From Streptomyces sp. TLI_105 (lineage in GTDB: Bacteria; Actinomycetota; Actinomycetes; Streptomycetales; Streptomycetaceae): a stretch of 64,000 nt of DNA. Positions 1 through 64,000 of the stretch are shown piece after piece. The stretch is from contig NZ_FNSM01000001.1 of assembly GCF_900105415.1 (NCBI RefSeq), positions 3,934,501 to 3,998,500 on the forward strand, given 5' to 3'. The notes beneath the pieces are model-generated. The model saw only the letters and a list, made by a program, of their open reading frames with translations, ran no database searches and was not told where the DNA came from. The stretch's first letter is position 1. Every line of letters begins with the position of its first letter. Made by a program: the position numbers and the translations under genes.

Positions 1-1682
1 GCCGCCTCCTCCCGCGCGAGGAGCGCGCTGAGCGCCCCGGCGAGCACCTCGGCGGCGGGGTTGACCGGCTCGTCGTCGTCCTCTTCGGGGCCGGCGGGGA
101 GGACGAGGGCGGGGTCGAGGGCGGAGGCGTGCTCGGGCTCGTCGGCGGGGGTGGGGGCGGGCTCGGGCTGGAGCTGGGGCTCGTCGACTCCGGTGGCGGC
201 GGAGGGCTCGGACTCGTCGGCGCCCGTGCCGCGCCGAAGCTCGGGTCCGTCGAGGCCGGCACCGTGCCCGGGCTCGCCGGCTCCGGTGCCACGCTTCGGC
301 CCGGGCTCGTCGGCATCGGTGGCGCGCTCCGGCCCCGGCCCCTCGGCACCGGTGATGCGCTCCGGTCCGGGCTCGCCGACACCGGTGGCGCGCTCGTGCC
401 GGGGCTCGTGCTCGGGGCGGGAGGTCGTCAGGTGGGCCATCACGCGGGTCAGGGTCGGGCCTGTCGCGCCGGAGGCCGGTCCGTCGGCGGCGGCGGCCAC
501 ACCGAGGCCGTCGAGGACCTGGTGCAGGCGGGCCGCGTCGGTGCGCCACTTCCGGTCGACGACCTCCTCCGGATACTGGCTCCACTCCACCGGCGCCCAG
601 TCGGGGCCGGGCTCGGCGGGGCCGCCGTGGAAGAGGCGGGCGGCGAGCAGCGAGGTGGCCTCGTCGACGGCCCCGGGCTCCTCCAGGAGGTCGCAGGCGG
701 GACGCTCGCCGAGCCGGGAGGAGAAGCCCTCCGCGAGCCGGTCCCGGCGGGAGAGCTCGGTGAGGGCGGAGACCACGCCCGCGTCGAGCTTGGCGGGCCA
801 GCGGCCCATGCGCCAGGCGGGCAACGCGACCCGGGTGAGCAGGCGGTCCCAGCCCGCGTAGGCCAGGCCGACCTGCTCCTGGGCGACGATCCGTACGCCG
901 TAGTCCACGGCCTGGGCGCGCTCCGAGCCGGCGGCGGCGACTCCGCGCTCCATCTCGGCGGCGTGTCCTCGGCAGGCGCGCAGCAGCACGCGGGCGACCT
1001 GCCCGACGCCATGGGCTCCGAGCCGGCGGAGCGGGCCGAGGCCGGGGTCCCGGGGCACGGCGACGGCGGCGTCCAGACCGCGGACGAAGCGGCGGGCGGC
1101 GGCTATGTCGGGGTGGGCGGCCGGTCCCGTACCGGCGACGACGGGGGCGAGGACCGCCCGCAGCTCGCCGACGCGCATCCACCACAGGAAGGGCGAGCCT
1201 ATGACCAGGACCGGGGCGCCGTCTCCGCCGGACGTCCGGTGGAGGCGGTGGGCCCGGTGGGTGCGGTCCTCCAGCCAGCTGTCGCAGTCCGGGGTGAGGG
1301 CTATCGCTGCGGGCGCGGGGACGCCGAGCCGGTCGGCCAGATCGCGGACGAGCCGGTAGAGATCGGGGGCGGCGGACTCGGCGAGCTCCACCGTCGGCGT
1401 GGCGGCCGGACGGGCCCGGGTGACGACGAGGGCGACGACCGCCGCGGCGAGGAGCACGACGACGGCGAGGACGGTCACGACCCAGCGGGCCGTGTCCCAA
1501 CCCGCTCCGGTGAAGTGGCCGGTGACCCCGCCCGCGTACAGGACGACGGCCACGGCGGCGGGGAGCACCGCGAGGCCCAGCGCCCTGCCCCGGACGCGGA
1601 GGACGGCGAGGGCCCGGGAGCGCGCGGCGCGCGCACCCCACTCCTCGCCGACAACGGAACCGGTACCGGACACGCCGTTCAT
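1..1682 (-). CDS. M48-like membrane protein with degenerate peptidase motif (partial, 3' end outside window)
   Basis: The frame is open from ATG 1682 to the window edge, with a strong ribosome site (GGAGGGGG) just upstream. The N-terminus has two hydrophobic helices (about residues 25-48 and 55-78), followed by a domain resembling M48 peptidases: a segment like VLVIGSPFLWW and then GELRAVLAPVVAG. The latter sits where M48 enzymes carry the HExxH zinc motif, but here there is no H-E-x-x-H, so I infer a non-catalytic relative. From about residue 405 the chain becomes acidic and Pro/Gly/Glu-rich with degenerate 11-13-residue repeats of the type EPGPERATGA. The M48 assignment rests on motif spacing only. 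It lies upstream of purD in the same orientation; the 280 bp between them (1683-1962) shows no convincing gene. Confidence 0.6.
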   Translation of the reverse strand, partial: MNGVSGTGSVVGEEWGARAARSRALAVLRVRGRALGLAVLPAAVAVVLYAGGVTGHFTGAGWDTARWVVTVLAVVVLLAAAVVALVVTRARPAATPTVELAESAAPDLYRLVRDLADRLGVPAPAAIALTPDCDSWLEDRTHRAHRLHRTSGGDGAPVLVIGSPFLWWMRVGELRAVLAPVVAGTGPAAHPDIAAARRFVRGLDAAVAVPRDPGLGPLRRLGAHGVGQVARVLLRACRGHAAEMERGVAAAGSERAQAVDYGVRIVAQEQVGLAYAGWDRLLTRVALPAWRMGRWPAKLDAGVVSALTELSRRDRLAEGFSSRLGERPACDLLEEPGAVDEATSLLAARLFHGGPAEPGPDWAPVEWSQYPEEVVDRKWRTDAARLHQVLDGLGVAAAADGPASGATGPTLTRVMAHLTTSRPEHEPRHERATGVGEPGPERITGAEGPGPERATDADEPGPKRGTGAGEPGHGAGLDGPELRRGTGADESEPSAATGVDEPQLQPEPAPTPADEPEHASALDPALVLPAGPEEDDDEPVNPAAEVLAGALSALLAREEA

Positions 1683-1962
1683 CACCCCCTCCTGTCCTCG
1701 ACGGGACTGCCTGTGGCGGTGTTGCTCACTCCCCCACTGTGGCACCCGTCACTGACATCGCAATGCCGGTGGGCCAAGTGCCGGAATGCCTTCGCCGCAC
1801 CCTAGTTGGGGCTGTGGCGGGCGTCATCCGTATGGCCGAGCCGTCACTCGATGGAATGGCTTTGGGTAAAGGTGATGGCGCACTTGCGGCCGTGTGGTTC
1901 ACGAGTTCCGCACCACACGGCCACAAGAGGAATCAGGCGAAATCAGCAGGAATCAAGCGGGA

Positions 1963-3216
1963 TCAGGCCTCGGCGGCCTTCCGCGCGATGTCCGTACGGT
2001 GCTGCGACCCGTCAAGGCGGATACGGCCGACCGCCGCGTACGCCCGCTCGCGGGCCTGCGCCAGGTCCGAACCGGTGGCGGTGACCGACAGGACGCGCCC
2101 GCCGGCGCTCAGGACCGCGCCGTCCTCGCCCCGCTTCGTACCGGCGTGCAGCACGTACGCGTGCGGGGCGTCCTTCTCCGCGATCTCGTCCAGGCCCTCG
2201 ATCGGGTCGCCCGTGCGCGGGGTGTCCGGGTAGTTGTGGGAGGCGACGACCACGGTGACGGCGGCCTCGTCGCTCCAGCTCAGCGGGGCCTGGTCGTCCA
2301 GGGTGCCGTTCGCGGAGTGCAGCAGGACGCCCGCGAGCGGGGTCTTCAGACGGGCCAGGACGACCTGGGTCTCGGGGTCGCCGAAGCGCGCGTTGAACTC
2401 GATGACCCGGACGCCGCGGCTGGTGATCGCCAGACCCGCGTAGAGGAGGCCGGAGAACGGCGTGCCGCGGCGGCGCAGCTCGTCGACCGTCGGCTGCAGG
2501 ACGGTCTCCAGGACCTCCTCGACCAGCTTCGGGTCGGCCCAGGGCAGCGGCGAGTAGGCGCCCATGCCACCGGTGTTCGGGCCCTCGTCGCCGTCGAGCG
2601 CGCGCTTGAAGTCCTGCGCGGGCTGCAGCGGGAGGACGGTGGTGCCGTCGGTGATCGCGAAGAGGGAGACCTCGGGGCCGTCCAGGTACTCCTCGATGAC
2701 CACCCGGTCGCAGGCGAGCGCGTGCGCCCGCGCCTGCTCGACGTCCTCGGTGACGACGACGCCCTTGCCGGCCGCGAGGCCGTCGTCCTTGACCACGTAC
2801 GGAGCGCCGAAGGCGTCGAGCGCCTCGTCGATCTCCTCCGGGGTGGTGCAGACGTAGCTGCGGGCGGTGGGGACCCCGGCGCCGGCCATGACGTCCTTGG
2901 CGAAGGCCTTGGAGCCCTCCAGCAGCGCCGCCTCCTGGGACGGGCCGAAGACGGGGATGCCGGCCGCGCGGACGGCGTCGGCGACGCCGGCGACGAGCGG
3001 GGCCTCCGGGCCGACGACGACCAGCTCGGCGCCCAGCTCGGTGGCGAGCGCGGTGACGGCCGCGCCGTCCAGCTGGTCGACGGCGTGCAGCTCCGCGACC
3101 TCCGCGATTCCGGCGTTGCCGGGCGCGCAGTGCAGAGCGGTGACGTCGGGATCGAGGGAGAGAGAGCGGCACAGGGCGTGTTCGCGGGCGCCGCCGCCGA
3201 TGACGAGGACCTTCAC
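1963..3216 (-). CDS. purD: Phosphoribosylamine-glycine ligase
   Basis: Catalyses ATP-dependent joining of glycine to 5-phosphoribosylamine, the second step of de novo purine synthesis, in the cytoplasm. The N-terminus reads MKVLVIGGGAREHA, the PurD signature; an ATP-grasp core follows, with GPNTGGMGAYSP near residue 220 and ARFGDPETQVVL near residue 285. I chose GTG 3216 because it places the signature at residue 1 and gives 417 residues, the usual family length; an upstream extension to 3303 has no family match. It follows dnaX on the same strand after 61 bp and may be co-transcribed. Confidence 0.96.
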   Translation of the reverse strand: MKVLVIGGGAREHALCRSLSLDPDVTALHCAPGNAGIAEVAELHAVDQLDGAAVTALATELGAELVVVGPEAPLVAGVADAVRAAGIPVFGPSQEAALLEGSKAFAKDVMAGAGVPTARSYVCTTPEEIDEALDAFGAPYVVKDDGLAAGKGVVVTEDVEQARAHALACDRVVIEEYLDGPEVSLFAITDGTTVLPLQPAQDFKRALDGDEGPNTGGMGAYSPLPWADPKLVEEVLETVLQPTVDELRRRGTPFSGLLYAGLAITSRGVRVIEFNARFGDPETQVVLARLKTPLAGVLLHSANGTLDDQAPLSWSDEAAVTVVVASHNYPDTPRTGDPIEGLDEIAEKDAPHAYVLHAGTKRGEDGAVLSAGGRVLSVTATGSDLAQARERAYAAVGRIRLDGSQHRTDIARKAAEA

Positions 3217-3277
3217 GCCTGCCAGGGTAGCCCGCGGGGCGGGATGCCCCTTGTGCGGGCCACCGAGCGAGACGGCC

Positions 3278-5401
3278 CTACTCGTTCGTGTATTCCTCCA
3301 CAACCGTCGCTCCCAGCTCGCGCACGATCAGATCGTGCCCGGAGAGCGCGGAGTCGACGAGGTCCGGATCGTCCTCCTCCGGGACGTCGTCCTCGGGCGC
3401 CACGGGCTGCGGCGCCGGCGGGGAGTACGCGGGCGCGGGAGCGGGCGGCGGGGCCTGCTGGAACGAGGCGGCCGGAGCGGGCTGCGCCTGTACGGGGGCG
3501 GGCGGCGGGCCCTGCTGGAACGCGGGCGCGGGAGCGGCGGCGGGCGCGGGAGCGGCGGACCGCCCACCCCCGAAACCACCGGCTCCGCTTCCACCGCCGA
3601 AGCCTCCGGTTCCGCCCGAGCCGCCGAAGCCGGTGGCGGCGGGCGGGGGCGCGGAGCCGCCCGAGGGATCGATGATCGCCTCGATCTTCCAGTTCACGTT
3701 GAACTGCTCGGCGAGGGCCTGCTTGAGGACGTCCTCGCTGCCGCTGCTCGCGAAGTTGTCCCGGGCACCGGCGTTGAGGAAGCCGAGCTGGAGCGTCGTG
3801 CCGTCGAACCCCGCCACCTGGGCGTTCTGGCTGAGCAGGATCCAGGTGAAGCGGCGCCGGTTCTTGACGGCGTCGAGGATCTGCGGCCACAGGTTCCGCA
3901 CCTGGGCCGTGTCCCCGCCACCGCCCGCGGCGGCCGGCGGCGGGGCCTGCGGCGCGGACTGCGCCTGCACGGGCGCGGGGGCCGGGACGGAGGGCGCCGC
4001 GGACGCGCCGGGCCAGGCGCCGGGCGCGCCGCCGCCGGGGGCGGCGGCACCCGGCCAGGCACCGGGCCGGGCCGCGGCGGGCTGCTCCTGCACGGGCGCG
4101 GGGGCCGGCGGCGCGGGCTGCGCCTGGACCGGGGCGGGGGCCGGCGGGGGCGGGGCCATCGGGGTGTGGGCCTCCGGGCCGGGCACGTACGCCATGGCGG
4201 GCGCCGGAGGTCCGGGCGTGAAGACGGGCGCGGGCGCGGCGGCCGCCCCGCGCTCCAGCCGGTCGAGCCGCGCCTGGAGGGAACGCTCGTCGTCGAAGGC
4301 GGCGGGCAGCAGCACGCGCGCGCAGATCAGCTCCAGCTGCAGCCGGGGCGAGGTGGCCCCGCGCATCTCGGTCAGTCCCGCGTTGACGAGGTCGGCCGCA
4401 CGGCTCAGCTCGGCCGCACCGAAGACGGAGGCCTGGGCCTGCATGCGCTCGATGACGTCGACGGGGGCGTCGATGAGCCCCTTCTCGGCGGCGTCGGGCA
4501 CGGCGGCGAGGATCACGAGGTCCCGCAGCCGCTCCAGCAGATCGGCGACGAACCGCCGGGGGTCGTTCCCGCCCTCGATGACCCGGTCGACGACCTCGAA
4601 GGCGGCGGCGCCGTCCCCGGCGGCGAACGCGTCGACGACGGAGTCGAGCAGCGACCCGTCCGTGTATCCGAGAAGGGAGGTGGCCATGGAATACGTCACA
4701 CCGTCGTCGGCGGCACCGGCGAGCAGCTGGTCCATCACCGACATCGAGTCACGCACGGACCCGGCGCCGGCGCGGACGACCAGCGGCAGCACCCCGTCCT
4801 CGACGGGAATGCCCTCGCGCCCGCACACCTCGCCGAGGTACTCCCGGAGCGTCCCCGGCGGCACGAGCCGGAAGGGGTAGTGATGGGTCCGCGACCGAAT
4901 GGTCCCGATGACCTTCTCGGGCTCGGTGGTGGCAAAAATGAACTTGAGGTGCTCCGGCGGCTCCTCGACCACCTTCAGGAGGGCGTTGAAGCCCGCCGAG
5001 GTGACCATGTGGGCCTCGTCGATGATGTAGATCTTGTACCGGCTGGAGGCGGGCCCGAAGAAGGCCTTCTCCCGCAGGTCACGGGCGTCGTCCACGCCAC
5101 CATGGGAAGCGGCGTCGATCTCGATGACGTCGATCGACCCCGGCCCGTTCCGCGCGAGGTCCCGACAGGACTGGCACTCACCGCACGGGGTGGGCGTGGG
5201 CCCCTGCTCGCAGTTCAGACACCGCGCGAGGATGCGCGCACTGGTCGTCTTGCCACACCCGCGGGGCCCGCTGAACAGGTACGCGTGATTGACCCGGTTG
5301 TTCCGCAGGGCCTGCTGCAACGGGTCGGTGACATGCTCCTGCCCGATGACCTCGGCGAAGGACTCGGGACGGTAGCGGCGGTACAGCGCGAGAGACGACA
5401 C
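3278..5401 (-). CDS. dnaX: DNA polymerase III subunit gamma/tau
   Basis: Clamp-loader ATPase of the replicative polymerase. It shows the AAA+ order: ALYRRYRPESFAEVIGQ at the N-terminus, Walker A GPRGCGKTTSA, the four-Cys zinc module (CLNCEQ...CGECQSC), DEAH box IIDEAHM, sensor 1 FIFATTEPEKV and sensor 2 GSVRDSMSV. After about residue 390 it turns into a long Pro/Ala/Gln-rich linker with repeated PAPVQAQPA-type units, then a tau-like C-terminal domain and a second Gly/Pro-rich tail. I prefer GTG 5401 (MSSLALYRRY) to ATG 5431; TATAAC lies nine bases before it and no ribosome site is obvious, so the message may be leaderless. purD lies downstream on the same strand. Confidence 0.95.
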   Translation of the reverse strand: MSSLALYRRYRPESFAEVIGQEHVTDPLQQALRNNRVNHAYLFSGPRGCGKTTSARILARCLNCEQGPTPTPCGECQSCRDLARNGPGSIDVIEIDAASHGGVDDARDLREKAFFGPASSRYKIYIIDEAHMVTSAGFNALLKVVEEPPEHLKFIFATTEPEKVIGTIRSRTHHYPFRLVPPGTLREYLGEVCGREGIPVEDGVLPLVVRAGAGSVRDSMSVMDQLLAGAADDGVTYSMATSLLGYTDGSLLDSVVDAFAAGDGAAAFEVVDRVIEGGNDPRRFVADLLERLRDLVILAAVPDAAEKGLIDAPVDVIERMQAQASVFGAAELSRAADLVNAGLTEMRGATSPRLQLELICARVLLPAAFDDERSLQARLDRLERGAAAAPAPVFTPGPPAPAMAYVPGPEAHTPMAPPPPAPAPVQAQPAPPAPAPVQEQPAAARPGAWPGAAAPGGGAPGAWPGASAAPSVPAPAPVQAQSAPQAPPPAAAGGGGDTAQVRNLWPQILDAVKNRRRFTWILLSQNAQVAGFDGTTLQLGFLNAGARDNFASSGSEDVLKQALAEQFNVNWKIEAIIDPSGGSAPPPAATGFGGSGGTGGFGGGSGAGGFGGGRSAAPAPAAAPAPAFQQGPPPAPVQAQPAPAASFQQAPPPAPAPAYSPPAPQPVAPEDDVPEEDDPDLVDSALSGHDLIVRELGATVVEEYTNE

Positions 5402-5458
5402 GTATACGAGGTTATAGGCGCCCACCGACAACCCGGGAAAACGGGAACGGGCGGGAGC

Positions 5459-5551
5459 GGGGGCGCGGGGCGCGACCCGGGGCGCGGGGCGCGGGGCGCG
5501 GACGAGGCGAGGTCAGGGGCGCGGGGCGCGGCGAGGTCAGGGGCGCGGCCC
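5459..5551. repeat. GGGGCGC-type low-complexity repeat
   Basis: Between dnaX and the SRP RNA the sequence is dominated by tandem GGGGCGC units (about eight), with GAGGTCAGGGGCGCGG occurring twice. It encodes nothing I can support. Confidence 0.7.
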
Positions 5552-5564
5552 AGGGAACGCAAGC

Positions 5565-5650
5565 GCCCCCCACGCACCTGCCAGAGCCGACCTACCCTTG
5601 CTGCCTTCCGGCCCTGGGGGAGTTCAGTCAGATAGCACCGCGTGAGGGGC
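5565..5650 (-). ncRNA. ffs: Small signal recognition particle RNA (4.5S-like)
   Basis: On the minus strand the sequence contains the invariant SRP domain IV core, GGGCCGGAAGGCAGCAAGGG, whose GGAA loop binds Ffh. The flanking strands close it: an 11-bp terminal helix pairs 5640-5650 with 5565-5575 (one G-U). Mature ends may lie a few bases further out. It is the RNA part of the particle that targets membrane and secreted proteins co-translationally. Confidence 0.93.
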
Positions 5651-5775
5651 TCCGCCCAGCGTACCCGATCCGAACCCCCACCTGTCCCCCCCCCTCCCCG
5701 ACCTGCACCCCTCACCCACCCCCACGCCGAGATCACGTGCGCGAGCACCCCTTCCGGTCATGTAATGTTCTCCCC

Positions 5776-5863
5776 GGAGGATTCGCCTAGAGGCCTAGGG
5801 CGCACGCTTGGAAAGCGTGTTGGGGGCAACCCCTCACGAGTTCGAATCTCGTATCCTCCGCCA
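5776..5863 (+). tRNA. tRNA-Ser (anticodon GGA)
   Basis: An 88-nt cloverleaf with a long variable arm. The acceptor stem GGAGGAT pairs with ATCCTCC, the anticodon loop TTGGAAA is closed by CACGC/GCGTG, and the T-loop is TTCGAAT. Discriminator G and CCA are encoded (5860-5863). It reads serine codons UCC/UCU. The accessory island at 5.9-13.5 kb starts just 3' of it, the usual place for integrase-mediated insertion, though I see no integrase or second att copy. Confidence 0.97.
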
Positions 5864-5887
5864 TTGCTCTCACCGGGCAATTCGTTG

Positions 5888-5917
5888 AAGGGCCCCACCG
5901 TTCGCGGTGGGGCCCTT
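5888..5917 (+). terminator. Hairpin terminator after tRNA-Ser
   Basis: A perfect 13-bp stem (AAGGGCCCCACCG with its complement) closes a TTCG tetraloop and is followed by a short T-containing stretch. It can serve the tRNA and, on the other strand, the convergent gene ending at 5943. Confidence 0.8.
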
Positions 5918-5942
5918 CGACGTACATGGTTACAGTTCCCGT

Positions 5943-7205
5943 CTACCGCCCGTTGAGGACGGCCCGGCAGACGTTGCAGTACATAGCCGCGTTCTGCCCG
6001 TAACGCCGCATCATCTGGCTGCAGCCGACGCACAGCCCAAGCTCCCATGGCGGGCAGCCCAGCGCCGCGGAGGCGGCGGCGCGTTCTACGGCGGTGATCC
6101 GCATCGAGTCGCGGGAGCGCTGGACCGGCATACGAGGAAGCGTGAAGCCGCCCGTCGGCTGATCGAGATCGCGGACGGGACGCCTGTCACTGATGAACCA
6201 GCCCTCCTCACCCGCTCGGCAGCTGCGGTCGATCTCCTGCTCGGCGAAGGTGATCACGTCGTCCTCCTCTTCGGCCGGAGCCATCGGAAGAGGGACCCTC
6301 TCGCCGATGAGCTCCTGCCAAAGCGTGCGATCGTCGGCCGAGACCCACATGTGCCGACCGGCGCGGCCGCTTCTTCGGTTGGGCACGTAGACCGGGACGC
6401 TCTCGCCCGTAGCGCTCTGCAGGACCAGGTCCTCGATGTGGACGGGCTCACGTTGAGGGAGGCACAGCGCGGGCACGAACCAGTCCGCGTGAATCGCGCC
6501 ACAGTGGCCGGCGCCTTCGCTGAAGAGGCAGTGTCGCTCGCTACTCGGAACGCACTTCCAGACTTCGAGGTGCCGGTACCCGCCACGGATCACCATCTCC
6601 TTGCCGTCGGCGATGTCCTTCCACGGCATGTCGTCCACGCGCGCCCAGGGAGCCCGGTCAATCAGGGAAGCCGTCCGGTCCTTCGCCACCCAGAGCGGCG
6701 TGATGCCGTGCTCCACGGCGTTGACCGAGCGCCGGTGCACGCTGCTGGGACTGAGGTGGTGGTACTGGATCTCCCAGCCGATCCGTATGCCGCCGGGCCC
6801 GACGACGACGGCGTCCGAGACGCTGCGCCGGCTGCCCATGGGAACCTCGGCTTCGGCATCCAGGCCGTACCGCCCGGCGGTCTCGACGATCCGCTCCTTG
6901 GTGGCCTTGTGCTGGGCGCTCTCCGCCGGCGTCGCCTTGTGCGTAATCGGAAGATGCGAGGCGACGAGCGGCCGCCGACCGCCTACGCGCCCTCGGCGGA
7001 TGAACATCCAGGGCGACTTGCCACCCGATTCCGACAGGCACTCGCGTTTCTCGTGGTGCGCCAGGCATTCAAGCAGCTGCGGATCGCGCTCGGAGACGCT
7101 GGCGGTGATCTCCTGGAGCAGATCGGGTCGGTCCGGGTGACCGAGGTCGGGCAGGGACAGATTGATCTCTATGCCATATCCGGTGTGCCACACCCCATTT
7201 GCCAT
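5943..7205 (-). CDS. CoiA-like nuclease-fold protein with C-terminal zinc ribbon
   Basis: A 420-residue protein with the core of the competence protein CoiA family, a restriction-endonuclease-like fold. Asp131 (RRSVSDAVVV) is followed by Glu145-x-Gln147 in GWEIQYHHLS, matching the D...ExQ active site of that family. The C-terminus has a zinc ribbon, Cys392-x2-Cys395 and Cys410-x2-Cys413. Start ATG 7205 has GGTGGAGA upstream. A nuclease acting on DNA is the family expectation; its substrate here is unknown. It is divergent from the kinase-helicase gene and sits between a tRNA and a defence-like pair, so I infer an accessory or defence role rather than natural competence. Codon choice is less extreme than in neighbouring core genes, suggesting transfer. 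Confidence 0.65.
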   Translation of the reverse strand: MANGVWHTGYGIEINLSLPDLGHPDRPDLLQEITASVSERDPQLLECLAHHEKRECLSESGGKSPWMFIRRGRVGGRRPLVASHLPITHKATPAESAQHKATKERIVETAGRYGLDAEAEVPMGSRRSVSDAVVVGPGGIRIGWEIQYHHLSPSSVHRRSVNAVEHGITPLWVAKDRTASLIDRAPWARVDDMPWKDIADGKEMVIRGGYRHLEVWKCVPSSERHCLFSEGAGHCGAIHADWFVPALCLPQREPVHIEDLVLQSATGESVPVYVPNRRSGRAGRHMWVSADDRTLWQELIGERVPLPMAPAEEEDDVITFAEQEIDRSCRAGEEGWFISDRRPVRDLDQPTGGFTLPRMPVQRSRDSMRITAVERAAASAALGCPPWELGLCVGCSQMMRRYGQNAAMYCNVCRAVLNGR

Positions 7206-7418
7206 TTCTCCACCATAAGAAGAACCACTGGTGCTCCAACAGGGCGCATGGTCAGAGGCGTTGGCAGCAGTTGCCCTGCACTACCGAATCGCCGGGGGTA
7301 TCGAGCGGGCCGAAGGGACCGTCGAACTCCCGGGTGGGCAAGGGCTCCGCAACAGCCTGCCTCGATCCCATCCGAGTTGTGCGTGCGCATGTCTGAAACC
7401 AGCCTCAGTGGTTCCGCG

Positions 7419-7438
7419 AGCGTGAGTAGGATCACGCT
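7419..7438. promoter_or_regulatory. Inverted repeat, possible operator
   Basis: AGCGTGA-N6-TCACGCT is a perfect 7-bp inverted repeat about 75 bp upstream of the kinase-helicase start. It is too short to be a typical terminator and is a candidate repressor site. Confidence 0.4.
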
Positions 7439-7446
7439 TCACCCGC

Positions 7447-7464
7447 GCGGCCAGGTAGGGCCGC
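7447..7464. promoter_or_regulatory. Second inverted repeat, possible operator
   Basis: GCGGCC-AGGTAG-GGCCGC is a perfect 6-bp inverted repeat with the same 6-nt spacer as the neighbouring repeat at 7419, about 27 bp away centre to centre. Confidence 0.35.
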
Positions 7465-7509
7465 CCGCAGTGTCTACTCACCCGCTCCCCAGCTCGCGAA
7501 GGTGGATGG

Positions 7510-10500
7510 ATGACGGCTCCCACAATCGGGACGTTGCTTCTGCAGAACAGGTACGAAATCACCGCGGGTCCGCACACAGGTGATGGCGAATCCCAGGTCT
7601 GGGAGGCTTTCAGCGACGGCTACACGTACCTGCTCAAGACGTGGACGTACGAGGGTGAGCAACCGGACAGGGTGCAGCGCGCCCTCTGGGACCACGAACT
7701 GCGCACCCTGTACAAGATCGCGAGCAGTCCCAGGGCAGACGACGCCCTGGTCGTGCTGAAGGACGCCGGCCTCGACCGGGGACACAACTGCTTCGTCATG
7801 GTCCTGGAGGCGCCGGGCTACGAGCGCGTCGCCACCGCGCTACGACGCCGGGCACGCTACCCCTGGCTCTCGAACCGCGGGACAGCCGCCCGCGAACAGT
7901 TGTGGAACGGCTTACGGCGTGTCGCCACAGGGCTGAACCTGCTGCACGAGCGACAGGTCCTGCACCGGGGCGTGGACCTCGACTCCCTCTTCTTCGACGA
8001 GGACCTCGGTGCCGAGTCCCTGCGACTCGGCGGCTTCGAGTGGTCCGTCAAACTGGGCCGTCCGGTGGGGACCCAGCCCCCTGTCGGCTGGCCGGTTCCA
8101 CCGGAGCGCACCACTGGGGGCGTGACTGCCTGGCGTCAGGACGACGACTGGTTCGCCTTCGGCATCCTCTGCGCACGGCTGCTCCTCGACCTTGAACGCT
8201 TCACCACCAATCCCCCGCCCGAGCGTCACGCACGGGTGCTCAAGACCATCGACACCGCCAAGACCGAGCTGACCGAGGTCGAACGCAAGCTGCTGCTGGA
8301 CCTCGTCGCCGAAGACCCGCTGGAGCGCCTGACCGCGCCATACGACATCATTGGCCGGATCCAGGACATTACGCGGGCCCTGGCGAACCCCCTGCGCACC
8401 CAGCAGGAAGATGCCCAGTACGTCCTGGCCCTCGATCTGCGGCGGCCGGAGTTCATCGATCACCTGATGGACAGCGGGCTACGCGACCACCTGCGCCTCG
8501 ATCCAATGGGGACCTTCATCCCCGGGGACCCGATCCACCGGAAGGAGGCCTGCGAGTTCGTCCGCCAGGACCTGCAGAAGCCCCTTCTGTACGCCGTCCC
8601 CAACAGGCCGTACTTCATCCTCGTCGGCGGCAGGCTCAGCCTGAGGATCACGCCGCACCGGGGGAAGGACGGCACGTCCAGCTGGCAGGTCGCGGACTGC
8701 CGGTCCGCCCAGCCGCTGCTCTACAGCGAGGGCGACGACAGCTTCCGCGAACTCCCACCCGGCCGCGTGTTCGCCTATGCCAGGGACGAGGTGGCCCGCG
8801 ACCGTACGATCGCGCAGAACGCCACGTCGTGGGAGCTCGCGCTACCGAAGATCGATCGCAGTGCCCAGGTCTCGCGCGAGCTCGGCCGCTTCCACGAGTT
8901 CGTCCGCGTGAGCAATCAGATCGAGCTGCTCCTCCTCGACTCGCAGATCTTCCCGTACGAAGTCGTCCGCGCCCCGTGGCAGGAGGACGGCGTGGAGCGG
9001 GCCGTGGTCAAGGAGCGCGCGCGCCCCGAAGGACACGAGATCTTCGAGCCGTTCCGCGTCGACCTCATCGACTTCCTGCAGAAGGAGGTACGGGGCAGCG
9101 ACCGCAAGGTGATCCTGTCGGGAGCCCGCGACGGCGCCCGCCTCAAGCTCCCGCCCCGGGACCCCCAGTCCGACGACGACGGCAACGTGTGGCAGGTCGA
9201 CGACATGGACCAGGCAACCGAGTGCATCACCCTCAGCCGCCCGGGCCTGAGCAAGGGTCGGGTGAAGCTGGAGAAGGAGGGGTTCCTCCGCAGCGCTGGC
9301 ATGCCCGGGCAGATCAGTCTGTTCCGGCGTCGCAAGAAGGCCATCGACGCCCTCGACCAGCACGGATACCTCCTGCGCTCGCTGGCCACCCCGAGCCACG
9401 TCCGCATGGACACCGGCGCCTCCGAGCTTCCCGTCGAACTCGACCACGAACGGGTCGACGAGCCCAAGCGGGCCAGCATCGAGGACATCCTGCGGGTTCG
9501 ACCCATCTACACGCTGCAAGGGCCGCCCGGCACGGGCAAGACCACCCTCGTCGCCTGGCTGCTGCGCGAGATCATCACCGAGGATCCCGTCGTCCAGGTG
9601 CTGGTCACGGCCCAGGCCCACGGAGCCGTCGACGTGCTCAGGGCGAAGGTGGGCGAGGCGTTCCAGGACGTACCCGAGGCCGACAGGCCGCTACAGATCC
9701 GGCTGCGGGGTCCGCACAAGGCCGGAACCACCCTGCCGGAGGATGGCGTCGAGGGCGTGGCCAGGACGGTGCTCCAGCGCAGCATCTCCCAGCTCGAAGC
9801 CATGAGTTCGCCCAGCGAGGTGCAGCTCGCCTGGCTGGACGACGCGAAGGCCATGGTCAGCGAGATCAACATGATGCAGGAGCGGGGGGACCTCGGCCCC
9901 CGTTCGTCAGACTTCGTCGAGCTGGTCAAACGCGGCGCGAACCTCACGTACTGCACCACCAGCGCTGGCGACCTGGTCGCCCTCGCCGCTGGTCAGGCGT
10001 TCGACTGGTCGATCGTCGAGGAGGCGGGCAAGGCGCACGCGTTCGACCTCGCGCTGCCACTGCAGGCAGGTCATCGCTGGCTGCTGATCGGTGACCACAA
10101 GCAGCTGGATCCCTACCGGTACGAGGACTACCACAAGGGGATCGACAAGCTGGACCCGGTGGCTCACATCCTCAGCCGCCTCAAACCACGGGCTTCCGGC
10201 ATGCTCGACCAGGAATGGCTCGACTCGTGGGAGCGCCGCAGCCAGCCGGACCGGGACGAGTTCCGCGAGTACTCCAAGGAATGGCTGAAGACCTTCCACC
10301 GTCTGTACGAGTACTGCGCCGTGGCCACGGGTGCGGACCGTCTCGTCACCGACACGGAGGCGAAGGGAGCGTCTGCGGGGCAGTTGATCGGCCAGCACCG
10401 CATGCACCCGGACATCGGCCGGCTGATCTCCGAGGCTTACTACCAGGGGCGGTTGATGAACCGCACCCTGGACAAGCAAGGCGAACCGGTCGAGCGGGTG

Positions 10501-11151
10501 CGTCACGGATTCCACACCCCGAGCGGCCTTCGTGACCGTGCCGTGGTCTGGCTCGACGTGCCGTGGTGCCGCGACGATGCCACCACTCATGAGGTAGGTC
10601 CGAACAGCGGCCAGTCGAAGTACACCAATCCTTCGGAGGCGCGCGCGCTCGCCAACTTCCTGCAGACCCTCGGACCGGACGGCGGGTGTCAGGGCAAGCT
10701 CGCGGTGCTGGCGCCGTACTCACGGCAGGTGAGCCTGCTCAGCAAGCAGTTGCGGGACACGCCCCTCCCCGCCGGACTGCAGGTCCAGCTGGGTCTCAAG
10801 GCCGAAGCGGACAACAGCAACCGGTTCCCCGCCCACACGGTCGACTCCTTCCAGGGCAACCAGGCGGACGTCGTCGCCATCAGCCTGGTCCGCAACAACG
10901 AGAAGGAGATCGGTCACGGCCTGGGATTCCTCGACGACCCGGGCCGGATGAACGTGCTCCTCTCGCGGGCTGAGCGCCTGCTGATCCTCGTAGGGTCCTG
11001 GGACTTCTTCCTCCACCAGGTGCAGGCAGTACGCCTCGAAGACGAGTCCCAACCCCTGTGGTCCTTCAAGAAGATCGTCACCCTGCTCGACGAATGGTTC
11101 CTGGATGGCAGGGCTCTACGTATCCCGGCTGACCTCAGGGAGCACTCGTGA
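7510..11151 (+). CDS. Pseudokinase-SF1 helicase fusion (MkoA-like, type I Mokosh candidate)
   Basis: A 1213-residue two-part protein. Residues about 15-280 look like a Ser/Thr kinase domain: beta-3 Lys43 is kept (TYLLKTW), but the catalytic HRD is His152-Arg-Gly and the DFG is Gly174-Gly-Phe, so it is probably a pseudokinase. Residues about 640-1190 form a DNA2/UPF1-type SF1 helicase: Walker A GPPGTGKT at 671-678, Walker B VEEAGK near 837, GDHKQLDP at 861-868, IGQHRMHP, TVDSFQGNQADVV near 1110 and RMNVLLSRAE near 1147. Kinase-helicase followed by a PLD-type partner is the described architecture of type I Mokosh anti-phage systems, thought to act on phage nucleic acid. The next gene overlaps by 4 bp. 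Family assignment of each domain is firm; the Mokosh call is an inference from architecture. Confidence 0.75.
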   Translation: MTAPTIGTLLLQNRYEITAGPHTGDGESQVWEAFSDGYTYLLKTWTYEGEQPDRVQRALWDHELRTLYKIASSPRADDALVVLKDAGLDRGHNCFVMVLEAPGYERVATALRRRARYPWLSNRGTAAREQLWNGLRRVATGLNLLHERQVLHRGVDLDSLFFDEDLGAESLRLGGFEWSVKLGRPVGTQPPVGWPVPPERTTGGVTAWRQDDDWFAFGILCARLLLDLERFTTNPPPERHARVLKTIDTAKTELTEVERKLLLDLVAEDPLERLTAPYDIIGRIQDITRALANPLRTQQEDAQYVLALDLRRPEFIDHLMDSGLRDHLRLDPMGTFIPGDPIHRKEACEFVRQDLQKPLLYAVPNRPYFILVGGRLSLRITPHRGKDGTSSWQVADCRSAQPLLYSEGDDSFRELPPGRVFAYARDEVARDRTIAQNATSWELALPKIDRSAQVSRELGRFHEFVRVSNQIELLLLDSQIFPYEVVRAPWQEDGVERAVVKERARPEGHEIFEPFRVDLIDFLQKEVRGSDRKVILSGARDGARLKLPPRDPQSDDDGNVWQVDDMDQATECITLSRPGLSKGRVKLEKEGFLRSAGMPGQISLFRRRKKAIDALDQHGYLLRSLATPSHVRMDTGASELPVELDHERVDEPKRASIEDILRVRPIYTLQGPPGTGKTTLVAWLLREIITEDPVVQVLVTAQAHGAVDVLRAKVGEAFQDVPEADRPLQIRLRGPHKAGTTLPEDGVEGVARTVLQRSISQLEAMSSPSEVQLAWLDDAKAMVSEINMMQERGDLGPRSSDFVELVKRGANLTYCTTSAGDLVALAAGQAFDWSIVEEAGKAHAFDLALPLQAGHRWLLIGDHKQLDPYRYEDYHKGIDKLDPVAHILSRLKPRASGMLDQEWLDSWERRSQPDRDEFREYSKEWLKTFHRLYEYCAVATGADRLVTDTEAKGASAGQLIGQHRMHPDIGRLISEAYYQGRLMNRTLDKQGEPVERVRHGFHTPSGLRDRAVVWLDVPWCRDDATTHEVGPNSGQSKYTNPSEARALANFLQTLGPDGGCQGKLAVLAPYSRQVSLLSKQLRDTPLPAGLQVQLGLKAEADNSNRFPAHTVDSFQGNQADVVAISLVRNNEKEIGHGLGFLDDPGRMNVLLSRAERLLILVGSWDFFLHQVQAVRLEDESQPLWSFKKIVTLLDEWFLDGRALRIPADLREHS

Positions 11152-12806
11152 TCGTCCTCGTACCCGTGAGCATGTTCAGCGTCAACTTCAGCGTGGCCCG
11201 GGGCCGCCCGTACAGCCGTCTGGAGCGGCGGGTTCTGGAGGAGATCGCCGCACAGGCAGGTGTCGCCCCCGACCAAGGCGCGACCCTGACCTCTCTGTGC
11301 GACACCTTCCGCGTCCACGAACGGCTGATGGTCGAAGCCGTGGTGACCCTGGTCGGTGCGGGATGGGTCGCCGTCACCAGCGGCCGGGAGGCCACTTTCG
11401 TCCTCACCGACGAAGGGCAGCAGGCATGCTTGTCCGGCAAGGACCCGGCATCGGTCGTCGTGGCCCCTGCCGCGCCCTGCACCGTGGTTCTCGATCGCAC
11501 GGCAGGACAGCTGGCCAGGCGAGGTGAAGTGCTGACCGTCTCGAAGCAAGAGGCACGGCCGGACCTCAACCCGTCCACGCCCTTGCGCATCGTGCGCAAC
11601 GCACTGGACGAGTCCCAGATCCAGAAGCTACTGCCCCGAAATAGCGGCGAGTGGGTGCGCAGCATCGGACGGCCCCGGCTCGTGACGGTCGACCGTTTCC
11701 TCCCCGTGCGCGTCGACCTCGTCGACCGGTTCATCGCGGGGCTCCCGCGGGGCTGGCACCAGGCTCTGTCGGCCGAGATCCTGGCGGTGGCACAGGCCAG
11801 GAGGGAGGAGTTGGAGAGCGCCCCGGACGTCCAGCCGGCGCCACAGGCGATTGCCGTGAAGGTGGCGCCTCCGGTACAGGCCCAGGTGCCGGCCACCGGC
11901 CCCGGGCGCCGGCCGACACCGCTGAGCATCCCCGGGCGGAAGCCTCCGGCCGCCGCGCTCGGTGCCGCAGCGGCACCCCGGACAAGTGTCTCCTTCCCAT
12001 GGCTTTATGACGCCGAGCCATTCGACAGCAGCGATGACAGTCCTACAGACCAGTCGACCGAAGCGGCCCTGTTCTCGGATGTGTCCGGTGAGGAGGCCCA
12101 CCAACTCGTGCTCGCCGAGGCACTGGCCAAGGCGGCGAGCCACGTCCTGATCGCCTCACCCACGGTGAATATGGAGAGCCTGTCAAAGCTCGGCGACGTC
12201 ATCCAGGCTGCGGTGGCGCGCGGGGTGCGGGTGGACGTCCTCTACGGCGACACGGAAGAGGGAACCAACCCACAGGACATCGTCGACCTGCTGCACCGGA
12301 CCGGCTACCACGCCGCAGAACGGCTGGGCAGGGATCTCCTGAAGCCAGCGAAAGAACGGACGGGCAGCGGTGCGAGCCTCCTGATCTTCGACGGGAGGGA
12401 CGGAGCGCTCGAAGCGGTCATCGGCAACTACGCCTGGGTTGGGTCACCCGGCTCGGCGCGGGCACACTCCGCCCACATGGGCGGAACGGAGTTCATGGCC
12501 CAAGTGGCACGAGCAGCTGCAGGTCTGTGGACGTGGAGCGGTGATCCGGATTCCGCCGACCGCTGGCGGCACGTGGCGGACCGCTGCCAGGACGAAACCG
12601 CCGTCTCCGAAGCCCGGGGCGACCGTTTGAAGGATCAAGTCCACGCCGAACTGCTCGTGGACGACGAGCATGCACGGGCCGCGCAGGGCTCCGACGACGG
12701 TGCTCTGCGGGTTGGCGGCGCTCGCCGACACGAGAGTGGGTTCACTGCAGGCTTCCGCGGAATCTCGGCGGTGATCCGGCGCCCGGATACCTCGACCACA
12801 CCGTAA
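11148..12806 (+). CDS. Winged-helix/PLD-like partner protein (MkoB-like candidate)
   Basis: GTG 11148 overlaps the upstream stop as GTGA, so translation is coupled to the helicase gene. Residues about 20-95 look like a winged helix. Residues 225-270 are a Pro/Ala linker. Residues about 320-440 resemble one phospholipase D half: ASHVLIASPTV, RGVRVDVLYGD, then SLLIFDG and EAVIGNYAWVGSP. In that half the HxK position reads SGAS, so it is not catalytic. A second half would be expected to supply HxKx4D; the best match is HAELLVDD near residue 504, with Glu for Lys, and the chain ends about 50 residues later. The protein may therefore be C-terminally truncated or inactive. It is the likely effector partner of the helicase. 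Confidence 0.55.
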   Translation: MIVLVPVSMFSVNFSVARGRPYSRLERRVLEEIAAQAGVAPDQGATLTSLCDTFRVHERLMVEAVVTLVGAGWVAVTSGREATFVLTDEGQQACLSGKDPASVVVAPAAPCTVVLDRTAGQLARRGEVLTVSKQEARPDLNPSTPLRIVRNALDESQIQKLLPRNSGEWVRSIGRPRLVTVDRFLPVRVDLVDRFIAGLPRGWHQALSAEILAVAQARREELESAPDVQPAPQAIAVKVAPPVQAQVPATGPGRRPTPLSIPGRKPPAAALGAAAAPRTSVSFPWLYDAEPFDSSDDSPTDQSTEAALFSDVSGEEAHQLVLAEALAKAASHVLIASPTVNMESLSKLGDVIQAAVARGVRVDVLYGDTEEGTNPQDIVDLLHRTGYHAAERLGRDLLKPAKERTGSGASLLIFDGRDGALEAVIGNYAWVGSPGSARAHSAHMGGTEFMAQVARAAAGLWTWSGDPDSADRWRHVADRCQDETAVSEARGDRLKDQVHAELLVDDEHARAAQGSDDGALRVGGARRHESGFTAGFRGISAVIRRPDTSTTP

Positions 12807-12914
12807 GGGTGGTCTCCGGCGTCGCTGTGCCGTCACGGAGGCGTTGGGGCTCCTCACGAAGGGCGGCGAGCACGCGAAGTGGCGGGAAGCCCTGGGAACT
12901 GATCTCCCCCTATG

Positions 12915-12944
12915 GAGGGTGCCGGAAGGAAATCCGGCACCCTC
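12915..12944. terminator. Strong bidirectional hairpin after the kinase-helicase/PLD pair
   Basis: A perfect 12-bp stem (GAGGGTGCCGGA and its complement) with a 6-nt AGGAAA loop, 109 bp after the partner gene's stop. It marks the end of the defence-like operon and also lies beyond the minus-strand remnant that runs toward it. Confidence 0.75.
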
Positions 12945-12971
12945 ACGGGTACGGCTTTGGCTCGTCCTACA

Positions 12972-13193
12972 TCACCACTCGTCGGTGTCGCCGTACTTCC
13001 CCACTTCCCCGGGTTCTGGGCGCGGCCCACAGCCTGTGTACAAGCCTCGGCGAAGGCAGCCGCCACGGCGGTCTTATCCGTGCCTTGTACCTGGGCCTCG
13101 ACCTGCGGCGATGCTCACGCCCCCGGCGATGGCACCGGTCTTGAGCCGCTGTTGGCGCGCAGCCGAGACCCGCCGCTTCCGTGCCACCGCCAT
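12972..13193 (-). pseudogene. Frameshifted small basic protein remnant
   Basis: ATG 13193 has a good ribosome site (AAAGGGAAGGGC) overlapping the stop of the fragment upstream. The first part reads MAVARKRRVS and GAIAGGVSIAAG; good codon use then moves to another frame (VEAQVQGTDKTAVAAAF, EACTQAVGRAQ), then returns to the first frame for GEVGKYGDTDEW before TGA 12972. This looks like a small gene with two compensating frame disruptions or a decayed copy. I do not recognise the family. Confidence 0.35.
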
Positions 13194-13203
13194 GCCCTTC
13201 CCT

Positions 13204-13440
13204 TTACTTCTCATACGGGCAGGGGCGGTACTCGGCGTACAGCTGGTCCGCAGTCATGCCAGCGCGGGTGACCTCCTTCGCCTGGTTCCACATGTCGACC
13301 TCGGTGCGGCGCATGCCCTCCAGGAGCCCGCGGTGGCGCATCAGGGTCTGCGGGGCCTCGACCTTCTCGTCGATCGGCAGGCCGCGGATCCGACGCGCGA
13401 CAGAACGCCGGGTTCGGGCACCCCGACTGCCGGCTATTGA
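13204..13440 (-). pseudogene. Truncated accessory gene fragment
   Basis: The minus strand reads cleanly with Streptomyces codon bias through PIDEKVEAPQTLMRHR, GLLEGMRRTEVDMWNQAKEV and TADQLYAEYRPCPYEK to TAA. I see no credible start: the frame upstream dissolves into sequence overlapping the promoter of the secreted-protein gene. I infer the 3' part of a gene cut off at about 13.44 kb, possibly at the island edge. Function unknown. Confidence 0.4.
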
Positions 13441-13641
13441 CCTCGAACGCCGCACCCTGCCTTGTCCGAGCCCTGGGGGAGGACCCGGAAGGCTGATGAG
13501 GGGGCGGGGAGGGGCTCGTTCACCGGATCGGGGGGTGATCGGAGGGAGGGACGTTCCTGCTCCGACCTGCGTGTAGTGATGCAGATACTTTCTGTGATGA
13601 CCAGTCGATGACCAGTCGGCACGATCAAGCAGGGGACATCC

Positions 13642-14055
13642 ATGAGGAAGTTGGCGGCAGTGGCGGGGGCTGTGGGGTTGTTCGTCGGAGGAGTGGGGGT
13701 GGCGGCGGCCGACTCGTGGCACGGCGTAGGGCTTTTCAAGACGACCGGAGCGGAATTCGCGGAAGGAACGTACAAGTGGGAGCCCGCCGAAGTGCAGCAG
13801 GGTGCATTCCACATCAAGGGTGAGCTGCGCGACATCGGCCTCAACGACAACCACAACGTCTACCTGCTGGTAAAGGTGCACGGCTACGGGTGGAATCGCT
13901 TCGACGGCGTACAGAAGAAGGACGTCTGGATCGACAAGCTCGTCCACGACGGCGCCAGCCGGTACACGAACACGGCGGAGGTACGCGTGTGCCAGAACCG
14001 CGGCTCCCTGCACCCTGACAACTGCTCTCCGACGAAGTCCTTCAAGCGCAAGTAG
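13642..14055 (+). CDS. Secreted small protein of unknown function
   Basis: A 137-residue protein with a clear Sec signal peptide: MRK, a hydrophobic run to about residue 20, then GVAAA-D as a plausible cleavage site. The mature part is about 114 residues, rich in Lys, Asn and Tyr, and has exactly two cysteines (CQNR and NCSP), likely a disulfide. AGGGGA lies upstream of ATG 13642. It is followed after 64 bp by the ABC exporter genes and may be linked to them. I do not recognise the family. Confidence 0.75.
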   Translation: MRKLAAVAGAVGLFVGGVGVAAADSWHGVGLFKTTGAEFAEGTYKWEPAEVQQGAFHIKGELRDIGLNDNHNVYLLVKVHGYGWNRFDGVQKKDVWIDKLVHDGASRYTNTAEVRVCQNRGSLHPDNCSPTKSFKRK

Positions 14056-14119
14056 GACAGTCGACCTTCGCGGGAGCTGCTCGCCGGTGGCTCCCGCTCC
14101 CCAAGGAGTGCGCACCACG

Positions 14120-14794
14120 ATGGACGTCATCCTCCGCGCCGAGGGCGTGGATCTCTTCTACGGCACCCAGCAGGCGGTAACCGGTGTCGATTTCACGCTC
14201 AAGCGCGGCGAAGTGGCCGCCATCATGGGCAGCAGCGGGTCGGGGAAGTCGTCCCTGCTGTACTGCCTCGCCGGGGTTCTTCCGCCTTCCCACGGCACGG
14301 TGACCTTCGATGGAGAACAGCTCTCGTCTCTCCCCGACGGGGAGCTCAGTGCGCTGCGCCGTACGCGCCTGGGCTTCGTCTTCCAGTACGGAGAACTGCT
14401 GCCGGAGCTGACCGTCGAGGAGAACGCGGCGCTCCCCCTCCGGCTCGCCGGGATCAGCAAGACCCATGCCCACGCCATGGCCGGCCAAGTGCTGGGGCGG
14501 CTCGGGCTGGGCGATCTGCTGCGGCGCAGGACCTCGAAGCTGTCGGGTGGCCAGAGTCAGCGCGTTGCGGTTGCGCGGGCTCTGGTCCACCGGCCGGACG
14601 TGGTGTTCGCAGACGAGCCCACCGGGGCGCTCGACAGCGCCAACGCGGCTGCCGTGCTCGATGAATTCCTTCAGCTGGCGAGAAGGCAGAAGACAGCCGT
14701 GGTCATCGTCACGCACGACGCCGACGTCGCCGCGAAGGCCGACACCCAGTACACGATGTCGGATGGTGTGCTGGCCCAACGGGTGACTGTGTGA
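14120..14794 (+). CDS. ABC transporter ATP-binding protein (LolD/MacB type)
   Basis: The 224-residue ATPase energises the FtsX-type permease encoded next. Motifs: Walker A GSSGSGKSS at residues 38-46, Q-loop FVFQYGELLPELTV, signature LSGGQSQRVAVARAL, Walker B VVFADEP and H-loop IVTHD. ATG 14120 (MDVILRAEGVDLFYGT) was chosen because AAGGAG precedes it. Its stop overlaps the permease start by 4 bp, so the pair is translationally coupled. The substrate is unknown; this subfamily exports lipids, peptides or drugs, or senses cell-envelope antibiotics. Confidence 0.9.
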   Translation: MDVILRAEGVDLFYGTQQAVTGVDFTLKRGEVAAIMGSSGSGKSSLLYCLAGVLPPSHGTVTFDGEQLSSLPDGELSALRRTRLGFVFQYGELLPELTVEENAALPLRLAGISKTHAHAMAGQVLGRLGLGDLLRRRTSKLSGGQSQRVAVARALVHRPDVVFADEPTGALDSANAAAVLDEFLQLARRQKTAVVIVTHDADVAAKADTQYTMSDGVLAQRVTV

Positions 14795-17046
14795 ACGCCT
14801 TCGTCCTCGGCATGCGTCTGCTGTGGGGAAGTGGCCGCAGGGCTCGGGTCCGCTTCCTCCTGATGGCGCTCGGATCCGCACTCGGGGTCGCCTGCCTGGC
14901 CGCCGCACTCACCATTCCGGCGATCATCGCCGCCAATGACGCTCGGGTGACGAGTCGCGCCATTTCCTCGGGCGCGAACAAGAATGCCGTCTACCAGGAG
15001 TTCCTGGACCCTTACGGCTCCCAACCACTGCGGCGCGTCTTCATCGGTCACAGAGGTGTCGGCCCACTGCCCGTTCCTCCGGGAATCAAGGCACTCCCCC
15101 GTGCGGGCGAAGCAATCGTTTCGCCGAAGCTGGGCGAGATCCTGGCAGCCCATCCCCGCGCCGCAGGACTTGTGCCCGGTCGCGTGATCGGCACCATTTC
15201 GCCGGAGGGGTTGGGCGGGCCGGACGAGCTGTACGCCTACATCGGCACCGACGCCGATGAACTGAGCGGGGCGACATCACTCGGCCACTTCGGCGACACG
15301 TACGCGCGGCATGAGGTCATCGATCCCTCCACCCTGGACATCCTGCGGTTCACTCTCGGCTGCATCGTGTTGCTCCCGCTCGTCATCTTCCTCTCCGTCT
15401 GCGCCCGGCTCTCCGGGGAATCACGTGCGCGTCGCCTCGCCGCACTCCGGCTCGTCGGCCTCAGCGTGCGGGACACCCTGCGGGTCAATGCCGGAGAGAG
15501 CGTGGTCGCCGCCTTCGTCGGGGCTGTGGTCGGGCTCATCGGCTATCTCGGGATCAATGAAGTCATGGCGTGGGTCGGGCTGCCCGGCTTGCGCTGGTAC
15601 CCGGCCGATGGGCGGCCGGACGGGACGACCATCGCCGTGTGTCTGCTGGGGTGCCCGGCCCTCGCCTGGGTCGTGGGGCAGTTCAGTGCACGGCGAGCGG
15701 CCCAGTCACCCATCAGCGTGCGCCGGACCGGCGAGCGCAAGCCTCCGAAGAAGTACGGGACGCTGCTGCTGATCCCCGGGCTCGGAATCATCAGCGGATA
15801 CTGCCTGCTCGACGCGATGGGACGGAACCCGTCAGGCGGATCGGCCGGCGCCGTGCTGGTTCCCGGCGCTGTGCTGATGACCGGGGCAGGGCTCGTGTTC
15901 GGCCTGGCACCGATCACGGCATGGCTCTCTCGTCGCCTGGCGGGAATGTCGCAATCGCTGCCACTGTCGCTCGCCATGCGGCGCACGGAGGTCGACCCGG
16001 GGAGCGCCCTGCGGGTGGTCACCGGGCTCGTACTGCTGGTATTCGGCGCCTCGCTCACGCAGGGGGTGCTCATCGAGTTGGATCAGGTCAGTCGGCGAAC
16101 GGCCCCGGTCCAGGAGTACAGCCTTCCGGCAGCAGAGCTGAGTATGCGACAGCGCGCAGAGATGACCACATTGAGGGGAGTGCAGGCCCATGGCCTGGCC
16201 GCCCAGTCATGGGTGGGCAGCCTGGAGGGGAAGCCCTCCAGCGTCCAAGCAGTCTTTGCTACATGCGCTCAATTGGCTGCCTTCACTGAGACAACGCATG
16301 GATGCATCGACAATAAGGTGCTAAGGATTACGGATCCCACGTTCCCCGTTGATGAGGATGCCCGTCCCGGCAGCAACTTCCCGTTCCTGCTCAGCAACGG
16401 GCGGAAACTGCGCGTCTCCCTGCCCCAAGAAGCTGTAACGGTTCGGACATACCAACCCTCAGAGTTCGGCGGACCAAGCCTCCTCATCCCCCCCTCACTG
16501 CTCCCCCAAGGCACCCAGCTCGCAGACGCCCACTTCGTTCTCGTCAGTCCTTCCGACCCCTCCACCATCCGCTCCGTCCTCGACGGCATCGGGGCCATCG
16601 CCCCCACCGTTTCCGTCGAGCCCGTGGGGATCGTCATCGACTCGCTCGCTCAGTTGACCGTCATCCGGAGTCTGCTGGTCGTCGGGATGGTGCTCGGGCT
16701 GGTGATCGGGGTGGCCGCGTTCGTCGTGTCCGTGGCTGATCGGGCCATGGAGCGGCGTGGGCAGGTCACCGCGCTTGTCTTGTTGGGGGCTCGGGCGGGG
16801 ACGTTGCGGGTGGTGCAGGTGGTGCAGGTGGTGTTGCCGTTGGTGGTGGGGTTGGGGGCCGCCATCGTCACCGGGTGGCTCGCCGAGTCCAGTTACCTGA
16901 TCACCGGAGGAGGGGACGTGCACTGGGACTGGGACGGGTTGCCCTTGTTGTTCGCCTCCGCGCTGGGGGTCGTGCTCGCCGCCGCGGTCGCCTCCGTTCC
17001 CATGGTGCGGCGGCACATCGATCCCGAGCACATTCGGCGCGATTAG
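14791..17046 (+). CDS. FtsX-like ABC transporter permease
   Basis: A 751-residue membrane protein starting at GTG 14791 inside the ATPase stop. There is one helix at about residues 20-45, a roughly 130-residue outer domain, and a block of helices from about 185 to 430. A second outer domain (about 435-625) and three C-terminal helices (about 630-745) follow. This duplicated FtsX layout is common in Streptomyces exporters. Around 16250-16340 codon use is less GC-biased (ACA, AAT, ATT), in the variable second outer domain. It probably forms the channel for the ATPase upstream. Confidence 0.88.
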   Translation: MNAFVLGMRLLWGSGRRARVRFLLMALGSALGVACLAAALTIPAIIAANDARVTSRAISSGANKNAVYQEFLDPYGSQPLRRVFIGHRGVGPLPVPPGIKALPRAGEAIVSPKLGEILAAHPRAAGLVPGRVIGTISPEGLGGPDELYAYIGTDADELSGATSLGHFGDTYARHEVIDPSTLDILRFTLGCIVLLPLVIFLSVCARLSGESRARRLAALRLVGLSVRDTLRVNAGESVVAAFVGAVVGLIGYLGINEVMAWVGLPGLRWYPADGRPDGTTIAVCLLGCPALAWVVGQFSARRAAQSPISVRRTGERKPPKKYGTLLLIPGLGIISGYCLLDAMGRNPSGGSAGAVLVPGAVLMTGAGLVFGLAPITAWLSRRLAGMSQSLPLSLAMRRTEVDPGSALRVVTGLVLLVFGASLTQGVLIELDQVSRRTAPVQEYSLPAAELSMRQRAEMTTLRGVQAHGLAAQSWVGSLEGKPSSVQAVFATCAQLAAFTETTHGCIDNKVLRITDPTFPVDEDARPGSNFPFLLSNGRKLRVSLPQEAVTVRTYQPSEFGGPSLLIPPSLLPQGTQLADAHFVLVSPSDPSTIRSVLDGIGAIAPTVSVEPVGIVIDSLAQLTVIRSLLVVGMVLGLVIGVAAFVVSVADRAMERRGQVTALVLLGARAGTLRVVQVVQVVLPLVVGLGAAIVTGWLAESSYLITGGGDVHWDWDGLPLLFASALGVVLAAAVASVPMVRRHIDPEHIRRD

Positions 17047-17101
17047 TTTTCGAGGCATCGGCGGTCTTCTCTTCAGTCGTCCACAGACCGAGGAGAACAC
17101 C

Positions 17102-17311
17102 GTGCCCGAGAACGCCGTCAAAGGTCCCGCCAGCTACTTCCCCTCCATCGAGAAGAAGTACGGGCGGCCCGTCTCCGAGTGGCTCGAGGTCGTCCGGGCC
17201 TCGCCGCTCACCAAGCACATGGAGCTCGTCTCCTGGCTGAAGGCCGAGTACGGGCTGGGCCACGGGCACGCGAACGCGCTCGTGGCCCATGTCCGTGCCG
17301 GCGGGTGGTAA
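17102..17311 (+). CDS. DUF4287 small protein
   Basis: GTG 17102 has GAGGAGAA upstream. The 69-residue protein reads PASYFPSIEKKYGRPVSEW near the N-terminus and YGLGHGHANALVAH near the end, typical of the DUF4287 family of small actinobacterial proteins. Function is not established. Its stop is 1 bp from the stop of the convergent MFS gene. Confidence 0.85.
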   Translation: MPENAVKGPASYFPSIEKKYGRPVSEWLEVVRASPLTKHMELVSWLKAEYGLGHGHANALVAHVRAGGW

Positions 17312-17312
17312 T

Positions 17313-18566
17313 TCATGCCGCCAGGGTGTGGGTCTTCGTACGGGCTTCCACCCGGGTGCGCAGGGACAGGGTGGTCGCCGCCGTGGCCGTTCCCGCCACC
17401 AGTGCCGTCCACCACAGCGCCGACGGGCTCAGGGTCGTGTAGGTCGTCACTCCCAGGGTGAGGGCCCCGAAGCGGGCCACTCCCCAGGTCCAGCTGAAAG
17501 CGCCCTGGTAGCGGCCGCGGGCGTGCGCCGGGGCCAGGTTGGCGAAGATGCCGGCCGCGATGCCCGCCACGACGACCTCACCGAGCGACCAGACGATGAC
17601 GGACAGCGTGTAGCCGGCGACGCTGTCGGCCAGGCCGGTCAGTGCGACGCCCACCGCGATCAGCCCGCTGCCCGCGCTCTGCACCGCCAGCTGCGGGAGC
17701 CGCGCCAGCCACGCGGTCGCGAAGGGCTGCAGCGCGACGACCATGATCGCGTTGACGGCCGCCATCGCCCCGTACACCGCCGGCGAGAGGCCGCTGTCGC
17801 GGACGGCGAGCGGGAGCGCGACCTCGGTCAGCGAGTACACGAAGAGCTGGACGCCGAAGAGGGGAAGCAGGAGCAGGGCCAGGCGGTCCCGGAAGACCAC
17901 TCCGTAGCCGATGCCGTCCTTCGCCGGCCCGGTCGGGGCCGAGCGCTGCGGCTCCCGCAGGCGGATCGCCACCACCGCCGCGTACAGCAGCATCGAGCCC
18001 GCGTCGACCGCGAACAGCAGCCAGTACCCCTGCGCCGCGAGGTAGCCGCCCAGGACTCCCGCCACGGCGGTGCCGATGTTCACGCCCCAGCCGAAGAGCG
18101 CGTACGCACGCTGCCGCCGTTCGCTGTCCACGGCGTCGGCCAGCAGGGCGTACGCCGCCGGGGAGACCGTGCTGCCGGCCGCGCTGATCAGCAGCGCCGA
18201 CCCCGCCATCGTCCACACCCCCGGCGCCAGGAAGAGCGCTCCCTGCGCCGCCGCCGCGCCGATCAGGCCGATCAGCATCGTGGGGCGACGGCCGATGCGG
18301 TCGGCGAGGATGCCGCCCACCGCGGGGCCGATCAGGTTGCCCGCTCCGAGCGCGCCGAGCACGTACGAGGTGTCCCCGCCGGTCACTCCCCGCGAGGCGA
18401 GGAAGAAGACCAGGAACGGCGTGACGAGGTAGCCGAGACGGTTGACGATCGTTCCCGCGAAGATCGTCCAGACCGTCGACGGGAGGCCCTTGAAGGCCGA
18501 GTCGGAGGGAGAGGGGGTGTGTTCGGGGGTGGGGGCCGCTGTGGAGGTGCTGGGCGTTCGAGGCAT
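17313..18566 (-). CDS. MFS transporter, probable drug efflux
   Basis: A 417-residue, 12-helix major facilitator. After a Ser/Thr/Pro-rich N-tail it shows FAGTIVNRLGYLVTPFLVFF and the loop 2-3 motif GGILADRIGRRPTMLIGL. It is divergent from an ArsR-type regulator over an 86-bp shared promoter region, so it is the likely target of that regulator. Substrate unknown. Confidence 0.88.
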   Translation of the reverse strand: MPRTPSTSTAAPTPEHTPSPSDSAFKGLPSTVWTIFAGTIVNRLGYLVTPFLVFFLASRGVTGGDTSYVLGALGAGNLIGPAVGGILADRIGRRPTMLIGLIGAAAAQGALFLAPGVWTMAGSALLISAAGSTVSPAAYALLADAVDSERRQRAYALFGWGVNIGTAVAGVLGGYLAAQGYWLLFAVDAGSMLLYAAVVAIRLREPQRSAPTGPAKDGIGYGVVFRDRLALLLLPLFGVQLFVYSLTEVALPLAVRDSGLSPAVYGAMAAVNAIMVVALQPFATAWLARLPQLAVQSAGSGLIAVGVALTGLADSVAGYTLSVIVWSLGEVVVAGIAAGIFANLAPAHARGRYQGAFSWTWGVARFGALTLGVTTYTTLSPSALWWTALVAGTATAATTLSLRTRVEARTKTHTLAA

Positions 18567-18598
18567 GGGAGGAGCGTGCTTCCCCGCCCCCGTCCCCC

Positions 18599-18630
18599 TC
18601 CATTCATTAAGCTCAGACCGAATCCATTCA
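18599..18630. promoter_or_regulatory. Direct repeat in ArsR/MFS intergenic region
   Basis: TCCATTCA occurs at 18599-18606 and 18623-18630, 24 bp apart, just upstream of the regulator's ribosome site. It is a candidate binding site controlling both divergent genes. Confidence 0.35.
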
Positions 18631-18652
18631 CCATCTCCAGGACGTGGAACGC

Positions 18653-19630
18653 ATGGAAGCCGGGCTCAGTTTCTCCGCCGCCGATCTCGCCCAGACCCGT
18701 TTCGCCGTCTCCCCCATGTGGGAGGTCGTCACCAGCTACCGCATCGTCGCCCACCAGCCCGACTCCGCCCCGCACGGGCGCTGGGCCGCCCAGGTGCGGC
18801 CCCGGCTCGTCCGCGCCGGCCTCGACCGCGGCTGGCTCGCCGCGCTGATCCCCGGCCAGGGATACCTCGCCGACTTCCTCAACCCCACGCCCGCCGGGCC
18901 CTTCCCCACCCTCGGCACCGAGCTCGACGCCATCCGCCGCGCCTCCGCCGCGGACGTGCGGGACGACCTCGACTCGCTGGAGAGGAAAGGCGGCCGCGAG
19001 CCCCGGCTCCGGATGCTGCGCGAGGACCCCGAGGCCGTCCTCCCCAAGGTCGCCGACGAGATCGAGACGTACTGGGAGCTCGCCCTCGCCCCCTACTGGG
19101 CCCGCATCCAGAAGGTCCTGGAGGCCGACGTCTTCCACCGGGCGCGGCAGGTCGCCGAGCACGGTTCGGCGCGGGTGCTGAGCGAGCTCCACGAGACCGT
19201 ACGGTGGGACGACGGCACCCTCCGGCTCGTACGGCGGCACTGCGCGCTCACCCGCGACCAGGCCGGCTCCGGGCTGCTGCTCGTCCCCTCCGTCTTCGCC
19301 TGGCCCCGCGTCCTCACCCGGTCCGTCCACCCCGACCCGCCCCAACTCGCGTACCCGGCACGTGGTTTCGGGAGCGTCTGGGAGCCCCGTACCACCGACG
19401 CCACGGACGCCGTCGCCGCCGTCCTCGGCCGCTCCCGCACCCTGCTCCTCACCGAGCTCGACACCCCCGCCTCCACCACCCAGCTCGCCACCCACTGCGG
19501 CATGTCCGCCGCCGGCGTCTCCCAGCACCTCATCGCCCTCCGCAACGCCGGCCTCGTCACCGCCCACCGCAGCGGCCGCTCCGTCCTCTACGCCCGCACC
19601 GCCGTCGCCGACCAACTCCTGCACCCCTAG
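18653..19630 (+). CDS. ArsR-family winged-helix regulator with DUF5937-like N-terminal domain
   Basis: ATG 18653 follows AGGA at 18639; a GTG lies 9 bases further up. The first ~240 residues match the long N-terminal domain found in many Streptomyces ArsR proteins (FAVSPMWEVVTSYRIV). The last ~80 are a winged helix: TTQLATHCGMSAAGVSQHLI as the recognition helix, then RNAGLVTAHRSGRSVLYART. It probably represses the divergent MFS gene. Ligand unknown. Confidence 0.85.
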   Translation: MEAGLSFSAADLAQTRFAVSPMWEVVTSYRIVAHQPDSAPHGRWAAQVRPRLVRAGLDRGWLAALIPGQGYLADFLNPTPAGPFPTLGTELDAIRRASAADVRDDLDSLERKGGREPRLRMLREDPEAVLPKVADEIETYWELALAPYWARIQKVLEADVFHRARQVAEHGSARVLSELHETVRWDDGTLRLVRRHCALTRDQAGSGLLLVPSVFAWPRVLTRSVHPDPPQLAYPARGFGSVWEPRTTDATDAVAAVLGRSRTLLLTELDTPASTTQLATHCGMSAAGVSQHLIALRNAGLVTAHRSGRSVLYARTAVADQLLHP

Positions 19631-19669
19631 CGGTGGCTCCGGGACCGACGCCCTCCTCCGCCCCTTGCC

Positions 19670-19685
19670 TTGGAGTGCACTCCAA
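19670..19685. promoter_or_regulatory. MerR-type palindromic operator
   Basis: TTGGAGTGCACTCCAA is a perfect 16-bp palindrome 17 bp upstream of the aldo/keto reductase start. The form is typical of MerR-family sites. No merR gene is adjacent. Confidence 0.6.
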
Positions 19686-19701
19686 TCCCTAGAGTGCGCG
19701 C

Positions 19702-20760
19702 ATGCGCTATCGGGTACTCGGCGGGACCGGGATCGACGTCAGCACCTACTGCCTCGGCACCATGATGTTCGGAGCCGTCGGCAATCCGGACCATCAGGAG
19801 TCCGTACGGATCATCCATGCCGCCCTCGACCAGGGCATCAACTTCGTGGACACGGCCGACATGTACTCGGCCGGCGAGTCCGAGGAGATCGTCGGCAAGG
19901 CGCTGCGCGACCCGCGGCGCCGGGAGGCGACCGTCCTCGCCACCAAGGTGTACTTCCCCGTCGGCGGCGAAGGGCCCAACAGGGGCGGCAGCTCGCGGCG
20001 TTGGATCACCCTCGCCGTCGAGAACAGCCTCAAGCGGCTCGGCACCGACTGGATCGACCTGTATCAAGTGCACCGGCCCGACCATCGGACCGACATCGAG
20101 GAGACCCTCGACGTCCTCGGCGACCTCGTCACCCAGGGGAAGATCCGGGCCTTCGGCTGCTCGACCTTCCCCGCCGAGGAGATCGTCGAGGCGCACGCCG
20201 TCGCCGAGCGGCGCGGGCTGCGCCGGTTCCGCTCCGAGCAGCCGCCGTACTCGCTGCTCGCGCGCGGCGTGGAGGCGAACGTGCTGCCCACCGCCCAGAA
20301 GTACGGGATGGGGGTGCTGACCTGGAGTCCGCTCGCGTCCGGCTTCCTCACGGGCAAGTACCGGAAGGGGCAGGCGATCGACCTGACCAGCGGGCGGCCC
20401 GCGCTCACCCCGCACCGCTTCGATCCCTCGCTGCCGGTCAACGCCGCCAAGCTCGACGCCGTCGAGGAGTTCGTCGCGCTGGCCGACGAGATCGGGTGCT
20501 CCCTGCCCGAGCTGGCGATCGCGTTCGTCGCCGCCCATCCGGCCGTGACGTCCGTGATCATCGGGCCCCGGACGATGGAGCAGCTGGAGGGGCTGTTGAA
20601 GGGCGCGCCGGTCGTCCTGACCGACGAGGCCCTCGACCGGATCGACGCGATCGTGCCGCCGGGGACCAACCTCTACCAGCCGGACGGCGCCTGGCGGTCG
20701 CCCGTCCTCACCGATTCCTCCCTGCGACGGCGGCCGATCGGCGAGCGCGCTGCCGGGTGA
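19702..20760 (+). CDS. Aldo/keto reductase
   Basis: A 352-residue NADPH-dependent oxidoreductase of the AKR TIM-barrel family. Visible are the N-terminal LGGTGIDVSTYCLGTMMFG, the catalytic Asp/Tyr region FVDTADMYSAGESE, the Lys in ATKVYFP, and DLYQVHRPD where the family usually has LxxxHxPD. The C-terminal cofactor region reads SVIIGPRTMEQL. ATG 19702 is preceded by the MerR-type palindrome at 19670. Substrate unknown. Confidence 0.9.
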   Translation: MRYRVLGGTGIDVSTYCLGTMMFGAVGNPDHQESVRIIHAALDQGINFVDTADMYSAGESEEIVGKALRDPRRREATVLATKVYFPVGGEGPNRGGSSRRWITLAVENSLKRLGTDWIDLYQVHRPDHRTDIEETLDVLGDLVTQGKIRAFGCSTFPAEEIVEAHAVAERRGLRRFRSEQPPYSLLARGVEANVLPTAQKYGMGVLTWSPLASGFLTGKYRKGQAIDLTSGRPALTPHRFDPSLPVNAAKLDAVEEFVALADEIGCSLPELAIAFVAAHPAVTSVIIGPRTMEQLEGLLKGAPVVLTDEALDRIDAIVPPGTNLYQPDGAWRSPVLTDSSLRRRPIGERAAG

Positions 20761-20873
20761 GGGACGGCGGGTGAGCGGGGTGCCGGGGTGCTCGGTGGTC
20801 GGGCAGGGCCAGGCGAGCGGGTTGCCGGGCCGGCGCGCTGCCAAGTCGGCGCGCTGCCGGGTGAGGGACGGCG
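20745..20873. repeat. 25-bp direct repeat flanking the aldo/keto reductase 3' end
   Basis: The 25-bp segment at 20745-20769, spanning the end of the reductase gene, recurs exactly at 20849-20873, 104 bp downstream. The sequence between them contains further GCCGGG/GGTGAG fragments. It looks like local duplication; no mobile gene is present. Confidence 0.7.
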
Positions 20874-20895
20874 TGTCGGCGGCTGGGCTGCCGCG

Positions 20896-21747
20896 CTACG
20901 GCGTCGTCGTGAACTGTTCCGTGCCCACCACCCGCAGCAGGGCCAGGCGCTCCCCCGTGTCCGTGCCCGGCGGCGGGGTGTAGAGGACGAGGCGCTGTTC
21001 GCCCTCCGGGGCGAGCAGCACCTGGCAGTCCAGGTCGACCGCGCCGATCACCGGGTGCGCGACCCGCATCCGGCTGTGCCGGCGGACCCCCACCTCGTGG
21101 CGCTCCCAGAGCTCGGCGAACTCCTCGCTCGCCCCGCGCAGGCGTTCCACCAGCCGGGTGGCGGCCGGGTCGCCGGAGCGGCGGCCGACGGCCGCGCGCA
21201 GGTCGGCGACGTGGAGGCGGCTGTAGTACGCGTGCTCCTCGGCCGGGTACGCCGCACGGTTCGTCGGGTCGGCGAACCAGCGCCACACCACGTTCCGTCC
21301 GTGCTCCGACACCGTGCACACCCCGCCGAGCAGGGACTGGGCCATCGCGTTCTGGGCGAGGACGTCCCCGAGGTCGCTCAGGACCTGCGCGGGGGTCGTC
21401 TCCAGCTGGTCGAGCAGGTGGAGCAGGCCGGGTGCGACGTGGTCGCCGGCCGTGGCGCCGGCGGGCGGGCGGTGGCCGGCGAGGAGGTGGAGGTGGTCGC
21501 GCCCGTCGGTGTCGAGGCGCAGCGCGCGGGCGAGCGCGGCGAGCATCTGCGGCGAGGGCTGTGGGCCGCGGGCCTGCTCCAGGCGGATGTAGTAGTCGGC
21601 GGACATGCCGGCGAGCTGGGCGACCTCCTCGCGGCGCAGGCCGGGCGTGCGGCGCCGGGGTCCGGCCGGGAGGCCCGCGTCCTGCGGGCGGACCCGCTCG
21701 CGGGAACGGCGCAGGAAGTCGGCGAGTTCTCGGCGGTCGATCGTCAT
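20896..21747 (-). CDS. XRE-family regulator with MmyB-like ligand domain
   Basis: A helix-turn-helix near the N-terminus (RREEVAQLAGMSADYYIRLE, with GPQPSPQMLAALARAL) is followed by a PAS-like MmyB domain of the kind that binds fatty acids. ATG 21747 (MTIDRRELADFLRRS) is chosen; ATG 21756 is an alternative. It is divergent from the alpha/beta hydrolase, its probable target. Confidence 0.88.
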   Translation of the reverse strand: MTIDRRELADFLRRSRERVRPQDAGLPAGPRRRTPGLRREEVAQLAGMSADYYIRLEQARGPQPSPQMLAALARALRLDTDGRDHLHLLAGHRPPAGATAGDHVAPGLLHLLDQLETTPAQVLSDLGDVLAQNAMAQSLLGGVCTVSEHGRNVVWRWFADPTNRAAYPAEEHAYYSRLHVADLRAAVGRRSGDPAATRLVERLRGASEEFAELWERHEVGVRRHSRMRVAHPVIGAVDLDCQVLLAPEGEQRLVLYTPPPGTDTGERLALLRVVGTEQFTTTP

Positions 21748-21852
21748 GCCGATCATGGTGCCGGGTGCGGGCGGTCGTATCCAGGGATCGGCGGTCCCAG
21801 GCTCGGAAGGGCTCTCCCGGCCGCTTCCGGGGGTCGGCAGAGTCCTCGGTGT

Positions 21853-21919
21853 CGGCCACCGACCGCCTCCCGCCGGGGAGCGGACGGGGCCGGCCACCGA
21901 CCGCCTCCCCGCCGGGGAG
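21853..21919. promoter_or_regulatory. Long direct repeat in XRE/hydrolase intergenic region
   Basis: CGGCCACCGACCGCCTCC followed by GCCGGGGAG occurs at 21853-21880 and again at 21891-21919 with one extra C. The two copies are 38 bp apart, close upstream of the hydrolase, and may be binding sites of the XRE protein. Confidence 0.5.
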
Positions 21920-21944
21920 TCCGCATCCACCGGGAGCAGAGATC

Positions 21945-22745
21945 ATGGCCACCGTCACCGTCGGCACCGCCCGCGTCCACTACGACATCGAGGGCTCGGG
22001 CGACGGGCCCGCCCTCCTCCTCGTCCACGGCACCGGCTCCGGCGGCGCCGTCGTCAACTGGGGGCAGACCGCGCCGCGTTTCACCGGCGACCGCCGGGTC
22101 ATCACTCTGGACCTGTCCGGTGCCGACCGGACCGTCGACGACGGCGGGCCGCTGACCGTCGAGACGCTCGCCGCGCAGGTCGTCGCGGTGATCGAGGACG
22201 CGGGCACCGGTCCGGTGGACCTCCTCGGGTTCTCGATGGGGGCCTCCGTGTCGGCGGCCGTCGCCGCGCTCCGCCCGGACCTGGTGGAGCGGCTGGTGCT
22301 GGTGGCGGGGTGGGCGTACACCGACGGCGACGAGTACCTGCGGAACCTGTTCACGCTGTGGCAGCGGCTCGGCGAGTTCGATCCGGCGGGTTTCGGGCGG
22401 AGCGTGACGATGACCGGCTTCAGCCGTGGCTTCCTCAACTCGATCGGCCGCGAGGGCGTCGAGGCGCTCGTCCCGAACATGCCGCCCACGCCGGGCACCC
22501 TGCGGCACGTGGCGCTCGACCTGACGGTCGACATCCGCGCGCTGCTGCCCCGGATCGAGGCGGAGACGCTGGTCGTCGGGGGCACGCAGGACATCACCGT
22601 GCCGGTGGAGAACAGCCGGGAGCTGCACGCGGCGATCGCCGGCAGCACGTACGCGGAGATCGACGCCGGTCACGTCATGTTCTTCGAGAAGGAGGACGAG
22701 TTCGTGAAGACGGTGACGGGGTTCCTCGGCTCGGCCGCCGCCTGA
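21945..22745 (+). CDS. Alpha/beta hydrolase
   Basis: A 266-residue cytoplasmic hydrolase fold: oxyanion region LLLVHGTGSGG, nucleophile elbow GFSMGAS, Asp in GGTQDITVP and the final His in DAGHVMFFE. GGGAG precedes ATG 21945. Such XRE-MmyB/hydrolase pairs are common in Streptomyces. Substrate unknown. Confidence 0.88.
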   Translation: MATVTVGTARVHYDIEGSGDGPALLLVHGTGSGGAVVNWGQTAPRFTGDRRVITLDLSGADRTVDDGGPLTVETLAAQVVAVIEDAGTGPVDLLGFSMGASVSAAVAALRPDLVERLVLVAGWAYTDGDEYLRNLFTLWQRLGEFDPAGFGRSVTMTGFSRGFLNSIGREGVEALVPNMPPTPGTLRHVALDLTVDIRALLPRIEAETLVVGGTQDITVPVENSRELHAAIAGSTYAEIDAGHVMFFEKEDEFVKTVTGFLGSAAA

Positions 22746-22749
22746 ACCC

Positions 22750-23937
22750 ATGATGGGGACCATGGGAGACACCAGGTTCATCGGCGCGGCGGAGCGGCGG
22801 GCCCGGCTCGGGGTGCGGCACCGGCTGGCGGGGAGCGCGCGGGCGGGGTCGGCGGCGGAGGTCGGGGACGCGCTCGTGGCGCTGCACGGGACGGATCCGG
22901 CGAGCGTGTTCCTCGCGGTGGCGGCGCGGCTGGCCGAGGGCGTCGAGCCGGTGGGGGCGGTGGAGCGGGCGCTGTACGAGGACGGGGCGCTGGTCCGGAT
23001 GCACGGCATGCGGCACACGGTCTTCGTCTTCCCCGCCTCCCTCGCCGCCGCCGTCCAGGCCTCGACGACCCGGCCGGCGGCCGTCCGTGAACGCACCACG
23101 CTCCTCAAGCACTTGGCGGCCGGCAGCGACTTCGACGAGGACTGGCTCGCGGAGACCGAGCGGCTCGTCCTCGCGGAGCTGGCCGCCCGGGGCGAGGCGA
23201 CCGGGACCGAACTGGGCGCGGCCGTACCGAGGTTGAGGTCGACGTACGTGTACGGGCCGGGGACCCGTCAGGAAGGGCCGCAGTCCGTGGCGAGCCGGGT
23301 GCTGCGGGTGCTGGGCATGGAGGGCCGGATCGTACGGGGCCGGCCGCAGGGGACGTGGACGTCGAGCCGCTTCCGGTGGGCGGTCGCCGGGGCCCACCCC
23401 GTACTGGACCCGGCCCGGGCGCGGGCGGAGCTGCTGGGGCACTGGCTCGGGGCGTGCGGTCCGGCGACCGAGGCGGACCTGACGTGGTGGACGGGGTGGA
23501 AGGTCACGGACGTGCGCAAGGCGCTCGTGGCGGTGGGGGCGCTGCCGGTGACGGTGGACGAGGGGACGGGTTTCGTCCTGCCGGACGACCTCGGGGCCGT
23601 ACCGGAGCCGGAGCCGTGGGCGGCGCTGCTGCCCGCGCTCGACCCGACGGCGATGGGCTGGCAGGGCCGCGACTGGTACCTGGACCCGGCCCATCGGGCG
23701 GCGCTGTACGACCGCAGCGGGAACATCGGGCCGACGGTGTGGTGGAACGGCCGGATCGTCGGCGGCTGGGCGCAGCGCCCGGACGGCGCCGTCGCCCACC
23801 GGCTCCTCGCCGACGTGGGCGCGGAGGCGGAGCGGGCGATCGGGGCGGAGGCGGTGCGGCTCGCGCGGTGGGTGGGGCACGTCCGGGTGACGCCCCGCTT
23901 CCGGACCCCGCTGGAGCGGGAGCTCAGTGCCGGTTAG
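22750..23937 (+). CDS. Winged-helix HTH_42 protein (AlkZ/YcaQ superfamily)
   Basis: A ~395-residue protein of the HTH_42 fold, which includes the DNA glycosylases AlkZ and YcaQ. The helix 2 region reads VALHGTDPASVFLAV; in AlkZ the corresponding position holds the catalytic Q-x-Q and in YcaQ Q-x-D, here H-G-T. The winged helix follows (ESVASRVLRVL-like region at about residue 180) and the C-terminal part reads DWYLDPAHRAALYDRSGN. It starts 4 bp after the hydrolase stop; ATGs at 22750, 22753 and 22762 are all possible. Whether it excises DNA bases is open. Confidence 0.8.
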   Translation: MMGTMGDTRFIGAAERRARLGVRHRLAGSARAGSAAEVGDALVALHGTDPASVFLAVAARLAEGVEPVGAVERALYEDGALVRMHGMRHTVFVFPASLAAAVQASTTRPAAVRERTTLLKHLAAGSDFDEDWLAETERLVLAELAARGEATGTELGAAVPRLRSTYVYGPGTRQEGPQSVASRVLRVLGMEGRIVRGRPQGTWTSSRFRWAVAGAHPVLDPARARAELLGHWLGACGPATEADLTWWTGWKVTDVRKALVAVGALPVTVDEGTGFVLPDDLGAVPEPEPWAALLPALDPTAMGWQGRDWYLDPAHRAALYDRSGNIGPTVWWNGRIVGGWAQRPDGAVAHRLLADVGAEAERAIGAEAVRLARWVGHVRVTPRFRTPLERELSAG

Positions 23938-24066
23938 CGCTCGGGCTGGGGCGGCCGGGTGATTTCTGTCGTTTTCCCGGTTTCCGCCCGCGCGGTGTCG
24001 AGAACGGCCGCCCGGCTCCGACTGTGCTGCGAGAGGCAGACCGGCCCTACGAGCAAGGAGGACGTC

Positions 24067-24483
24067 ATGAAGTACCTGGTGATGGTGCAGGGGTCGCAGG
24101 CCGACTACGAGGCGATGACGGGCCACGGCTCCGCGCAGAGCCCCGCCTGGGACAAGACGCAGCTCAAGGCGATGTTCGACCACATGAACGCGATCAACGA
24201 GGAGGTGTCCGCGAGCGGCGAGATGATCGACGCCCAGGGCCTCGCCGCCCCGTCCACGACCCGCTTCGTCACGGTGGACGCCGACGGGAAGCCACTCGTC
24301 ACCGACGGCCCGTACGCCGAGACCAAGGAGGTCCTCGCCGGCTACTGGGTCCTCGACTGCGCCTCCCTGGACCGGGTCACCGAGATCGCCGCCCAGGTGG
24401 CCCGCTGCCCGGTCCCGCCCGGCTCCCCGGACTACCCGGTGGTCATCCGCCCGATCGACGAGACGGGCCCGTCCCAGGACTGA
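24067..24483 (+). CDS. YCII-related (DGPF) protein
   Basis: A 138-residue dimeric alpha/beta-barrel protein starting at ATG 24067 with a perfect AAGGAGG site. It shows MKYLVMVQG at the N-terminus and the family motif TDGPYAETKEVLAGYWVLD. Members often accompany ECF sigma factors; none is adjacent here. Function unknown. Confidence 0.9.
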   Translation: MKYLVMVQGSQADYEAMTGHGSAQSPAWDKTQLKAMFDHMNAINEEVSASGEMIDAQGLAAPSTTRFVTVDADGKPLVTDGPYAETKEVLAGYWVLDCASLDRVTEIAAQVARCPVPPGSPDYPVVIRPIDETGPSQD

Positions 24484-24497
24484 CCCCCGCCCCCGCG

Positions 24498-24539
24498 CGA
24501 AGCCCCGGCCTGCGCCGTCCGAGGGCGCTCGGGGCTTCG
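24498..24539 (+). terminator. Hairpin after the YCII-like gene
   Basis: CGAAGCCCCG pairs with CGGGGCTTCG across a 22-nt GC-rich loop, 15 bp after the YCII-like stop. There is no T-tract, as usual in Streptomyces. Confidence 0.55.
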
Positions 24540-24703
24540 ACGCCCGTTTCGATGCCCCTGTTCGATTCCTGTGTCGATCGCCGCTTCGGCATCCTGATTC
24601 CCCCGATGTTCGTCCGACTTTCACATTTCCTCCCCGTCCTTCCGTTGCGGACGCTACGGTTCCCCCGGGGCGCACATCACCACGCGAGGGTCCGGGGGGA
24701 CGC

Positions 24704-26821
24704 ATGCACGAGATGTCCAAGGGAGCCAACATCGGACTGGCCACCCTCAGTGAAAACACCGGCGCGGTCGTCGTCGGTCTGAGCTGGAGCAGTGCGACGG
24801 GCGAGGGCGACGCGGACGTCTCGGTGCTGCTCGTCGACGGCAGCGGGAAGGTGCGCGGCGACACCGACTTCTACTTCTACAACCACCCCGCCGCCGAGGA
24901 CGGCAGCGTGCAGCTGCTCGGCAAGGTCCCGACGGAGAACGGCAGCGAGGACCGGATCAGCCTGGACCTCACGGCGATCCCCGAGGACGTCACCACGATC
25001 GTGGTGGCGGCGAGCCAGTACGGCGGTGCCTGTTTCGGCGATCTGGACGACCTGCGCATGACGGTCACCGACCGCTCGGGCGAGCCGCTGCTCGGCTTCT
25101 CCATCGAGGACGCCACGATCGAGACGGCCTTCATCTTCGGCGAGCTCTACCGGCGGAACGACGAGTGGAAGTTCCGTGCCGTCGGACAGGGGTACGAGAC
25201 CGGACTCGCCGGACTCGCCACCGATTTCGGCATCACCGTCGACGAGGGGGACGAGAACGAGCCGGAAGGCCGGGAAGCCGGTGCGGAGCAGCCCGGAGAC
25301 CCCGCCACGGCCGACCGCCCCTCGCTCCCCTCCTCGGGACTCGTCGAGGAGGCCGGTGCCCCCGCGTCCGGTACCGCTCCCGGTACGCAGACCGCCGCCG
25401 TCCCGATTCCCGCCCAGGCCGGCGCCGCCCCCGCTTCTGCCGCGCCCGGCGGTACGCCCGAGCCCGCGCGGCGCCGTGGTGCGCGGACGGCGAAGAAGAA
25501 GGTCACGCTCCCGAAGGTCGTGAAGAAGTCCCTGGCGGAGAACGACACCTGGAGGCCCGCCCGGCTCTTCCCCGTCCCCTCGTACAAGAGCGACCGGGAG
25601 CGCGAGGTGCGTGCCACCTCCGTCCTGCTCTCGGTGATGGCGGAGGTCCCCGAGTTCGGCAGGCGCCTCACCGCCGGTTTCGGAGCGCCCGCCGGCCGCA
25701 TGCAGACGTTCACCGAAGTGTCGCTGCCCCACGGGGACAGCCCGAAGCGTCCGGACGGCGTCATCCGGACGGAGCGCGCCGGAAAGCTCTGGACGGCGCT
25801 CGTCGAGACGAAGACCAACGGCAATCCGCTGAAGTCGGAGCAGGTCCAGAACTACATGGACATCGCCGCGCGGCGCGGATACGAGGCCGTCATCACCCTG
25901 TCCAACGACGTGGCCCTGGAGGGAAGTCCGCTCGTCGAGGTCAAGACGGACGGCAGGCGCAAGCACAAGGTGGCGCTCTGGCACCTGTCCTGGGCCGAGG
26001 TGGCCCACCAGGCCCAGATGCTGATCCGGCACGAGGGCGTGGGCAACGCCGCGCACGCCTGGCTCCTCCAGGAGCTCCTCCACTACCTCCAGCACGAGAA
26101 CTCCGGCTGCCACGGCTTCCAGAACATGGGGCCGTCCTGGGTGCCCGTCCGCAACGGGATCGACACCGAGACCCTGTGCCAGGGCGACCCCCGCGCGGTG
26201 GAGGTCGTGGAGAGCTGGGAGCGGCTGATCCGTCAGGTCTGTCTGCGGCTGGGCGGTGAACTCGGACAGAAGACCCTGCCCGTGCAGCGGGCCAGGCGCG
26301 GCACCGACCCCAAGTCCCGGCGTACGGCGCTCGCCGACCGGCTCTGCGAGGAGGGGAAGCTCTCCGCGGAGCTGCGCGTCGACGGCGCGCACGGCATCCT
26401 GTCCATCACCGCGGACCTGCGCACCGGGAAGATCCGTACGTCCATGGACGTGTCCGCTCCGGACGGTGCCTACCCCCTCTCGGTCGCGAAGCGGCTCGTG
26501 CGCGTCCTGGAGGAGGCCCCCGCCGACCTGCACGTGGAGACGCTGCTCGAGGGTCGCAGCGGGCCCCGGGGGACGCTGGAGCGCCTGCGCCCCGAGCCGG
26601 GTGACCTGCTGCCCAAGGACAACGCGGTCATCACCGGTTTCCGGCTGTCGCTCTTCAAGGGCATGGGCAACAGCCGGGGCAGCGCGGAGTCGGGCTTCAT
26701 CCGCAGCATCGACGAGGCCGTCGACCGTTTCCACGGCTCGGTGGTCGCGCACCTGGGCCAGTTCGAGCAGCGGCGGACATCGCGTGCACGGGCCGCCGTC
26801 GGGTCTTCCGGGGCGGAGTGA
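24704..26821 (+). CDS. TerD-PD-(D/E)xK nuclease-like fusion protein
   Basis: A 705-residue protein in three parts. Residues 1-165 are a TerD domain (MSKGANIGLATLSENTGAVV, then SVLLVD, FYFYNHP and DLTAIPEDV), a calcium-binding stress fold. Residues about 180-260 are an Ala/Pro/Glu-rich linker. Residues about 270-480 contain a restriction-endonuclease-like core: Asp351 in RPDGVI and Glu368-Thr-Lys370 in ALVETKTNG, followed by SEQVQNYMDIAARRGYEAVI. The remaining 220 residues are unassigned. ATG 24704 has GGGGGGAC just upstream; ATG 24713 is an alternative. No other ter genes are adjacent. The fusion suggests stress- or phage-responsive nucleic-acid cleavage, which is inference. Confidence 0.75.
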   Translation: MHEMSKGANIGLATLSENTGAVVVGLSWSSATGEGDADVSVLLVDGSGKVRGDTDFYFYNHPAAEDGSVQLLGKVPTENGSEDRISLDLTAIPEDVTTIVVAASQYGGACFGDLDDLRMTVTDRSGEPLLGFSIEDATIETAFIFGELYRRNDEWKFRAVGQGYETGLAGLATDFGITVDEGDENEPEGREAGAEQPGDPATADRPSLPSSGLVEEAGAPASGTAPGTQTAAVPIPAQAGAAPASAAPGGTPEPARRRGARTAKKKVTLPKVVKKSLAENDTWRPARLFPVPSYKSDREREVRATSVLLSVMAEVPEFGRRLTAGFGAPAGRMQTFTEVSLPHGDSPKRPDGVIRTERAGKLWTALVETKTNGNPLKSEQVQNYMDIAARRGYEAVITLSNDVALEGSPLVEVKTDGRRKHKVALWHLSWAEVAHQAQMLIRHEGVGNAAHAWLLQELLHYLQHENSGCHGFQNMGPSWVPVRNGIDTETLCQGDPRAVEVVESWERLIRQVCLRLGGELGQKTLPVQRARRGTDPKSRRTALADRLCEEGKLSAELRVDGAHGILSITADLRTGKIRTSMDVSAPDGAYPLSVAKRLVRVLEEAPADLHVETLLEGRSGPRGTLERLRPEPGDLLPKDNAVITGFRLSLFKGMGNSRGSAESGFIRSIDEAVDRFHGSVVAHLGQFEQRRTSRARAAVGSSGAE

Positions 26822-26833
26822 TTCCTTCCGTCC

Positions 26834-28258
26834 TCAGTGCATCCCGTGGGCCCCGCCGGTCGCGTGGGGCCTGCCTCGGGGGACGAGGAAGGGGGCCGTC
26901 AGGGCTGCCGCCGCGGACGTCAGGGCGCAGGCCGTGAAGGCGGTGGTGAAGCCGGTCGGGGCCGGGGGCGTGGTGCCGAGGGCGAGGGTGGAGGCGAGGG
27001 CCACGCCGATCGTGCCGCCGAGCTCGTGGAAGGTGTTGACGATGCCCGAGGCGAGGCCGGCCTCGTGCGACGGGATCAGGCCGAGGGCCGTCGTGGTCGC
27101 CGTGACGAAGACCGCGCCCAGGCCGAGCGCCGCCGTGGCCAGGGCCGGCAGGAGGGTGGTCCAGGGGTCGGCGGTCGGGGTGAGGAACGCCAGGGGCAGA
27201 CAGCCGGCGGCCGCCAGGGCCATGCCGCCGGTGGTGCAGGCGCGCGGGCCCACGGTCGTGACCAGGCGGGAGCCGAGGTGCGCGCCGATCGCCGTGGTGA
27301 GGGCGACCGGGAGGAAGAGGAGGCCGGTGCGGAAGGCGTCGAGGCCGTGGACGTGCTGGAGCCGCATCGAGCCCAGGAAGAAGAACGAGATCAGGAGCGC
27401 GGTCGCGACCAGCATGAGCAGGGAGCCGGCCACGACCGGGCGCCGGGTCAGCATCCGCAGGTCCATGAGGGGCGTGCGGGTCCTTCGTTCCACCGCCGCG
27501 AACCCCGCGTAGAGGGCGATCGCGCCCAGGAGCGGCAGCAGGGTGGCCTGGGCGGTCCAGCCGGAGTCGCCCGCCCGGACGAGCCCGTAGACGAGCGTGC
27601 CGGTGGCGGAGGTGACGAGGAGGGCGCCCGGGACGTCCAGGTGGGGAGCGCGCGTCGGGGCGGGGTCCTTCGGCAGCAGCCTCGGGAGCACGGCGAGCAG
27701 CGCCAGGCCCGTCGGGACGTTCACGTAGAAGATCCAGGGCCAGCCCGGGCCGGACGTGAGGGCGCCGCCGAGGAGGACGCCGACGGCCGAGCCGGTGCCG
27801 CCGACGGCCGCCCAGGCGCCGATCGCCCTGGCCCGTTCGGGGCCGTGGAACAGGGTGGTGACGAGGGCGAGCGCCGCCGGGGAGAGGAGTGCGGCGCCGA
27901 TGCCCTGGGCGACGCGGCCGGAGAGCAGGACGGCGGCGTTCGGTGCGAGCCCGCAGGTGAGTGAGGCCGCCGTGAACAGGGCGAGTCCGGTGAGGAGGAC
28001 CCGGCGGGCGCCGAGGGCGTCCGCCAGCCGTCCGCCGAGGAGCATCAGGCCGCCGAAGCAGAGGGTGTACGCGGTGACGACCCAGGTCAGGGCGGTGCGG
28101 TCGAGGTCGAGGTCGGCGGCGAGGGCGGGCAGGGCGACGTTCACGACGGTGACGTCGAGGATCAGCATGAACTGGGCCGCGCAGATCAGCGCGAGGGCGG
28201 TCCAGCGGCGGGCGTGGACGTCGGCGTGGACGTCGGCGGGGGCGGTGTCGGTGGGCAT
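26834..28258 (-). CDS. MFS drug transporter, DHA2 (14-helix) type
   Basis: A 474-residue efflux pump. ATG 28258 (MPTDTAPADVHADVHARRW) is preferred to the longer frame, which would run through the operator region. Signatures: FMLILDVTVVNVALPALA in helix 1, GGRLADALGARRVLLTG in loop 2-3 and the motif C region VGGTGSAVGVLLGGALTSG. It is divergent from a TetR regulator with shared palindromes, so it is probably induced by its own substrate. Confidence 0.9.
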   Translation of the reverse strand: MPTDTAPADVHADVHARRWTALALICAAQFMLILDVTVVNVALPALAADLDLDRTALTWVVTAYTLCFGGLMLLGGRLADALGARRVLLTGLALFTAASLTCGLAPNAAVLLSGRVAQGIGAALLSPAALALVTTLFHGPERARAIGAWAAVGGTGSAVGVLLGGALTSGPGWPWIFYVNVPTGLALLAVLPRLLPKDPAPTRAPHLDVPGALLVTSATGTLVYGLVRAGDSGWTAQATLLPLLGAIALYAGFAAVERRTRTPLMDLRMLTRRPVVAGSLLMLVATALLISFFFLGSMRLQHVHGLDAFRTGLLFLPVALTTAIGAHLGSRLVTTVGPRACTTGGMALAAAGCLPLAFLTPTADPWTTLLPALATAALGLGAVFVTATTTALGLIPSHEAGLASGIVNTFHELGGTIGVALASTLALGTTPPAPTGFTTAFTACALTSAAAALTAPFLVPRGRPHATGGAHGMH

Positions 28259-28262
28259 AACT

Positions 28263-28304
28263 GAACTGTACGGAACAGTACACTTGAACTCAAGAGTACA
28301 GTTC
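28263..28304. promoter_or_regulatory. TetR operator between efflux gene and regulator
   Basis: GAACTGTAC (28263-28271) and GTACAGTTC (28296-28304) are perfect inverted copies separated by 24 bp; between them a further GTAC/GAAC array forms smaller palindromes. The site covers the divergent promoter region of both genes. Confidence 0.65.
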
Positions 28305-28322
28305 GCTTGGTACGCTCCGGCC

Positions 28323-28955
28323 ATGGAACCCAAGCCCGCACCCACCGGCCCCCGCGCCGCCCGCAAGCGACAGGCCGTCGTGCGGGCCGCCCGCGACCTC
28401 TTCCTCCGGGAGGGCTTCGGCGTCGGCATGGACGCCATCGCCGCCGAGGCGGGCGTCTCCAAGGTGACCGTCTACAACCACTTCGGCAGCAAGGAAGCCC
28501 TCTTCACCGCCGTCGTCGCCGGCGCCCTCGACGAGCCGCTGGGCGCCGACACCGACGGCCCGGACCTCTCCCGGCTCCCCGACGCCGAGGACCTGCGCGC
28601 CGCCCTCATCGAGGCCGGGCGCGCCTGGGCGCGGGCCGTACGTGCCGACGACGAGGGCCGCGCCCTGCGCACCCTCGTCGCCACCGAGCTCCACCGCTTC
28701 CCCGAGCTGGGTCGCGCCTGGCGCGCGCACGGCCCCGCCGGCCACCACCCCGCCGTCGCGGGCGCCCTGCGCGCCCTCGCCGACCGGGGCCGGCTCGCGA
28801 TCCCGGACCTGGAGGTCGCGGTTCTTCAGCTGTACTCGCTGCTCGTCTTCCCGCAGATGGTGTTCGAGCAGTACGGGACGGAGCTGACCGAGGAACTGAG
28901 CGAGCGGCTCGTCGTCGACGGGGTGGAGATGTTCCTCCGCCGCTACACGCCCTGA
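28323..28955 (+). CDS. TetR/AcrR-family repressor
   Basis: A 210-residue protein with the N-terminal HTH (AARDLFLREGFGVGMDAIAAEAGVSK split by a turn, then VTVYNHFGSKEALF) and a variable C-terminal ligand domain ending in LQLYSLLVFPQMVFEQYG. It is divergent from the DHA2 pump and most likely represses it and itself through the site at 28263-28304. Confidence 0.92.
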   Translation: MEPKPAPTGPRAARKRQAVVRAARDLFLREGFGVGMDAIAAEAGVSKVTVYNHFGSKEALFTAVVAGALDEPLGADTDGPDLSRLPDAEDLRAALIEAGRAWARAVRADDEGRALRTLVATELHRFPELGRAWRAHGPAGHHPAVAGALRALADRGRLAIPDLEVAVLQLYSLLVFPQMVFEQYGTELTEELSERLVVDGVEMFLRRYTP

Positions 28956-29001
28956 CAGGTGTCATCCTTGGACTTCGACGGGACCCCGTGCCGGGGAGTA
29001 A

Positions 29002-29322
<321 letters not shown>

Positions 29323-29335
29323 CCGATCTCCGGCC

Positions 29336-29416
29336 CGGACGACTGACGGCGGATAGGGGAGTGCCCCCGGAGGCGTCGCCTCCGGGGGCACTCCCCTATC
29401 CGCCGTCAGTCGTCCG
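29336..29416. terminator. 81-bp perfect inverted repeat, bidirectional terminator
   Basis: Positions 29336-29375 and 29377-29416 are exact reverse complements around the single base T29376, a 40-bp perfect stem. It fills the gap between the convergent CstR-like gene and wrbA; its right arm contains the last codons and stop of wrbA. As DNA it could form a cruciform; as RNA it should terminate both transcripts. Confidence 0.85.
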
Positions 29417-30014
29417 CCAGGCCCTTCAGGCGCTTCGCGATGCGGGTCAGGCGCTCGCCCTGGTAGCGGGCGGCCGCGAGGACCTCCTCCCCCGGGGCGC
29501 CGTTGGCGCCCGGGTGGGCGGTGCCGTACGGGTTGCCGCCGGCCGCGTACACCGCCGGGTCGGTGAAGCCGGGCGAGACGATGACCGAGCCCCAGTGGTG
29601 GAAGGTGTTGTAGAGCGCGAGCAGCGTCGACTCGTTGCCGCCGTGGACGTTGTGGGCGCTGGTGAAGGCGGTCGCGGGCTTGTCCGCCATGACGCCCCGC
29701 TGCCAGAGGCCGCCGGTCGTGTCGACGTACTGCTTGAGCTGCGCGGACACGTTGCCGAAGCGGGTCGGGGAGCCGAGCGCGTACGCGTCCGCCCACTCCA
29801 GGTCCTCCAGGGTGGCGACCTCCACGTCCCCGGTGGCGTCCACGTGGGCGCGCCAGGCCGGGTTGGCGTCGATGGCGGCGTCGGGGGCGAGCTCGGGCAC
29901 CCGGCGCAGACGGACCTCGGCGCCGGCCTTCTCGGCGCCCTCGGCGAGGGCCTGGGCGAGCTGGTGGACGGCTCCCGTGGCCGAGTAGTAGATGACGGCG
30001 ACCTTGACGGACAT
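29406..30014 (-). CDS. wrbA: NAD(P)H:quinone oxidoreductase (WrbA type)
   Basis: A flavodoxin-fold enzyme of 202 residues that reduces quinones by two electrons. It shows the phosphate-binding loop IYYSATGAVHQLA, SPTRFGNVSAQLKQYVDTTG and HNVHGGNESTLLALYNTFHH, all WrbA signatures. GAGGAGAG precedes ATG 30014. It is divergent from a TetR regulator and probably controlled by it. Confidence 0.92.
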   Translation of the reverse strand: MSVKVAVIYYSATGAVHQLAQALAEGAEKAGAEVRLRRVPELAPDAAIDANPAWRAHVDATGDVEVATLEDLEWADAYALGSPTRFGNVSAQLKQYVDTTGGLWQRGVMADKPATAFTSAHNVHGGNESTLLALYNTFHHWGSVIVSPGFTDPAVYAAGGNPYGTAHPGANGAPGEEVLAAARYQGERLTRIAKRLKGLADD

Positions 30015-30061
30015 GGCGGACTCTCCTCAGCCGAACACGAACGGACCCACACGAACAGGCC

Positions 30062-30118
30062 AAGCGGATCGTTTTCCGCTTTGCTGCCACCGAGGCTAAA
30101 CGGATTGCTATCCGGTTT
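30062..30118. promoter_or_regulatory. Two tandem TetR-type operators upstream of wrbA
   Basis: AAGCGGA-N6-TCCGCTT (30062-30081) and AAACGGAT-TGCT-ATCCGGTTT (30098-30118) share the core CGGA...TCCG and are spaced about 36 bp centre to centre. They lie between wrbA and the TetR gene. Confidence 0.65.
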
Positions 30119-30211
30119 GCAAGGGGAGCGGGTATGCTCGCCTCAGGAAGCCGCGAAAGCGACCGAGGGGGAGACGGAGCTCAGGACGGACACAGGGACA
30201 GGAGTCGGCAG

Positions 30212-30847
30212 ATGAGCACGGAGAACCCGCGGGCCGGAGACAGGACGGCGCCGGTGCTCGACCTGCTCCCCACCGTCGACGCCCCCGCCCCCGAGCGCGC
30301 CGACGCGGCCCGCAACCGGCGCAGGATCCTCGACGCGGCCGCCCGGATCGTCGCCGAGGAGGGCCCCGACGCCGTCACCATGAACCAGGTCGCCCACGCC
30401 AGCGGCATCGGCGTCGGCACCGTCTACCGCCGCTTCGGCGACGTCTCCCAGCTGCTGTGGGCGCTCCTCGACGAGCGCGAGCGCGCGTTCCAGGAGGCGT
30501 ACATGAGCGGCCCGCCCCCGCTGGGCCCCGGCGCCCCCGCCGCCGAGCGGCTCGACGCCTTCCTCGACGCGCTCGTCGACCGGGTCGCCGCGCAGCGCGC
30601 CCTGCTGCTCGCGGCGCACTCCGCCGCACCCCGCGCCCGCTACCACAGCGGCGCCTACCGGGTGATGCACACGCACATGGCCCTGCTCATCGGGGAGCTC
30701 AGGCCGGGGAGCGACCGCACGCTCCTCGCGCACCTGGCGCTCGCGCCGTTCTCGCCCGACGTCATGCACCACCTGACGGTCGAACAGGAGCTGTCGGCCG
30801 AGCGCCTCAAGGCCGGCGTGCGGGAGCTGCTCACCCTGCGGACCTGA
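30212..30847 (+). CDS. TetR/AcrR-family regulator
   Basis: A 211-residue protein with AGGAG before ATG 30212. After a 30-residue acidic lead the HTH reads RRRILDAAARIVAEEG, VTMNQVAHASGIGVGTVYRR. The C-terminal domain is typical of the SACE_7040-like or similar TetR groups. Probable repressor of wrbA through the paired sites at 30062-30118. Confidence 0.9.
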   Translation: MSTENPRAGDRTAPVLDLLPTVDAPAPERADAARNRRRILDAAARIVAEEGPDAVTMNQVAHASGIGVGTVYRRFGDVSQLLWALLDERERAFQEAYMSGPPPLGPGAPAAERLDAFLDALVDRVAAQRALLLAAHSAAPRARYHSGAYRVMHTHMALLIGELRPGSDRTLLAHLALAPFSPDVMHHLTVEQELSAERLKAGVRELLTLRT

Positions 30848-30925
30848 CCCGGGCCGGCCCGGAGAACGTCGACCGCTCCGTGGACGGTGGTGGACCGGCG
30901 GCCTTCGTCGTCGCAGGATCACGCC

Positions 30926-31495
30926 ATGACCACGTACCTGATCCTGCACGGCTTCCAGAACCACCGCCCGCCCGCCCACTGGCAGCACTGGCTCGCCGGG
31001 CAGCTGCGCGGGCGCGGCCACGAGGTCCGCTACCCCCAGCTGCCCTCGCCGGACGCGCCCGTCCTCGACGAGTGGCTCGACGCCCTGGAGGAGCACGGGC
31101 AGCGCCCGGCCGAGGGGGAGTTCGTGGTCCTCGCGCACAGCCTGTCGGTGCTGCTGTGGCTGCGCGCCGGGGACCGGCGGCCGGACGCCGACCGGGCCCT
31201 CCTGGTCGCCCCGCCCTCCCCCCGGGTCACCGCCTCGATCCCGGAGATCGCCGCCTTCGCCGACGGCCTCGACCTGACGGAGGCGGGGCTCAAGGCGCGC
31301 CTCGTGTACGGGGACGGGGATCCGTACTGCCCCGAGGGCGCCGATCTGCACTACGGCATCCCGCTCGGCCTCGACCTGGACCACGTACCGGCCGGCGAGC
31401 ACCTCAACCCCGACTCGGGGTACGGGGAGTGGCCCTCGCTCCTGGACTGGTGCGAGGACCCGGCCGTACGGGTGCGGGGGAACGGGAACCCGTGA
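30926..31495 (+). CDS. RBBP9/YdeN-type alpha/beta hydrolase
   Basis: A 189-residue small serine-hydrolase fold: YLILHGFQNHRPPAHWQHWL, nucleophile elbow VLAHSLSV and a catalytic Asp/His region GDGDPYCP and AGEHLNPDSGYGEWP, characteristic of the RBBP9/YdeN family. ATG 30926 has GCAGGA upstream. Function in Streptomyces is unknown. Confidence 0.88.
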   Translation: MTTYLILHGFQNHRPPAHWQHWLAGQLRGRGHEVRYPQLPSPDAPVLDEWLDALEEHGQRPAEGEFVVLAHSLSVLLWLRAGDRRPDADRALLVAPPSPRVTASIPEIAAFADGLDLTEAGLKARLVYGDGDPYCPEGADLHYGIPLGLDLDHVPAGEHLNPDSGYGEWPSLLDWCEDPAVRVRGNGNP

Positions 31496-31561
31496 GCGCG
31501 GGCCGGGAGCGACCGGAAAACACCCCGCCCCCCGGCGCCCGCGCCCGGTAGCGTCGGCCGG

Positions 31562-32497
31562 ATGCACCCCGAGACCGCACCTCACGACCAAGGCCTGCTC
31601 GACGTGGGCGACGGCAACCTCGTCCACTGGGAGGTGTCCGGAAACCCGGAGGGCAAGCCCGCGCTCGTCGTGCACGGCGGTCCGGGCTCCGGCTCCTCCC
31701 CGCGCAGCCGGCGGTACTTCGACCCGGAGGCGTACCGGGTCGTCCTCTTCGACCAGCGCGGCTGCGGGCGCTCCACCCCGCACGCGAGCGACCCGGCCGC
31801 CGACATGAGCGTGAACACCACCGCGCACCTGGTGGCCGACATGGAGCGGCTGCGCGAGCACCTCGGGATCGACAAGTGGCTTCTGTACGGCGGCTCCTGG
31901 GGCTCCACGCTGATCCTGGCGTACGCGGAGGCCCACCCCGAGCGCGTGTCGGAGATCGTGATCGCGTCCGTCACGACCACCCGCCGTTCCGAGACCGCCT
32001 GGCTGTACGAGGGCGTCGGCCGCTTCTTCCCCGAGGCCCACGAGCGCTTCCGGGCGGGGGCGGGAAACGCCTCCGACGCCGTGGGGGCGTACGCGGCCCT
32101 CATGAACCACCCCGACCGGGCCGTACGGGAGAAGGCCGCGGCCGACTGGTGCGCCTGGGAGGACGCGGTCCTCTCGATGGAGGGCATGGGAACCCCGTAC
32201 ACCGACCGGGTCGACGACGCCCGGCTCGGCTTCGTCCGGATCTGCTCCCACTACTTCGCGCACGGCGCCTTCCTGGAGGAGGGCGCGCTGATCCGCGACG
32301 CGCACCGGCTCGCCGGCATCCCCGGGGTCCTGATCCACGGCAGGCTCGACATGGGCGGGCCGCTCACCACCGCCTGGGAGCTGACCCGCGTCTGGCCGGA
32401 CGCCGAGCTGCACGTCGTCGAGGGTGCGGGGCACCTGGGCGGCGAGGAGACCCGGGAGCGGATCCTGGCGGCCCTCGACCGGTTCGCGAAGGGGTGA
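31562..32497 (+). CDS. pip: Proline iminopeptidase
   Basis: An alpha/beta hydrolase that removes N-terminal proline from peptides. It has the family motifs HGGPGSG, FDQRGCGRSTPHA and the nucleophile GGSWGS near residue 120, and WCAWEDAVLSM in the cap. The 311-residue length is normal. It lies 66 bp after the RBBP9-like gene. Confidence 0.93.
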   Translation: MHPETAPHDQGLLDVGDGNLVHWEVSGNPEGKPALVVHGGPGSGSSPRSRRYFDPEAYRVVLFDQRGCGRSTPHASDPAADMSVNTTAHLVADMERLREHLGIDKWLLYGGSWGSTLILAYAEAHPERVSEIVIASVTTTRRSETAWLYEGVGRFFPEAHERFRAGAGNASDAVGAYAALMNHPDRAVREKAAADWCAWEDAVLSMEGMGTPYTDRVDDARLGFVRICSHYFAHGAFLEEGALIRDAHRLAGIPGVLIHGRLDMGGPLTTAWELTRVWPDAELHVVEGAGHLGGEETRERILAALDRFAKG

Positions 32498-32749
32498 ACC
32501 CATCGGGCGATCATCACGTACGTGCGTGACGATCGGTGCATGAACTCCGAAAAACGCCCCGGGACCCGTCCCGGAGCCCGCCCCGAGAACCGCCCCGAAA
32601 GCCGCGAAAGAGTGCCCACGGATCGGGAATTGATAATTCCAGATTTCCTTCCTGCTGCGACCTGACAGGAATTGTGACGGATCTGTTCACAGAACACCCT
32701 CGAAATCGCTAGCTTCCCCTCAACCTCGTCCGTACCGGGAAGGACTTCT

Positions 32750-34303
32750 GTGAACGCATCCCAGCGCCGGGCCGCGGCCATCCTCGCCGCCGCCGCCCTC
32801 GCCACCCCGCTGGTCCTCGCCTCCCCCGCCACCGCGGGTCAGGACCCCACGGCCGCGCCCGCCCGCGACGCCGCCCGGCTGGCGAAGAAGCTGGTCCGCG
32901 AAACCACCGCCCAGGACGCCTACAGGCATCTGCAGAAGTTCCAGGCGATAGCCGACTCGGCCGCCGGAAACCGCGCGGCCGGCACCCTCGGCCACGACGC
33001 CTCGGCCGCCTATGTGTACACCCAGCTCAAGAAGGCCGGATACGACGTCCGGTACCAGCAGTTCGACTTCGTCTACACCGAGACGCTCACCGAGAAGGCC
33101 TCCGTCCTCTCGCCCGATCCCCGGACGCTCGGCATCAAGGCGATGACGTACACGAAGTCCACCCCGGTCGGCGGGATCACCGCCGAGCTGGCGGCCGTCC
33201 CGGTCGACGCCGACGGCTCCACCGGCTGCGAGCCGGGCGACTTCGCCTCCGGCACCTTCACCGGGAAGATCGCGCTGATCAAGCGCGGTGTCTGCTCCTT
33301 CGCGATCAAGCAGCAGAACGCCGCCGCGGCCGGTGCCGCCGGCGCGATCGTCTACAACAACGTCGACGGCGCCCTCTCCGGCACCCTCGGCGAACCGGCC
33401 TCCGGCAAGATCCCCACCGGCGGGATCAGCCTGGCCGAGGGCACGCGGCTCGCCGCCGACCTCGCCAAGGGCCCGGTCTCGCTCTCCTTCGAGATCCGCC
33501 AGCTCCAGGAGAAGCGCACCACCAACAACGTCATCGCGGAGACCCGGGGCGGCAACGCCGCCAACACCGTGATGCTCGGCTCCCACCTCGACTCCGTCAC
33601 CGCCGGCCCCGGCATCAACGACAACGGCTCCGGCTCCGCCGGTCTCCTGCAGACCGCCCTGGAGCTCGCCAAGTCGAAGGACAAGGTCCGCAACAAGATC
33701 CGCTTCGCCTGGTGGTCGGCGGAGGAGGTCGGCCTCCTCGGCTCCGAGCACTACGTCGACAGCCTGTCGCAGCTCGACCGCAAGGAGATCAAGCTCTACC
33801 TCAACTTCGACATGATCGCCTCGCCGAACTACGGCCTGTTCGTGTACGACGGCGACAACTCGGACGGCGTCGGCGCGGGCGCCGGACCCGAGGGCTCCGC
33901 CCAACTGGAGCGCGACATCACCGACTTCATGGACAAGCGCGGGGTCCCGCACGAGGGCACCGACTTCACCGGCCGCTCCGACTACGGCCCGTTCATCAAC
34001 GTCGGCATCCCCTCCGGCGGCACCTTCACCGGCGCCGAGGGCATCAAGTCCCCTGCCCAGGCCGCCCGGTTCGGCGGCACGGCGGGCGTCGCGTACGACG
34101 TGAACTACCACGCCAAGGGCGACGACATCCGCAACATCGACATGACGGCCTTCGACGTCAACATCGACGTCATCGCCAACGCCGTGGGCACCTACGCCCA
34201 CGACATCTCCTCCCTGCGCAAGCCGGTCGTCTCCACCCCGACCACGGGCGACGCGGGCAGCGGCGGCGGCCTGCACGGCGACCACGACGAGGTGACCTCG
34301 TAG
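32750..34303 (+). CDS. Secreted M28-family aminopeptidase with PA domain
   Basis: GTG 32750 follows AAGGA. A signal peptide (RRAAAILAAAALATPLVLA, cleavage near ATA-GQ) precedes a PA insert domain (residues about 150-240, with GVCSFAIKQQNAAAAGA). The zinc peptidase core follows. Its five M28 ligands are visible: His in GSHLDSV, Asp in GINDNGSG, Glu-Glu in SAEEVGLLG, Asp in NFDMIAS and His in NYHAKGDD. The enzyme is exported and trims peptides outside the cell. Its stop codon directly abuts that of the convergent gene. The 250 bp upstream carry the promoter, with nothing I can name. Confidence 0.93.
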   Translation: MNASQRRAAAILAAAALATPLVLASPATAGQDPTAAPARDAARLAKKLVRETTAQDAYRHLQKFQAIADSAAGNRAAGTLGHDASAAYVYTQLKKAGYDVRYQQFDFVYTETLTEKASVLSPDPRTLGIKAMTYTKSTPVGGITAELAAVPVDADGSTGCEPGDFASGTFTGKIALIKRGVCSFAIKQQNAAAAGAAGAIVYNNVDGALSGTLGEPASGKIPTGGISLAEGTRLAADLAKGPVSLSFEIRQLQEKRTTNNVIAETRGGNAANTVMLGSHLDSVTAGPGINDNGSGSAGLLQTALELAKSKDKVRNKIRFAWWSAEEVGLLGSEHYVDSLSQLDRKEIKLYLNFDMIASPNYGLFVYDGDNSDGVGAGAGPEGSAQLERDITDFMDKRGVPHEGTDFTGRSDYGPFINVGIPSGGTFTGAEGIKSPAQAARFGGTAGVAYDVNYHAKGDDIRNIDMTAFDVNIDVIANAVGTYAHDISSLRKPVVSTPTTGDAGSGGGLHGDHDEVTS

Positions 34304-35941
34304 TCAGCGCCTCCGGCGGGCCGTCCCGAAGAGCGAGCGGCTGATCTCCCGGCCCAGCTGGGTGCCGACCGACCGGGCCAGGGACTTGAAGATCCCGCTG
34401 CCCACCACCTGTTCGGCGAGCGAGGGCTCCTCCTTCTCACGGGGAGCCCTCGCCCCCGCCCTCCCTTCCTTCTCCGCCTTCTCCGCCTCTTTCGCGGCCG
34501 CCGCCTCAAGGGCCGCCGCCTCCGCCGCCCGCTGCTCGGCGGTCAGCCTCTCGTACGCCGACTCCCGGTCCACCGCCTCCGCGTACCGCCCGTACAGCGG
34601 CGAACCCTTCACCGCCGCGTCCAGGGCCGCCGCGTCGACCGGGCCCATCAGCGACTCGGGGGCCCGCAGCCGGGTCGCCGCGACCGGCGTCGGCGCGCCC
34701 TCCTCGCTCAGTACGGTGATCACCGCCTCGCCCGTACCGAGCCCGGTGAGCACCTCCTCCAGGTCGTACGGCGACCTCGGGAAGGTCCGCACCGTCGCCT
34801 TCAGGGCCTTCGCGTCTTCCGGGGTGAAGGCGCGCAGCGCGTGCTGCACCCGGTTGCCGAGCTGCGCCAGCACGTCCGAGGGGACGTCCTTCGGGGTCTG
34901 CGTCACGAAGAAGACCCCGACGCCCTTCGAGCGGATCAGCCGGACCGTCTGCGTGATCGACTCCAGGAAGGCCTTCGAGGCGCCGCTGAAGAGCAGGTGC
35001 GCCTCGTCGAAGAAGAAGACCAGCTTCGGCTTCTCCAGGTCGCCGACCTCCGGGAGGTCGCCGAAGAGGTCCGCCAGCATCCACATCAGGAAGGTCGAGA
35101 ACAGCTGCGGCTTGTCCTGCACGGCCGGCAGCTCCAGGACCGAGACGATCCCGCGCCCGTCCGCCGCCGTCCGCAGCAGCTCGGCCGTGTCGAACTCAGG
35201 CTCCCCGAAGAAGTCCCCCGCCCCCTGCTGCTCGAAGGCCGTGATCGACCGCAGGATCACCCCGGCCGTCACCGTCGACAGGCCCCCGATGCCCTTGAGT
35301 TCGGCCTTCCCCGTGTCCGAGACCAGGAAGGCCACCACCGCCCGCAGGTCCTTGAGGTCGATCAGCTCCAGGCCCTTGGCGTCGGCGTAGTGGAAGATCA
35401 GGCCGAGCGACTGCTCCTGCGTCTGGTTGAGCCGGAGCACCTTGGACAGGAGCACCGGACCGAAGCCGGTCACCGTCGCGCGGACCGGGATGCCGGGGCC
35501 GGTGCCGCCGAGCCCGTAGAACTCGCAGGGGAAGCCGCGCCCCCGCCACTCCTGGCCCACCTGCCCGGCGCGCTCCCGAACCCTCTCGCCGTCCTGGCCG
35601 GGGGCGGAGATCCCGGAGACGTCGCCCTTGATGTCGGCGAGGAAGACCGGCACGCCGTTCGCCGAGAGCTGCTCGGCGATCAGCTGGAGCGTCTTCGTCT
35701 TGCCGGTGCCGGTCGCCCCGGCGACCAGACCGTGCCGGTTGAGCACGGGCAGCGGGACGCGGATACGCGCGTCCGGGTGACAGACGCCGTCCCAGAGCAG
35801 CGCCCCCAGTTCGAGTGCGGGTCCGTCGAAGGCGTACCCGGCGGCGATCTCGGCGGCGGGCCCCGTCAGGGGGGCGGGCGGCCCTCCAGGGGCGGCGGGC
35901 GGCCCCGCCGGGGAGGCGGGCGGCGGCTCGCTCACGCTCAT
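34304..35941 (-). CDS. HerA-like ATPase (DUF853 family)
   Basis: A 545-residue RecA-like ATPase of the bacterial HerA/DUF853 group. Walker A is GATGTGKTKT near residue 75, Walker B LVFFFDEAHLLF near residue 310, and FFVTQTPKDVPSDVLAQLGN follows. The C-terminus is a charged Ala/Glu/Lys coiled coil then an Arg-rich tail. The role of these stand-alone proteins in bacteria is unclear. The gene ends one base from the stop of the M28 peptidase (no gap). Confidence 0.88.
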   Translation of the reverse strand: MSVSEPPPASPAGPPAAPGGPPAPLTGPAAEIAAGYAFDGPALELGALLWDGVCHPDARIRVPLPVLNRHGLVAGATGTGKTKTLQLIAEQLSANGVPVFLADIKGDVSGISAPGQDGERVRERAGQVGQEWRGRGFPCEFYGLGGTGPGIPVRATVTGFGPVLLSKVLRLNQTQEQSLGLIFHYADAKGLELIDLKDLRAVVAFLVSDTGKAELKGIGGLSTVTAGVILRSITAFEQQGAGDFFGEPEFDTAELLRTAADGRGIVSVLELPAVQDKPQLFSTFLMWMLADLFGDLPEVGDLEKPKLVFFFDEAHLLFSGASKAFLESITQTVRLIRSKGVGVFFVTQTPKDVPSDVLAQLGNRVQHALRAFTPEDAKALKATVRTFPRSPYDLEEVLTGLGTGEAVITVLSEEGAPTPVAATRLRAPESLMGPVDAAALDAAVKGSPLYGRYAEAVDRESAYERLTAEQRAAEAAALEAAAAKEAEKAEKEGRAGARAPREKEEPSLAEQVVGSGIFKSLARSVGTQLGREISRSLFGTARRRR

Positions 35942-36038
35942 GACGGCACCCCGATTCCGGTTCTGTCACGGTTTGCACCAGCATCCCACTGCTCTCGCGT
36001 GGCTGCGCCGGGAGCCGCTCGCCCGGTAGGCTTTCCGT

Positions 36039-36335
36039 GTGATCTTCAAGCGCATCGGAAACGGAAAGCCGTATCCCGACCACGGCCGGGAAAGCACCCG
36101 GCAGTGGGCGGACGTCGCCCCGCGCCCGGTCCGCCTCGACCAGCTGGTGACCACCAAGGGCCAGCTGGACCTGGAGACCCTGCTCGCCGAGGACTCCACC
36201 TTCTACGGCGACCTCTTCGCGCACGTCGTGAAGTGGCAGGGCGACCTCTACCTCGAGGACGGACTGCACCGCGCCGTCCGCGCGGCGCTCCAGCAGCGCC
36301 AGGTGCTGCACGCCCGCGTCCTGGAACTCGACTGA
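36039..36335 (+). CDS. Small ParB-like-fold protein
   Basis: GTG 36039; 98 residues (MIFKRIGNGKPYPDHGRES...). The second half, VKWQGDLYLEDGLHRAVRAAL followed by RQVLHARVLEL, resembles the DGxHR core of ParB-type domains but lacks HTH and partner domains. It is divergent from the HerA-like gene. This small protein is, as I recall, conserved at this chromosomal position in streptomycetes. Function unknown. Confidence 0.7.
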   Translation: MIFKRIGNGKPYPDHGRESTRQWADVAPRPVRLDQLVTTKGQLDLETLLAEDSTFYGDLFAHVVKWQGDLYLEDGLHRAVRAALQQRQVLHARVLELD

Positions 36336-36448
36336 GCCCTTCCGGGAACCCCTCCCGCTGAGCCTTTCGGGGTCAGTTCGCCCCCATCCGGACGCGATCA
36401 CATGATCATCAAGTAGGCATCGCCGACGGGCGGCATTACGCTGCGTTC

Positions 36449-37078
36449 ATGAGCATGCTCACTCCCCCCGGCATGGGCGGAAAGTACCGCATCACGGGGG
36501 ATGTCTACCCCCGCATGCGCCGCCCCCACCGCCGGCGCAGGATCGTCCTCGCGTCCGCCGCCGCCGTGGTCGTGCTCGGCGCGGCCGGCTGGGGGACGCT
36601 CCAGCTCGTCGACGTCTTCTCCGGCGACGAGGGGGCGAAGACGACGGCCGGGAAGCAGGCCGACTGCAAGCCGGCCCCCAAGGCCACCGCCGCGCCCGCC
36701 GCCGCCTTCCCCAAGCCCGCGCAGATCACGGTCAACGTCTACAACGCGACCCCGCGCAGCGGGCTCGCCAAGACGACCGCGGACGAGCTCAAGAAGCGCG
36801 GCTTCAAGATCGGCAAGGTGGGGAACGCGCCCACCGCCTACGACAAGAAGGTCCCGGGCGCCGGCCTGCTGCTCGGCGCGCCCGCGGCCACCAAGGGCGC
36901 CTTCCCGGTCCTCGGCACCCAGCTTGCGGGCGCCACGACCAGGACGGACACCCGGGGCACGGCGGACGTGGACCTGATCATCGGGACCGCGTTCAAGACG
37001 CTGTCCCCGAAAACGACGGCGGACGCGGCCCTGGTCGCCCTGACCAAGCCCGCGCCCGTACCGACCGGAAAGTGCTGA
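36449..37078 (+). CDS. LytR_C-domain membrane-anchored protein
   Basis: A 209-residue protein with a cytoplasmic basic N-terminus (RMRRPHRRRR), one membrane helix (IVLASAAAVVVLGAAGW) and an outer domain of about 110 residues. That domain begins ITVNVYNATPRSGLAKTTAD, the hallmark of the LytR C-terminal domain. It lacks the LCP catalytic domain, so it is probably a cell-envelope accessory protein. Confidence 0.85.
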   Translation: MSMLTPPGMGGKYRITGDVYPRMRRPHRRRRIVLASAAAVVVLGAAGWGTLQLVDVFSGDEGAKTTAGKQADCKPAPKATAAPAAAFPKPAQITVNVYNATPRSGLAKTTADELKKRGFKIGKVGNAPTAYDKKVPGAGLLLGAPAATKGAFPVLGTQLAGATTRTDTRGTADVDLIIGTAFKTLSPKTTADAALVALTKPAPVPTGKC

Positions 37079-37086
37079 GGGGCTAC

Positions 37087-37149
37087 GGCTCCGCCGAGCC
37101 GACAGTGACTTATTCGGCGGAGCCGACAGTGACCTATTCGGCGGAGCCG
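37087..37149. terminator. Hairpin with 24-bp repeated tail at upp 3' end
   Basis: GGCTCCGCCGA (37087-37097) pairs with TCGGCGGAGCC at 37114-37124 and, alternatively, with the identical copy at 37138-37148. The 24-bp unit starting TATTCGGCGGAGCC is tandem (37111 and 37135) and the second copy encodes the upp C-terminus and stop. Confidence 0.65.
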
Positions 37150-37769
37150 TACATGCGGTCGCCCGCGTCGCCCAGGCCCGGGACGATGTAGCCGTTCTCG
37201 TTGAGCCGCTCGTCGACCGAGGCCGTCACGACGGTCACCGGCGTGCCCGCGAGCTCGCGCTCCATGACCTCGACGCCCTCCGGGGCGGCGAGGAGCACGA
37301 CCGCGGTCACGTCGTCGGCGCCGCGCTTGATGAGCTCCTGGATCGCCGCGACCAGCGTGCCGCCGGTCGCCAGCATCGGGTCCAGGACGTACACCTGGCG
37401 GCCCGAGAGGTCCTCCGGCATCCGCGTCGCGTAGGTCGACGCCTCCAGCGTCGCCTCGTTGCGGATCATGCCGAGGAAGCCGACCTCGGCCGTCGGGAGC
37501 AGCCGGACCATGCCGTCGAGCATGCCGAGCCCGGCGCGCAGGATCGGGACCACCAGCGGACGCGGGTGCGACAGCTTCACGCCGGTCGTGGGCGTCACGG
37601 GGGTCTCGATGTCGACCTGCTCGGTCCGCACGTCCCTGGTGGCCTCGTAGGCGAGCAGGGTGACCAGCTCGTCGGCGAGACGGCGGAAGGTCGCGGAGTC
37701 CGTGCGCTTGTCGCGCAGGGTGGTGAGCTTGTGGGCGACCAGGGGGTGGTCGACGACGTGGAGACGCAT
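37134..37769 (-). CDS. upp: Uracil phosphoribosyltransferase
   Basis: Salvages uracil to UMP using PRPP. The 211-residue sequence is typical: [20 protein letters not shown] at the start, [14 protein letters not shown], the PRPP loop [17 protein letters not shown] and the uracil-binding end [18 protein letters not shown]. Start ATG 37769 fits the family exactly. It is divergent from a small basic protein. Confidence 0.96.
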
Positions 37770-37861
37770 GACCCAACAGTAGCCCGCCGCGCACTGGCAT
37801 CGACCCACGCCGCTGGGGGAAGGTGGGGACACAGGGACCCAGCGATGGGGTGGTGTGGCCG

Positions 37862-38071
37862 ATGCCCGACCTGGAAGAACCGGCCGAGGAAGCCGCCGAG
37901 GGGGCGGCCCGCACGCCGGCACCGGAGACCGACGCGGAGCGCCGCAGGCGCCGCGCCCAGTTCCTCCGCGAGCTGAACGAGGCCAAGGCGCTGCGCGAGC
38001 GCGTGCAGCCGCGGCGCGCCCGGGCCGCCCGGATGCGCCAGGCGATGCGCATGCGGACCTTCCGCTGGTGA
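37862..38071 (+). CDS. Small highly basic protein
   Basis: A 69-residue protein: an acidic N-terminal third ([15 protein letters not shown]) followed by an Arg-rich helix ([20 protein letters not shown] and on to [13 protein letters not shown]). It starts at ATG 37862, 92 bp from the upp start and divergent from it. Codon use supports a gene. Function unknown; nucleic-acid binding is possible from charge alone. Confidence 0.6.
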
Positions 38072-38288
38072 GGCCGTCCGCGGGGCGTCGCGGCGGGAAC
38101 CGACCGTGCGCCCCCTTTGTGCGCCGGGGTCGCACGCCCACCCGATCGCGGGGTCGTTCAGACTGATGCACGACGCAAGAGCCGAAGACCTCTCCTGACG
38201 GCGACGTTTCTGTCACGATGCCGATTGGGCGGGGCATCGGAAGCGCGCCGCCGGAACGTCACACCTCTGATCAGTGGGAGAGAGTCAG

Positions 38289-38825
38289 GTGTACTTCGCC
38301 GCACTGCTCGCGCGCACCGAAGACGGGTGGGAAGCGAGCGACACGGAGCTCGACGACGTGGAGAGCCTGTCGGATCTGGCCGAGCTCGCTCGCGAGGCCT
38401 CGGACGACGACACGGTGATCGTCTTCATCGAACAGGAGGACGCGTGGTTCGGGATCGTCCGGGTCGAGGGTGAGGAGGACCCTCGCATCTACGTATCGGA
38501 CGGGGCCGCCGCCGCGCGTTCCTCGTACGGGGAGATGCTCACCCGGGAGATCCTCGGCGACGACCTGGACGACCTGGTCGACGACCTGGAGGCGCTGGAC
38601 CTGGACGGCACCGAGGACGGGGAGCCGCTCGACGCCGACACGGACGAGGACGACGAGGCGGGCTCCGTCGCCGCCGAGGCCGTCCCGGCCGCTCCGGTGG
38701 GCGACCGGCTGATCCTGGCCGACCTCGGGATGTCGGCGGAGGACCTGCTGGCCCTCGAGACGGACGCGCTCGCGGAGATCGCGGACGCGCTGGGCGCCGC
38801 CGAGGTCCTGGAGGCCGTCCGCTAG
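38289..38825 (+). CDS. tRNA adenosine deaminase-associated protein
   Basis: A 178-residue acidic protein of the family that precedes tadA in actinobacteria: MYFAALLARTEDGWEASD at the start, a central run of Asp/Glu (DDLDDLVDDLEALDLDG) and a C-terminal LILADLGMSAEDLLALE. GTG 38289 is supported by GAGAGTCAG upstream. Its stop overlaps the tadA start by one base. Its exact role is not known. Confidence 0.88.
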   Translation: MYFAALLARTEDGWEASDTELDDVESLSDLAELAREASDDDTVIVFIEQEDAWFGIVRVEGEEDPRIYVSDGAAAARSSYGEMLTREILGDDLDDLVDDLEALDLDGTEDGEPLDADTDEDDEAGSVAAEAVPAAPVGDRLILADLGMSAEDLLALETDALAEIADALGAAEVLEAVR

Positions 38826-39331
38826 TGGCAGCCGCGGTACCCGTCCCCGACCCCGCTCCCGACGCCGTTCGGGACCCGGTCCGGGATCCCTGGCGGGACG
38901 CCATGCGTCTCGCCCTCGCCGAGGCCGACGCGGCCGCGCCGGCCGGTGACGTACCGGTCGGGGCGGTCGTGCTCGGCCCGGACGGCACGGTGCTCGCCCG
39001 CGCGCACAACGAGCGGGAGGCCACCGGCGATCCCACCGCGCACGCCGAGGTGCTCGCCCTGCGCCGGGCGGCTGCGGTCACCGGCGAGTGGCGGCTGACG
39101 GGCTGCACGCTGGTCGTGACCCTGGAGCCGTGTGTGATGTGTGCCGGCGCGCTCGTCCAGTCCCGCGTCGAACGGGTGGTGTTCGGGGCGCTGGACGAGA
39201 AGGCGGGCGCGACCGGTTCGCTCTGGGACCTCGTGCGGGACCGGCGGCTCAACCACCGCCCCGAGGTGATCCAGGGCGTCCTCGGCGAGGAGTGCGCCGA
39301 GCAGTTGACGGCCTTCTTCCGCAGCCGCTGA
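38825..39331 (+). CDS. tadA: tRNA-specific adenosine deaminase
   Basis: Converts A34 of tRNA-Arg(ACG) to inosine. The zinc-binding deaminase motifs are complete: His-Ala-Glu in PTAHAEVLAL and PCVMCAGAL. GTG 38825 overlaps the previous stop (TAGTG). The N-terminal ~25 residues are a Pro/Asp-rich extension before WRDAMRLALAEADAA, where the family usually begins, so a later start is possible. The neighbouring tRNA-Ser follows after 78 bp. Confidence 0.94.
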   Translation: MAAAVPVPDPAPDAVRDPVRDPWRDAMRLALAEADAAAPAGDVPVGAVVLGPDGTVLARAHNEREATGDPTAHAEVLALRRAAAVTGEWRLTGCTLVVTLEPCVMCAGALVQSRVERVVFGALDEKAGATGSLWDLVRDRRLNHRPEVIQGVLGEECAEQLTAFFRSR

Positions 39332-39409
39332 CGCACCCACCTCCCCCCTTCTGACCTGCTGGGGGATACGGATTTCATCGCAGCGCCAGTTTGGGCTAAG
39401 CTCTCTCTC

Positions 39410-39494
39410 GGTAGCGTGTCCGAGCGGCCGAAGGAGCTCGCCTCGAAAGCGAGTGTGGCGCAAGTCACCGAGGGTTCAAATCCCTCCGCTACCG
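39410..39494 (+). tRNA. tRNA-Ser (anticodon CGA)
   Basis: An 85-nt cloverleaf: acceptor GGTAGCG with CGCTACC, anticodon stem CTCGC/GCGAG around CTCGAAA, variable arm, T-loop TTCAAAT, discriminator G39494. CCA is not encoded. It reads UCG. Confidence 0.97.
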
Positions 39495-39502
39495 CTTCGA
39501 TC

Positions 39503-39534
39503 GAAGGGCCCGGCGCATCAGCGCCGGGCCCTTC
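39503..39534 (+). terminator. tRNA-Ser terminator hairpin
   Basis: A perfect 14-bp stem (GAAGGGCCCGGCGC and complement) around an ATCA loop, 9 nt after the tRNA. Confidence 0.85.
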
Positions 39535-39931
39535 GGCGTATCCCCGGTGGTCGCGCGGGTCCGTACGGGGTCGCGCAGAAGGCCCCGTACGCGAAAGGCC
39601 CCGGTCCGCGCTCGTGGCGCGGCCGGGGCCTTTCTCCGTAGGGCGGGGGGAACGGCATCGGGGGGACAAGCCGCTCCCCCCGATGAGAACCGGGCCCACA
39701 AGTCCTGCGCCGCGTTCAGGGGGGAAGCCCGCGGCGCGGACCCCGCAGTGCGGGGCCGGTTCCAGGAGCCCCGCGGATTCCTGCCGGATCCGCCGGGCTC
39801 GACATCCATCCTGCTCGCCCGTCACCCTTCCGGGGGGCGGCGAAAGGCCCCGATCGCCGGGCCCTTGGTCCATAAGGCCTCGGTTAGAGTGGCGCGGTCG
39901 TACGGCGGGGGAACAGGGGAGGGCTGGGCAG
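39535..39931. other. 397-bp region without a recognised gene; contains a second hairpin
   Basis: At 39594-39633 a second strong hairpin, AAAGGCCCCGG with CCGGGGCCTTT plus an inner CCGCGC/GCGCGG stem, ends in TTTCTCC like an intrinsic terminator. Nothing recognisable between the tRNA terminator and this hairpin would need it, so a short untranslated RNA is possible. The rest holds the promoter of the small membrane protein at 39932. Confidence 0.45.
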
Positions 39932-40096
39932 ATGGCGCAAGCGAAGAAGGTCGCGCTGTACGCGGTCGTGGTCTTTGTGCTGTACACGATCGTCACCTCC
40001 CCGGCCAGGGCGGCCGACCTGGTGCAGGTAGGGTTCGAGGGCATTTCCAGCGCCGCCCAGGGGGTCGGTCAGTTCATGACCGAACTCGTCAACTAG
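39932..40096 (+). CDS. Short hydrophobic membrane protein (54 aa)
   Basis: ATG 39932 follows GGGGAGGG. The peptide has one hydrophobic helix (VALYAVVVFVLYTIVTSPA) and an amphipathic C-terminal half ending GVGQFMTELVN. Codon bias is right and it is spaced 9 bp before the Dabb gene. Function unknown. Confidence 0.7.
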   Translation: MAQAKKVALYAVVVFVLYTIVTSPARAADLVQVGFEGISSAAQGVGQFMTELVN

Positions 40097-40105
40097 GAGC
40101 CCACC

Positions 40106-40399
40106 GTGATCCGCCATCTGGTCCTCTTCAAGCTCAACGACGGCGTCGCGCGCGACGAGCCGCGGGTGGTCGCCGGCGTCGAGGCGTTCCGCGCGCTCGG
40201 CGGGCAGATCCCGGAGCTGAGGTTCTGGGAGTGCGACTGGAACATCACGGACCGGCCGATCGCGTACGACTTCGCCATCAACTCGGCCGTCGAGGACACG
40301 GACGCGCTCCAGCGCTACCTGGACCACCCCGCGCACCAGGCGGGCGTCGCGCAGTGGCGCGAGTTCGCGACCTGGGTCATCGCGGACTACGCCTTCTAG
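40106..40399 (+). CDS. Dabb (stress-responsive A/B barrel) protein
   Basis: A 97-residue dimeric barrel protein, GTG start at 40106: MIRHLVLFKLND at the start and YLDHPAHQAGVAQW near the end are the usual Dabb signatures. It is followed by a terminator at 40415. Role unknown. Confidence 0.88.
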   Translation: MIRHLVLFKLNDGVARDEPRVVAGVEAFRALGGQIPELRFWECDWNITDRPIAYDFAINSAVEDTDALQRYLDHPAHQAGVAQWREFATWVIADYAF

Positions 40400-40414
40400 T
40401 CCTCCTTCACCCCG

Positions 40415-40446
40415 AGGCCCCCCGCCCTCGCGGCGGGGGGCCTTTT
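40415..40446 (+). terminator. Intrinsic terminator after Dabb gene
   Basis: AGGCCCCCCGCC pairs with GGCGGGGGGCCT across CTCGC and is followed by TTTT: a textbook intrinsic terminator. Confidence 0.9.
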
Positions 40447-40605
40447 CCGTGCGTGACCTCCTCTTTTTCCGCCAGTATGCCCTCAACACGGGATTATGCG
40501 GTGCTTGCACACAGTGGACATGTCTTGTGATGCTATGACCGCTTTTGACGGATGAGTTGACCGTAGTTGACCCGGTCGACCAGCAAGACCAGGCGAAGGG
40601 GTGGC

Positions 40606-41463
40606 GTGAACGTGCCGGCCAGTACAGCACCTCAGGTCCCGCCCCAGCCCGAGGCGGGCGGCGGTGGCCCGGAGGCCCCGCGCACGCGCCCTCAGAGCAG
40701 CCGCGGCGCCGACACCCGCGCCCTCACCCAGGTGCTCTTCGGACAGCTCAAGAACCTGGAACCGGGCACCCCCGAGCACCACCGGGTGCGCGGCGCCCTC
40801 ATCGAGGCCAACCTGCCGCTCGTGCGGTACGCGGCGGCCCGCTTCCGCTCCCGCAACGAGCCGATGGAGGACGTCGTCCAGGTCGGCACCATCGGCCTCA
40901 TCAACGCCATCGACCGCTTCGACCCCGACCGGGGCGTCCAGTTCCCCACCTTCGCGATGCCGACCGTCGTCGGCGAGATCAAGCGGTACTTCCGCGACAA
41001 CGTACGGACCGTGCACGTGCCGCGCCGGCTGCACGAGCTCTGGGTCCAGGTGAACGGCGCCACCGAGGACCTGACGACCGCTCACGGCCGCTCCCCCACG
41101 ACCGCGGAGATCGCCGAGCGGCTGCGCATCGGCGAGGACGAGGTGCTCGCCTGCATCGAGGCCGGCCGCTCGTACCACGCCACCTCCCTGGAGGCCGCGC
41201 AGGAGGGCGACGGGCTGCCCGGACTGCTCGACCGGCTCGGCTACGAGGACCCCGCGCTCGCCGGCGTCGAGCACCGCGACCTCGTCCGGCACCTCCTCGT
41301 CCAGCTGCCCGAGCGGGAGCAGCGGATCCTGATGCTGCGCTACTACAGCAATTTGACCCAGTCTCAGATCAGTCAGGAGCTCGGCGTCTCCCAGATGCAC
41401 GTGTCAAGGCTCCTCGCCCGCAGCTTCGCCCGCTTGAGATCCGCAAACAGGATCGAGGCGTAA
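40606..41463 (+). CDS. sigF: RNA polymerase sigma factor, SigB/SigF group
   Basis: A group 3 sigma factor of ~285 residues. Region 2 is complete ([30 protein letters not shown], split here for length: then [18 protein letters not shown]), region 3 is present, and region 4 reads [16 protein letters not shown] followed by [11 protein letters not shown] 40606 has GAAGGGG upstream. The sequence and order closely recall S. coelicolor SigF, a late sporulation factor; the symbol rests on that resemblance. No anti-sigma gene is adjacent. Confidence 0.85.
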
Positions 41464-41698
41464 CCAGAACGGGTAGACCGGTTCGGAGCAGTTCTCACCC
41501 GGCCCAAATGCCGTACACCCCTTGTTTCCTGCGGAAATGTACCGTCGCCGTGTCGACAAGTCACTACAGCGTGTTGCCGACATGTGACATTCTGCTGGAA
41601 CCGAGTTTGCCGCAGCCCCGCCGCCGGTATTCAGGTGGAGGCTGCGTTCCTCAGATGGTCGCGGCCACCGCGACCGTCCGCGACCTCAAGGGGGTGGC

Positions 41699-42631
41699 AT
41701 GTCCACAGAACTGGGCAGCTCGAAGGTGCTCACGCTCACGCCCGTTCCCGTGCCCACGCAGACGACGGCGCCGACCGCGGCCGACGGCACGGAGACCGTG
41801 AACACCGCTGGGACCACCGAGACCGCGCCTCCGCCGATGGTCGTCACGTCCGGGGCCCTCGACACCCGCACCCTCTCGCGCTCCCTCTTCCTGCGGCTGC
41901 GCGCCCTCGACGCCGAAGGAGCCGCGGCCGACAGCCCGGAGCGGACCTACGTCCGCGACACCCTCATCGAGCTCAACCTCCCGCTCGTGCGCTACGCGGC
42001 GGCCCGCTTCCGCTCCCGCAACGAGCCGATGGAGGACATCGTCCAGGTCGGCACCATCGGCCTCATCAAGGCGATCGACCGCTTCGACTGCGAACGGGGC
42101 GTCGAGTTCCCGACGTTCGCCATGCCCACCGTCGTCGGCGAGATCAAGCGCTTCTTCCGCGACACCTCGTGGTCGGTGCGGGTCCCGCGCCGGCTCCAGG
42201 AGCTGCGCCTCGCCCTGACCAAGGCCAGCGACGAGCTCGCACAGAAGCTCGACCGCTCCCCCACCGTGCCCGAACTCGCCGCCGTGCTCGGGGTGTCGGA
42301 GGAGGACGTGGTCGACGGCCTCGCCGTCGGCAACGCCTACACCGCCTCCTCGCTGGACTCCCCCTCGCCCGAGGACGACGGCGGCGAGGGCTCCCTCGCG
42401 GACCGCCTCGGCTACGAGGACACGGCCCTCGAAGGCGTCGAGTACCGCGAGTCACTCAAGCCCCTGCTCGCCAAACTTCCGCCCCGGGAACGGCAGATCA
42501 TCATGCTCCGCTTCTTCGCGAACATGACGCAGTCGCAGATCGGCGAGGAGGTCGGCATCTCCCAGATGCACGTCTCGCGTCTCCTCACCCGCACCCTCGC
42601 CCAGCTGCGCGAGGGCCTCATCTCCGACTGA
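41699..42631 (+). CDS. sigN: RNA polymerase sigma factor, SigB group (SigN-like)
   Basis: A second group 3 sigma factor of 310 residues; ATG 41699 follows GGGGGTGG. Its region 2 is almost identical to that of the upstream gene ([20 protein letters not shown], then [20 protein letters not shown]), but region 3 and the N-terminus differ. Region 4 is [27 protein letters not shown]. Tandem arrangement after sigF matches sigN of S. coelicolor, a development-linked factor; the symbol is by synteny and recall. The 235-bp gap between the two genes carries its own promoter. Confidence 0.78.
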   Translation: MSTELGSSKVLTLTPVPVPTQTTAPTAADGTETVNTAGTTETAPPPMVVTSGALDTRTLSRSLFLRLRALDAEGAAADSPERTYVRDTLIELNLPLVRYAAARFRSRNEPMEDIVQVGTIGLIKAIDRFDCERGVEFPTFAMPTVVGEIKRFFRDTSWSVRVPRRLQELRLALTKASDELAQKLDRSPTVPELAAVLGVSEEDVVDGLAVGNAYTASSLDSPSPEDDGGEGSLADRLGYEDTALEGVEYRESLKPLLAKLPPRERQIIMLRFFANMTQSQIGEEVGISQMHVSRLLTRTLAQLREGLISD

Positions 42632-42681
42632 CTTCCGGAAAAACCCGGTTTGTTGACGGCTCGTCAGCCAGACTGGGGCGT

Positions 42682-43488
42682 ATGAGGCGCAGGAAGCCGG
42701 TACTCGTGGCGGTGGCGCTCTGCCTCGGCGGGGCGCTGACCGCGTGCGGCGGCGGAGGAGACGACGAGGGGTACGCGGCGGTCGGCGCCGGCCCCTCCCC
42801 GAGGGGCCCGGTCACCCCTTCGGGCGCGGTCACCCTGGTCCCCCTGGAGAGCCCTTCGGCGAGCGGGACGACGTCCAGCACCTCCTCCCCGTCGCCCGCG
42901 GCGCCCGGGACGCCAGAGACGGCCTCCACGGGCGGGAGCGGGGACTTCCCCAGCCCGTCCGGGACTTCCGGGACCCCTGGGTCCTCCGGGACCTCAGCCG
43001 CCTCAGGCGCCCCCGGGTCTTCCAGCACGAGTACGGGATCGGGTACGGGATCGACGACCGCGCCCGGTCGCGGAGGGACCGGCACCGGCGCCCCGCCCCG
43101 CACCCCCTCCACCACGCCCGGCCCCACGCCGCCCGGCACCGGCACGCCCCCGGCGTCGCCCTCGCCGACCCCCGCGCCCGGGCCCGCCGTGCTCACCGTC
43201 TCCTCGCCCAGCCTCGCCGACGGCGACCGGCGCTGGTGCCAGCGGGTCACCGTGACCTTCCGCAACACCGGTGGCTCCGCGGCCACTTCGGGGACGGTCG
43301 GCTTCGCGACGCACATCATCGGCCTGCTCGGCACCGACTGGGGGACGGTCCCCTCCAGTCAGCCGCTGCCCGCGCCGATCGCCGCGGGGACGGCACGGAC
43401 GCAGACGTACACGGTGTGCGTGGACTCCTGGCGGGTGCCGCTCGGCATGCGGATCGACACCCGCGAGGTCACTGCCACATGGCGCTGA
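42682..43488 (+). CDS. Lipoprotein with long Ser/Thr/Pro/Gly linker
   Basis: ATG 42682; a lipoprotein signal, VAVALCLGGALTAC with lipid-anchored Cys22, is followed by about 130 residues of Ser/Gly/Thr/Pro low complexity. A C-terminal ~90-residue beta-rich domain reads RWCQRVTVTFRNTGGSAATS and ends RIDTREVTATW. Two cysteines in that domain could pair. It is cell-surface exposed; no enzyme motif is visible. The gene overlaps the convergent hydrolase by 20 bp. Confidence 0.82.
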   Translation: MRRRKPVLVAVALCLGGALTACGGGGDDEGYAAVGAGPSPRGPVTPSGAVTLVPLESPSASGTTSSTSSPSPAAPGTPETASTGGSGDFPSPSGTSGTPGSSGTSAASGAPGSSSTSTGSGTGSTTAPGRGGTGTGAPPRTPSTTPGPTPPGTGTPPASPSPTPAPGPAVLTVSSPSLADGDRRWCQRVTVTFRNTGGSAATSGTVGFATHIIGLLGTDWGTVPSSQPLPAPIAAGTARTQTYTVCVDSWRVPLGMRIDTREVTATWR

Positions 43489-44302
43489 CCAGCACCTTCG
43501 CGAACTCGACCGGGTGCTCCACACAGCCCACGTGGCCGCCCGGGAACTCCGCCCGCACGGCGCCGGTCAGCTCGGCGAGCCGTCGGGCCGGTCCGACGAG
43601 CGCCTCCTGATCCGTGGACTCCTCGCCGACGCCCAGGACCAGCTTCCCGGCGGCGGCGCGCAGCCCCTCCAGATCGGGGGCGGAGGAGGAGAAGGGGACC
43701 AGGACGTGCTCCAGGAAGACCGGCATGTTGGCGGCCATGCGGGAGGCCATCGGCCGGAGGGAGGCGGGCAGTTCGCCGCCCTGCCGCTCCGGCTTCCGGC
43801 CGTCAGGCGTCTCGGAGAAACGTGCCATCGCCGGCCCGAGCCCCTGCGTGCGGTGCAGCTCGCGCACCTCGGCGAAGTGGTCGCGGTACGGAGCCGGGTC
43901 GGCGAGCAGCTCCACGAGGGGCGGCTCGTGGGCGACGAGTCGGCGCACCCGGTCCGGGCGGGCGGCGAGCAGGGAGAGGGCGACGATGCCGCCGGAGCTG
44001 CTGCCGAAGACGTACGCGGGCTCGTCCGGGGAGACCGCGTCCAGGACGGCGAGGGCGTCGTCGCGCCAGTCGGCCACCCGCTGGTCGGCGAGGGGCCCGT
44101 CGAGCGGGCTGCGCGACAGACCGCGCTGGTCGTACGAGACCACGGTGTGCCCGGCGTCCGCGAGGAGGCCGGCCATCCCTTCGAAGAGCCCGGCGTCCCC
44201 GGCGCCGCCGGGGACCAGCAGCAGCACGGGGCCGCTGCCCCGGGTCTCGTACCGCAGGGTGGCCCCCGGGACCTTCACCGTGCCGACGTCGATGACGTTC
44301 AC
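43469..44302 (-). CDS. Alpha/beta hydrolase
   Basis: A 277-residue hydrolase: LLLVPGGAGDAGLFEGMA, YDQRGLSRS, nucleophile elbow FGSSSGGIVALS and terminal His in PGGHVGCVEHP. GTG 44302 overlaps the TetR stop as GTGA, so it is co-translated with that regulator. Substrate unknown. Confidence 0.88.
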   Translation of the reverse strand: MNVIDVGTVKVPGATLRYETRGSGPVLLLVPGGAGDAGLFEGMAGLLADAGHTVVSYDQRGLSRSPLDGPLADQRVADWRDDALAVLDAVSPDEPAYVFGSSSGGIVALSLLAARPDRVRRLVAHEPPLVELLADPAPYRDHFAEVRELHRTQGLGPAMARFSETPDGRKPERQGGELPASLRPMASRMAANMPVFLEHVLVPFSSSAPDLEGLRAAAGKLVLGVGEESTDQEALVGPARRLAELTGAVRAEFPGGHVGCVEHPVEFAKVLVSAMWQ

Positions 44303-44871
44303 GAACCGTTCCCCCAGTTCTCCAGGACGTGGTGGAGCGCCTCCAGCGAGCGCGCCCAGGATGCGGCGACGGGGCGGGAGTGCGCGAAGCCGCCGCCCAG
44401 TTCGAGGTGGACGTAGCCGTGGAAGGCGCTGCGGAGCAGGCGTCCGGCGTCGGTGAGGTCGGGTTCCCGGAGGCCGTAGCCGCGCAGCATGCCGTAGGTG
44501 AGCTCGACGGCCCGCAGGAGGACGGTGGTGTCCTCGATCTCCTCCGGCTCGATCCGCTGCTGTGCGGCCGCGTACCGCCCGGGGTGCGCGAGGGCGTAGT
44601 CGCGGTAGGCGTCGGCGAAGGCGACGAGTGCCTCCTTGCCGGACCGGCCGGCCACGGCGGCGCCGATGGCGTCGTTCATCTCGCCCGAGGCGAGGAGCGC
44701 GAGCCGGACCCGCAGGTCGCGCAGGTTCCTGACGTGCGAATAGAGGCTCGCGTCCTTGACCCCGAAGCGGCGCGCCAGGGCCGAGACGGTGACCTTGTCG
44801 AGGCCGCTCTCGTCCGCCATCTCGGCGGCGGCCCGCACGAGGCCGTCGACGGTGATTCCCGCGCGCACCAT
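44299..44871 (-). CDS. TetR/AcrR-family regulator
   Basis: ATG 44871 with GGGAAGAGGG upstream (an earlier in-frame ATG at 44943 would cover the operators). 190 residues; HTH TVSALARRFGVKDASLYSHV, C-terminal domain of the WHG type (LRSAFHGYVHLELGGGF). First gene of a two-gene unit with the hydrolase downstream and autoregulated through the CTAG sites at 44884-44919. Confidence 0.88.
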   Translation of the reverse strand: MVRAGITVDGLVRAAAEMADESGLDKVTVSALARRFGVKDASLYSHVRNLRDLRVRLALLASGEMNDAIGAAVAGRSGKEALVAFADAYRDYALAHPGRYAAAQQRIEPEEIEDTTVLLRAVELTYGMLRGYGLREPDLTDAGRLLRSAFHGYVHLELGGGFAHSRPVAASWARSLEALHHVLENWGNGS

Positions 44872-44883
44872 GGGACCCTCTTC

Positions 44884-44919
44884 CCTAGATCTCCTAGGAA
44901 TGAGGCTAGTGGCCCTAGG
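44884..44919. promoter_or_regulatory. Paired CTAG operators upstream of TetR gene
   Basis: CCTAG-ATCTC-CTAGG (44884-44898) and GCTAG-TGGCC-CTAGG (44905-44919) are two 15-bp sites exactly 21 bp apart. They lie directly ahead of the regulator start and overlap the 3' end of the SDR gene. Confidence 0.65.
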
Positions 44920-45871
44920 TTCGATCCGCCAGGGGGTATTCACGCCCCAGGTAGCGCACTCCCGTCAGGCGCTCCGACTCCTCCCACAGCCGGCGGCCCG
45001 TCCCGGGGTCGGCCGCCGCCTCGGAGAGGCGCACGCGGGTCGGGGCGCCCCGCAGCTCGCCCATGCCGTCCGGGCCGATGAACTCGCCGCCCGCGACGGA
45101 CGCGTCGGTCGCCGCGTACAGCTGGGGCAGCGCGCCCCGCTCCGGTCGCTGGGCGAGCAGCGGATTGCCGATGCGTCCGAAGAACAGCTTCGCCAGACCG
45201 GAGGTGTCCTTCATCTGGAGGTTCGTGGCGGTGTAGCCCGGGTGGGCGAGCACGCTGCGGACGGGGCTCGCGGTCGCGGCGAGGCGGCGGTGCAGCTCCT
45301 TGCCGAAGACGGCGTTGGCGAACTTGCTCTGGTTGTAGAAGGCCATGGGCGTGTAGCCGCGCTCGCCGCTCAGGTCGTCGAAGCGGAGGCTGCCCTGCCG
45401 GTGGTTGATCGAGCTGACCGTGACCACCCGCGGGTCGGTCCCGGCGGCGAGCAGGTCGAGCAGCAGACCGGTGAGCGCGAAGTGGCCGAGGTGGTTGGCG
45501 GCGAACTGGACCTCGTGGCCCTCGGGGGTGAGCGTGCGGGGCGGCGCCATCACGCCCGCGTTGTTGACGAGCACGTCGAGGCGCGGATGCTCCGCGCGCA
45601 CGCCGTCGGCGAAGGCGCGCACCGAATCGAGGTCGGCGAGGTCGATCCGCCGTACGACGAGGAAGTCCCGGTCGGCTCCCGCCGCCGCGAGGTCCTCGGC
45701 CACCCGGTGGCCCTTCTCCTCGTCCCGTACGGCGAGGATCACGCGCCCGCCCCGCCGGACGAGCGCGCGCGTGGTGGCGAGGCCGAGACCGCTGTTGGCC
45801 CCGGTGACGACGAAGACCCGTCCGGTCTGGTCCGGGATGAGGTCGGCGGTCCAGCGCTGCTTCTCAGTCAT
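44915..45871 (-). CDS. Short-chain dehydrogenase/reductase
   Basis: A ~318-residue SDR of the retinol-dehydrogenase-like group: cofactor loop VTGANSGLGLATTRAL, LVNNAGVMAPP, catalytic Ser in VTVSSINHR and YNQSK for the YxxxK. ATG 45871 is preferred: TTGACA (45907-45902 on this strand), a 17-bp spacer and CAACGT place the transcript start at that ATG, suggesting a leaderless message. It is divergent from a TetR gene. Confidence 0.9.
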   Translation of the reverse strand: MTEKQRWTADLIPDQTGRVFVVTGANSGLGLATTRALVRRGGRVILAVRDEEKGHRVAEDLAAAGADRDFLVVRRIDLADLDSVRAFADGVRAEHPRLDVLVNNAGVMAPPRTLTPEGHEVQFAANHLGHFALTGLLLDLLAAGTDPRVVTVSSINHRQGSLRFDDLSGERGYTPMAFYNQSKFANAVFGKELHRRLAATASPVRSVLAHPGYTATNLQMKDTSGLAKLFFGRIGNPLLAQRPERGALPQLYAATDASVAGGEFIGPDGMGELRGAPTRVRLSEAAADPGTGRRLWEESERLTGVRYLGREYPLADRT

Positions 45872-45902
45872 GCGGCACACGTTGCCGCTCATGTCACCGA
45901 GT

Positions 45903-45914
45903 GTCAAGCATGAC
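45903..45914. promoter_or_regulatory. GTCA-N4-TGAC palindrome over SDR promoter
   Basis: GTCA-AGCA-TGAC lies on the putative -35 of the SDR gene and 39 bp before the TetR start. It is a plausible operator for that TetR protein. Confidence 0.5.
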
Positions 45915-45952
45915 TATGGATGTCAGCGAAGGCACCGCGTTACCATCGCACC

Positions 45953-46570
45953 GTGACCACCCGCCCCGAGTCGACCCTCGCCCAGCGCAAACGCCAGCTC
46001 GTCGCGACCGAGCTCACCGAGGCGGCGCTCCAGCTGTTCGCCCTCAAGGGCTTCGACGCCGCGACCGTCGACGAGATCGCGACCGAGGCCGGGGTCTCCA
46101 AGCGGACCTTCTTCCGGTACTTCGCGTCCAAGGAGGACGTGGTCGTCCAGTTCCTGGCCGGCATGGGCGCCGACATGCGCGCCGCGCTCGCCGACCGGCC
46201 CGCCGGCGAGCGCCCCTCCGAGGCGCTGCGGCACGCCGTCTCCGTACCGCTGGCCGCCTGCGGCGACCACGCCGAGCGGGTCCTGCCGGTGGTCCGGCTG
46301 ATCCTGCGGACCCCTTCCCTCCTCGCGCGCTTCCTGGAGCACCAGGCGGAGTGGCGCGAGGACCTGGCGGAGGAGCTGGGGGCCCGTCTGGGACGCGATC
46401 CCGAGGCCGACCTCCGACCCCGGCTCGCCGCGGGCATGGCCCTGACCGCCTTCGACGCCGTACTGCGCCGGTGGAGCGCCGGCGAGGCCGCGGAGGTCAC
46501 CGAGGATCCGGTCGCGCTGCTCGGGGAGGCCTTCGCGGTGCTCACCCCTGCGCTGGACGCAAGCCCGTGA
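45953..46570 (+). CDS. TetR/AcrR-family regulator
   Basis: A 205-residue regulator starting at GTG 45953, with HTH TVDEIATEAGVSKRTFFRYF. Divergent from the SDR gene, which it probably controls through the palindrome at 45903. A run of short tandem repeats follows its stop. Confidence 0.9.
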   Translation: MTTRPESTLAQRKRQLVATELTEAALQLFALKGFDAATVDEIATEAGVSKRTFFRYFASKEDVVVQFLAGMGADMRAALADRPAGERPSEALRHAVSVPLAACGDHAERVLPVVRLILRTPSLLARFLEHQAEWREDLAEELGARLGRDPEADLRPRLAAGMALTAFDAVLRRWSAGEAAEVTEDPVALLGEAFAVLTPALDASP

Positions 46571-46642
46571 GCCGTGAGTCCGCGCCCGAGTCGTGAGCCC
46601 GTGAGCCCGCGTCATGAGCCGTAAGCCCGTAAGCCCGTAAAA
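46561..46642. repeat. Degenerate octamer tandem repeat
   Basis: The end of the TetR gene runs into about nine copies of CGTGAGCC / CGTAAGCC-type octamers with small gaps, ending just before the terminator at 46647. Confidence 0.75.
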
Positions 46643-46646
46643 GAAA

Positions 46647-46683
46647 GGTGGGCCGGGTCCGCTCGCTGCGGATCCGGCCCACC
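46647..46683. terminator. Bidirectional terminator
   Basis: GGTGGGCCGGGTCCG pairs with CGGATCCGGCCCACC (one wobble) around CTCGCTG. On the minus strand it is followed by a CTTTCTTTT tract, so it terminates the small membrane-protein gene efficiently. Confidence 0.85.
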
Positions 46684-46708
46684 CGGGGCGTGTGGTCGGT
46701 ACGGAGGG

Positions 46709-46942
46709 TCAGCCCAGCGCCAGCCAGGCGACGGCCGCCAGGACGACGATCACCGCGACGACGCCGACGATCAGGCCGACGCGCGGACCGCCCGACGCGG
46801 CCGCGGCCTGCGGCTGCTGCCGCTGCGGGGTGCCCTCGTCGACGAAGGCGCGGAACATCTGCGTGCTGCCGGCGGGGTCGTAGCCCTCGGGACCCTGAGG
46901 GGGCTGGCCCTGGCCGTACGGTGCTTGGGGGTTGTGTGCCAT
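46709..46942 (-). CDS. Small tail-anchored membrane protein
   Basis: A 77-residue protein: a Gln/Pro/Gly-rich N-terminal half (PYGQGQPPQGPEGYDP) then STQMFRAFVDEGTP and one C-terminal membrane helix (VGLIVGVVAVIVVLAAVAW). Flanked by a terminator on its 3' side. Function unknown. Confidence 0.75.
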   Translation of the reverse strand: MAHNPQAPYGQGQPPQGPEGYDPAGSTQMFRAFVDEGTPQRQQPQAAAASGGPRVGLIVGVVAVIVVLAAVAWLALG

Positions 46943-47037
46943 GGGCCAGGACCCTAGCGAAGTCGGGATGGGGGGCCCAAGCCCCGGCTCCGACGATCCG
47001 CCTTTGCCGATTCTTTAGCGCCGTTTGACCGATTTAG

Positions 47038-47081
47038 TTTGCCTGAAGCAACCATCCATCTCTATGGTTGCCCTAAGCAAC
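47038..47081. promoter_or_regulatory. Two MarR-type operators
   Basis: TTGC-CTGAA-GCAA (47039-47051) and GTTGC-CCTAA-GCAAC (47067-47081) are near-identical palindromes 29 bp apart, directly ahead of the marR gene. Confidence 0.7.
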
Positions 47082-47101
47082 AAGATGGACGGGGGTGCCC
47101 G

Positions 47102-47545
47102 ATGGCGACACGGAACAGATACGAGGAACTCGCCCGCTCGGTGAGCGCGATCGGCGCCGTGAAGCGCGGCCTCGCCCGTGTCCTGCCCGTCGACTGCCAG
47201 GGCGGCTCGGCCGCCGTGCTCGCCCTGGTCCACCACCACGGCGCCATGCGGACGAGCAAGCTCGCCGAACTCATGGCCGTCGACATGTCGGTGTGCAGCC
47301 GCCATGTGGCCCACACCGTGGAACACGGCTGGATCGAGCGACTGCCCGACCCGGCCGACAAGCGCTCCCGCATCCTGCACCTCACGGAACCGGGCCACGC
47401 GATGCTCGACGAGCTCGACCGCCGAGTGACCGAGGCCTTCTCCCGCCACCTCGCGGAGTGGACCGACGACGACGTCGACCAGCTCACGCACCTGCTCGCC
47501 CGCCTCCGCGACTCCTTCGGGGACTGCCGGGCCCACCACGCTTGA
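47102..47545 (+). CDS. MarR-family repressor
   Basis: A 147-residue winged-helix repressor; GGGGGTG precedes ATG 47102. Recognition part TSKLAELMAVDMSVCSRHVA and wing LPDPADKRSRILHLT. It contains a Cys in the recognition helix and one at residue 32. It heads a unit with the MFS pump 14 bp downstream and autoregulates through the TTGC-N5-GCAA sites. Confidence 0.92.
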   Translation: MATRNRYEELARSVSAIGAVKRGLARVLPVDCQGGSAAVLALVHHHGAMRTSKLAELMAVDMSVCSRHVAHTVEHGWIERLPDPADKRSRILHLTEPGHAMLDELDRRVTEAFSRHLAEWTDDDVDQLTHLLARLRDSFGDCRAHHA

Positions 47546-47559
47546 GAAAAAGGAAGTTC

Positions 47560-49179
47560 ATGGCCACGACCACGCCCGACACCGGTGCGCGGAACGGCGT
47601 CACCGGTACCGGCGGTGGCGGCGAGACCGCCCCGATGACACACCGGCAGATCATGGAGGCGCTGTCCGGGCTGCTGCTCGGCATGTTCGTCGCCATCCTG
47701 TCCTCGACGATCGTCTCCAACGCCCTCCCCCAGATCATCACCGACCTGGGCGGCGGCCAGTCCGCCTACACCTGGGTGGTGACCGCCGCCCTCCTGGCGA
47801 TGACCGCGACCACCCCGCTCTGGGGCAAGCTCGCCGACCTCTTCTCCAAGAAGCTGCTCGTCCAGATAGCCCTGATCGTCTACGTCGCGGGCTCGGTCGT
47901 CGCGGGTCTCTCGCAGAGCACCGGCATGCTCATCGCCTGCCGTGTCGTCCAGGGCATCGGCGTCGGCGGTCTGACCGCCCTCTCCCAGATCATCCTGGCC
48001 GCGATGATCGCCCCGCGCGAGCGCGGCCGGTACAGCGGCTACCTCGGCGCGACCTTCGCCGTCGCCACCGTCGGCGGCCCGCTGCTCGGCGGCGTCATCA
48101 CCGACACCGACTGGCTCGGCTGGCGCTGGTGCTTCTACGTCGGCGTGCCCTTCGCGATCATCGCCCTGATCGTCCTGCAGAAGACCCTGAAGCTCCCCGT
48201 CGTGAAGCGCCAGGTCAAGGTCGACTGGGCCGGCGCCTTCTTCATCAGCGCCGCCGTCTCCCTGCTCCTCGTCTGGGTCACCTTCGCGGGCGACAAGTAC
48301 GACTGGATGTCCTGGCAGACGGCCGCCATGGTCGGCGGCTCGGTCCTCCTCGGCGCGGTCTTCGTGCTCGTCGAGTCCAAGGCGAGCGAGCCGATCATCC
48401 CGCTCCGCCTCTTCCGCAACCGGACGATCACCCTCGCCTCGCTCGCCTCGCTCGCCGTGGGCGTCGCGATGTTCGCCGGCACGGTCTTCTTCAGCCAGTA
48501 CTTCCAGCTCGCGCGGAACGAGTCGCCGACGATGTCCGGCGTCCTCACCATCCCGATGATCGGCGGCCTGTTCGTCTCCTCCACCGTCTCCGGCCTCGTC
48601 ATCACCAAGACCGGCCGCTGGAAGGCGTGGCTGGTCAGCGGTGGCGCCCTGGCCGCCGGCGGCCTCGGCCTGCTCGGCACGATCCGCTACGACACGGCGT
48701 ACTGGCACATCGCGCTCTTCATGGCGGTCCTCGGCCTCGGCCTCGGCATGATGATGCAGAACCTGGTGCTCTGCACCCAGAACCAGGTGGCCCCCGCCGA
48801 CCTCGGCGCCGCCTCCTCCGTCGTCACCTTCTTCCGCTCCCTGGGCGGTGCGATCGGTGTCTCGGCGCTCGGCGCGGTCATGGCCCACCGGGTCACGGAC
48901 TACGTCAAGGAGGGCCTGGCCGAGCTCGGCCCGAAGGCCGCGGCCGCCATGGGCAAGGGCGGCTCGGGCGGTGGCATCCCCGACATGGACAAGCTGCCGG
49001 CCCCGATCCGCACGGTCATGGAGGACGCGTACGGCCACGGTGTCGCCGACGTCTTCCTCTACTCGGCGCCGTTCGCGCTGCTCGCCTTCGTGGTGACGCT
49101 GTTCATCAAGGAGGTCGCGCTGAAGAGCAACGCGGCGAAGACCGACGAGAAGGTCGACGAGAAGGTCGACGCCGAGTAG
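47560..49179 (+). CDS. MFS multidrug transporter, DHA2 type
   Basis: A 539-residue, 14-helix efflux pump; AAAAAGGAAG precedes ATG 47560. It shows FVAILSSTIVSNALPQII, GKLADLFSKKLLVQIAL and RVVQGIGVGGLTALSQII, and a charged C-tail with repeated TDEKVDEKVDAE. Transcribed with the MarR gene and presumably induced when that repressor releases. Confidence 0.93.
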   Translation: MATTTPDTGARNGVTGTGGGGETAPMTHRQIMEALSGLLLGMFVAILSSTIVSNALPQIITDLGGGQSAYTWVVTAALLAMTATTPLWGKLADLFSKKLLVQIALIVYVAGSVVAGLSQSTGMLIACRVVQGIGVGGLTALSQIILAAMIAPRERGRYSGYLGATFAVATVGGPLLGGVITDTDWLGWRWCFYVGVPFAIIALIVLQKTLKLPVVKRQVKVDWAGAFFISAAVSLLLVWVTFAGDKYDWMSWQTAAMVGGSVLLGAVFVLVESKASEPIIPLRLFRNRTITLASLASLAVGVAMFAGTVFFSQYFQLARNESPTMSGVLTIPMIGGLFVSSTVSGLVITKTGRWKAWLVSGGALAAGGLGLLGTIRYDTAYWHIALFMAVLGLGLGMMMQNLVLCTQNQVAPADLGAASSVVTFFRSLGGAIGVSALGAVMAHRVTDYVKEGLAELGPKAAAAMGKGGSGGGIPDMDKLPAPIRTVMEDAYGHGVADVFLYSAPFALLAFVVTLFIKEVALKSNAAKTDEKVDEKVDAE

Positions 49180-49272
49180 GAGAGCTCCCGGCAGCGCTTC
49201 GAGCGGAGGCGCGGCCGGGTCGGGTACGGAGCGGCGGGCAGGGGACGGCCCGCCGCTCCGTCATGTCCGTCC

Positions 49273-50046
49273 TCAGGTGCCTTCGGACTCGCGCGCGACC
49301 ATGGCCTCGATGCCGGCGATCAGGACGTCCAGGGCGTAGTCGAAGTCGCGGTCCCAGAGGGCGCCGAGGTCGTCGTGCGAGGTCCGCTCGTCGAGGATCT
49401 CCCTCAGGCCCTCGATCTGGTCCGTGAGCTCCGGGTCCTCCCGGAAGGCGTTCACCGAGTCCACGTAGAACTCGTCCTGCGACATCCCGGCCTCCGCCGC
49501 GCGCCGGCCGAACTGGGACTCGATCGTCCCGTAGCCGTACACGAACTGGAAGACCGCCGACATCGCGCTCGGCCGGCGGTCGAGGGAGAGGCCGGTCTCC
49601 TTGATCGCGTCGTGGATCTTGTGGCCGACGGCGATCGAGTTCGGGCCGATGTTGAGGTACTGGCCGGCGCTCGGCGACATCCACCCGTGGCGGACGAGCA
49701 TCCGCCGGTAGTCCAGGGCGAGCAGGCGGATCCGCTCCCGCCAGTCCCCGGCGGCGTCGACCGCCGCGAGGTCGATCTCGCCGTAGACGCTGTCCATGGC
49801 GTACTCGAGGATGTCGTCCTTGGTGTCCACGTACCAGTACAGGGACATGGCCGTGACGCCCAGTTCGGTCGCGAGCTTGCGCATCGACAGCTTGGCGAGG
49901 CCCTCCTCGTCGAGCATCCGGACCGCGGCGGCGACGATCCGGTCCCGGTCGAGCCCGGCCGGACCCCCGCCGCTGCGGGTGGCCCGCTTCTCCAGCCACA
50001 CGCTGGAACGCGCCGGGTTCTTGGCCCGATCGGCTGCCTTGACCAT
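49273..50046 (-). CDS. TetR-family regulator (TetR_C_1 type)
   Basis: A 257-residue repressor. After a basic extension the HTH reads RIVAAAVRMLDEEG, LSMRKLATELGVTAMSLYWY; the C-terminal domain is of the tetracycline-repressor group. It lies 35 bp after the DHA2 pump on the same strand and is probably its repressor, acting at 51600-51656. Confidence 0.9.
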   Translation of the reverse strand: MVKAADRAKNPARSSVWLEKRATRSGGGPAGLDRDRIVAAAVRMLDEEGLAKLSMRKLATELGVTAMSLYWYVDTKDDILEYAMDSVYGEIDLAAVDAAGDWRERIRLLALDYRRMLVRHGWMSPSAGQYLNIGPNSIAVGHKIHDAIKETGLSLDRRPSAMSAVFQFVYGYGTIESQFGRRAAEAGMSQDEFYVDSVNAFREDPELTDQIEGLREILDERTSHDDLGALWDRDFDYALDVLIAGIEAMVARESEGT

Positions 50047-50081
50047 CGCGTTCCTCCGTCTGTCAGCGGTCCGTCACCATG

Positions 50082-51584
50082 CTAGGCAGCCACCGGCTGC
50101 TCGGGCGTCAGGGCCTTCTCCGTCCGCTCGGCCCGCTTCAGCAGGGCCGCCGCGAGCAGACCGCCCGCGAAGACGGCGATCGCGCCGACGAGCTGGCTGC
50201 TCTGGAGGCCGGAGGCGAAGGCGTCGGAGATCTGCCGCCGCTCGGCCTCGCCGCCTGCGGCGGCCAGGGCGGCCGGGAGCGAGGTCGCGGTCACGGCGAC
50301 GAGCGCGGCGAAGCGGGCGTTGAGCACGGCGCCGAGGACGGCGACGCCCAGGCCGTTGCCGAACTCGGCCAGGGTGCCGTTGATCCCGGCACCCACGCCC
50401 GCCTTCTCCGGCGGGATCGCGCTCATGAGGGCGTTGGCCATGGCAGGCGAGGAGACGGCGATCCCGAAGCCCATCAGGACCAGGCCGAGCAGCATCCCCC
50501 AGTAGCTGCCGTCCGTGCCGCCGCCGAGCAGCGCGATGGAGGTGAGACCGGCGGCGACCAGCGTCATGCCGAGGACGACGGTGGGCGGGGTGCCGAGCTT
50601 CATGACGATCTTCGGGCCGACGCCGGTCAGGTTGAGGCCGACGATCGTCAGGGCGAGCGGTGCCATCCGGAGGCCGGCTTCGAGCGGCTCGTAGCCGAGG
50701 ACGAACTGCAGGTGCTGGGTGAGCAGGAAGAGCGAGCCGCCCATGCCGAAGACGACCAGGATCGAACCGCCGACGGCACCGATGAACTTCTGGTTCCGGA
50801 AGAAGTGCATGTCGAGCATCGGGTACGGGGTGTGCAGCTCCCACAGCGCGAAGGCACCGAGTCCGAGGAGGCCGACGGCCGCCGGGACCAGGACCTGGAC
50901 GGAGATCCAGCCGTGCTCGGGGCCGCTGATGATCGCGTACACGACGGCGGTCATGCCGATGGTGGAGAGCAGCGCGCCCAGCAGGTCGGGGCGCTCGCCC
51001 TGGGGGTTCTTGGACTCGGGGACGAGCTTGAGGACGGCCACGAGGGCGACCACCGCGACCGGGATGTTGATCAGGAAGATCATTCCCCACCAGAAGTGGT
51101 TCAGGATCACACCGCCGATCAGCGGGCCGCCGGCGAAACCGAGCGAGGCGACCGTGGACCAGAGCGCGATGGCCTTGACCCGCTCCGAGTCGTCGAAGAT
51201 CTGCATCACGACGGCGAGGGTGGTGGTCATCAGGAGCGCGCCGCCGACGCCCATGCCCGCGCGGGCGGCGATCAGCTGCGCGGTGGAGTCGGCGAGACCG
51301 GCGGCGAGCGAGCCGAGGCCGAAGAGCGCGAGGCCGGCGACGAGGAGCTTCTTGCGGCCGTAGCGGTCGGCGGCGTTGCCGGCGGTGAGCAGCAGGCCGG
51401 ACTGGACGAGCGAGTACGCGTTGATCATCCACTGGATGTCGGAGGTGGACGCGTGGAGTTCGGAGGTCAGGGAGGGGATGGCGACGCTGAGCACGGTGTT
51501 GTCGAGCAGCACCGTGAGCTGGGCGAGGCAGATGACGCCGAGGATCAGCCAGCGCTGGGGGTGGCCGCCGGTGGCCGCTGTCAT
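50082..51584 (-). CDS. MFS multidrug transporter, DHA2 type
   Basis: A 500-residue 14-helix pump of the EmrB/QacA group: VLLDNTVLSVAIPSLTSEL in helix 1, NAADRYGRKKLLVAGLAL in loop 2-3 and GFAGGPLIGGVILNHFWW as motif C. First gene of the operon with the TetR gene behind it. The TACG-TGTA operator array lies just upstream. Confidence 0.93.
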   Translation of the reverse strand: MTAATGGHPQRWLILGVICLAQLTVLLDNTVLSVAIPSLTSELHASTSDIQWMINAYSLVQSGLLLTAGNAADRYGRKKLLVAGLALFGLGSLAAGLADSTAQLIAARAGMGVGGALLMTTTLAVVMQIFDDSERVKAIALWSTVASLGFAGGPLIGGVILNHFWWGMIFLINIPVAVVALVAVLKLVPESKNPQGERPDLLGALLSTIGMTAVVYAIISGPEHGWISVQVLVPAAVGLLGLGAFALWELHTPYPMLDMHFFRNQKFIGAVGGSILVVFGMGGSLFLLTQHLQFVLGYEPLEAGLRMAPLALTIVGLNLTGVGPKIVMKLGTPPTVVLGMTLVAAGLTSIALLGGGTDGSYWGMLLGLVLMGFGIAVSSPAMANALMSAIPPEKAGVGAGINGTLAEFGNGLGVAVLGAVLNARFAALVAVTATSLPAALAAAGGEAERRQISDAFASGLQSSQLVGAIAVFAGGLLAAALLKRAERTEKALTPEQPVAA

Positions 51585-51599
51585 GGGCGTGACTCCTTA

Positions 51600-51656
51600 T
51601 ACGGTGTACGAGGGGAAGGCTCGTACACCGTACAAGGAGCCTCGTACGCTGTATAG
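51600..51656. promoter_or_regulatory. TetR operator array
   Basis: TACGGTGTACGAG (51600-51612) and its exact complement (51620-51632) flank a 7-nt spacer, and a third related half-site CTCGTACGCTGTATAG follows at 51641-51656. Confidence 0.75.
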
Positions 51657-51659
51657 CGG

Positions 51660-53873
51660 TTATTTCCTCTCGGTCAGGTCGTAGAAGGCGGCGCCGCCGA
51701 TCGTGGTCTTCTCGAAGGTCTCCGAGACCCAGGTGGAGATCTCGGAGTTGCCGCCGCCGGGACCGCCGCCACCGCCCGTGCCGCCGATGAAGTAGTGGAT
51801 CCTCCCCTCGGCGACGTACTGCTGGAACCGGGCGAGCGTCGGGGAGGGGTCGCTGCCGTTGAAGCCGCCGATCGCCATGACCGGCTTCTCGGTGGCGAGC
51901 TGGTAGCCGGCGGCGTTCTGCGCGCCGATCGTGGCCGCGACCCAGGTGTACGCGTTGGCGTCCTTGAGGAGGGCGGCCTTCGCCTCCGCACCGACACTGG
52001 CGCCGTTGAGCAGACCGCCCATGCCGCCGTTCATGCCGCCGCCCATGCCGCCGTTCATGCCGCCGCCCATGCCGCCGCGCTCGCCGCCTGGGCCGCCGCC
52101 CAGGGCCTGGCCGTTGCCCGGGGCCTGAGCGCCGGGGGCTTGGCCGTTGCCCGGGGGCTGACCGCCCGGGGCCTGGCCGTTGCCGGGCATCTGACCGCCG
52201 GGGGCCTGACCGTTGCCGGGGGCCTGGCCGTTGCCCGGAGCCCGGACGCCGCCGTCCGGGGCCTGGCCGCCGAAGGCCGACCTGCCGTTCATCGGGCCCC
52301 GGCCGCCCATGCCGCCGCCCGCCGGGCCCGCCGTCACGATCGAGCCCTGGTGTCCCGCGTCCACCGTCGCCAGGGTGTACGCGAACGGCCCCGCGAGCCC
52401 CGCCGCCAGGCCGAGCCCCGCCACCCCGAGCCCGAGGCGACGGTCGACCCGGCCCGCGAACAGCAGCCCGAGGGCCGCGACGACGCCCGTCACCAGGACC
52501 GTCGAGCGCAGCCACGGCAGCCAGTCCGGCGTACGGCCGAGCAGCGTCCAGGCCCACCAGGCCGTCACCGCCACCGTCACCGCGAGCGCCGCCGAGGCGG
52601 GCCACCGGGTCCGCTCCTCCCACAGCACGGCCGCGCCCATGCCGACCAGCGCCGCGAGGTACGGGGCCAGGGCCACCGTGTAGTACTCGTGGAAGATGCC
52701 GGCCATGAAGCTGAAGACGGCGAGCGTCATCAGGAGCGAGCCGCCCCACACCAGGAACGCCGAACGTGCCGTGTCCGTGCGGGGCGCCCGCCAGGTGACG
52801 ACGAGTCCGGCGACCAGCAGGAGCAGCGCGGCCGGCAGCAGCCAGGAGATCTGACCGCCGACCGACTCGTTGAACATCCGGGCGATCCCGGTCTCTCCCC
52901 AGCCGCCACCGCCACCGCCGCCGAGGCGAACGGGCAGCTCCATGCCTGCCGGCAGGTTCTCGGCCGTCCCGCCGGGACCGCCCCGGCCCCCGCCGCCGAC
53001 GCTGCCGACCTCGTCGCCGTTGAGGCGGCCGAGACCGTTGTAGCCGAAGGTCAGCTCCAGGAAGCTGTTGTTCTGCGAGCCTCCGACGTACGGACGGGAG
53101 GACGCCGGCCACAGCTCGACCAGGGCCACCCACCAGCCCGCCGAGACGAGCATCGCGAGCCCGCCCAGGGCGAGCCGGCCGAGCCGCCGCCCGAACCCGC
53201 CCGGCGCGCACACCAGGTACACCAGCGCGAGCGGCGGAAGGATCAGGAAGGCCTGGAGCGTCTTCGCGAGGAACGCGACGCCGAAGGCCACGCCCGCCCA
53301 CACGAGCCACCGCGCGGCGCCCCGGTCCCGCTCCAGGGCACGCAGCACGCAGTACACCGCGACCGTCATGAGCAACGCGAGCAGCGCGTCCGGGTTGTTG
53401 AAGCGGAACATCAGCGCGGCGACCGGCGTCAGCGCGAGGACCGCGCCCGCGATCAGGCCCGCGCCGGCGGAGAACCGGCGCCGGACGGCCGCGTGGAGCA
53501 CGGCGACCGTGCCCACCCCCATGAGCACCTCGGGCACGAGGATCTGCCAGGAGCCGAGCCCGAAGAGGCGGACGGAAAGCGCCATCGGCCAGAGCGCGGC
53601 CGGCGGCTTGTCGACGGTGATGGCGTCGGCCGCGTCGAGGGAGCCGAAGAAGAAGGCCTTCCAGCTCTGGGAGCCCGCCTGGACGGCGGCGGAGTAGAAG
53701 GAGTTGGCGTAGCCGGAGGCGCTCAGGTTCCACAGGTAGAGCAGCGCGGTGGCGGCGAGCAGGCCGAGGAGGGCGGGCCGGACCCAGGGGCGGTCCTCGG
53801 CCCGTCCGCGCCACAGCCGGGCGAGCCGGCCGGTGCGGGGCGCCGCATGGACGGCGGTGGGCAGGGTGGTCAT
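51660..53873 (-). CDS. GT39-type (ArnT-like) membrane glycosyltransferase
   Basis: A 737-residue membrane enzyme with about 11 helices, using polyprenyl-linked sugar donors to modify an envelope component. The GT39/ArnT hallmark ITVDKPPAALWPM lies in the first outer loop (near residue 87), and RFNNPDALLALLM follows. Residues about 500-605 are a Gly-rich repeat: PGNGQAPG-type and GGMNGGMG-type units. A C-terminal outer domain of ~110 residues follows. ATG 53873 overlaps the GT2 stop (ATGA), so it is coupled. Acceptor unknown. Confidence 0.88.
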   Translation of the reverse strand: MTTLPTAVHAAPRTGRLARLWRGRAEDRPWVRPALLGLLAATALLYLWNLSASGYANSFYSAAVQAGSQSWKAFFFGSLDAADAITVDKPPAALWPMALSVRLFGLGSWQILVPEVLMGVGTVAVLHAAVRRRFSAGAGLIAGAVLALTPVAALMFRFNNPDALLALLMTVAVYCVLRALERDRGAARWLVWAGVAFGVAFLAKTLQAFLILPPLALVYLVCAPGGFGRRLGRLALGGLAMLVSAGWWVALVELWPASSRPYVGGSQNNSFLELTFGYNGLGRLNGDEVGSVGGGGRGGPGGTAENLPAGMELPVRLGGGGGGGWGETGIARMFNESVGGQISWLLPAALLLLVAGLVVTWRAPRTDTARSAFLVWGGSLLMTLAVFSFMAGIFHEYYTVALAPYLAALVGMGAAVLWEERTRWPASAALAVTVAVTAWWAWTLLGRTPDWLPWLRSTVLVTGVVAALGLLFAGRVDRRLGLGVAGLGLAAGLAGPFAYTLATVDAGHQGSIVTAGPAGGGMGGRGPMNGRSAFGGQAPDGGVRAPGNGQAPGNGQAPGGQMPGNGQAPGGQPPGNGQAPGAQAPGNGQALGGGPGGERGGMGGGMNGGMGGGMNGGMGGLLNGASVGAEAKAALLKDANAYTWVAATIGAQNAAGYQLATEKPVMAIGGFNGSDPSPTLARFQQYVAEGRIHYFIGGTGGGGGPGGGNSEISTWVSETFEKTTIGGAAFYDLTERK
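52015..52255 (-). repeat. Minisatellite in the GT39 gene
   Basis: In frame within the glycosyltransferase, 24-30-bp units coding PGNGQAPGG / PGNGQAPGA are repeated about six times, followed by 24-bp GGMNGGMG units repeated three times. Length variation between strains is expected. Confidence 0.8.
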
Positions 53874-55129
53874 CGGTCGTTCCTTGAGGTCGGCCGCTCG
53901 GGGAAGACCCAGAGGCGGAAGAGGAGGAAGCGCAGGACGGTCGCGGCGAGGTTGGCGACGATCAGGACGGCGAGCTCGGTGGAGTGCGCCGGATCGCCGG
54001 TCGCCGCGCCGAGGGCGGCGAGCGAACCGCTCGTCAGGGCGAGGCCGATGGCGAAGACCACGAGCCCCTGCGCCTGGTGGCGGGCGGCCCGGTCCCGGCC
54101 CCCTACGCCGAAGGTGAGGCGCCGGTTGGCGGCCGTGTTGGCGACGGCGGAGACGAGGAGGGCGGCGGCGTTGGCGAGCTGCGGGCCGACGCCGAGCCGG
54201 AAGGCCGAGTACAGCGCGAGATAGCAGAGCGTGGACAGGACTCCGACCACGCAGAAGCCGACGAGCTGGCGGGCGAGGCCGCCCGGCACGCCGTTCAGCT
54301 CACGGTCCCGGGGGTCGTCGCCGAACGGCCGGGCGAGCCGGTCGAGGGGCAGCGAACCGGTCGCGAGGGCCCGCCCCACCCGCCACACGCCCTTCAGGTC
54401 GTCGGTCGCCGTCCGCACGATGTGGACGGTCGAGTCGGGGTCGTCGACCCAGTCCACCGGCACCTCGTGGATGCGCAGCCCGGCCCGCTCGGCGAGGACC
54501 AGCATCTCCGTGTCGAAGAACCAGCCGGTGTCCTCGACCATCGGCAGGAGCCGCTCGGCGACCTCCCGCCGTATCGCCTTGAAGCCGCACTGCGCGTCGG
54601 AGAACCGGGCGGCGAGCGAGGAGCGCAGGATCAGGTTGTAGGCGCGCGAGATGAACTCCCGCTTCGGCCCGCGCACCACCCGCGAGGAGCGGGCGAGCCG
54701 GGAGCCGATCGCCAGGTCCGAGTGGCCGGAGATGAGCGGCGCGACCAGCGGGAGCAGCGCGTTGAGGTCGGTGGACAGGTCCACGTCCATGTAGGCCAGG
54801 ACGGGCGCGTCCGAGGCCGACCACACGGTCCGCAGCGCCCGGCCGCGGCCCTTCTGTTCGAGCCGTACGGAGCGCACCTCGGGCAGCTCGGCCGCGAGGG
54901 CGGCGGCGACGGCGGGCGTGGTGTCGGTGGAGGCGTTGTCGGCGACGGTGACGCGGAAGCCGTACGGGAAGGTCCTCAGGAGGTGCTCGTGGAGCCGGCG
55001 GACGCACGGCTCCAGGTCCTTCTCCTCGTTGTAGACGGGGATCACCACGTCCAGGACGGGCCGTCCGGCGACGTCCACCGGCAGGTGCTCCCGGGCGGGG
55101 AGGGCTTCCTCGATGGTGTGGGTTGGCAT
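53870..55129 (-). CDS. GT2 glycosyltransferase fused to GtrA domain
   Basis: A 419-residue two-part protein. Residues about 25-250 are a GT2 polyprenyl-phosphate sugar synthase: VVIPVYNEEKDLEP, nucleotide site VADNASTDTT, DVDLSTDLNAL (DxD) and QCGFKAIRREVA. Residues 290-410 are a four-helix GtrA flippase domain (QLVGFCVVGVLSTLCYLALY). This pairing makes and flips a lipid-linked sugar, which the GT39 enzyme downstream would then transfer. ATG 55129 is the family start. Confidence 0.9.
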   Translation of the reverse strand: MPTHTIEEALPAREHLPVDVAGRPVLDVVIPVYNEEKDLEPCVRRLHEHLLRTFPYGFRVTVADNASTDTTPAVAAALAAELPEVRSVRLEQKGRGRALRTVWSASDAPVLAYMDVDLSTDLNALLPLVAPLISGHSDLAIGSRLARSSRVVRGPKREFISRAYNLILRSSLAARFSDAQCGFKAIRREVAERLLPMVEDTGWFFDTEMLVLAERAGLRIHEVPVDWVDDPDSTVHIVRTATDDLKGVWRVGRALATGSLPLDRLARPFGDDPRDRELNGVPGGLARQLVGFCVVGVLSTLCYLALYSAFRLGVGPQLANAAALLVSAVANTAANRRLTFGVGGRDRAARHQAQGLVVFAIGLALTSGSLAALGAATGDPAHSTELAVLIVANLAATVLRFLLFRLWVFPERPTSRNDR

Positions 55130-55154
55130 GCTCCGACACTCGCCGGGGCCGCTG

Positions 55155-56723
55155 TCACGGCTGTGTGATGAGCCTGTGGCCTGCCTGTGAGTCCGGTGCG
55201 ACGTCCGGTGCGACGCCCTGCCCGACGCCCTGCGCGACGGGCAGCCGGACGGTGAAGACGGTCCGGCCGGGGGCGCTCTCGACGCCCACCTCTCCACCGT
55301 GCGCGAGCACGACCGCGCGGACGATGGCGAGGCCGAGGCCGGTGGATCCGGCGTGCCGGGAGCGGGAGGCGTCACCGCGCGCGAAGCGCTCGAAGACGGC
55401 GGGGAGCAGTTCGGGCGCGATGCCGGGGCCGTCGTCCTCGATCTCGACGAGGACGGCCGAGGCTTCCCTGCGGACACGGGCGGTGACCTTGGTGCCGGGC
55501 GGGGTGTGGGTGCGGGCGTTGGCGAGGAGGTTGACCAGGACCTGCTGGAGCCGGGCGCCGTCGGCCCGTACGGCCGGGCTGTCCGTGGGCAGTTCGAGGC
55601 GCCAGTGGTGCTCGGGTCCGGCGGCACGGGCGTCGCTCACGGCGTCCACGACGAGCGGGACGAGGTCGGTGGTCTCGTACGAGAGGGGGCGGCCGGCGTC
55701 GAGCCGGGCGAGCAGCAGGAGGTCCTCGACCAGACCGGTCATCCGGGTCGCCTCGGACTCGATCCGGCCGAGGGCGTGTCGGGTGTCGGGGCCGCACTCC
55801 TCGCGACCGCGCCGGGTGAGCTCCGCGTACCCCCGGATCGAGGCGAGCGGGGTGCGCAGCTCGTGGCTGGCGTCCGCGACGAACTGCCGGACCCGGGTCT
55901 CGCTCTGCTGGCGGGCGTCGAGGGCCGAGTGGACGTGGTCGAGCATCCGGTTGAGGGTCGCGCCGACCTGACCGACCTCGGTGCGCGGGTCGGCCTCCGC
56001 CTCCGGGACCCGCTGATGGAGCGCCACCTCCCCGCTGTGCAGGGGGAGCCGGGCGACCTGGCGGGCGGTGGCGGCAACCCGGCGCAGCGGGCGGAGGGCG
56101 ACCCGGACGAGCACGGTCCCGGCGAGCGAGGCCGCGACGAGCCCGGCACCGGTGACGCTCAGCTCGACGAGGACGAGGGTGGAGAGGGCGTCCTCGACCT
56201 CGGCGAGGGGGATGCCGGTGAGGAATGTGCCGTGGGCCCCGACGGCGTACTCGACCCGGTACGCGCCGAGTCCGCCGGGCAGGTCGACGGTGTGCGGCCG
56301 GCGGTCACGGGGGACGGCCGCGAGCACGGCCCGCTGGCCCGCGTCGAGTGCGGTGAACCGGATGTTCCGCTCGTACGGCCCGCTGCCCGCGGCCTCCGCC
56401 GAGTACCCGGCCGAGGTCACCTCGCCGTCCACGAGGACCGCGCCGAGGGTGCCGATGGGGGCGCCGGGCCCCTGGACGAAGGCGAGGGGTTCCTTCAGGC
56501 GGACCGAGTCGAGCGGGCCGGGCGCCGGGGCCACCACGACCGGCGGCCCCGCCGCCCGGTCCGCGACGGTGTGGACCTGCTCGTCGGCCTGTGCGTACAG
56601 GTACGAGCGGAACGCGATGGTCGTCACCGTCCCGATCACCGCCGCGACGACCGCGATCAGCGCGACCGCCGAGACGACGAGCCGCGTCCGCAGCGACCAC
56701 GGCCGCCCTCGTCGTACGCGCAC
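55155..56723 (-). CDS. Sensor histidine kinase
   Basis: A 522-residue membrane kinase. Two helices (about 15-35 and 180-205) flank an outer sensor domain of ~145 residues; HAMP follows, then the H-box VADASHELRTPLASIRGYAEL, N-box LQQVLVNLLANARTHTP, DDGPGIAP and GSTGLGLAIV. GTG 56723 lies 5 bp after the response regulator stop. It phosphorylates the partner encoded upstream; the two glycosyltransferase genes follow, 25 bp on. Confidence 0.93.
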   Translation of the reverse strand: MRVRRGRPWSLRTRLVVSAVALIAVVAAVIGTVTTIAFRSYLYAQADEQVHTVADRAAGPPVVVAPAPGPLDSVRLKEPLAFVQGPGAPIGTLGAVLVDGEVTSAGYSAEAAGSGPYERNIRFTALDAGQRAVLAAVPRDRRPHTVDLPGGLGAYRVEYAVGAHGTFLTGIPLAEVEDALSTLVLVELSVTGAGLVAASLAGTVLVRVALRPLRRVAATARQVARLPLHSGEVALHQRVPEAEADPRTEVGQVGATLNRMLDHVHSALDARQQSETRVRQFVADASHELRTPLASIRGYAELTRRGREECGPDTRHALGRIESEATRMTGLVEDLLLLARLDAGRPLSYETTDLVPLVVDAVSDARAAGPEHHWRLELPTDSPAVRADGARLQQVLVNLLANARTHTPPGTKVTARVRREASAVLVEIEDDGPGIAPELLPAVFERFARGDASRSRHAGSTGLGLAIVRAVVLAHGGEVGVESAPGRTVFTVRLPVAQGVGQGVAPDVAPDSQAGHRLITQP

Positions 56724-56728
56724 GGGGG

Positions 56729-57484
56729 CTACTCCCCCGGCTTGATCAGATAGCCGGCCCCGCGCCGGGTGTGGATCATCGGCGAGCGGCCGGCGTCGAT
56801 CTTCCGGCGCAGGTAGGAGATGTAGAGCTCGACGACGTTGGCCTGGCCGCCGAAGTCGTACGACCAGACCCGGTCGAGGATCTGCGCCTTGCTGAGCACC
56901 CGCCGCGGATTGCGCATGAGGTAGCGCAGCAGCTCGAACTCGGTCGCCGTGAGGTGGATGGAGTCGCCGCCCCGGGTGACCTCGTGGCTGTCCTCGTCGA
57001 GGGTCAGGTCCCCCACGACGAGCAGTGACTCGCTGCGCGTCTGCGCGGCCCCGGACCTGCGGATGAGGCCGCGCAGCCGGGCCACGACCTCCTCCAGGCT
57101 GAAGGGCTTCGTGACGTAGTCGTCGCCGCCGGCGGTGAGCCCGGCGATGCGGTCCTCGACGGCGTCCTTCGCGGTCAGGAACAGCACGGGCACGTCGGGC
57201 AGTTCACGGCGGATCGAGCCGAGCAGGCTCAGCCCGTCGACGTCCGGGAGCATGACGTCGAGGATGACGGCGTCGGGCCGGAACTCGCGCGCGGAGCGGA
57301 GGGCGGCGGCCCCGTCCCCGGCGCTGCGGACCTGCCAGCCCTCGTAGCGCAGGGCCATGGAGAGCAGCTCGGCGAGCGAGGCCTCGTCGTCGACGACGAG
57401 GACCCGGACGGCGGTCCCGTCGGCGCGGAGCATGTCGGCGTGGGCGCCGGTGCGGGCGCTGGTGCTTCGCGTGATCACGGTCAT
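56729..57484 (-). CDS. OmpR-family response regulator
   Basis: A ~251-residue regulator: receiver domain VRVLVVDDEASLAELL with phospho-Asp in ILDVMLPDVDG and Lys in YVTKPF, then a winged helix HLTATEFELLRYLMRNPRRV and ILDRVWSYDFGGQANVVELY. ATG 57484 or GTG 57493 may start it; neither has a clear ribosome site. Partner of the kinase and likely controller of the downstream glycosyltransferases. Confidence 0.92.
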   Translation of the reverse strand: MTVITRSTSARTGAHADMLRADGTAVRVLVVDDEASLAELLSMALRYEGWQVRSAGDGAAALRSAREFRPDAVILDVMLPDVDGLSLLGSIRRELPDVPVLFLTAKDAVEDRIAGLTAGGDDYVTKPFSLEEVVARLRGLIRRSGAAQTRSESLLVVGDLTLDEDSHEVTRGGDSIHLTATEFELLRYLMRNPRRVLSKAQILDRVWSYDFGGQANVVELYISYLRRKIDAGRSPMIHTRRGAGYLIKPGE

Positions 57485-57569
57485 GGATCCCACGGTGGGG
57501 GCCGCCGCTGAGAGGCCTCTTTCCCTTTCCTGTGAATTCCCTGAGAAAGGACCCGAAGGACTCGGCTGC

Positions 57570-58523
57570 TCACCGTTTCACGTGAAACATCGCGGCACCG
57601 TTCTCGTACAGGACCCGCCGGAGCCAGTCGTCCCCGAGCCCGAGGCGTTCGAGGGCGTGGAGCTGGTGGGCGTACGGATACGGGATGTTCGGGAAGTCCG
57701 AGCCGAGGAGGATCCGGTCGCCGAGGTCGAGGAGCCGCTTGCGCTCGGCTTCGGGGAAGGGCGCGAGCCGCTCGCTGAAGTCGGTGAAGGCCATGGTGGT
57801 GTCGAGGTGGACGCCCTCGTACCGCTGGGCCAGGTTCAGGAAGTCGCCGTATTCGGGCATCCCCATGTGCGCGACGATCACCCGCAGCCTCGGGTGCCGC
57901 GCGAGCAGCCGCCCCATGGGCCCGGGCCCGGTGAAGTTCCCCGGGGTGGGCCCGGAGCCGCAGTGCACGACGACGGGGGTGCCGCTGTCGGCGAGGGCTC
58001 CCCAGGAGCTGTCGAGTTCGATGTCGGTCGGGTCGAAGCCGCCCACCTGGAGGTGCACCTTGAACACCCGGGCGCCGGCGTCGAGCGCCCGGTGCACGTA
58101 CGTGGTGACGTCCGGCTCGGGGAAGAGGGTCGCGGTGTGCAGACAGTCGGGGGTGCGGGCCGCGAAGTCGGCGGCCCAGGAGTTCAGCCAGGCGGCCATG
58201 CCGGGCTTGTGCGGGTAGAGCATCGCGGTGAAGGCGACCACGCCGAACCCGCGCAGGAGGGCGAGCCGGCGCTCCTCCTCCTCGCGGTAGGTGATGGGCC
58301 ACTCCACGCCGGTGAGGGGTCCGACGGCGTCGAAGTACGCCCAGACCTTGTCGAGGACGTTCTGCGGCATGAAGTGCGTGTGCACGTCGACGAGACCGGG
58401 AATTCCGAGCCGCTCCACCAGAGCCGGGATGTCGAGGGCCGGAGTGGCAAGGGCCGGGATGTCGCGGGCCGGAGTGGCAAGGGCCGGGATGTCGCGGGCC
58501 GGAGTGGCGTCACTCTCGCTCAA
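57570..58523 (-). CDS. Amidohydrolase-2 family hydrolase
   Basis: A ~317-residue TIM-barrel metal hydrolase: VDVHTHFMPQNVLDKV, HLQVGGFDPTD, VIVAHMGMPEYG and LLGSDFPNIPYPY give the family's His and Asp ligands. TTG 58523 is the best start: GGAG lies 8 nt before it and it overlaps the upstream gene by 14 bp. A 10-residue unit ATPARDIPAL is repeated three times in the first 30 residues. Reaction unknown; it forms a unit with the monooxygenase-like gene. Confidence 0.82.
   Translation of the reverse strand: MSESDATPARDIPALATPARDIPALATPALDIPALVERLGIPGLVDVHTHFMPQNVLDKVWAYFDAVGPLTGVEWPITYREEEERRLALLRGFGVVAFTAMLYPHKPGMAAWLNSWAADFAARTPDCLHTATLFPEPDVTTYVHRALDAGARVFKVHLQVGGFDPTDIELDSSWGALADSGTPVVVHCGSGPTPGNFTGPGPMGRLLARHPRLRVIVAHMGMPEYGDFLNLAQRYEGVHLDTTMAFTDFSERLAPFPEAERKRLLDLGDRILLGSDFPNIPYPYAHQLHALERLGLGDDWLRRVLYENGAAMFHVKR
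58425..58512 (-). repeat. 30-bp tandem repeat in amidohydrolase N-terminus
   Basis: Three in-frame 30-bp copies encode ATPARDIPAL, ATPARDIPAL and ATPALDIPAL. The repeat begins at the overlap with the upstream gene and looks recently expanded. Confidence 0.8.
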
Positions 58524-58845
58524 AGCCGTAGCTCCGCTCGACCTTGCCGATGTGGACGCTGTAGCTGTCGTACCAGTGCTCCCGCCCGTACGCCTTGGCG
58601 GCCTGGTGCTCGGTGTCGAGGCGCCAGGCGTCGAGGGACTCCAGGTCACGGAAGTAGGCGACGGTGATGCCGATGCCGCCGGGGGTGCGGGCGCTCTCGT
58701 AGCCGAGGAAGCCGGGGATGTCCCGGACGATCTCCTGCATCCGGGTGGAGGTCTCGGCGTAGCCCTCGGGGGCGTCGGTACGGACGGAGGTGAACACGGC
58801 GGTGTAGTAGGGCGGTTCGATGCCCGCCACGAGCTTCTGGGTCAT
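58510..58845 (-). CDS. Antibiotic biosynthesis monooxygenase-like (ABM) protein
   Basis: A 111-residue dimeric alpha/beta-barrel protein: YYTAVFTSVRTDAPEGYAET, IPGFLGYESAR and ITVAYFRDLESLDAW are ABM signatures. ATG 58845 has GAGGGTGATCAC upstream. The stop lies inside the amidohydrolase start region. Activity unknown. Confidence 0.85.
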   Translation of the reverse strand: MTQKLVAGIEPPYYTAVFTSVRTDAPEGYAETSTRMQEIVRDIPGFLGYESARTPGGIGITVAYFRDLESLDAWRLDTEHQAAKAYGREHWYDSYSVHIGKVERSYGFERE

Positions 58846-58951
58846 GTGATCACCCTCGCCGGGGCGGCGGCGGGATGTCCACGGCGCCCCGGGAAAGGGA
58901 TCCAAGACTTTACGAAGACCGCCCGACCACGAACCAGGGCGGATGCGGAGG

Positions 58952-59818
58952 TCAGAAGAGCCCCTCCTGGGCGCTCTCGACCCCCGGAACCGCCGCCGTC
59001 ACCGGCACCGAGAAGCCCTCCTCCTCCCCCGCGGCCTCCAGGATCCAGCCGCGCATGAGCCGGGTGTCGAGGACGAGGCAGCGCCCGTCGGGGGCGAGGA
59101 GGTGCAGGTCGGGCCCGGCGGCGGCGAGCAGCCGCCCGGTGACGACGCCGCCGCCGACGAGCTCGGCGACCGTGCCGTCGAGGCGCGGCAGCCCGTCGAG
59201 CCGGAACGCCCCCGCATGGTCCCGTGCGGCGAACTCCAGCGGCTCCAGGGTCTCCGTCCAGCCGCCGACGGCCCGCGCGCGCCGGTACAGCTCCTCGACC
59301 TCGCGGGCCCGCTCCCCGGCGGGCGGCAGGGCGTGCCGGGCGGCCCGCTTGCGCTCGTACGCCACCCGGTCGGGCACGCCGAGGGCCTGCCGCAGCACCT
59401 CCTCGGTGCGCCGGGCGGCCATCAGCGGGCCCCGGCCGAGCCAGCTGAACGCGACGGCCCCCTGCTCCAGGAGCCGGGCCTCGCCACGGGCCTCGGCGGT
59501 GATCCCGACCTTGGTCATCCCGGGCCCGAACCAGGCCAGGTAGACGCGGTACGGCTGAGGGTCGTCCGCGACGGTGTCGGCCGCGACGGAGTGGGCCCGG
59601 TCGAGCCGCGCGCACTCCGGGCACCGCCCGCCGGTGGACCGGCCGGGCACGACGGCCTCCAGGGGGCAGGGGTTTCCCCGGGCGCCGGGGCACCGCCGGA
59701 CGCCGACGGCCCGGAAGGCGAGCCGCTGCCCGTACGCGAGCGTGCTGACGCGTCCGCCCCGCCACCGCAGCCCGGGCACTCCGCCGGCCCAGTCGATCCC
59801 CCGAGACCACCACTCCAC
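58952..59818 (-). CDS. DUF2797 family protein
   Basis: A 288-residue protein starting at GTG 59818 after GGGAGGCG. It has RLAFRAVGVRRCPGARGNPC, a Cys pair CPECARLDRAHS, and YLAWFGPGMTKVGITAEARG, resembling the GIY-YIG-like core of DUF2797. Function unknown. Divergent from a small conserved protein 27 bp away. Confidence 0.8.
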   Translation of the reverse strand: MEWWSRGIDWAGGVPGLRWRGGRVSTLAYGQRLAFRAVGVRRCPGARGNPCPLEAVVPGRSTGGRCPECARLDRAHSVAADTVADDPQPYRVYLAWFGPGMTKVGITAEARGEARLLEQGAVAFSWLGRGPLMAARRTEEVLRQALGVPDRVAYERKRAARHALPPAGERAREVEELYRRARAVGGWTETLEPLEFAARDHAGAFRLDGLPRLDGTVAELVGGGVVTGRLLAAAGPDLHLLAPDGRCLVLDTRLMRGWILEAAGEEEGFSVPVTAAVPGVESAQEGLF

Positions 59819-59845
59819 GCCGCCGCGCCTCCCTATGCTCCCCGG

Positions 59846-60241
59846 ATGCCGTCCAGTCTCCGTCACATCCGTTTCCAGTCCCCGGTCCGGAGTCCCCGGG
59901 GCCACCACCCCGGCGTCTTCGGCCTGGCCAACGCGCTGGCCGGGGAGGGAAGACTCTCCTCCGAGGAGTGGGCGGTCTGGCGCGCGTCGAACGACTGGTA
60001 CGACGCGCACTTCCCGAACCCGTCGGCGGTGGACCCGACGGTCTACGACCCGGCGGTGAACCCGGGCGCCGCCGCCTGGTTCCGGCCGACGGCCACCGAG
60101 GCGCTGGCCCGGGTCGCCCCGTACCTGCGCATCCTGCGGGACCACGGCGTGCCCTGCGTGCGCCTGGAGTCGGCGGACCCGGGCCGGATCGTGTACGCGG
60201 ACGCGTACCAGGTGGTGGCGGTGGGGCCGGCCGGCGCGTGA
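59846..60241 (+). CDS. Conserved hypothetical protein
   Basis: A 131-residue protein (MPSSLRHIRFQSPVRSPRGH, then NDWYDAHFPNPSAVDPTVYD, ending IVYADAYQVVAVGPAGA). I do not recognise a domain family. Codon bias and divergent placement with the DUF2797 gene support it as real. Confidence 0.7.
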   Translation: MPSSLRHIRFQSPVRSPRGHHPGVFGLANALAGEGRLSSEEWAVWRASNDWYDAHFPNPSAVDPTVYDPAVNPGAAAWFRPTATEALARVAPYLRILRDHGVPCVRLESADPGRIVYADAYQVVAVGPAGA

Positions 60242-60283
60242 AGGCCCGGGCCCGCGGCGGCACGTCAGGACAGGCCGTACGCG

Positions 60284-61123
60284 TCAGGGCAGGACGTAGA
60301 TGCGGGTGCCGTCCGGGGCCGGGGTGCCCACCTCGCGCATGCAGCCGCGTTCGAGGAGGAGCCGGACGCAGTCCCGGACGCGTTCGCCGGAGAGGCCGGT
60401 GCGGCGGGTGACGTCCTGGGGCCGGTAGCGCACCCCGCCCCGTACGAGCGCGGGCGCCAGGCAGGAGGCGACCGTCCGCATGTCCCCGGTGATGGCCCAG
60501 GACTCCACGAGCTCCTGCGGCGTGAGGGCGACGGCGGCGCCGGTGCGCTGGCGGGGCACGGCGAGCCGCTCCAGGGAGTCGGCGACCCTGGAGAGGCTCT
60601 GCCGGGTCTCGCGGAGCAGCTCCGCGTACTCGGTGTGCTCGACGTACGCGACGGCCTGCTCGTCGAACCGTCCCTCGAGCCGTACGAGGACGTCGACGAG
60701 CTCCGGCGGCAGCAGGAACCCGGCGTGCACCGGCGAGGGTTCGAGCCCGTACCCGCCGTACCGCTGGACCGCGGCCACGACTCCCGCCGTCCACGCCCGG
60801 AACGGCCCGGCCTCGGGTCTCCGGCACGCTCCGACGAGCTGCACGAGTCCCTCCAGGCTCACCATCCGGGTCGACGCCCGGATCCCGGTGGACCGGCCGG
60901 GGTACCCCGTGCCCCCGACTTCGCCCCCGCCGAGCTCCCGTGCGGCCGCGAGGCACTCCTCGGGCAGGGTCACGGTCCGCAGCGCCTCCCGCGTCCCCGC
61001 GTATCCGAGGCGCTTCGCCACGTCCACCACCGGGAACCAGTGGGTCCCGTCCGGCGCGGTCAGCCGCCGCAGGGGCGCTCCGGTGGCGGCGTGCACCAGG
61101 TCATCGATGTCGATCGCATCCAT
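60284..61123 (-). CDS. Bro-N domain regulator with C-terminal winged helix
   Basis: A 279-residue protein. The N-terminal ~110 residues match the BRO-N fold: THWFPVVDVAKRLGYAGTRE and TRMVSLEGLVQLVGACR. A central helical part (YVEHTEYAELLRETRQSLS) follows, then a winged helix in the last 70 residues (PQDVTRRTGLSGERVRDCVR). GGAGGTGAT precedes ATG 61123. BRO-N domains come from phage and DNA viruses; here no phage genes accompany it. A DNA-binding regulator is the likely role. Confidence 0.82.
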   Translation of the reverse strand: MDAIDIDDLVHAATGAPLRRLTAPDGTHWFPVVDVAKRLGYAGTREALRTVTLPEECLAAARELGGGEVGGTGYPGRSTGIRASTRMVSLEGLVQLVGACRRPEAGPFRAWTAGVVAAVQRYGGYGLEPSPVHAGFLLPPELVDVLVRLEGRFDEQAVAYVEHTEYAELLRETRQSLSRVADSLERLAVPRQRTGAAVALTPQELVESWAITGDMRTVASCLAPALVRGGVRYRPQDVTRRTGLSGERVRDCVRLLLERGCMREVGTPAPDGTRIYVLP

Positions 61124-61200
61124 CGATCATCACCTCCGCCTCGCAAGCTAGGCCGAGGGCATATTCAACTGACATGCAAATCAGACAGGTTCACCCAAAA

Positions 61201-61238
61201 GGGGAGGGTTCTCGGCGAGTCTGCCGAGAACCCTCCCC
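61201..61238. terminator. Terminator between PH-domain and Bro-N genes
   Basis: A perfect 16-bp stem, GGGGAGGGTTCTCGGC with its complement, around GAGTCT, with AAAA just 5' of it (TTTT on the minus strand). It ends the PH-domain transcript. Confidence 0.9.
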
Positions 61239-61275
61239 TCCGTGTGCCCGGCTACGTCCGCCCGGCTCCGTCTGC

Positions 61276-61641
61276 CTACTTGGCGACGAACTGCGTGAGG
61301 ATCGCCTGCACCTCGTAGATGTCGACCCCCTTGGTGAAGGTCTTCTGGATCGGCAGCTGGCTGCCCGAGATCCAGATCTTCAGCTCGGCGTCCAGGTCGA
61401 AGGTGCCGGCCGTCTCGACGGCGAAGTGCGTGATGCTCCGGTAGGGGATCGAGTGGTACTCGACCTTCTTGCCGGTGATCCCCTGCTTGTCGACCAGGAC
61501 GAGCCGCCGGTCGGTGAAGAAGATCGTGTCGCGGATCAGCAGGTACGCGGCGTGCACCTGTTCTCCCTGGCCGAGCAGCCGCGCGAAGTCCTGCTGCGCC
61601 TGCGCCGGATCGATCGCGTGCGCGTTCCCGAAGAGCGCCAT
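61276..61641 (-). CDS. PH-domain (YvbH/bPH) protein
   Basis: A 121-residue single-domain protein: MALFGNAHAIDPAQAQQD, then DTIFFTDRRLVLVDKQGI and TGKKVEYHSIPYRSITHFAV, the bacterial pleckstrin-homology signature. No membrane helix. Function unknown. Confidence 0.88.
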   Translation of the reverse strand: MALFGNAHAIDPAQAQQDFARLLGQGEQVHAAYLLIRDTIFFTDRRLVLVDKQGITGKKVEYHSIPYRSITHFAVETAGTFDLDAELKIWISGSQLPIQKTFTKGVDIYEVQAILTQFVAK

Positions 61642-61762
61642 GCCCCAAACCCCCACATCCGATGAGAAAGAAAGATCATCCGACCCTAACCCCCGCCCGG
61701 GAAAGCCCGCTACGGTCCTGCGGGCCTGCCGCCGCGCATCCACCCGGACTAGGATCCGGACC

Positions 61763-62710
61763 ATGGCTCTGACCATGAACGACGTGGACCGGTTCGAGGC
61801 CTCCCGGCCCCGCCTGGAGGCGATCGCCTACCGCCTCCTCGGCTCGGCGAGCGAGGCCGAGGACGCCGTGCAGGACACCTTCCTGCGCTGGCAGGCCGCC
61901 GACGTCGACCGCGTCGAGGTCCCCGAGGCCTGGCTGACGAAGGTCCTCACCAACCTCTGCCTCAACCAGCTCACCTCGGCCCGCGCCCGGCGCGAGACCT
62001 ACGTCGGCGAGTGGCTGCCCGAGCCGCTCCTCGCCGGCGACCCGATGCTCGGCCCCGCCGACACCGCCGAGCAGCGCGAATCGGTCTCGTACGCGGTCCT
62101 CGCCGTCATGGAGCGCCTCTCCCCCAACGAGCGCGCGGTGTACGTGCTGCGGGAGGCCTTCGACTACCCGCACCGGGAGATCGCCGAGATCCTCGACATC
62201 ACCGAGGCCGCCAGCCAGCAGATCTTCCACCGCGCGAAGAAACACGTCGCCGCCGGCAAGGCCCGCACCGAGATCGACGAGGCCGAGGCCCGCCGGATCG
62301 TCGAGGAGTTCCTCGCGGCCGCCACCAGCGGCCGCACCGAGCCGCTCGTACGGCTGCTCACGGGCGACGCCGTCGCGATCGGCGACGGCGGCGGCAAGGT
62401 CCCGGCGCGCGCCAAGGCGTTCGAGGGCGCCCTCGCGGTCGCGACGTTCATGCGCGGCCTGTTCAAGCCCGGCATCGCCAAGCGCAAGGTGATCGGCGGT
62501 TCGCCCGACGTCTACGCGACGACCGCCAACGGCTCCCCCGCCGTCGTGGCCGTGCTCGACGGCCGGGTCGTCGGCGTCATGTGCCTGGAGGTCACCGCCG
62601 AGGGCATCACCGCCTTCCGCAACCAGGTGAACCCCGACAAGCTCGAACGCGCGACGAGGCACTGGGCGGCCTCCGACCACGGCGCCCCCCTGGTGGAAGC
62701 CGCCTTCTAA
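61763..62710 (+). CDS. ECF41-group sigma factor with SnoaL-like C-terminal domain
   Basis: A 315-residue ECF sigma factor (SigJ-like). Sigma2 reads AIAYRLLGSASEAEDAVQDT, sigma4 ERLSPNERAVYVLREAFDYP, and a ~125-residue SnoaL-like extension replaces a separate anti-sigma factor. The three motifs that define ECF41 are all present: WLPEP at 84-88, DGGGK at 208-212 and NPDK at 290-293. Members control a neighbouring oxidoreductase or similar gene, here the one 91 bp downstream. Confidence 0.92.
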   Translation: MALTMNDVDRFEASRPRLEAIAYRLLGSASEAEDAVQDTFLRWQAADVDRVEVPEAWLTKVLTNLCLNQLTSARARRETYVGEWLPEPLLAGDPMLGPADTAEQRESVSYAVLAVMERLSPNERAVYVLREAFDYPHREIAEILDITEAASQQIFHRAKKHVAAGKARTEIDEAEARRIVEEFLAAATSGRTEPLVRLLTGDAVAIGDGGGKVPARAKAFEGALAVATFMRGLFKPGIAKRKVIGGSPDVYATTANGSPAVVAVLDGRVVGVMCLEVTAEGITAFRNQVNPDKLERATRHWAASDHGAPLVEAAF

Positions 62711-62723
62711 CTCCTGTGACCCA

Positions 62724-62753
62724 CGTCACATCCCGCGCCTGTCAGGAATCGTC
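62724..62753 (+). promoter_or_regulatory. Candidate ECF41 promoter
   Basis: CGTCACA (62724-62730) and CGTC (62750-62753), 19 bp apart, resemble the ECF41 promoter I recall as TGTCACA-N16-CGTC; the spacer is slightly longer. The site is ~49 bp before the oxidoreductase start. Confidence 0.45.
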
Positions 62754-62801
62754 GGGCTGCCCGGTTCAAGGGTCGACACCGCGCGAGACAGGAGCAGGCA
62801 C

Positions 62802-63989
62802 ATGCAGCAGCACCGCATCATCGTCCTCGGAGCCGGCTACACCGGAGCCATCGCCGCCGGACGCCTCGCCAAGCAGCTCCACCGCGAGGACGTCGCCATC
62901 ACCCTGGTCAACCCCGAGCCCGACTTCGTCGAGCGCGTCCGGCTGCACCAGCTGGCGGTCGGCCAGGAGCTCCCGCACCGGCCCTTCAGCGAGATGTTCG
63001 CGGGAACGGGCGTCGAACTGAAGCTGGCGACGGTGACGGCCGTCGACGCCGAGCGCCGGACCGTCGCCGTCACCGCCGGGAACACCGCCGAGGAGCTGGA
63101 GTACGACACCCTCGTGTACGCCCTCGGCAGCGGCTGGAACACCCGGGGCGTCCCCGGCACCGCCGAACACGCCCACGAGATCGCCGGCCGCCCCGGGGCG
63201 CTCCGGCTGCGCGAGCGCCTGGCCGCCCTGGAGGCCGGACAGTCCGTGGTCGTCGTCGGCGGCGGCCTCACCGGCCTGGAGGCCGCGACCGAGATCGCCG
63301 AGGCCCGCCCGGACCTCGCCGTCACGCTCGCCGCCCGCGGCGAACTCGGCGACTGGCTCTCGGACAAGGGCCGGCGGCACGTACGGAAGGTCTTCGCCGG
63401 CCTCGGCATCACCGCACTCGAACACACGGCGGTCACCGCGGTCGAGGCGGACCGCGTCCTCACCGCCGACGGCCCGGTCCCGGCCGCGGTCACCGTGTGG
63501 ACCACCGGCTTCGCCGTCCACCCGATCGCGCGCGCCACCACCCTGGAGGTCACCGGCAACGGCCAGATCGTGGTCGACGGGACGATGCGCTCGGTCTCGC
63601 ACCCGGACGTGTACGCCGTCGGCGACGCGGCCCTGGCCATGGGCCCGGGCGACAAGCCGCTGCGGATGTCGTGCGCCACGGGCACCCCCATGGCCTGGCA
63701 GGCGGCCGACGCCATCGCGGCCCGCCTCACCGGCGGCAAGGTCCCGAAGGCCCACCTGCGCTACTTCAACCAGTGCATCTCGCTGGGCCGCAGGGAAGGC
63801 CTGATCCAGTACGTCACCGCCGACGACCGCTCCGTCCGCGCCGCCCTGACGGGCCGGCTCGCCGCCGGCTACAAGGAACTGATCTGCAAGGGCGCGGCCT
63901 GGGGCGTGGCCCACCCGAAGCTCGGCCTCCGCACCCGCCCCCGCCGCGTCCTGAACCACCGCCCCACCCCGGTCGAGGCCACGGCCTGA
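62802..63989 (+). CDS. FAD/NAD(P)-dependent oxidoreductase (NDH-2-like)
   Basis: A 395-residue two-dinucleotide-domain flavoprotein: FAD site IIVLGAGYTGAIAAGRLAK, NAD site VVVVGGGLTGLEAATEIAE and the second FAD contact DVYAVGDAALAM. It resembles type II NADH dehydrogenases and ferredoxin-like reductases but lacks an evident membrane anchor. ATG 62802 has GGAGCAGG upstream. It is the likely target of the ECF41 sigma factor just before it. Confidence 0.9.
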   Translation: MQQHRIIVLGAGYTGAIAAGRLAKQLHREDVAITLVNPEPDFVERVRLHQLAVGQELPHRPFSEMFAGTGVELKLATVTAVDAERRTVAVTAGNTAEELEYDTLVYALGSGWNTRGVPGTAEHAHEIAGRPGALRLRERLAALEAGQSVVVVGGGLTGLEAATEIAEARPDLAVTLAARGELGDWLSDKGRRHVRKVFAGLGITALEHTAVTAVEADRVLTADGPVPAAVTVWTTGFAVHPIARATTLEVTGNGQIVVDGTMRSVSHPDVYAVGDAALAMGPGDKPLRMSCATGTPMAWQAADAIAARLTGGKVPKAHLRYFNQCISLGRREGLIQYVTADDRSVRAALTGRLAAGYKELICKGAAWGVAHPKLGLRTRPRRVLNHRPTPVEATA

Positions 63990-64000
63990 CCCCACTCCGG

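Follow-up and report, generated by a model that had tools for sequence, protein, structure and literature searches.

Directly downstream of a tRNA-Ser(GGA) gene of Streptomyces sp. TLI_105, a gene for a CoiA-like nuclease-fold protein lies divergent from a two-gene pair resembling the type I Mokosh defence system, which raises the question of whether the three genes form one expanded system, as the original prediction proposed, or are neighbours only. In the window, by which we mean the whole stretch of 64,000 nucleotides analysed, the site follows the order dnaX, a small SRP RNA gene (5556..5654, minus strand; Rfam RF00169, 66 bits against a gathering threshold of 40), tRNA-Ser(GGA) (5776..5863, plus strand; ARAGORN) and the CoiA-like gene (5943..7205, minus strand, from the ORF list). 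The divergent mkoA-like gene (7510..11151, plus strand) begins 304 bp further on and encodes a protein of 1213 aa with a pseudokinase region (residues 1-300), a linker and an SF1 helicase (about 641-1213). It overlaps by 4 bp the mkoB-like gene (11148..12806, plus strand), whose 552-aa product combines a winged helix (19-99) with a two-lobed PLD fold (301-552). The GC3 values of the three genes are 0.85 (CoiA-like), 0.88 (MkoA) and 0.81 (MkoB). The tRNA gene, the CoiA-like gene and the coupled pair thus all lie where they had been predicted.

Mokosh was reportedly first described by Millman et al. 2022. The pair shares with type I Mokosh the adjacent genes for a kinase-like plus SF1-helicase MkoA and a winged-helix plus PLD-fold MkoB, and a profile search confirmed the predicted assignment: the best matches by far were the PADLOC models PDLC03920 for MkoA (7.9e-246, positions 7-1107 of 1112) and PDLC03922 for MkoB (1.3e-66, positions 7-480 of 610). 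In Pfam, MkoA matched the helicase domains AAA_11 and AAA_12 and, just below the cut-off of 31.7 bits, a kinase domain (29.8 bits). MkoB gave weak Pfam matches alone (E 0.04-0.24, the latter for Regulator_TrmB), and both of its folds, winged helix and PLD, were found. NCBIfam at its cut-offs named none of the three proteins. Taken alone, PDLC03920 is loose: nearly all of its 50 matches in the own genome, and of those seen in 13 out of 14 control genomes, come from kinases; this locus alone spans the full profile. The MkoB profile is also loose at E 0.001 (60 of 198 genomes of the phylum and 8 of the 14 controls), while values below 1e-20 in the same genomes were confined to the own locus and to G107, which has a canonical Streptomyces pair. 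Near full-length MkoA relatives occur in 4 of 246 Streptomyces genomes, the own genome counted, and 306 plasmid records hold MkoA relatives, nine of which cover at least 80%. The helicase and PLD-like parts also match the type II model MkoC weakly; MkoC, however, is one fused protein, whereas the window has two genes. A NERD domain, which the available text of PMC10952713 lists for Mokosh type I, was not among the Pfam matches up to E 1, and the shorter PADLOC MkoA model suggests that this domain is present in only part of the type I family.

The kinase part had been predicted to be a pseudokinase, and its motifs bear this out: window MkoA reads HRG for HRD and GFE for DFG, and so lacks the catalytic aspartates of a kinase. 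The original prediction overlooked that the PLD-like partner lacks an HKD motif, so that two of the three enzyme-like domains of the pair are without catalytic residues. The helicase motifs are intact (GPPGTGKT as Walker A, VEEAGKA, VDSFQGNQ and MNVLLSRAER). The same losses run through the lineage to which the window pair belongs, comprising 13 further loci (L101-L111, L165 and L166). GFE stands for DFG in all 14 loci. Twelve of these lack the HRD aspartate; L110 has it, and in L165 the search pattern gave no match. None of the 13 judgeable MkoB proteins contains HxKx4[D/E/N], that of L110 being cut short, and among 74 database relatives of MkoB the string HxKx4[D/E] turned up once, in a variable C-terminal stretch. 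Because MkoB lacks HKD, both the kinase and the PLD domain look catalytically dead, and on these motifs we consider it highly probable that both are pseudoenzymes. Some pseudokinases retain activity. The HRD aspartate kept in L110, a Bacillota-labelled bin that may be misbinned, counts against the pseudoenzyme reading.

Two groups of relatives place these losses in context. Eight Mokosh loci from the same genus (L132, L133, L135, L137 and L145-L148) have intact HRD and DFG motifs and a single HKD, in a MkoB of about 470 aa, and in this differ from the window pair. Four alphaproteobacterial plasmid pairs (L155-L158, from Mesorhizobium, Rhizobium, Methylocystis and Rhodopseudomonas) form the sister group of the window lineage and share its pseudokinase signature SGFEWS, DFG again being GFE and the HRD aspartate missing; the two that were tested are also called MkoA/MkoB by PADLOC. 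Unlike the window lineage, they carry two HKD motifs in MkoB, one of which reads N for D in the Methylocystis pair (L157). The same regular expression thus finds HKD in 8/8 canonical loci and, with D to N allowed, in 4/4 alphaproteobacterial ones. Two alphaproteobacterial MkoB proteins match the PADLOC model up to position 593-598 of 610, against 480 for window MkoB, which fits the loss of HKD. Since that profile runs on to 610, we considered a frameshifted mkoB 3' end that hides the motif; this was rejected, as MkoB homologues within the lineage share the same end and HKD is absent from the judgeable ones. In a tree of 23 rows, rooted by midpoint only, the window lineage is monophyletic (support 100/99), and its members in the search listing come from Streptomyces, Kitasatospora, Embleya, Actinacidiphila, Lentzea, Amycolatopsis and Nocardia. 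We found no account of a catalytically dead Mokosh in the literature, which is weak evidence of novelty because most subscription papers and all preprint servers lay outside the scope of the search.

The degenerate domains are under purifying selection. The dN/dS of the kinase-like region (0.10-0.19) is close to that of the helicase (0.11-0.18; seven relatives), and the pseudokinase is as constrained as the motor. In MkoB, the first half gave 0.08-0.21 and the PLD-like half 0.24-0.35 (eight comparisons), which makes the latter looser yet still constrained. The faster evolution of the PLD-like half, compared with the rest, may mean that its function is weakening.

These data bear on two alternatives that concern the state of the pair. 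It could be an ordinary Mokosh acting as kinase plus PLD nuclease, with active sites that have moved or been misread; the strong match to the whole MkoA model, the match to 7-480 of 610 of the MkoB model and the kept PLD fold speak for this. Against it stand GFE throughout the lineage, the complete lack of HKD in judgeable MkoB proteins, the single hit among 74 relatives in a variable stretch, and the fact that the same pattern recovers HKD in both comparison groups, and we regard this explanation as unlikely. Alternatively, the pair could be decaying and no longer functional, for which one can cite the fragmentary integrase next door, the frame-split MkoA of L105, the division of MkoA into two ORFs in L110 and L111, and the higher dN/dS of the PLD-like half. 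Both window ORFs are intact, however, dN/dS is well below 1 in all comparisons made and the lineage spans several genera in the search listing, so that we give decay very little credence.

We then turn to the CoiA-like protein of 420 aa. It resembles the CoiA (PF06054) competence nuclease family in the motif order ES..HK, D, ExQ and, in its AlphaFold model, in a PD-(D/E)XK core, the fold of 1xmx, Can2 and McrC, which we take to be nucleases of this type; it keeps D131/E145/Q147. The prediction of a nuclease-fold gene 3' of tRNA-Ser is thereby supported in both fold and position. It differs from the family in scoring 19.0 bits against Pfam CoiA_nuc, under the cut-off of 20.3, in a long C-terminal part that contains a cluster of Cys and His residues and, C-terminally, a Cys4 motif, and in its location on Streptomyces plasmids and tRNA-integrated elements. 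A PF06054 profile search of the own whole genome gave no match at E 0.001; precomputed annotation, however, assigns PF06054 to homologues sharing 43-84% identity. PADLOC gave no match for the protein. CoiA-like matches, many of them fragmentary or distant, occur in 62 of 246 Streptomyces genomes, and relatives are found on 48 plasmid records (46 from Streptomyces) and, as a weak match, in one Gordonia phage. The dN/dS of coiA is 0.12-0.18 (six comparisons). We found no account of CoiA-like genes in Streptomyces elements in a literature search whose scope left out most subscription papers and all preprint servers.

The site itself is used repeatedly for integration. The 3' part of tRNA-Ser(GGA) (about 5808-5863) is an att-like core that is duplicated at island ends in relatives. 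Alongside it, many of them conserve a strong hairpin directly 3' of the tRNA (5883..5922; an 18-nt inverted repeat, 94% complementary), which falls within the att-like blastn matches. S. exfoliatus (L101) and S. hiroshimensis (L107) carry the coiA/mkoA/mkoB trio at the same tRNA-Ser as the window, in islands bounded by tRNA 3'-end copies (8255-20683 and 8257-19278, respectively), the second copy of the tRNA 3' part lying about 12.4 kb further on in L101 and about 11.0 kb in L107. In 12 of 37 Streptomyces, the own genome being one of the 37, a further copy of no less than 38 bp lies on the same contig at most 60 kb away; the full sample comprised 61 relatives. Within the 64-kb window there is no second tRNA-Ser 3'-end copy. 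When about 1.5 kb per side was inspected at 30 loci of the site, coiA adjoined tRNA-Ser in the own genome only, and 8 loci had an integrase relative. The L101 island also encodes an Eco29kI-type endonuclease, a C5 methyltransferase, Vsr (this name, like MobC and relaxase below, being from Pfam) and a second GIY-YIG protein. Three integrase queries detected no relative in L101 or L107, and given the lack of a detected integrase in L101, an element family of the kind described next is not proven for the present intact islands.

The boundaries of the pair became apparent from a comparison with L065, one of the closest coiA loci. Window positions 5000-7247 (in two pieces) and 12974-13104 align to L065, where 84 bp separate the two parts; in the window they are 5.7 kb apart, and the segment 7248..12973, in which the alignment is interrupted, holds the Mokosh-like pair. 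In L065, an integrase gene comes after coiA, and positions 12974-13104 match its 3' end; this blastn match (from 12970 or 12974 to 13104) is present in five loci. With the L065 integrase, a Phage_integrase protein in Pfam, as tblastn query, we delimited a frameshifted 3'-end remnant of a tyrosine-integrase gene at 12975..13141 (minus strand; residues 541-591). A second decayed remnant lies at 13216..13374 (minus strand), as a gapped tblastn match (E 3e-13) to a 118-aa ORF of S. exfoliatus L101. The original prediction had the block end in a terminator and decayed genes; the two remnants account for the latter, and in place of the former there is a perfect 12-bp hairpin (12915..12944) about 110 bp after mkoB. 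A scan of 5700-13700 for the terminator consensus gave three sites, against 2.4 in shuffled sequences, and none at 12915-12944. Because the hairpin lacks a T-run and received no call, a terminator is not established. Regions 7231-7330 and 12881-13000 have no word of 7-14 bases in common, and without repeats flanking the insert there is no signature of transposition.

From its domains (Phage_integrase, DnaB-N, DUF2637, MobC and Relaxase in Pfam), the L065 element appears to be an integrated mobilizable element. The window locus would share with such tRNA-integrated Streptomyces elements the tyrosine integrase and the use of a tRNA 3' end that is copied in relatives, but differs in retaining only coiA, the cargo and an integrase fragment. 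In L061 and L071, a SpoIIE/RsbU-type phosphatase gene occupies the interval from coiA to the integrase; this interval measures about 1.1 kb in L062 and is short in L065 and L072. Contents this different imply a place for variable cargo, the pair being one such load. The L065 alignment and the tRNA 3'-end copies in relatives agree with the predicted location of the block at an integration site, and on this basis the Mokosh-like pair is apparent cargo in a tRNA-Ser integration hotspot. We propose that a two-gene cassette of MkoA and MkoB was inserted between the CoiA-like and integrase genes of a tRNA-Ser(GGA)-integrated element, and that the integrase later decayed to a fragment; the window no longer has a second tRNA copy. 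The nuclease-fold CoiA, encoded just downstream of the integrase, would then belong to the mobile element and not to the defence unit.

The co-occurrence of the three genes speaks against the predicted three-gene variant. Neither mkoA nor mkoB was found within 12-19.5 kb at any of the 12 closest coiA loci (L061-L072) or of 8 more distant ones, so that coiA stands without the pair at 20 of 20 loci (L061-L080); seven of the closest 12 hold tRNA-Ser(GGA), five of these seven with an integrase or a fragment of one. Conversely, the pair occurs mostly without coiA; the original prediction had named either pattern as showing that the genes are neighbours only. Among the 13 other loci of the lineage, intact coiA adjoins it in two (L101 and L107), a remnant in one (L105) and none, within the available flank, in nine; the remaining one, L165, has 85 bp upstream of the pair and is thus not judgeable, and L110 has 2.6 kb. 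These counts come from tblastn, by which a distant homologue could be missed. The window, L107 and L101 form one clade (support 98/100), and as the three intact-coiA loci are so tightly grouped, the juxtaposition may have happened once. The simplest reading would be a single juxtaposition that later spread, and for this reason coiA is not filed as a component. Three species do have an intact coiA next to the pair, all at this one site, so that some linkage exists, and L105 shows a remnant of coiA that moved together with the pair to a different location. Both observations count against a pure-cargo reading. Around 11 loci, sampled by a scan for MkoA with two short peptide patterns and with GC3-based gene calls, blastp clustering, which would miss unlike proteins, revealed no recurrent third gene replacing PLD; only integrases (four genes at three loci) and HTH regulators (three loci) recurred with the pair.

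Should CoiA nevertheless replace the dead PLD as effector of an expanded Mokosh, one would point to its retained D131/E145/Q147 beside a MkoB without HKD, to the divergent arrangement across 304 bp in three species and to the remnant that still flanks the pair in L105. This is contradicted by the nine of 13 loci whose flanks lack coiA although their MkoB is equally dead, by the confinement of intact coiA to one tight clade, by coiA loci without the pair, by the presence of coiA on 48 plasmid records, and by a junction that has coiA in place before the pair arrived. Occurrence counts and junction led us to reject the three-gene system, and we consider it highly improbable. A further explanation holds that the pair is not a defence system at all and serves the mobile element or host regulation, its winged helix and pseudo-PLD forming a TrmB-like DNA-binding protein. 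The top Foldseek row for MkoB, the archaeal chromatin protein TrmBL2, and the weak Regulator_TrmB match favour it, but the helicase motor of MkoA and the conserved two-gene organisation match Mokosh, and the L101 pair shares its island with the Eco29kI-type endonuclease, the C5 methyltransferase and Vsr; such a non-defence role seems improbable to us. Overall, the original prediction was right about the Mokosh-type pair, its pseudokinase, the nuclease fold and the integration site, and not about the third component. A two-gene system carried as cargo is in our view very likely.

With the kinase-like and PLD-like domains as pseudoenzymes, our inference is that activity resides in the helicase motor. 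Sensing, binding or scaffolding may then be the task of the pseudokinase and of the winged-helix/pseudo-PLD subunit, and the RNA or DNA helicase could block or remodel phage nucleic acid, or hand it to a host nuclease, with no cutting by MkoB. Such helicase-centred defence is a tentative proposal, somewhat more doubtful than not. Taken loosely, the combination of cargo cassette, double pseudoenzyme and active helicase has a modest balance of probability in its favour. The available text of PMC11291487 describes Mokosh as degrading viral transcripts, with the PLD as the nuclease part, a role that PMC10013915, in the text available, gives it for Mokosh type II. It is conceivable, though we would not yet bet on it, that the window pair represents a stable actinobacterial Mokosh lineage in which both enzymes are dead and which defends by the helicase alone or recruits an unlinked host nuclease.

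Our results mark the Streptomyces tRNA-Ser site as one worth searching for defence cargo, at which gene adjacency is a poor guide to functional partnership. Because the folds are kept and selection is maintained while both catalytic centres are lost, the lineage makes the roles of the kinase and PLD parts directly testable, and canonical, pseudokinase-only and double-pseudoenzyme pairs can be compared in one assay. If the proposed reading is true, the supposed PLD effector would be dispensable and Mokosh could act non-nucleolytically.

In the tRNA-Ser island of Streptomyces exfoliatus (L101), coiA and the Mokosh-like pair of mkoA and mkoB are accompanied by further genes (15385-20481). These encode two GIY-YIG proteins, one of them an Eco29kI-type endonuclease, together with a C5 methyltransferase and Vsr, the last named from Pfam. 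Bounded by copies of the tRNA-Ser 3' end, this locus is a compact defence island. In two other Streptomyces, which carry coiA without the pair, the slot between coiA and the 3' end of the integrase gene holds a gene for a SpoIIE/RsbU-type phosphatase with a HATPase domain (L061, 5635-7944; L071, 9647-12034); the Pfam analysis covered the L061 copy.

Elsewhere in the genome containing the window, close to one end of its large contig (C1, 84598-85002), residues 13-159 give another CoiA-like match, a distant one (35%), and the window itself contains a second tRNA-Ser gene, with anticodon CGA (39410-39495). At three of the four alphaproteobacterial plasmid loci (L156-L158, among L155-L158), a convergent third gene immediately follows mkoB on its 3' side; its products, of about 260 aa, are annotated as hypothetical in all three. 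At L142 (5017-12023), the gene after a helicase gene encodes a protein of 1097 aa that contains two HKD-type motifs, and the two genes together perhaps represent another helicase-PLD system.

Within the pair lineage of the window, coiA is absent beside the pair in Actinacidiphila rubida (L104), and a perfect 40-bp copy of the 3' part of tRNA-Ser lies about 230 bp past MkoB (15515-15554). In NBC_01214 (L105), the pair is located away from dnaX, and its MkoA is split over two reading frames. Upstream of the pair (9538-9823) are a remnant of coiA and a 58-bp copy of the 3' end of tRNA-Ser. The pair, the remnant and the tRNA-Ser copy of L105 seem to have been transferred as one unit.
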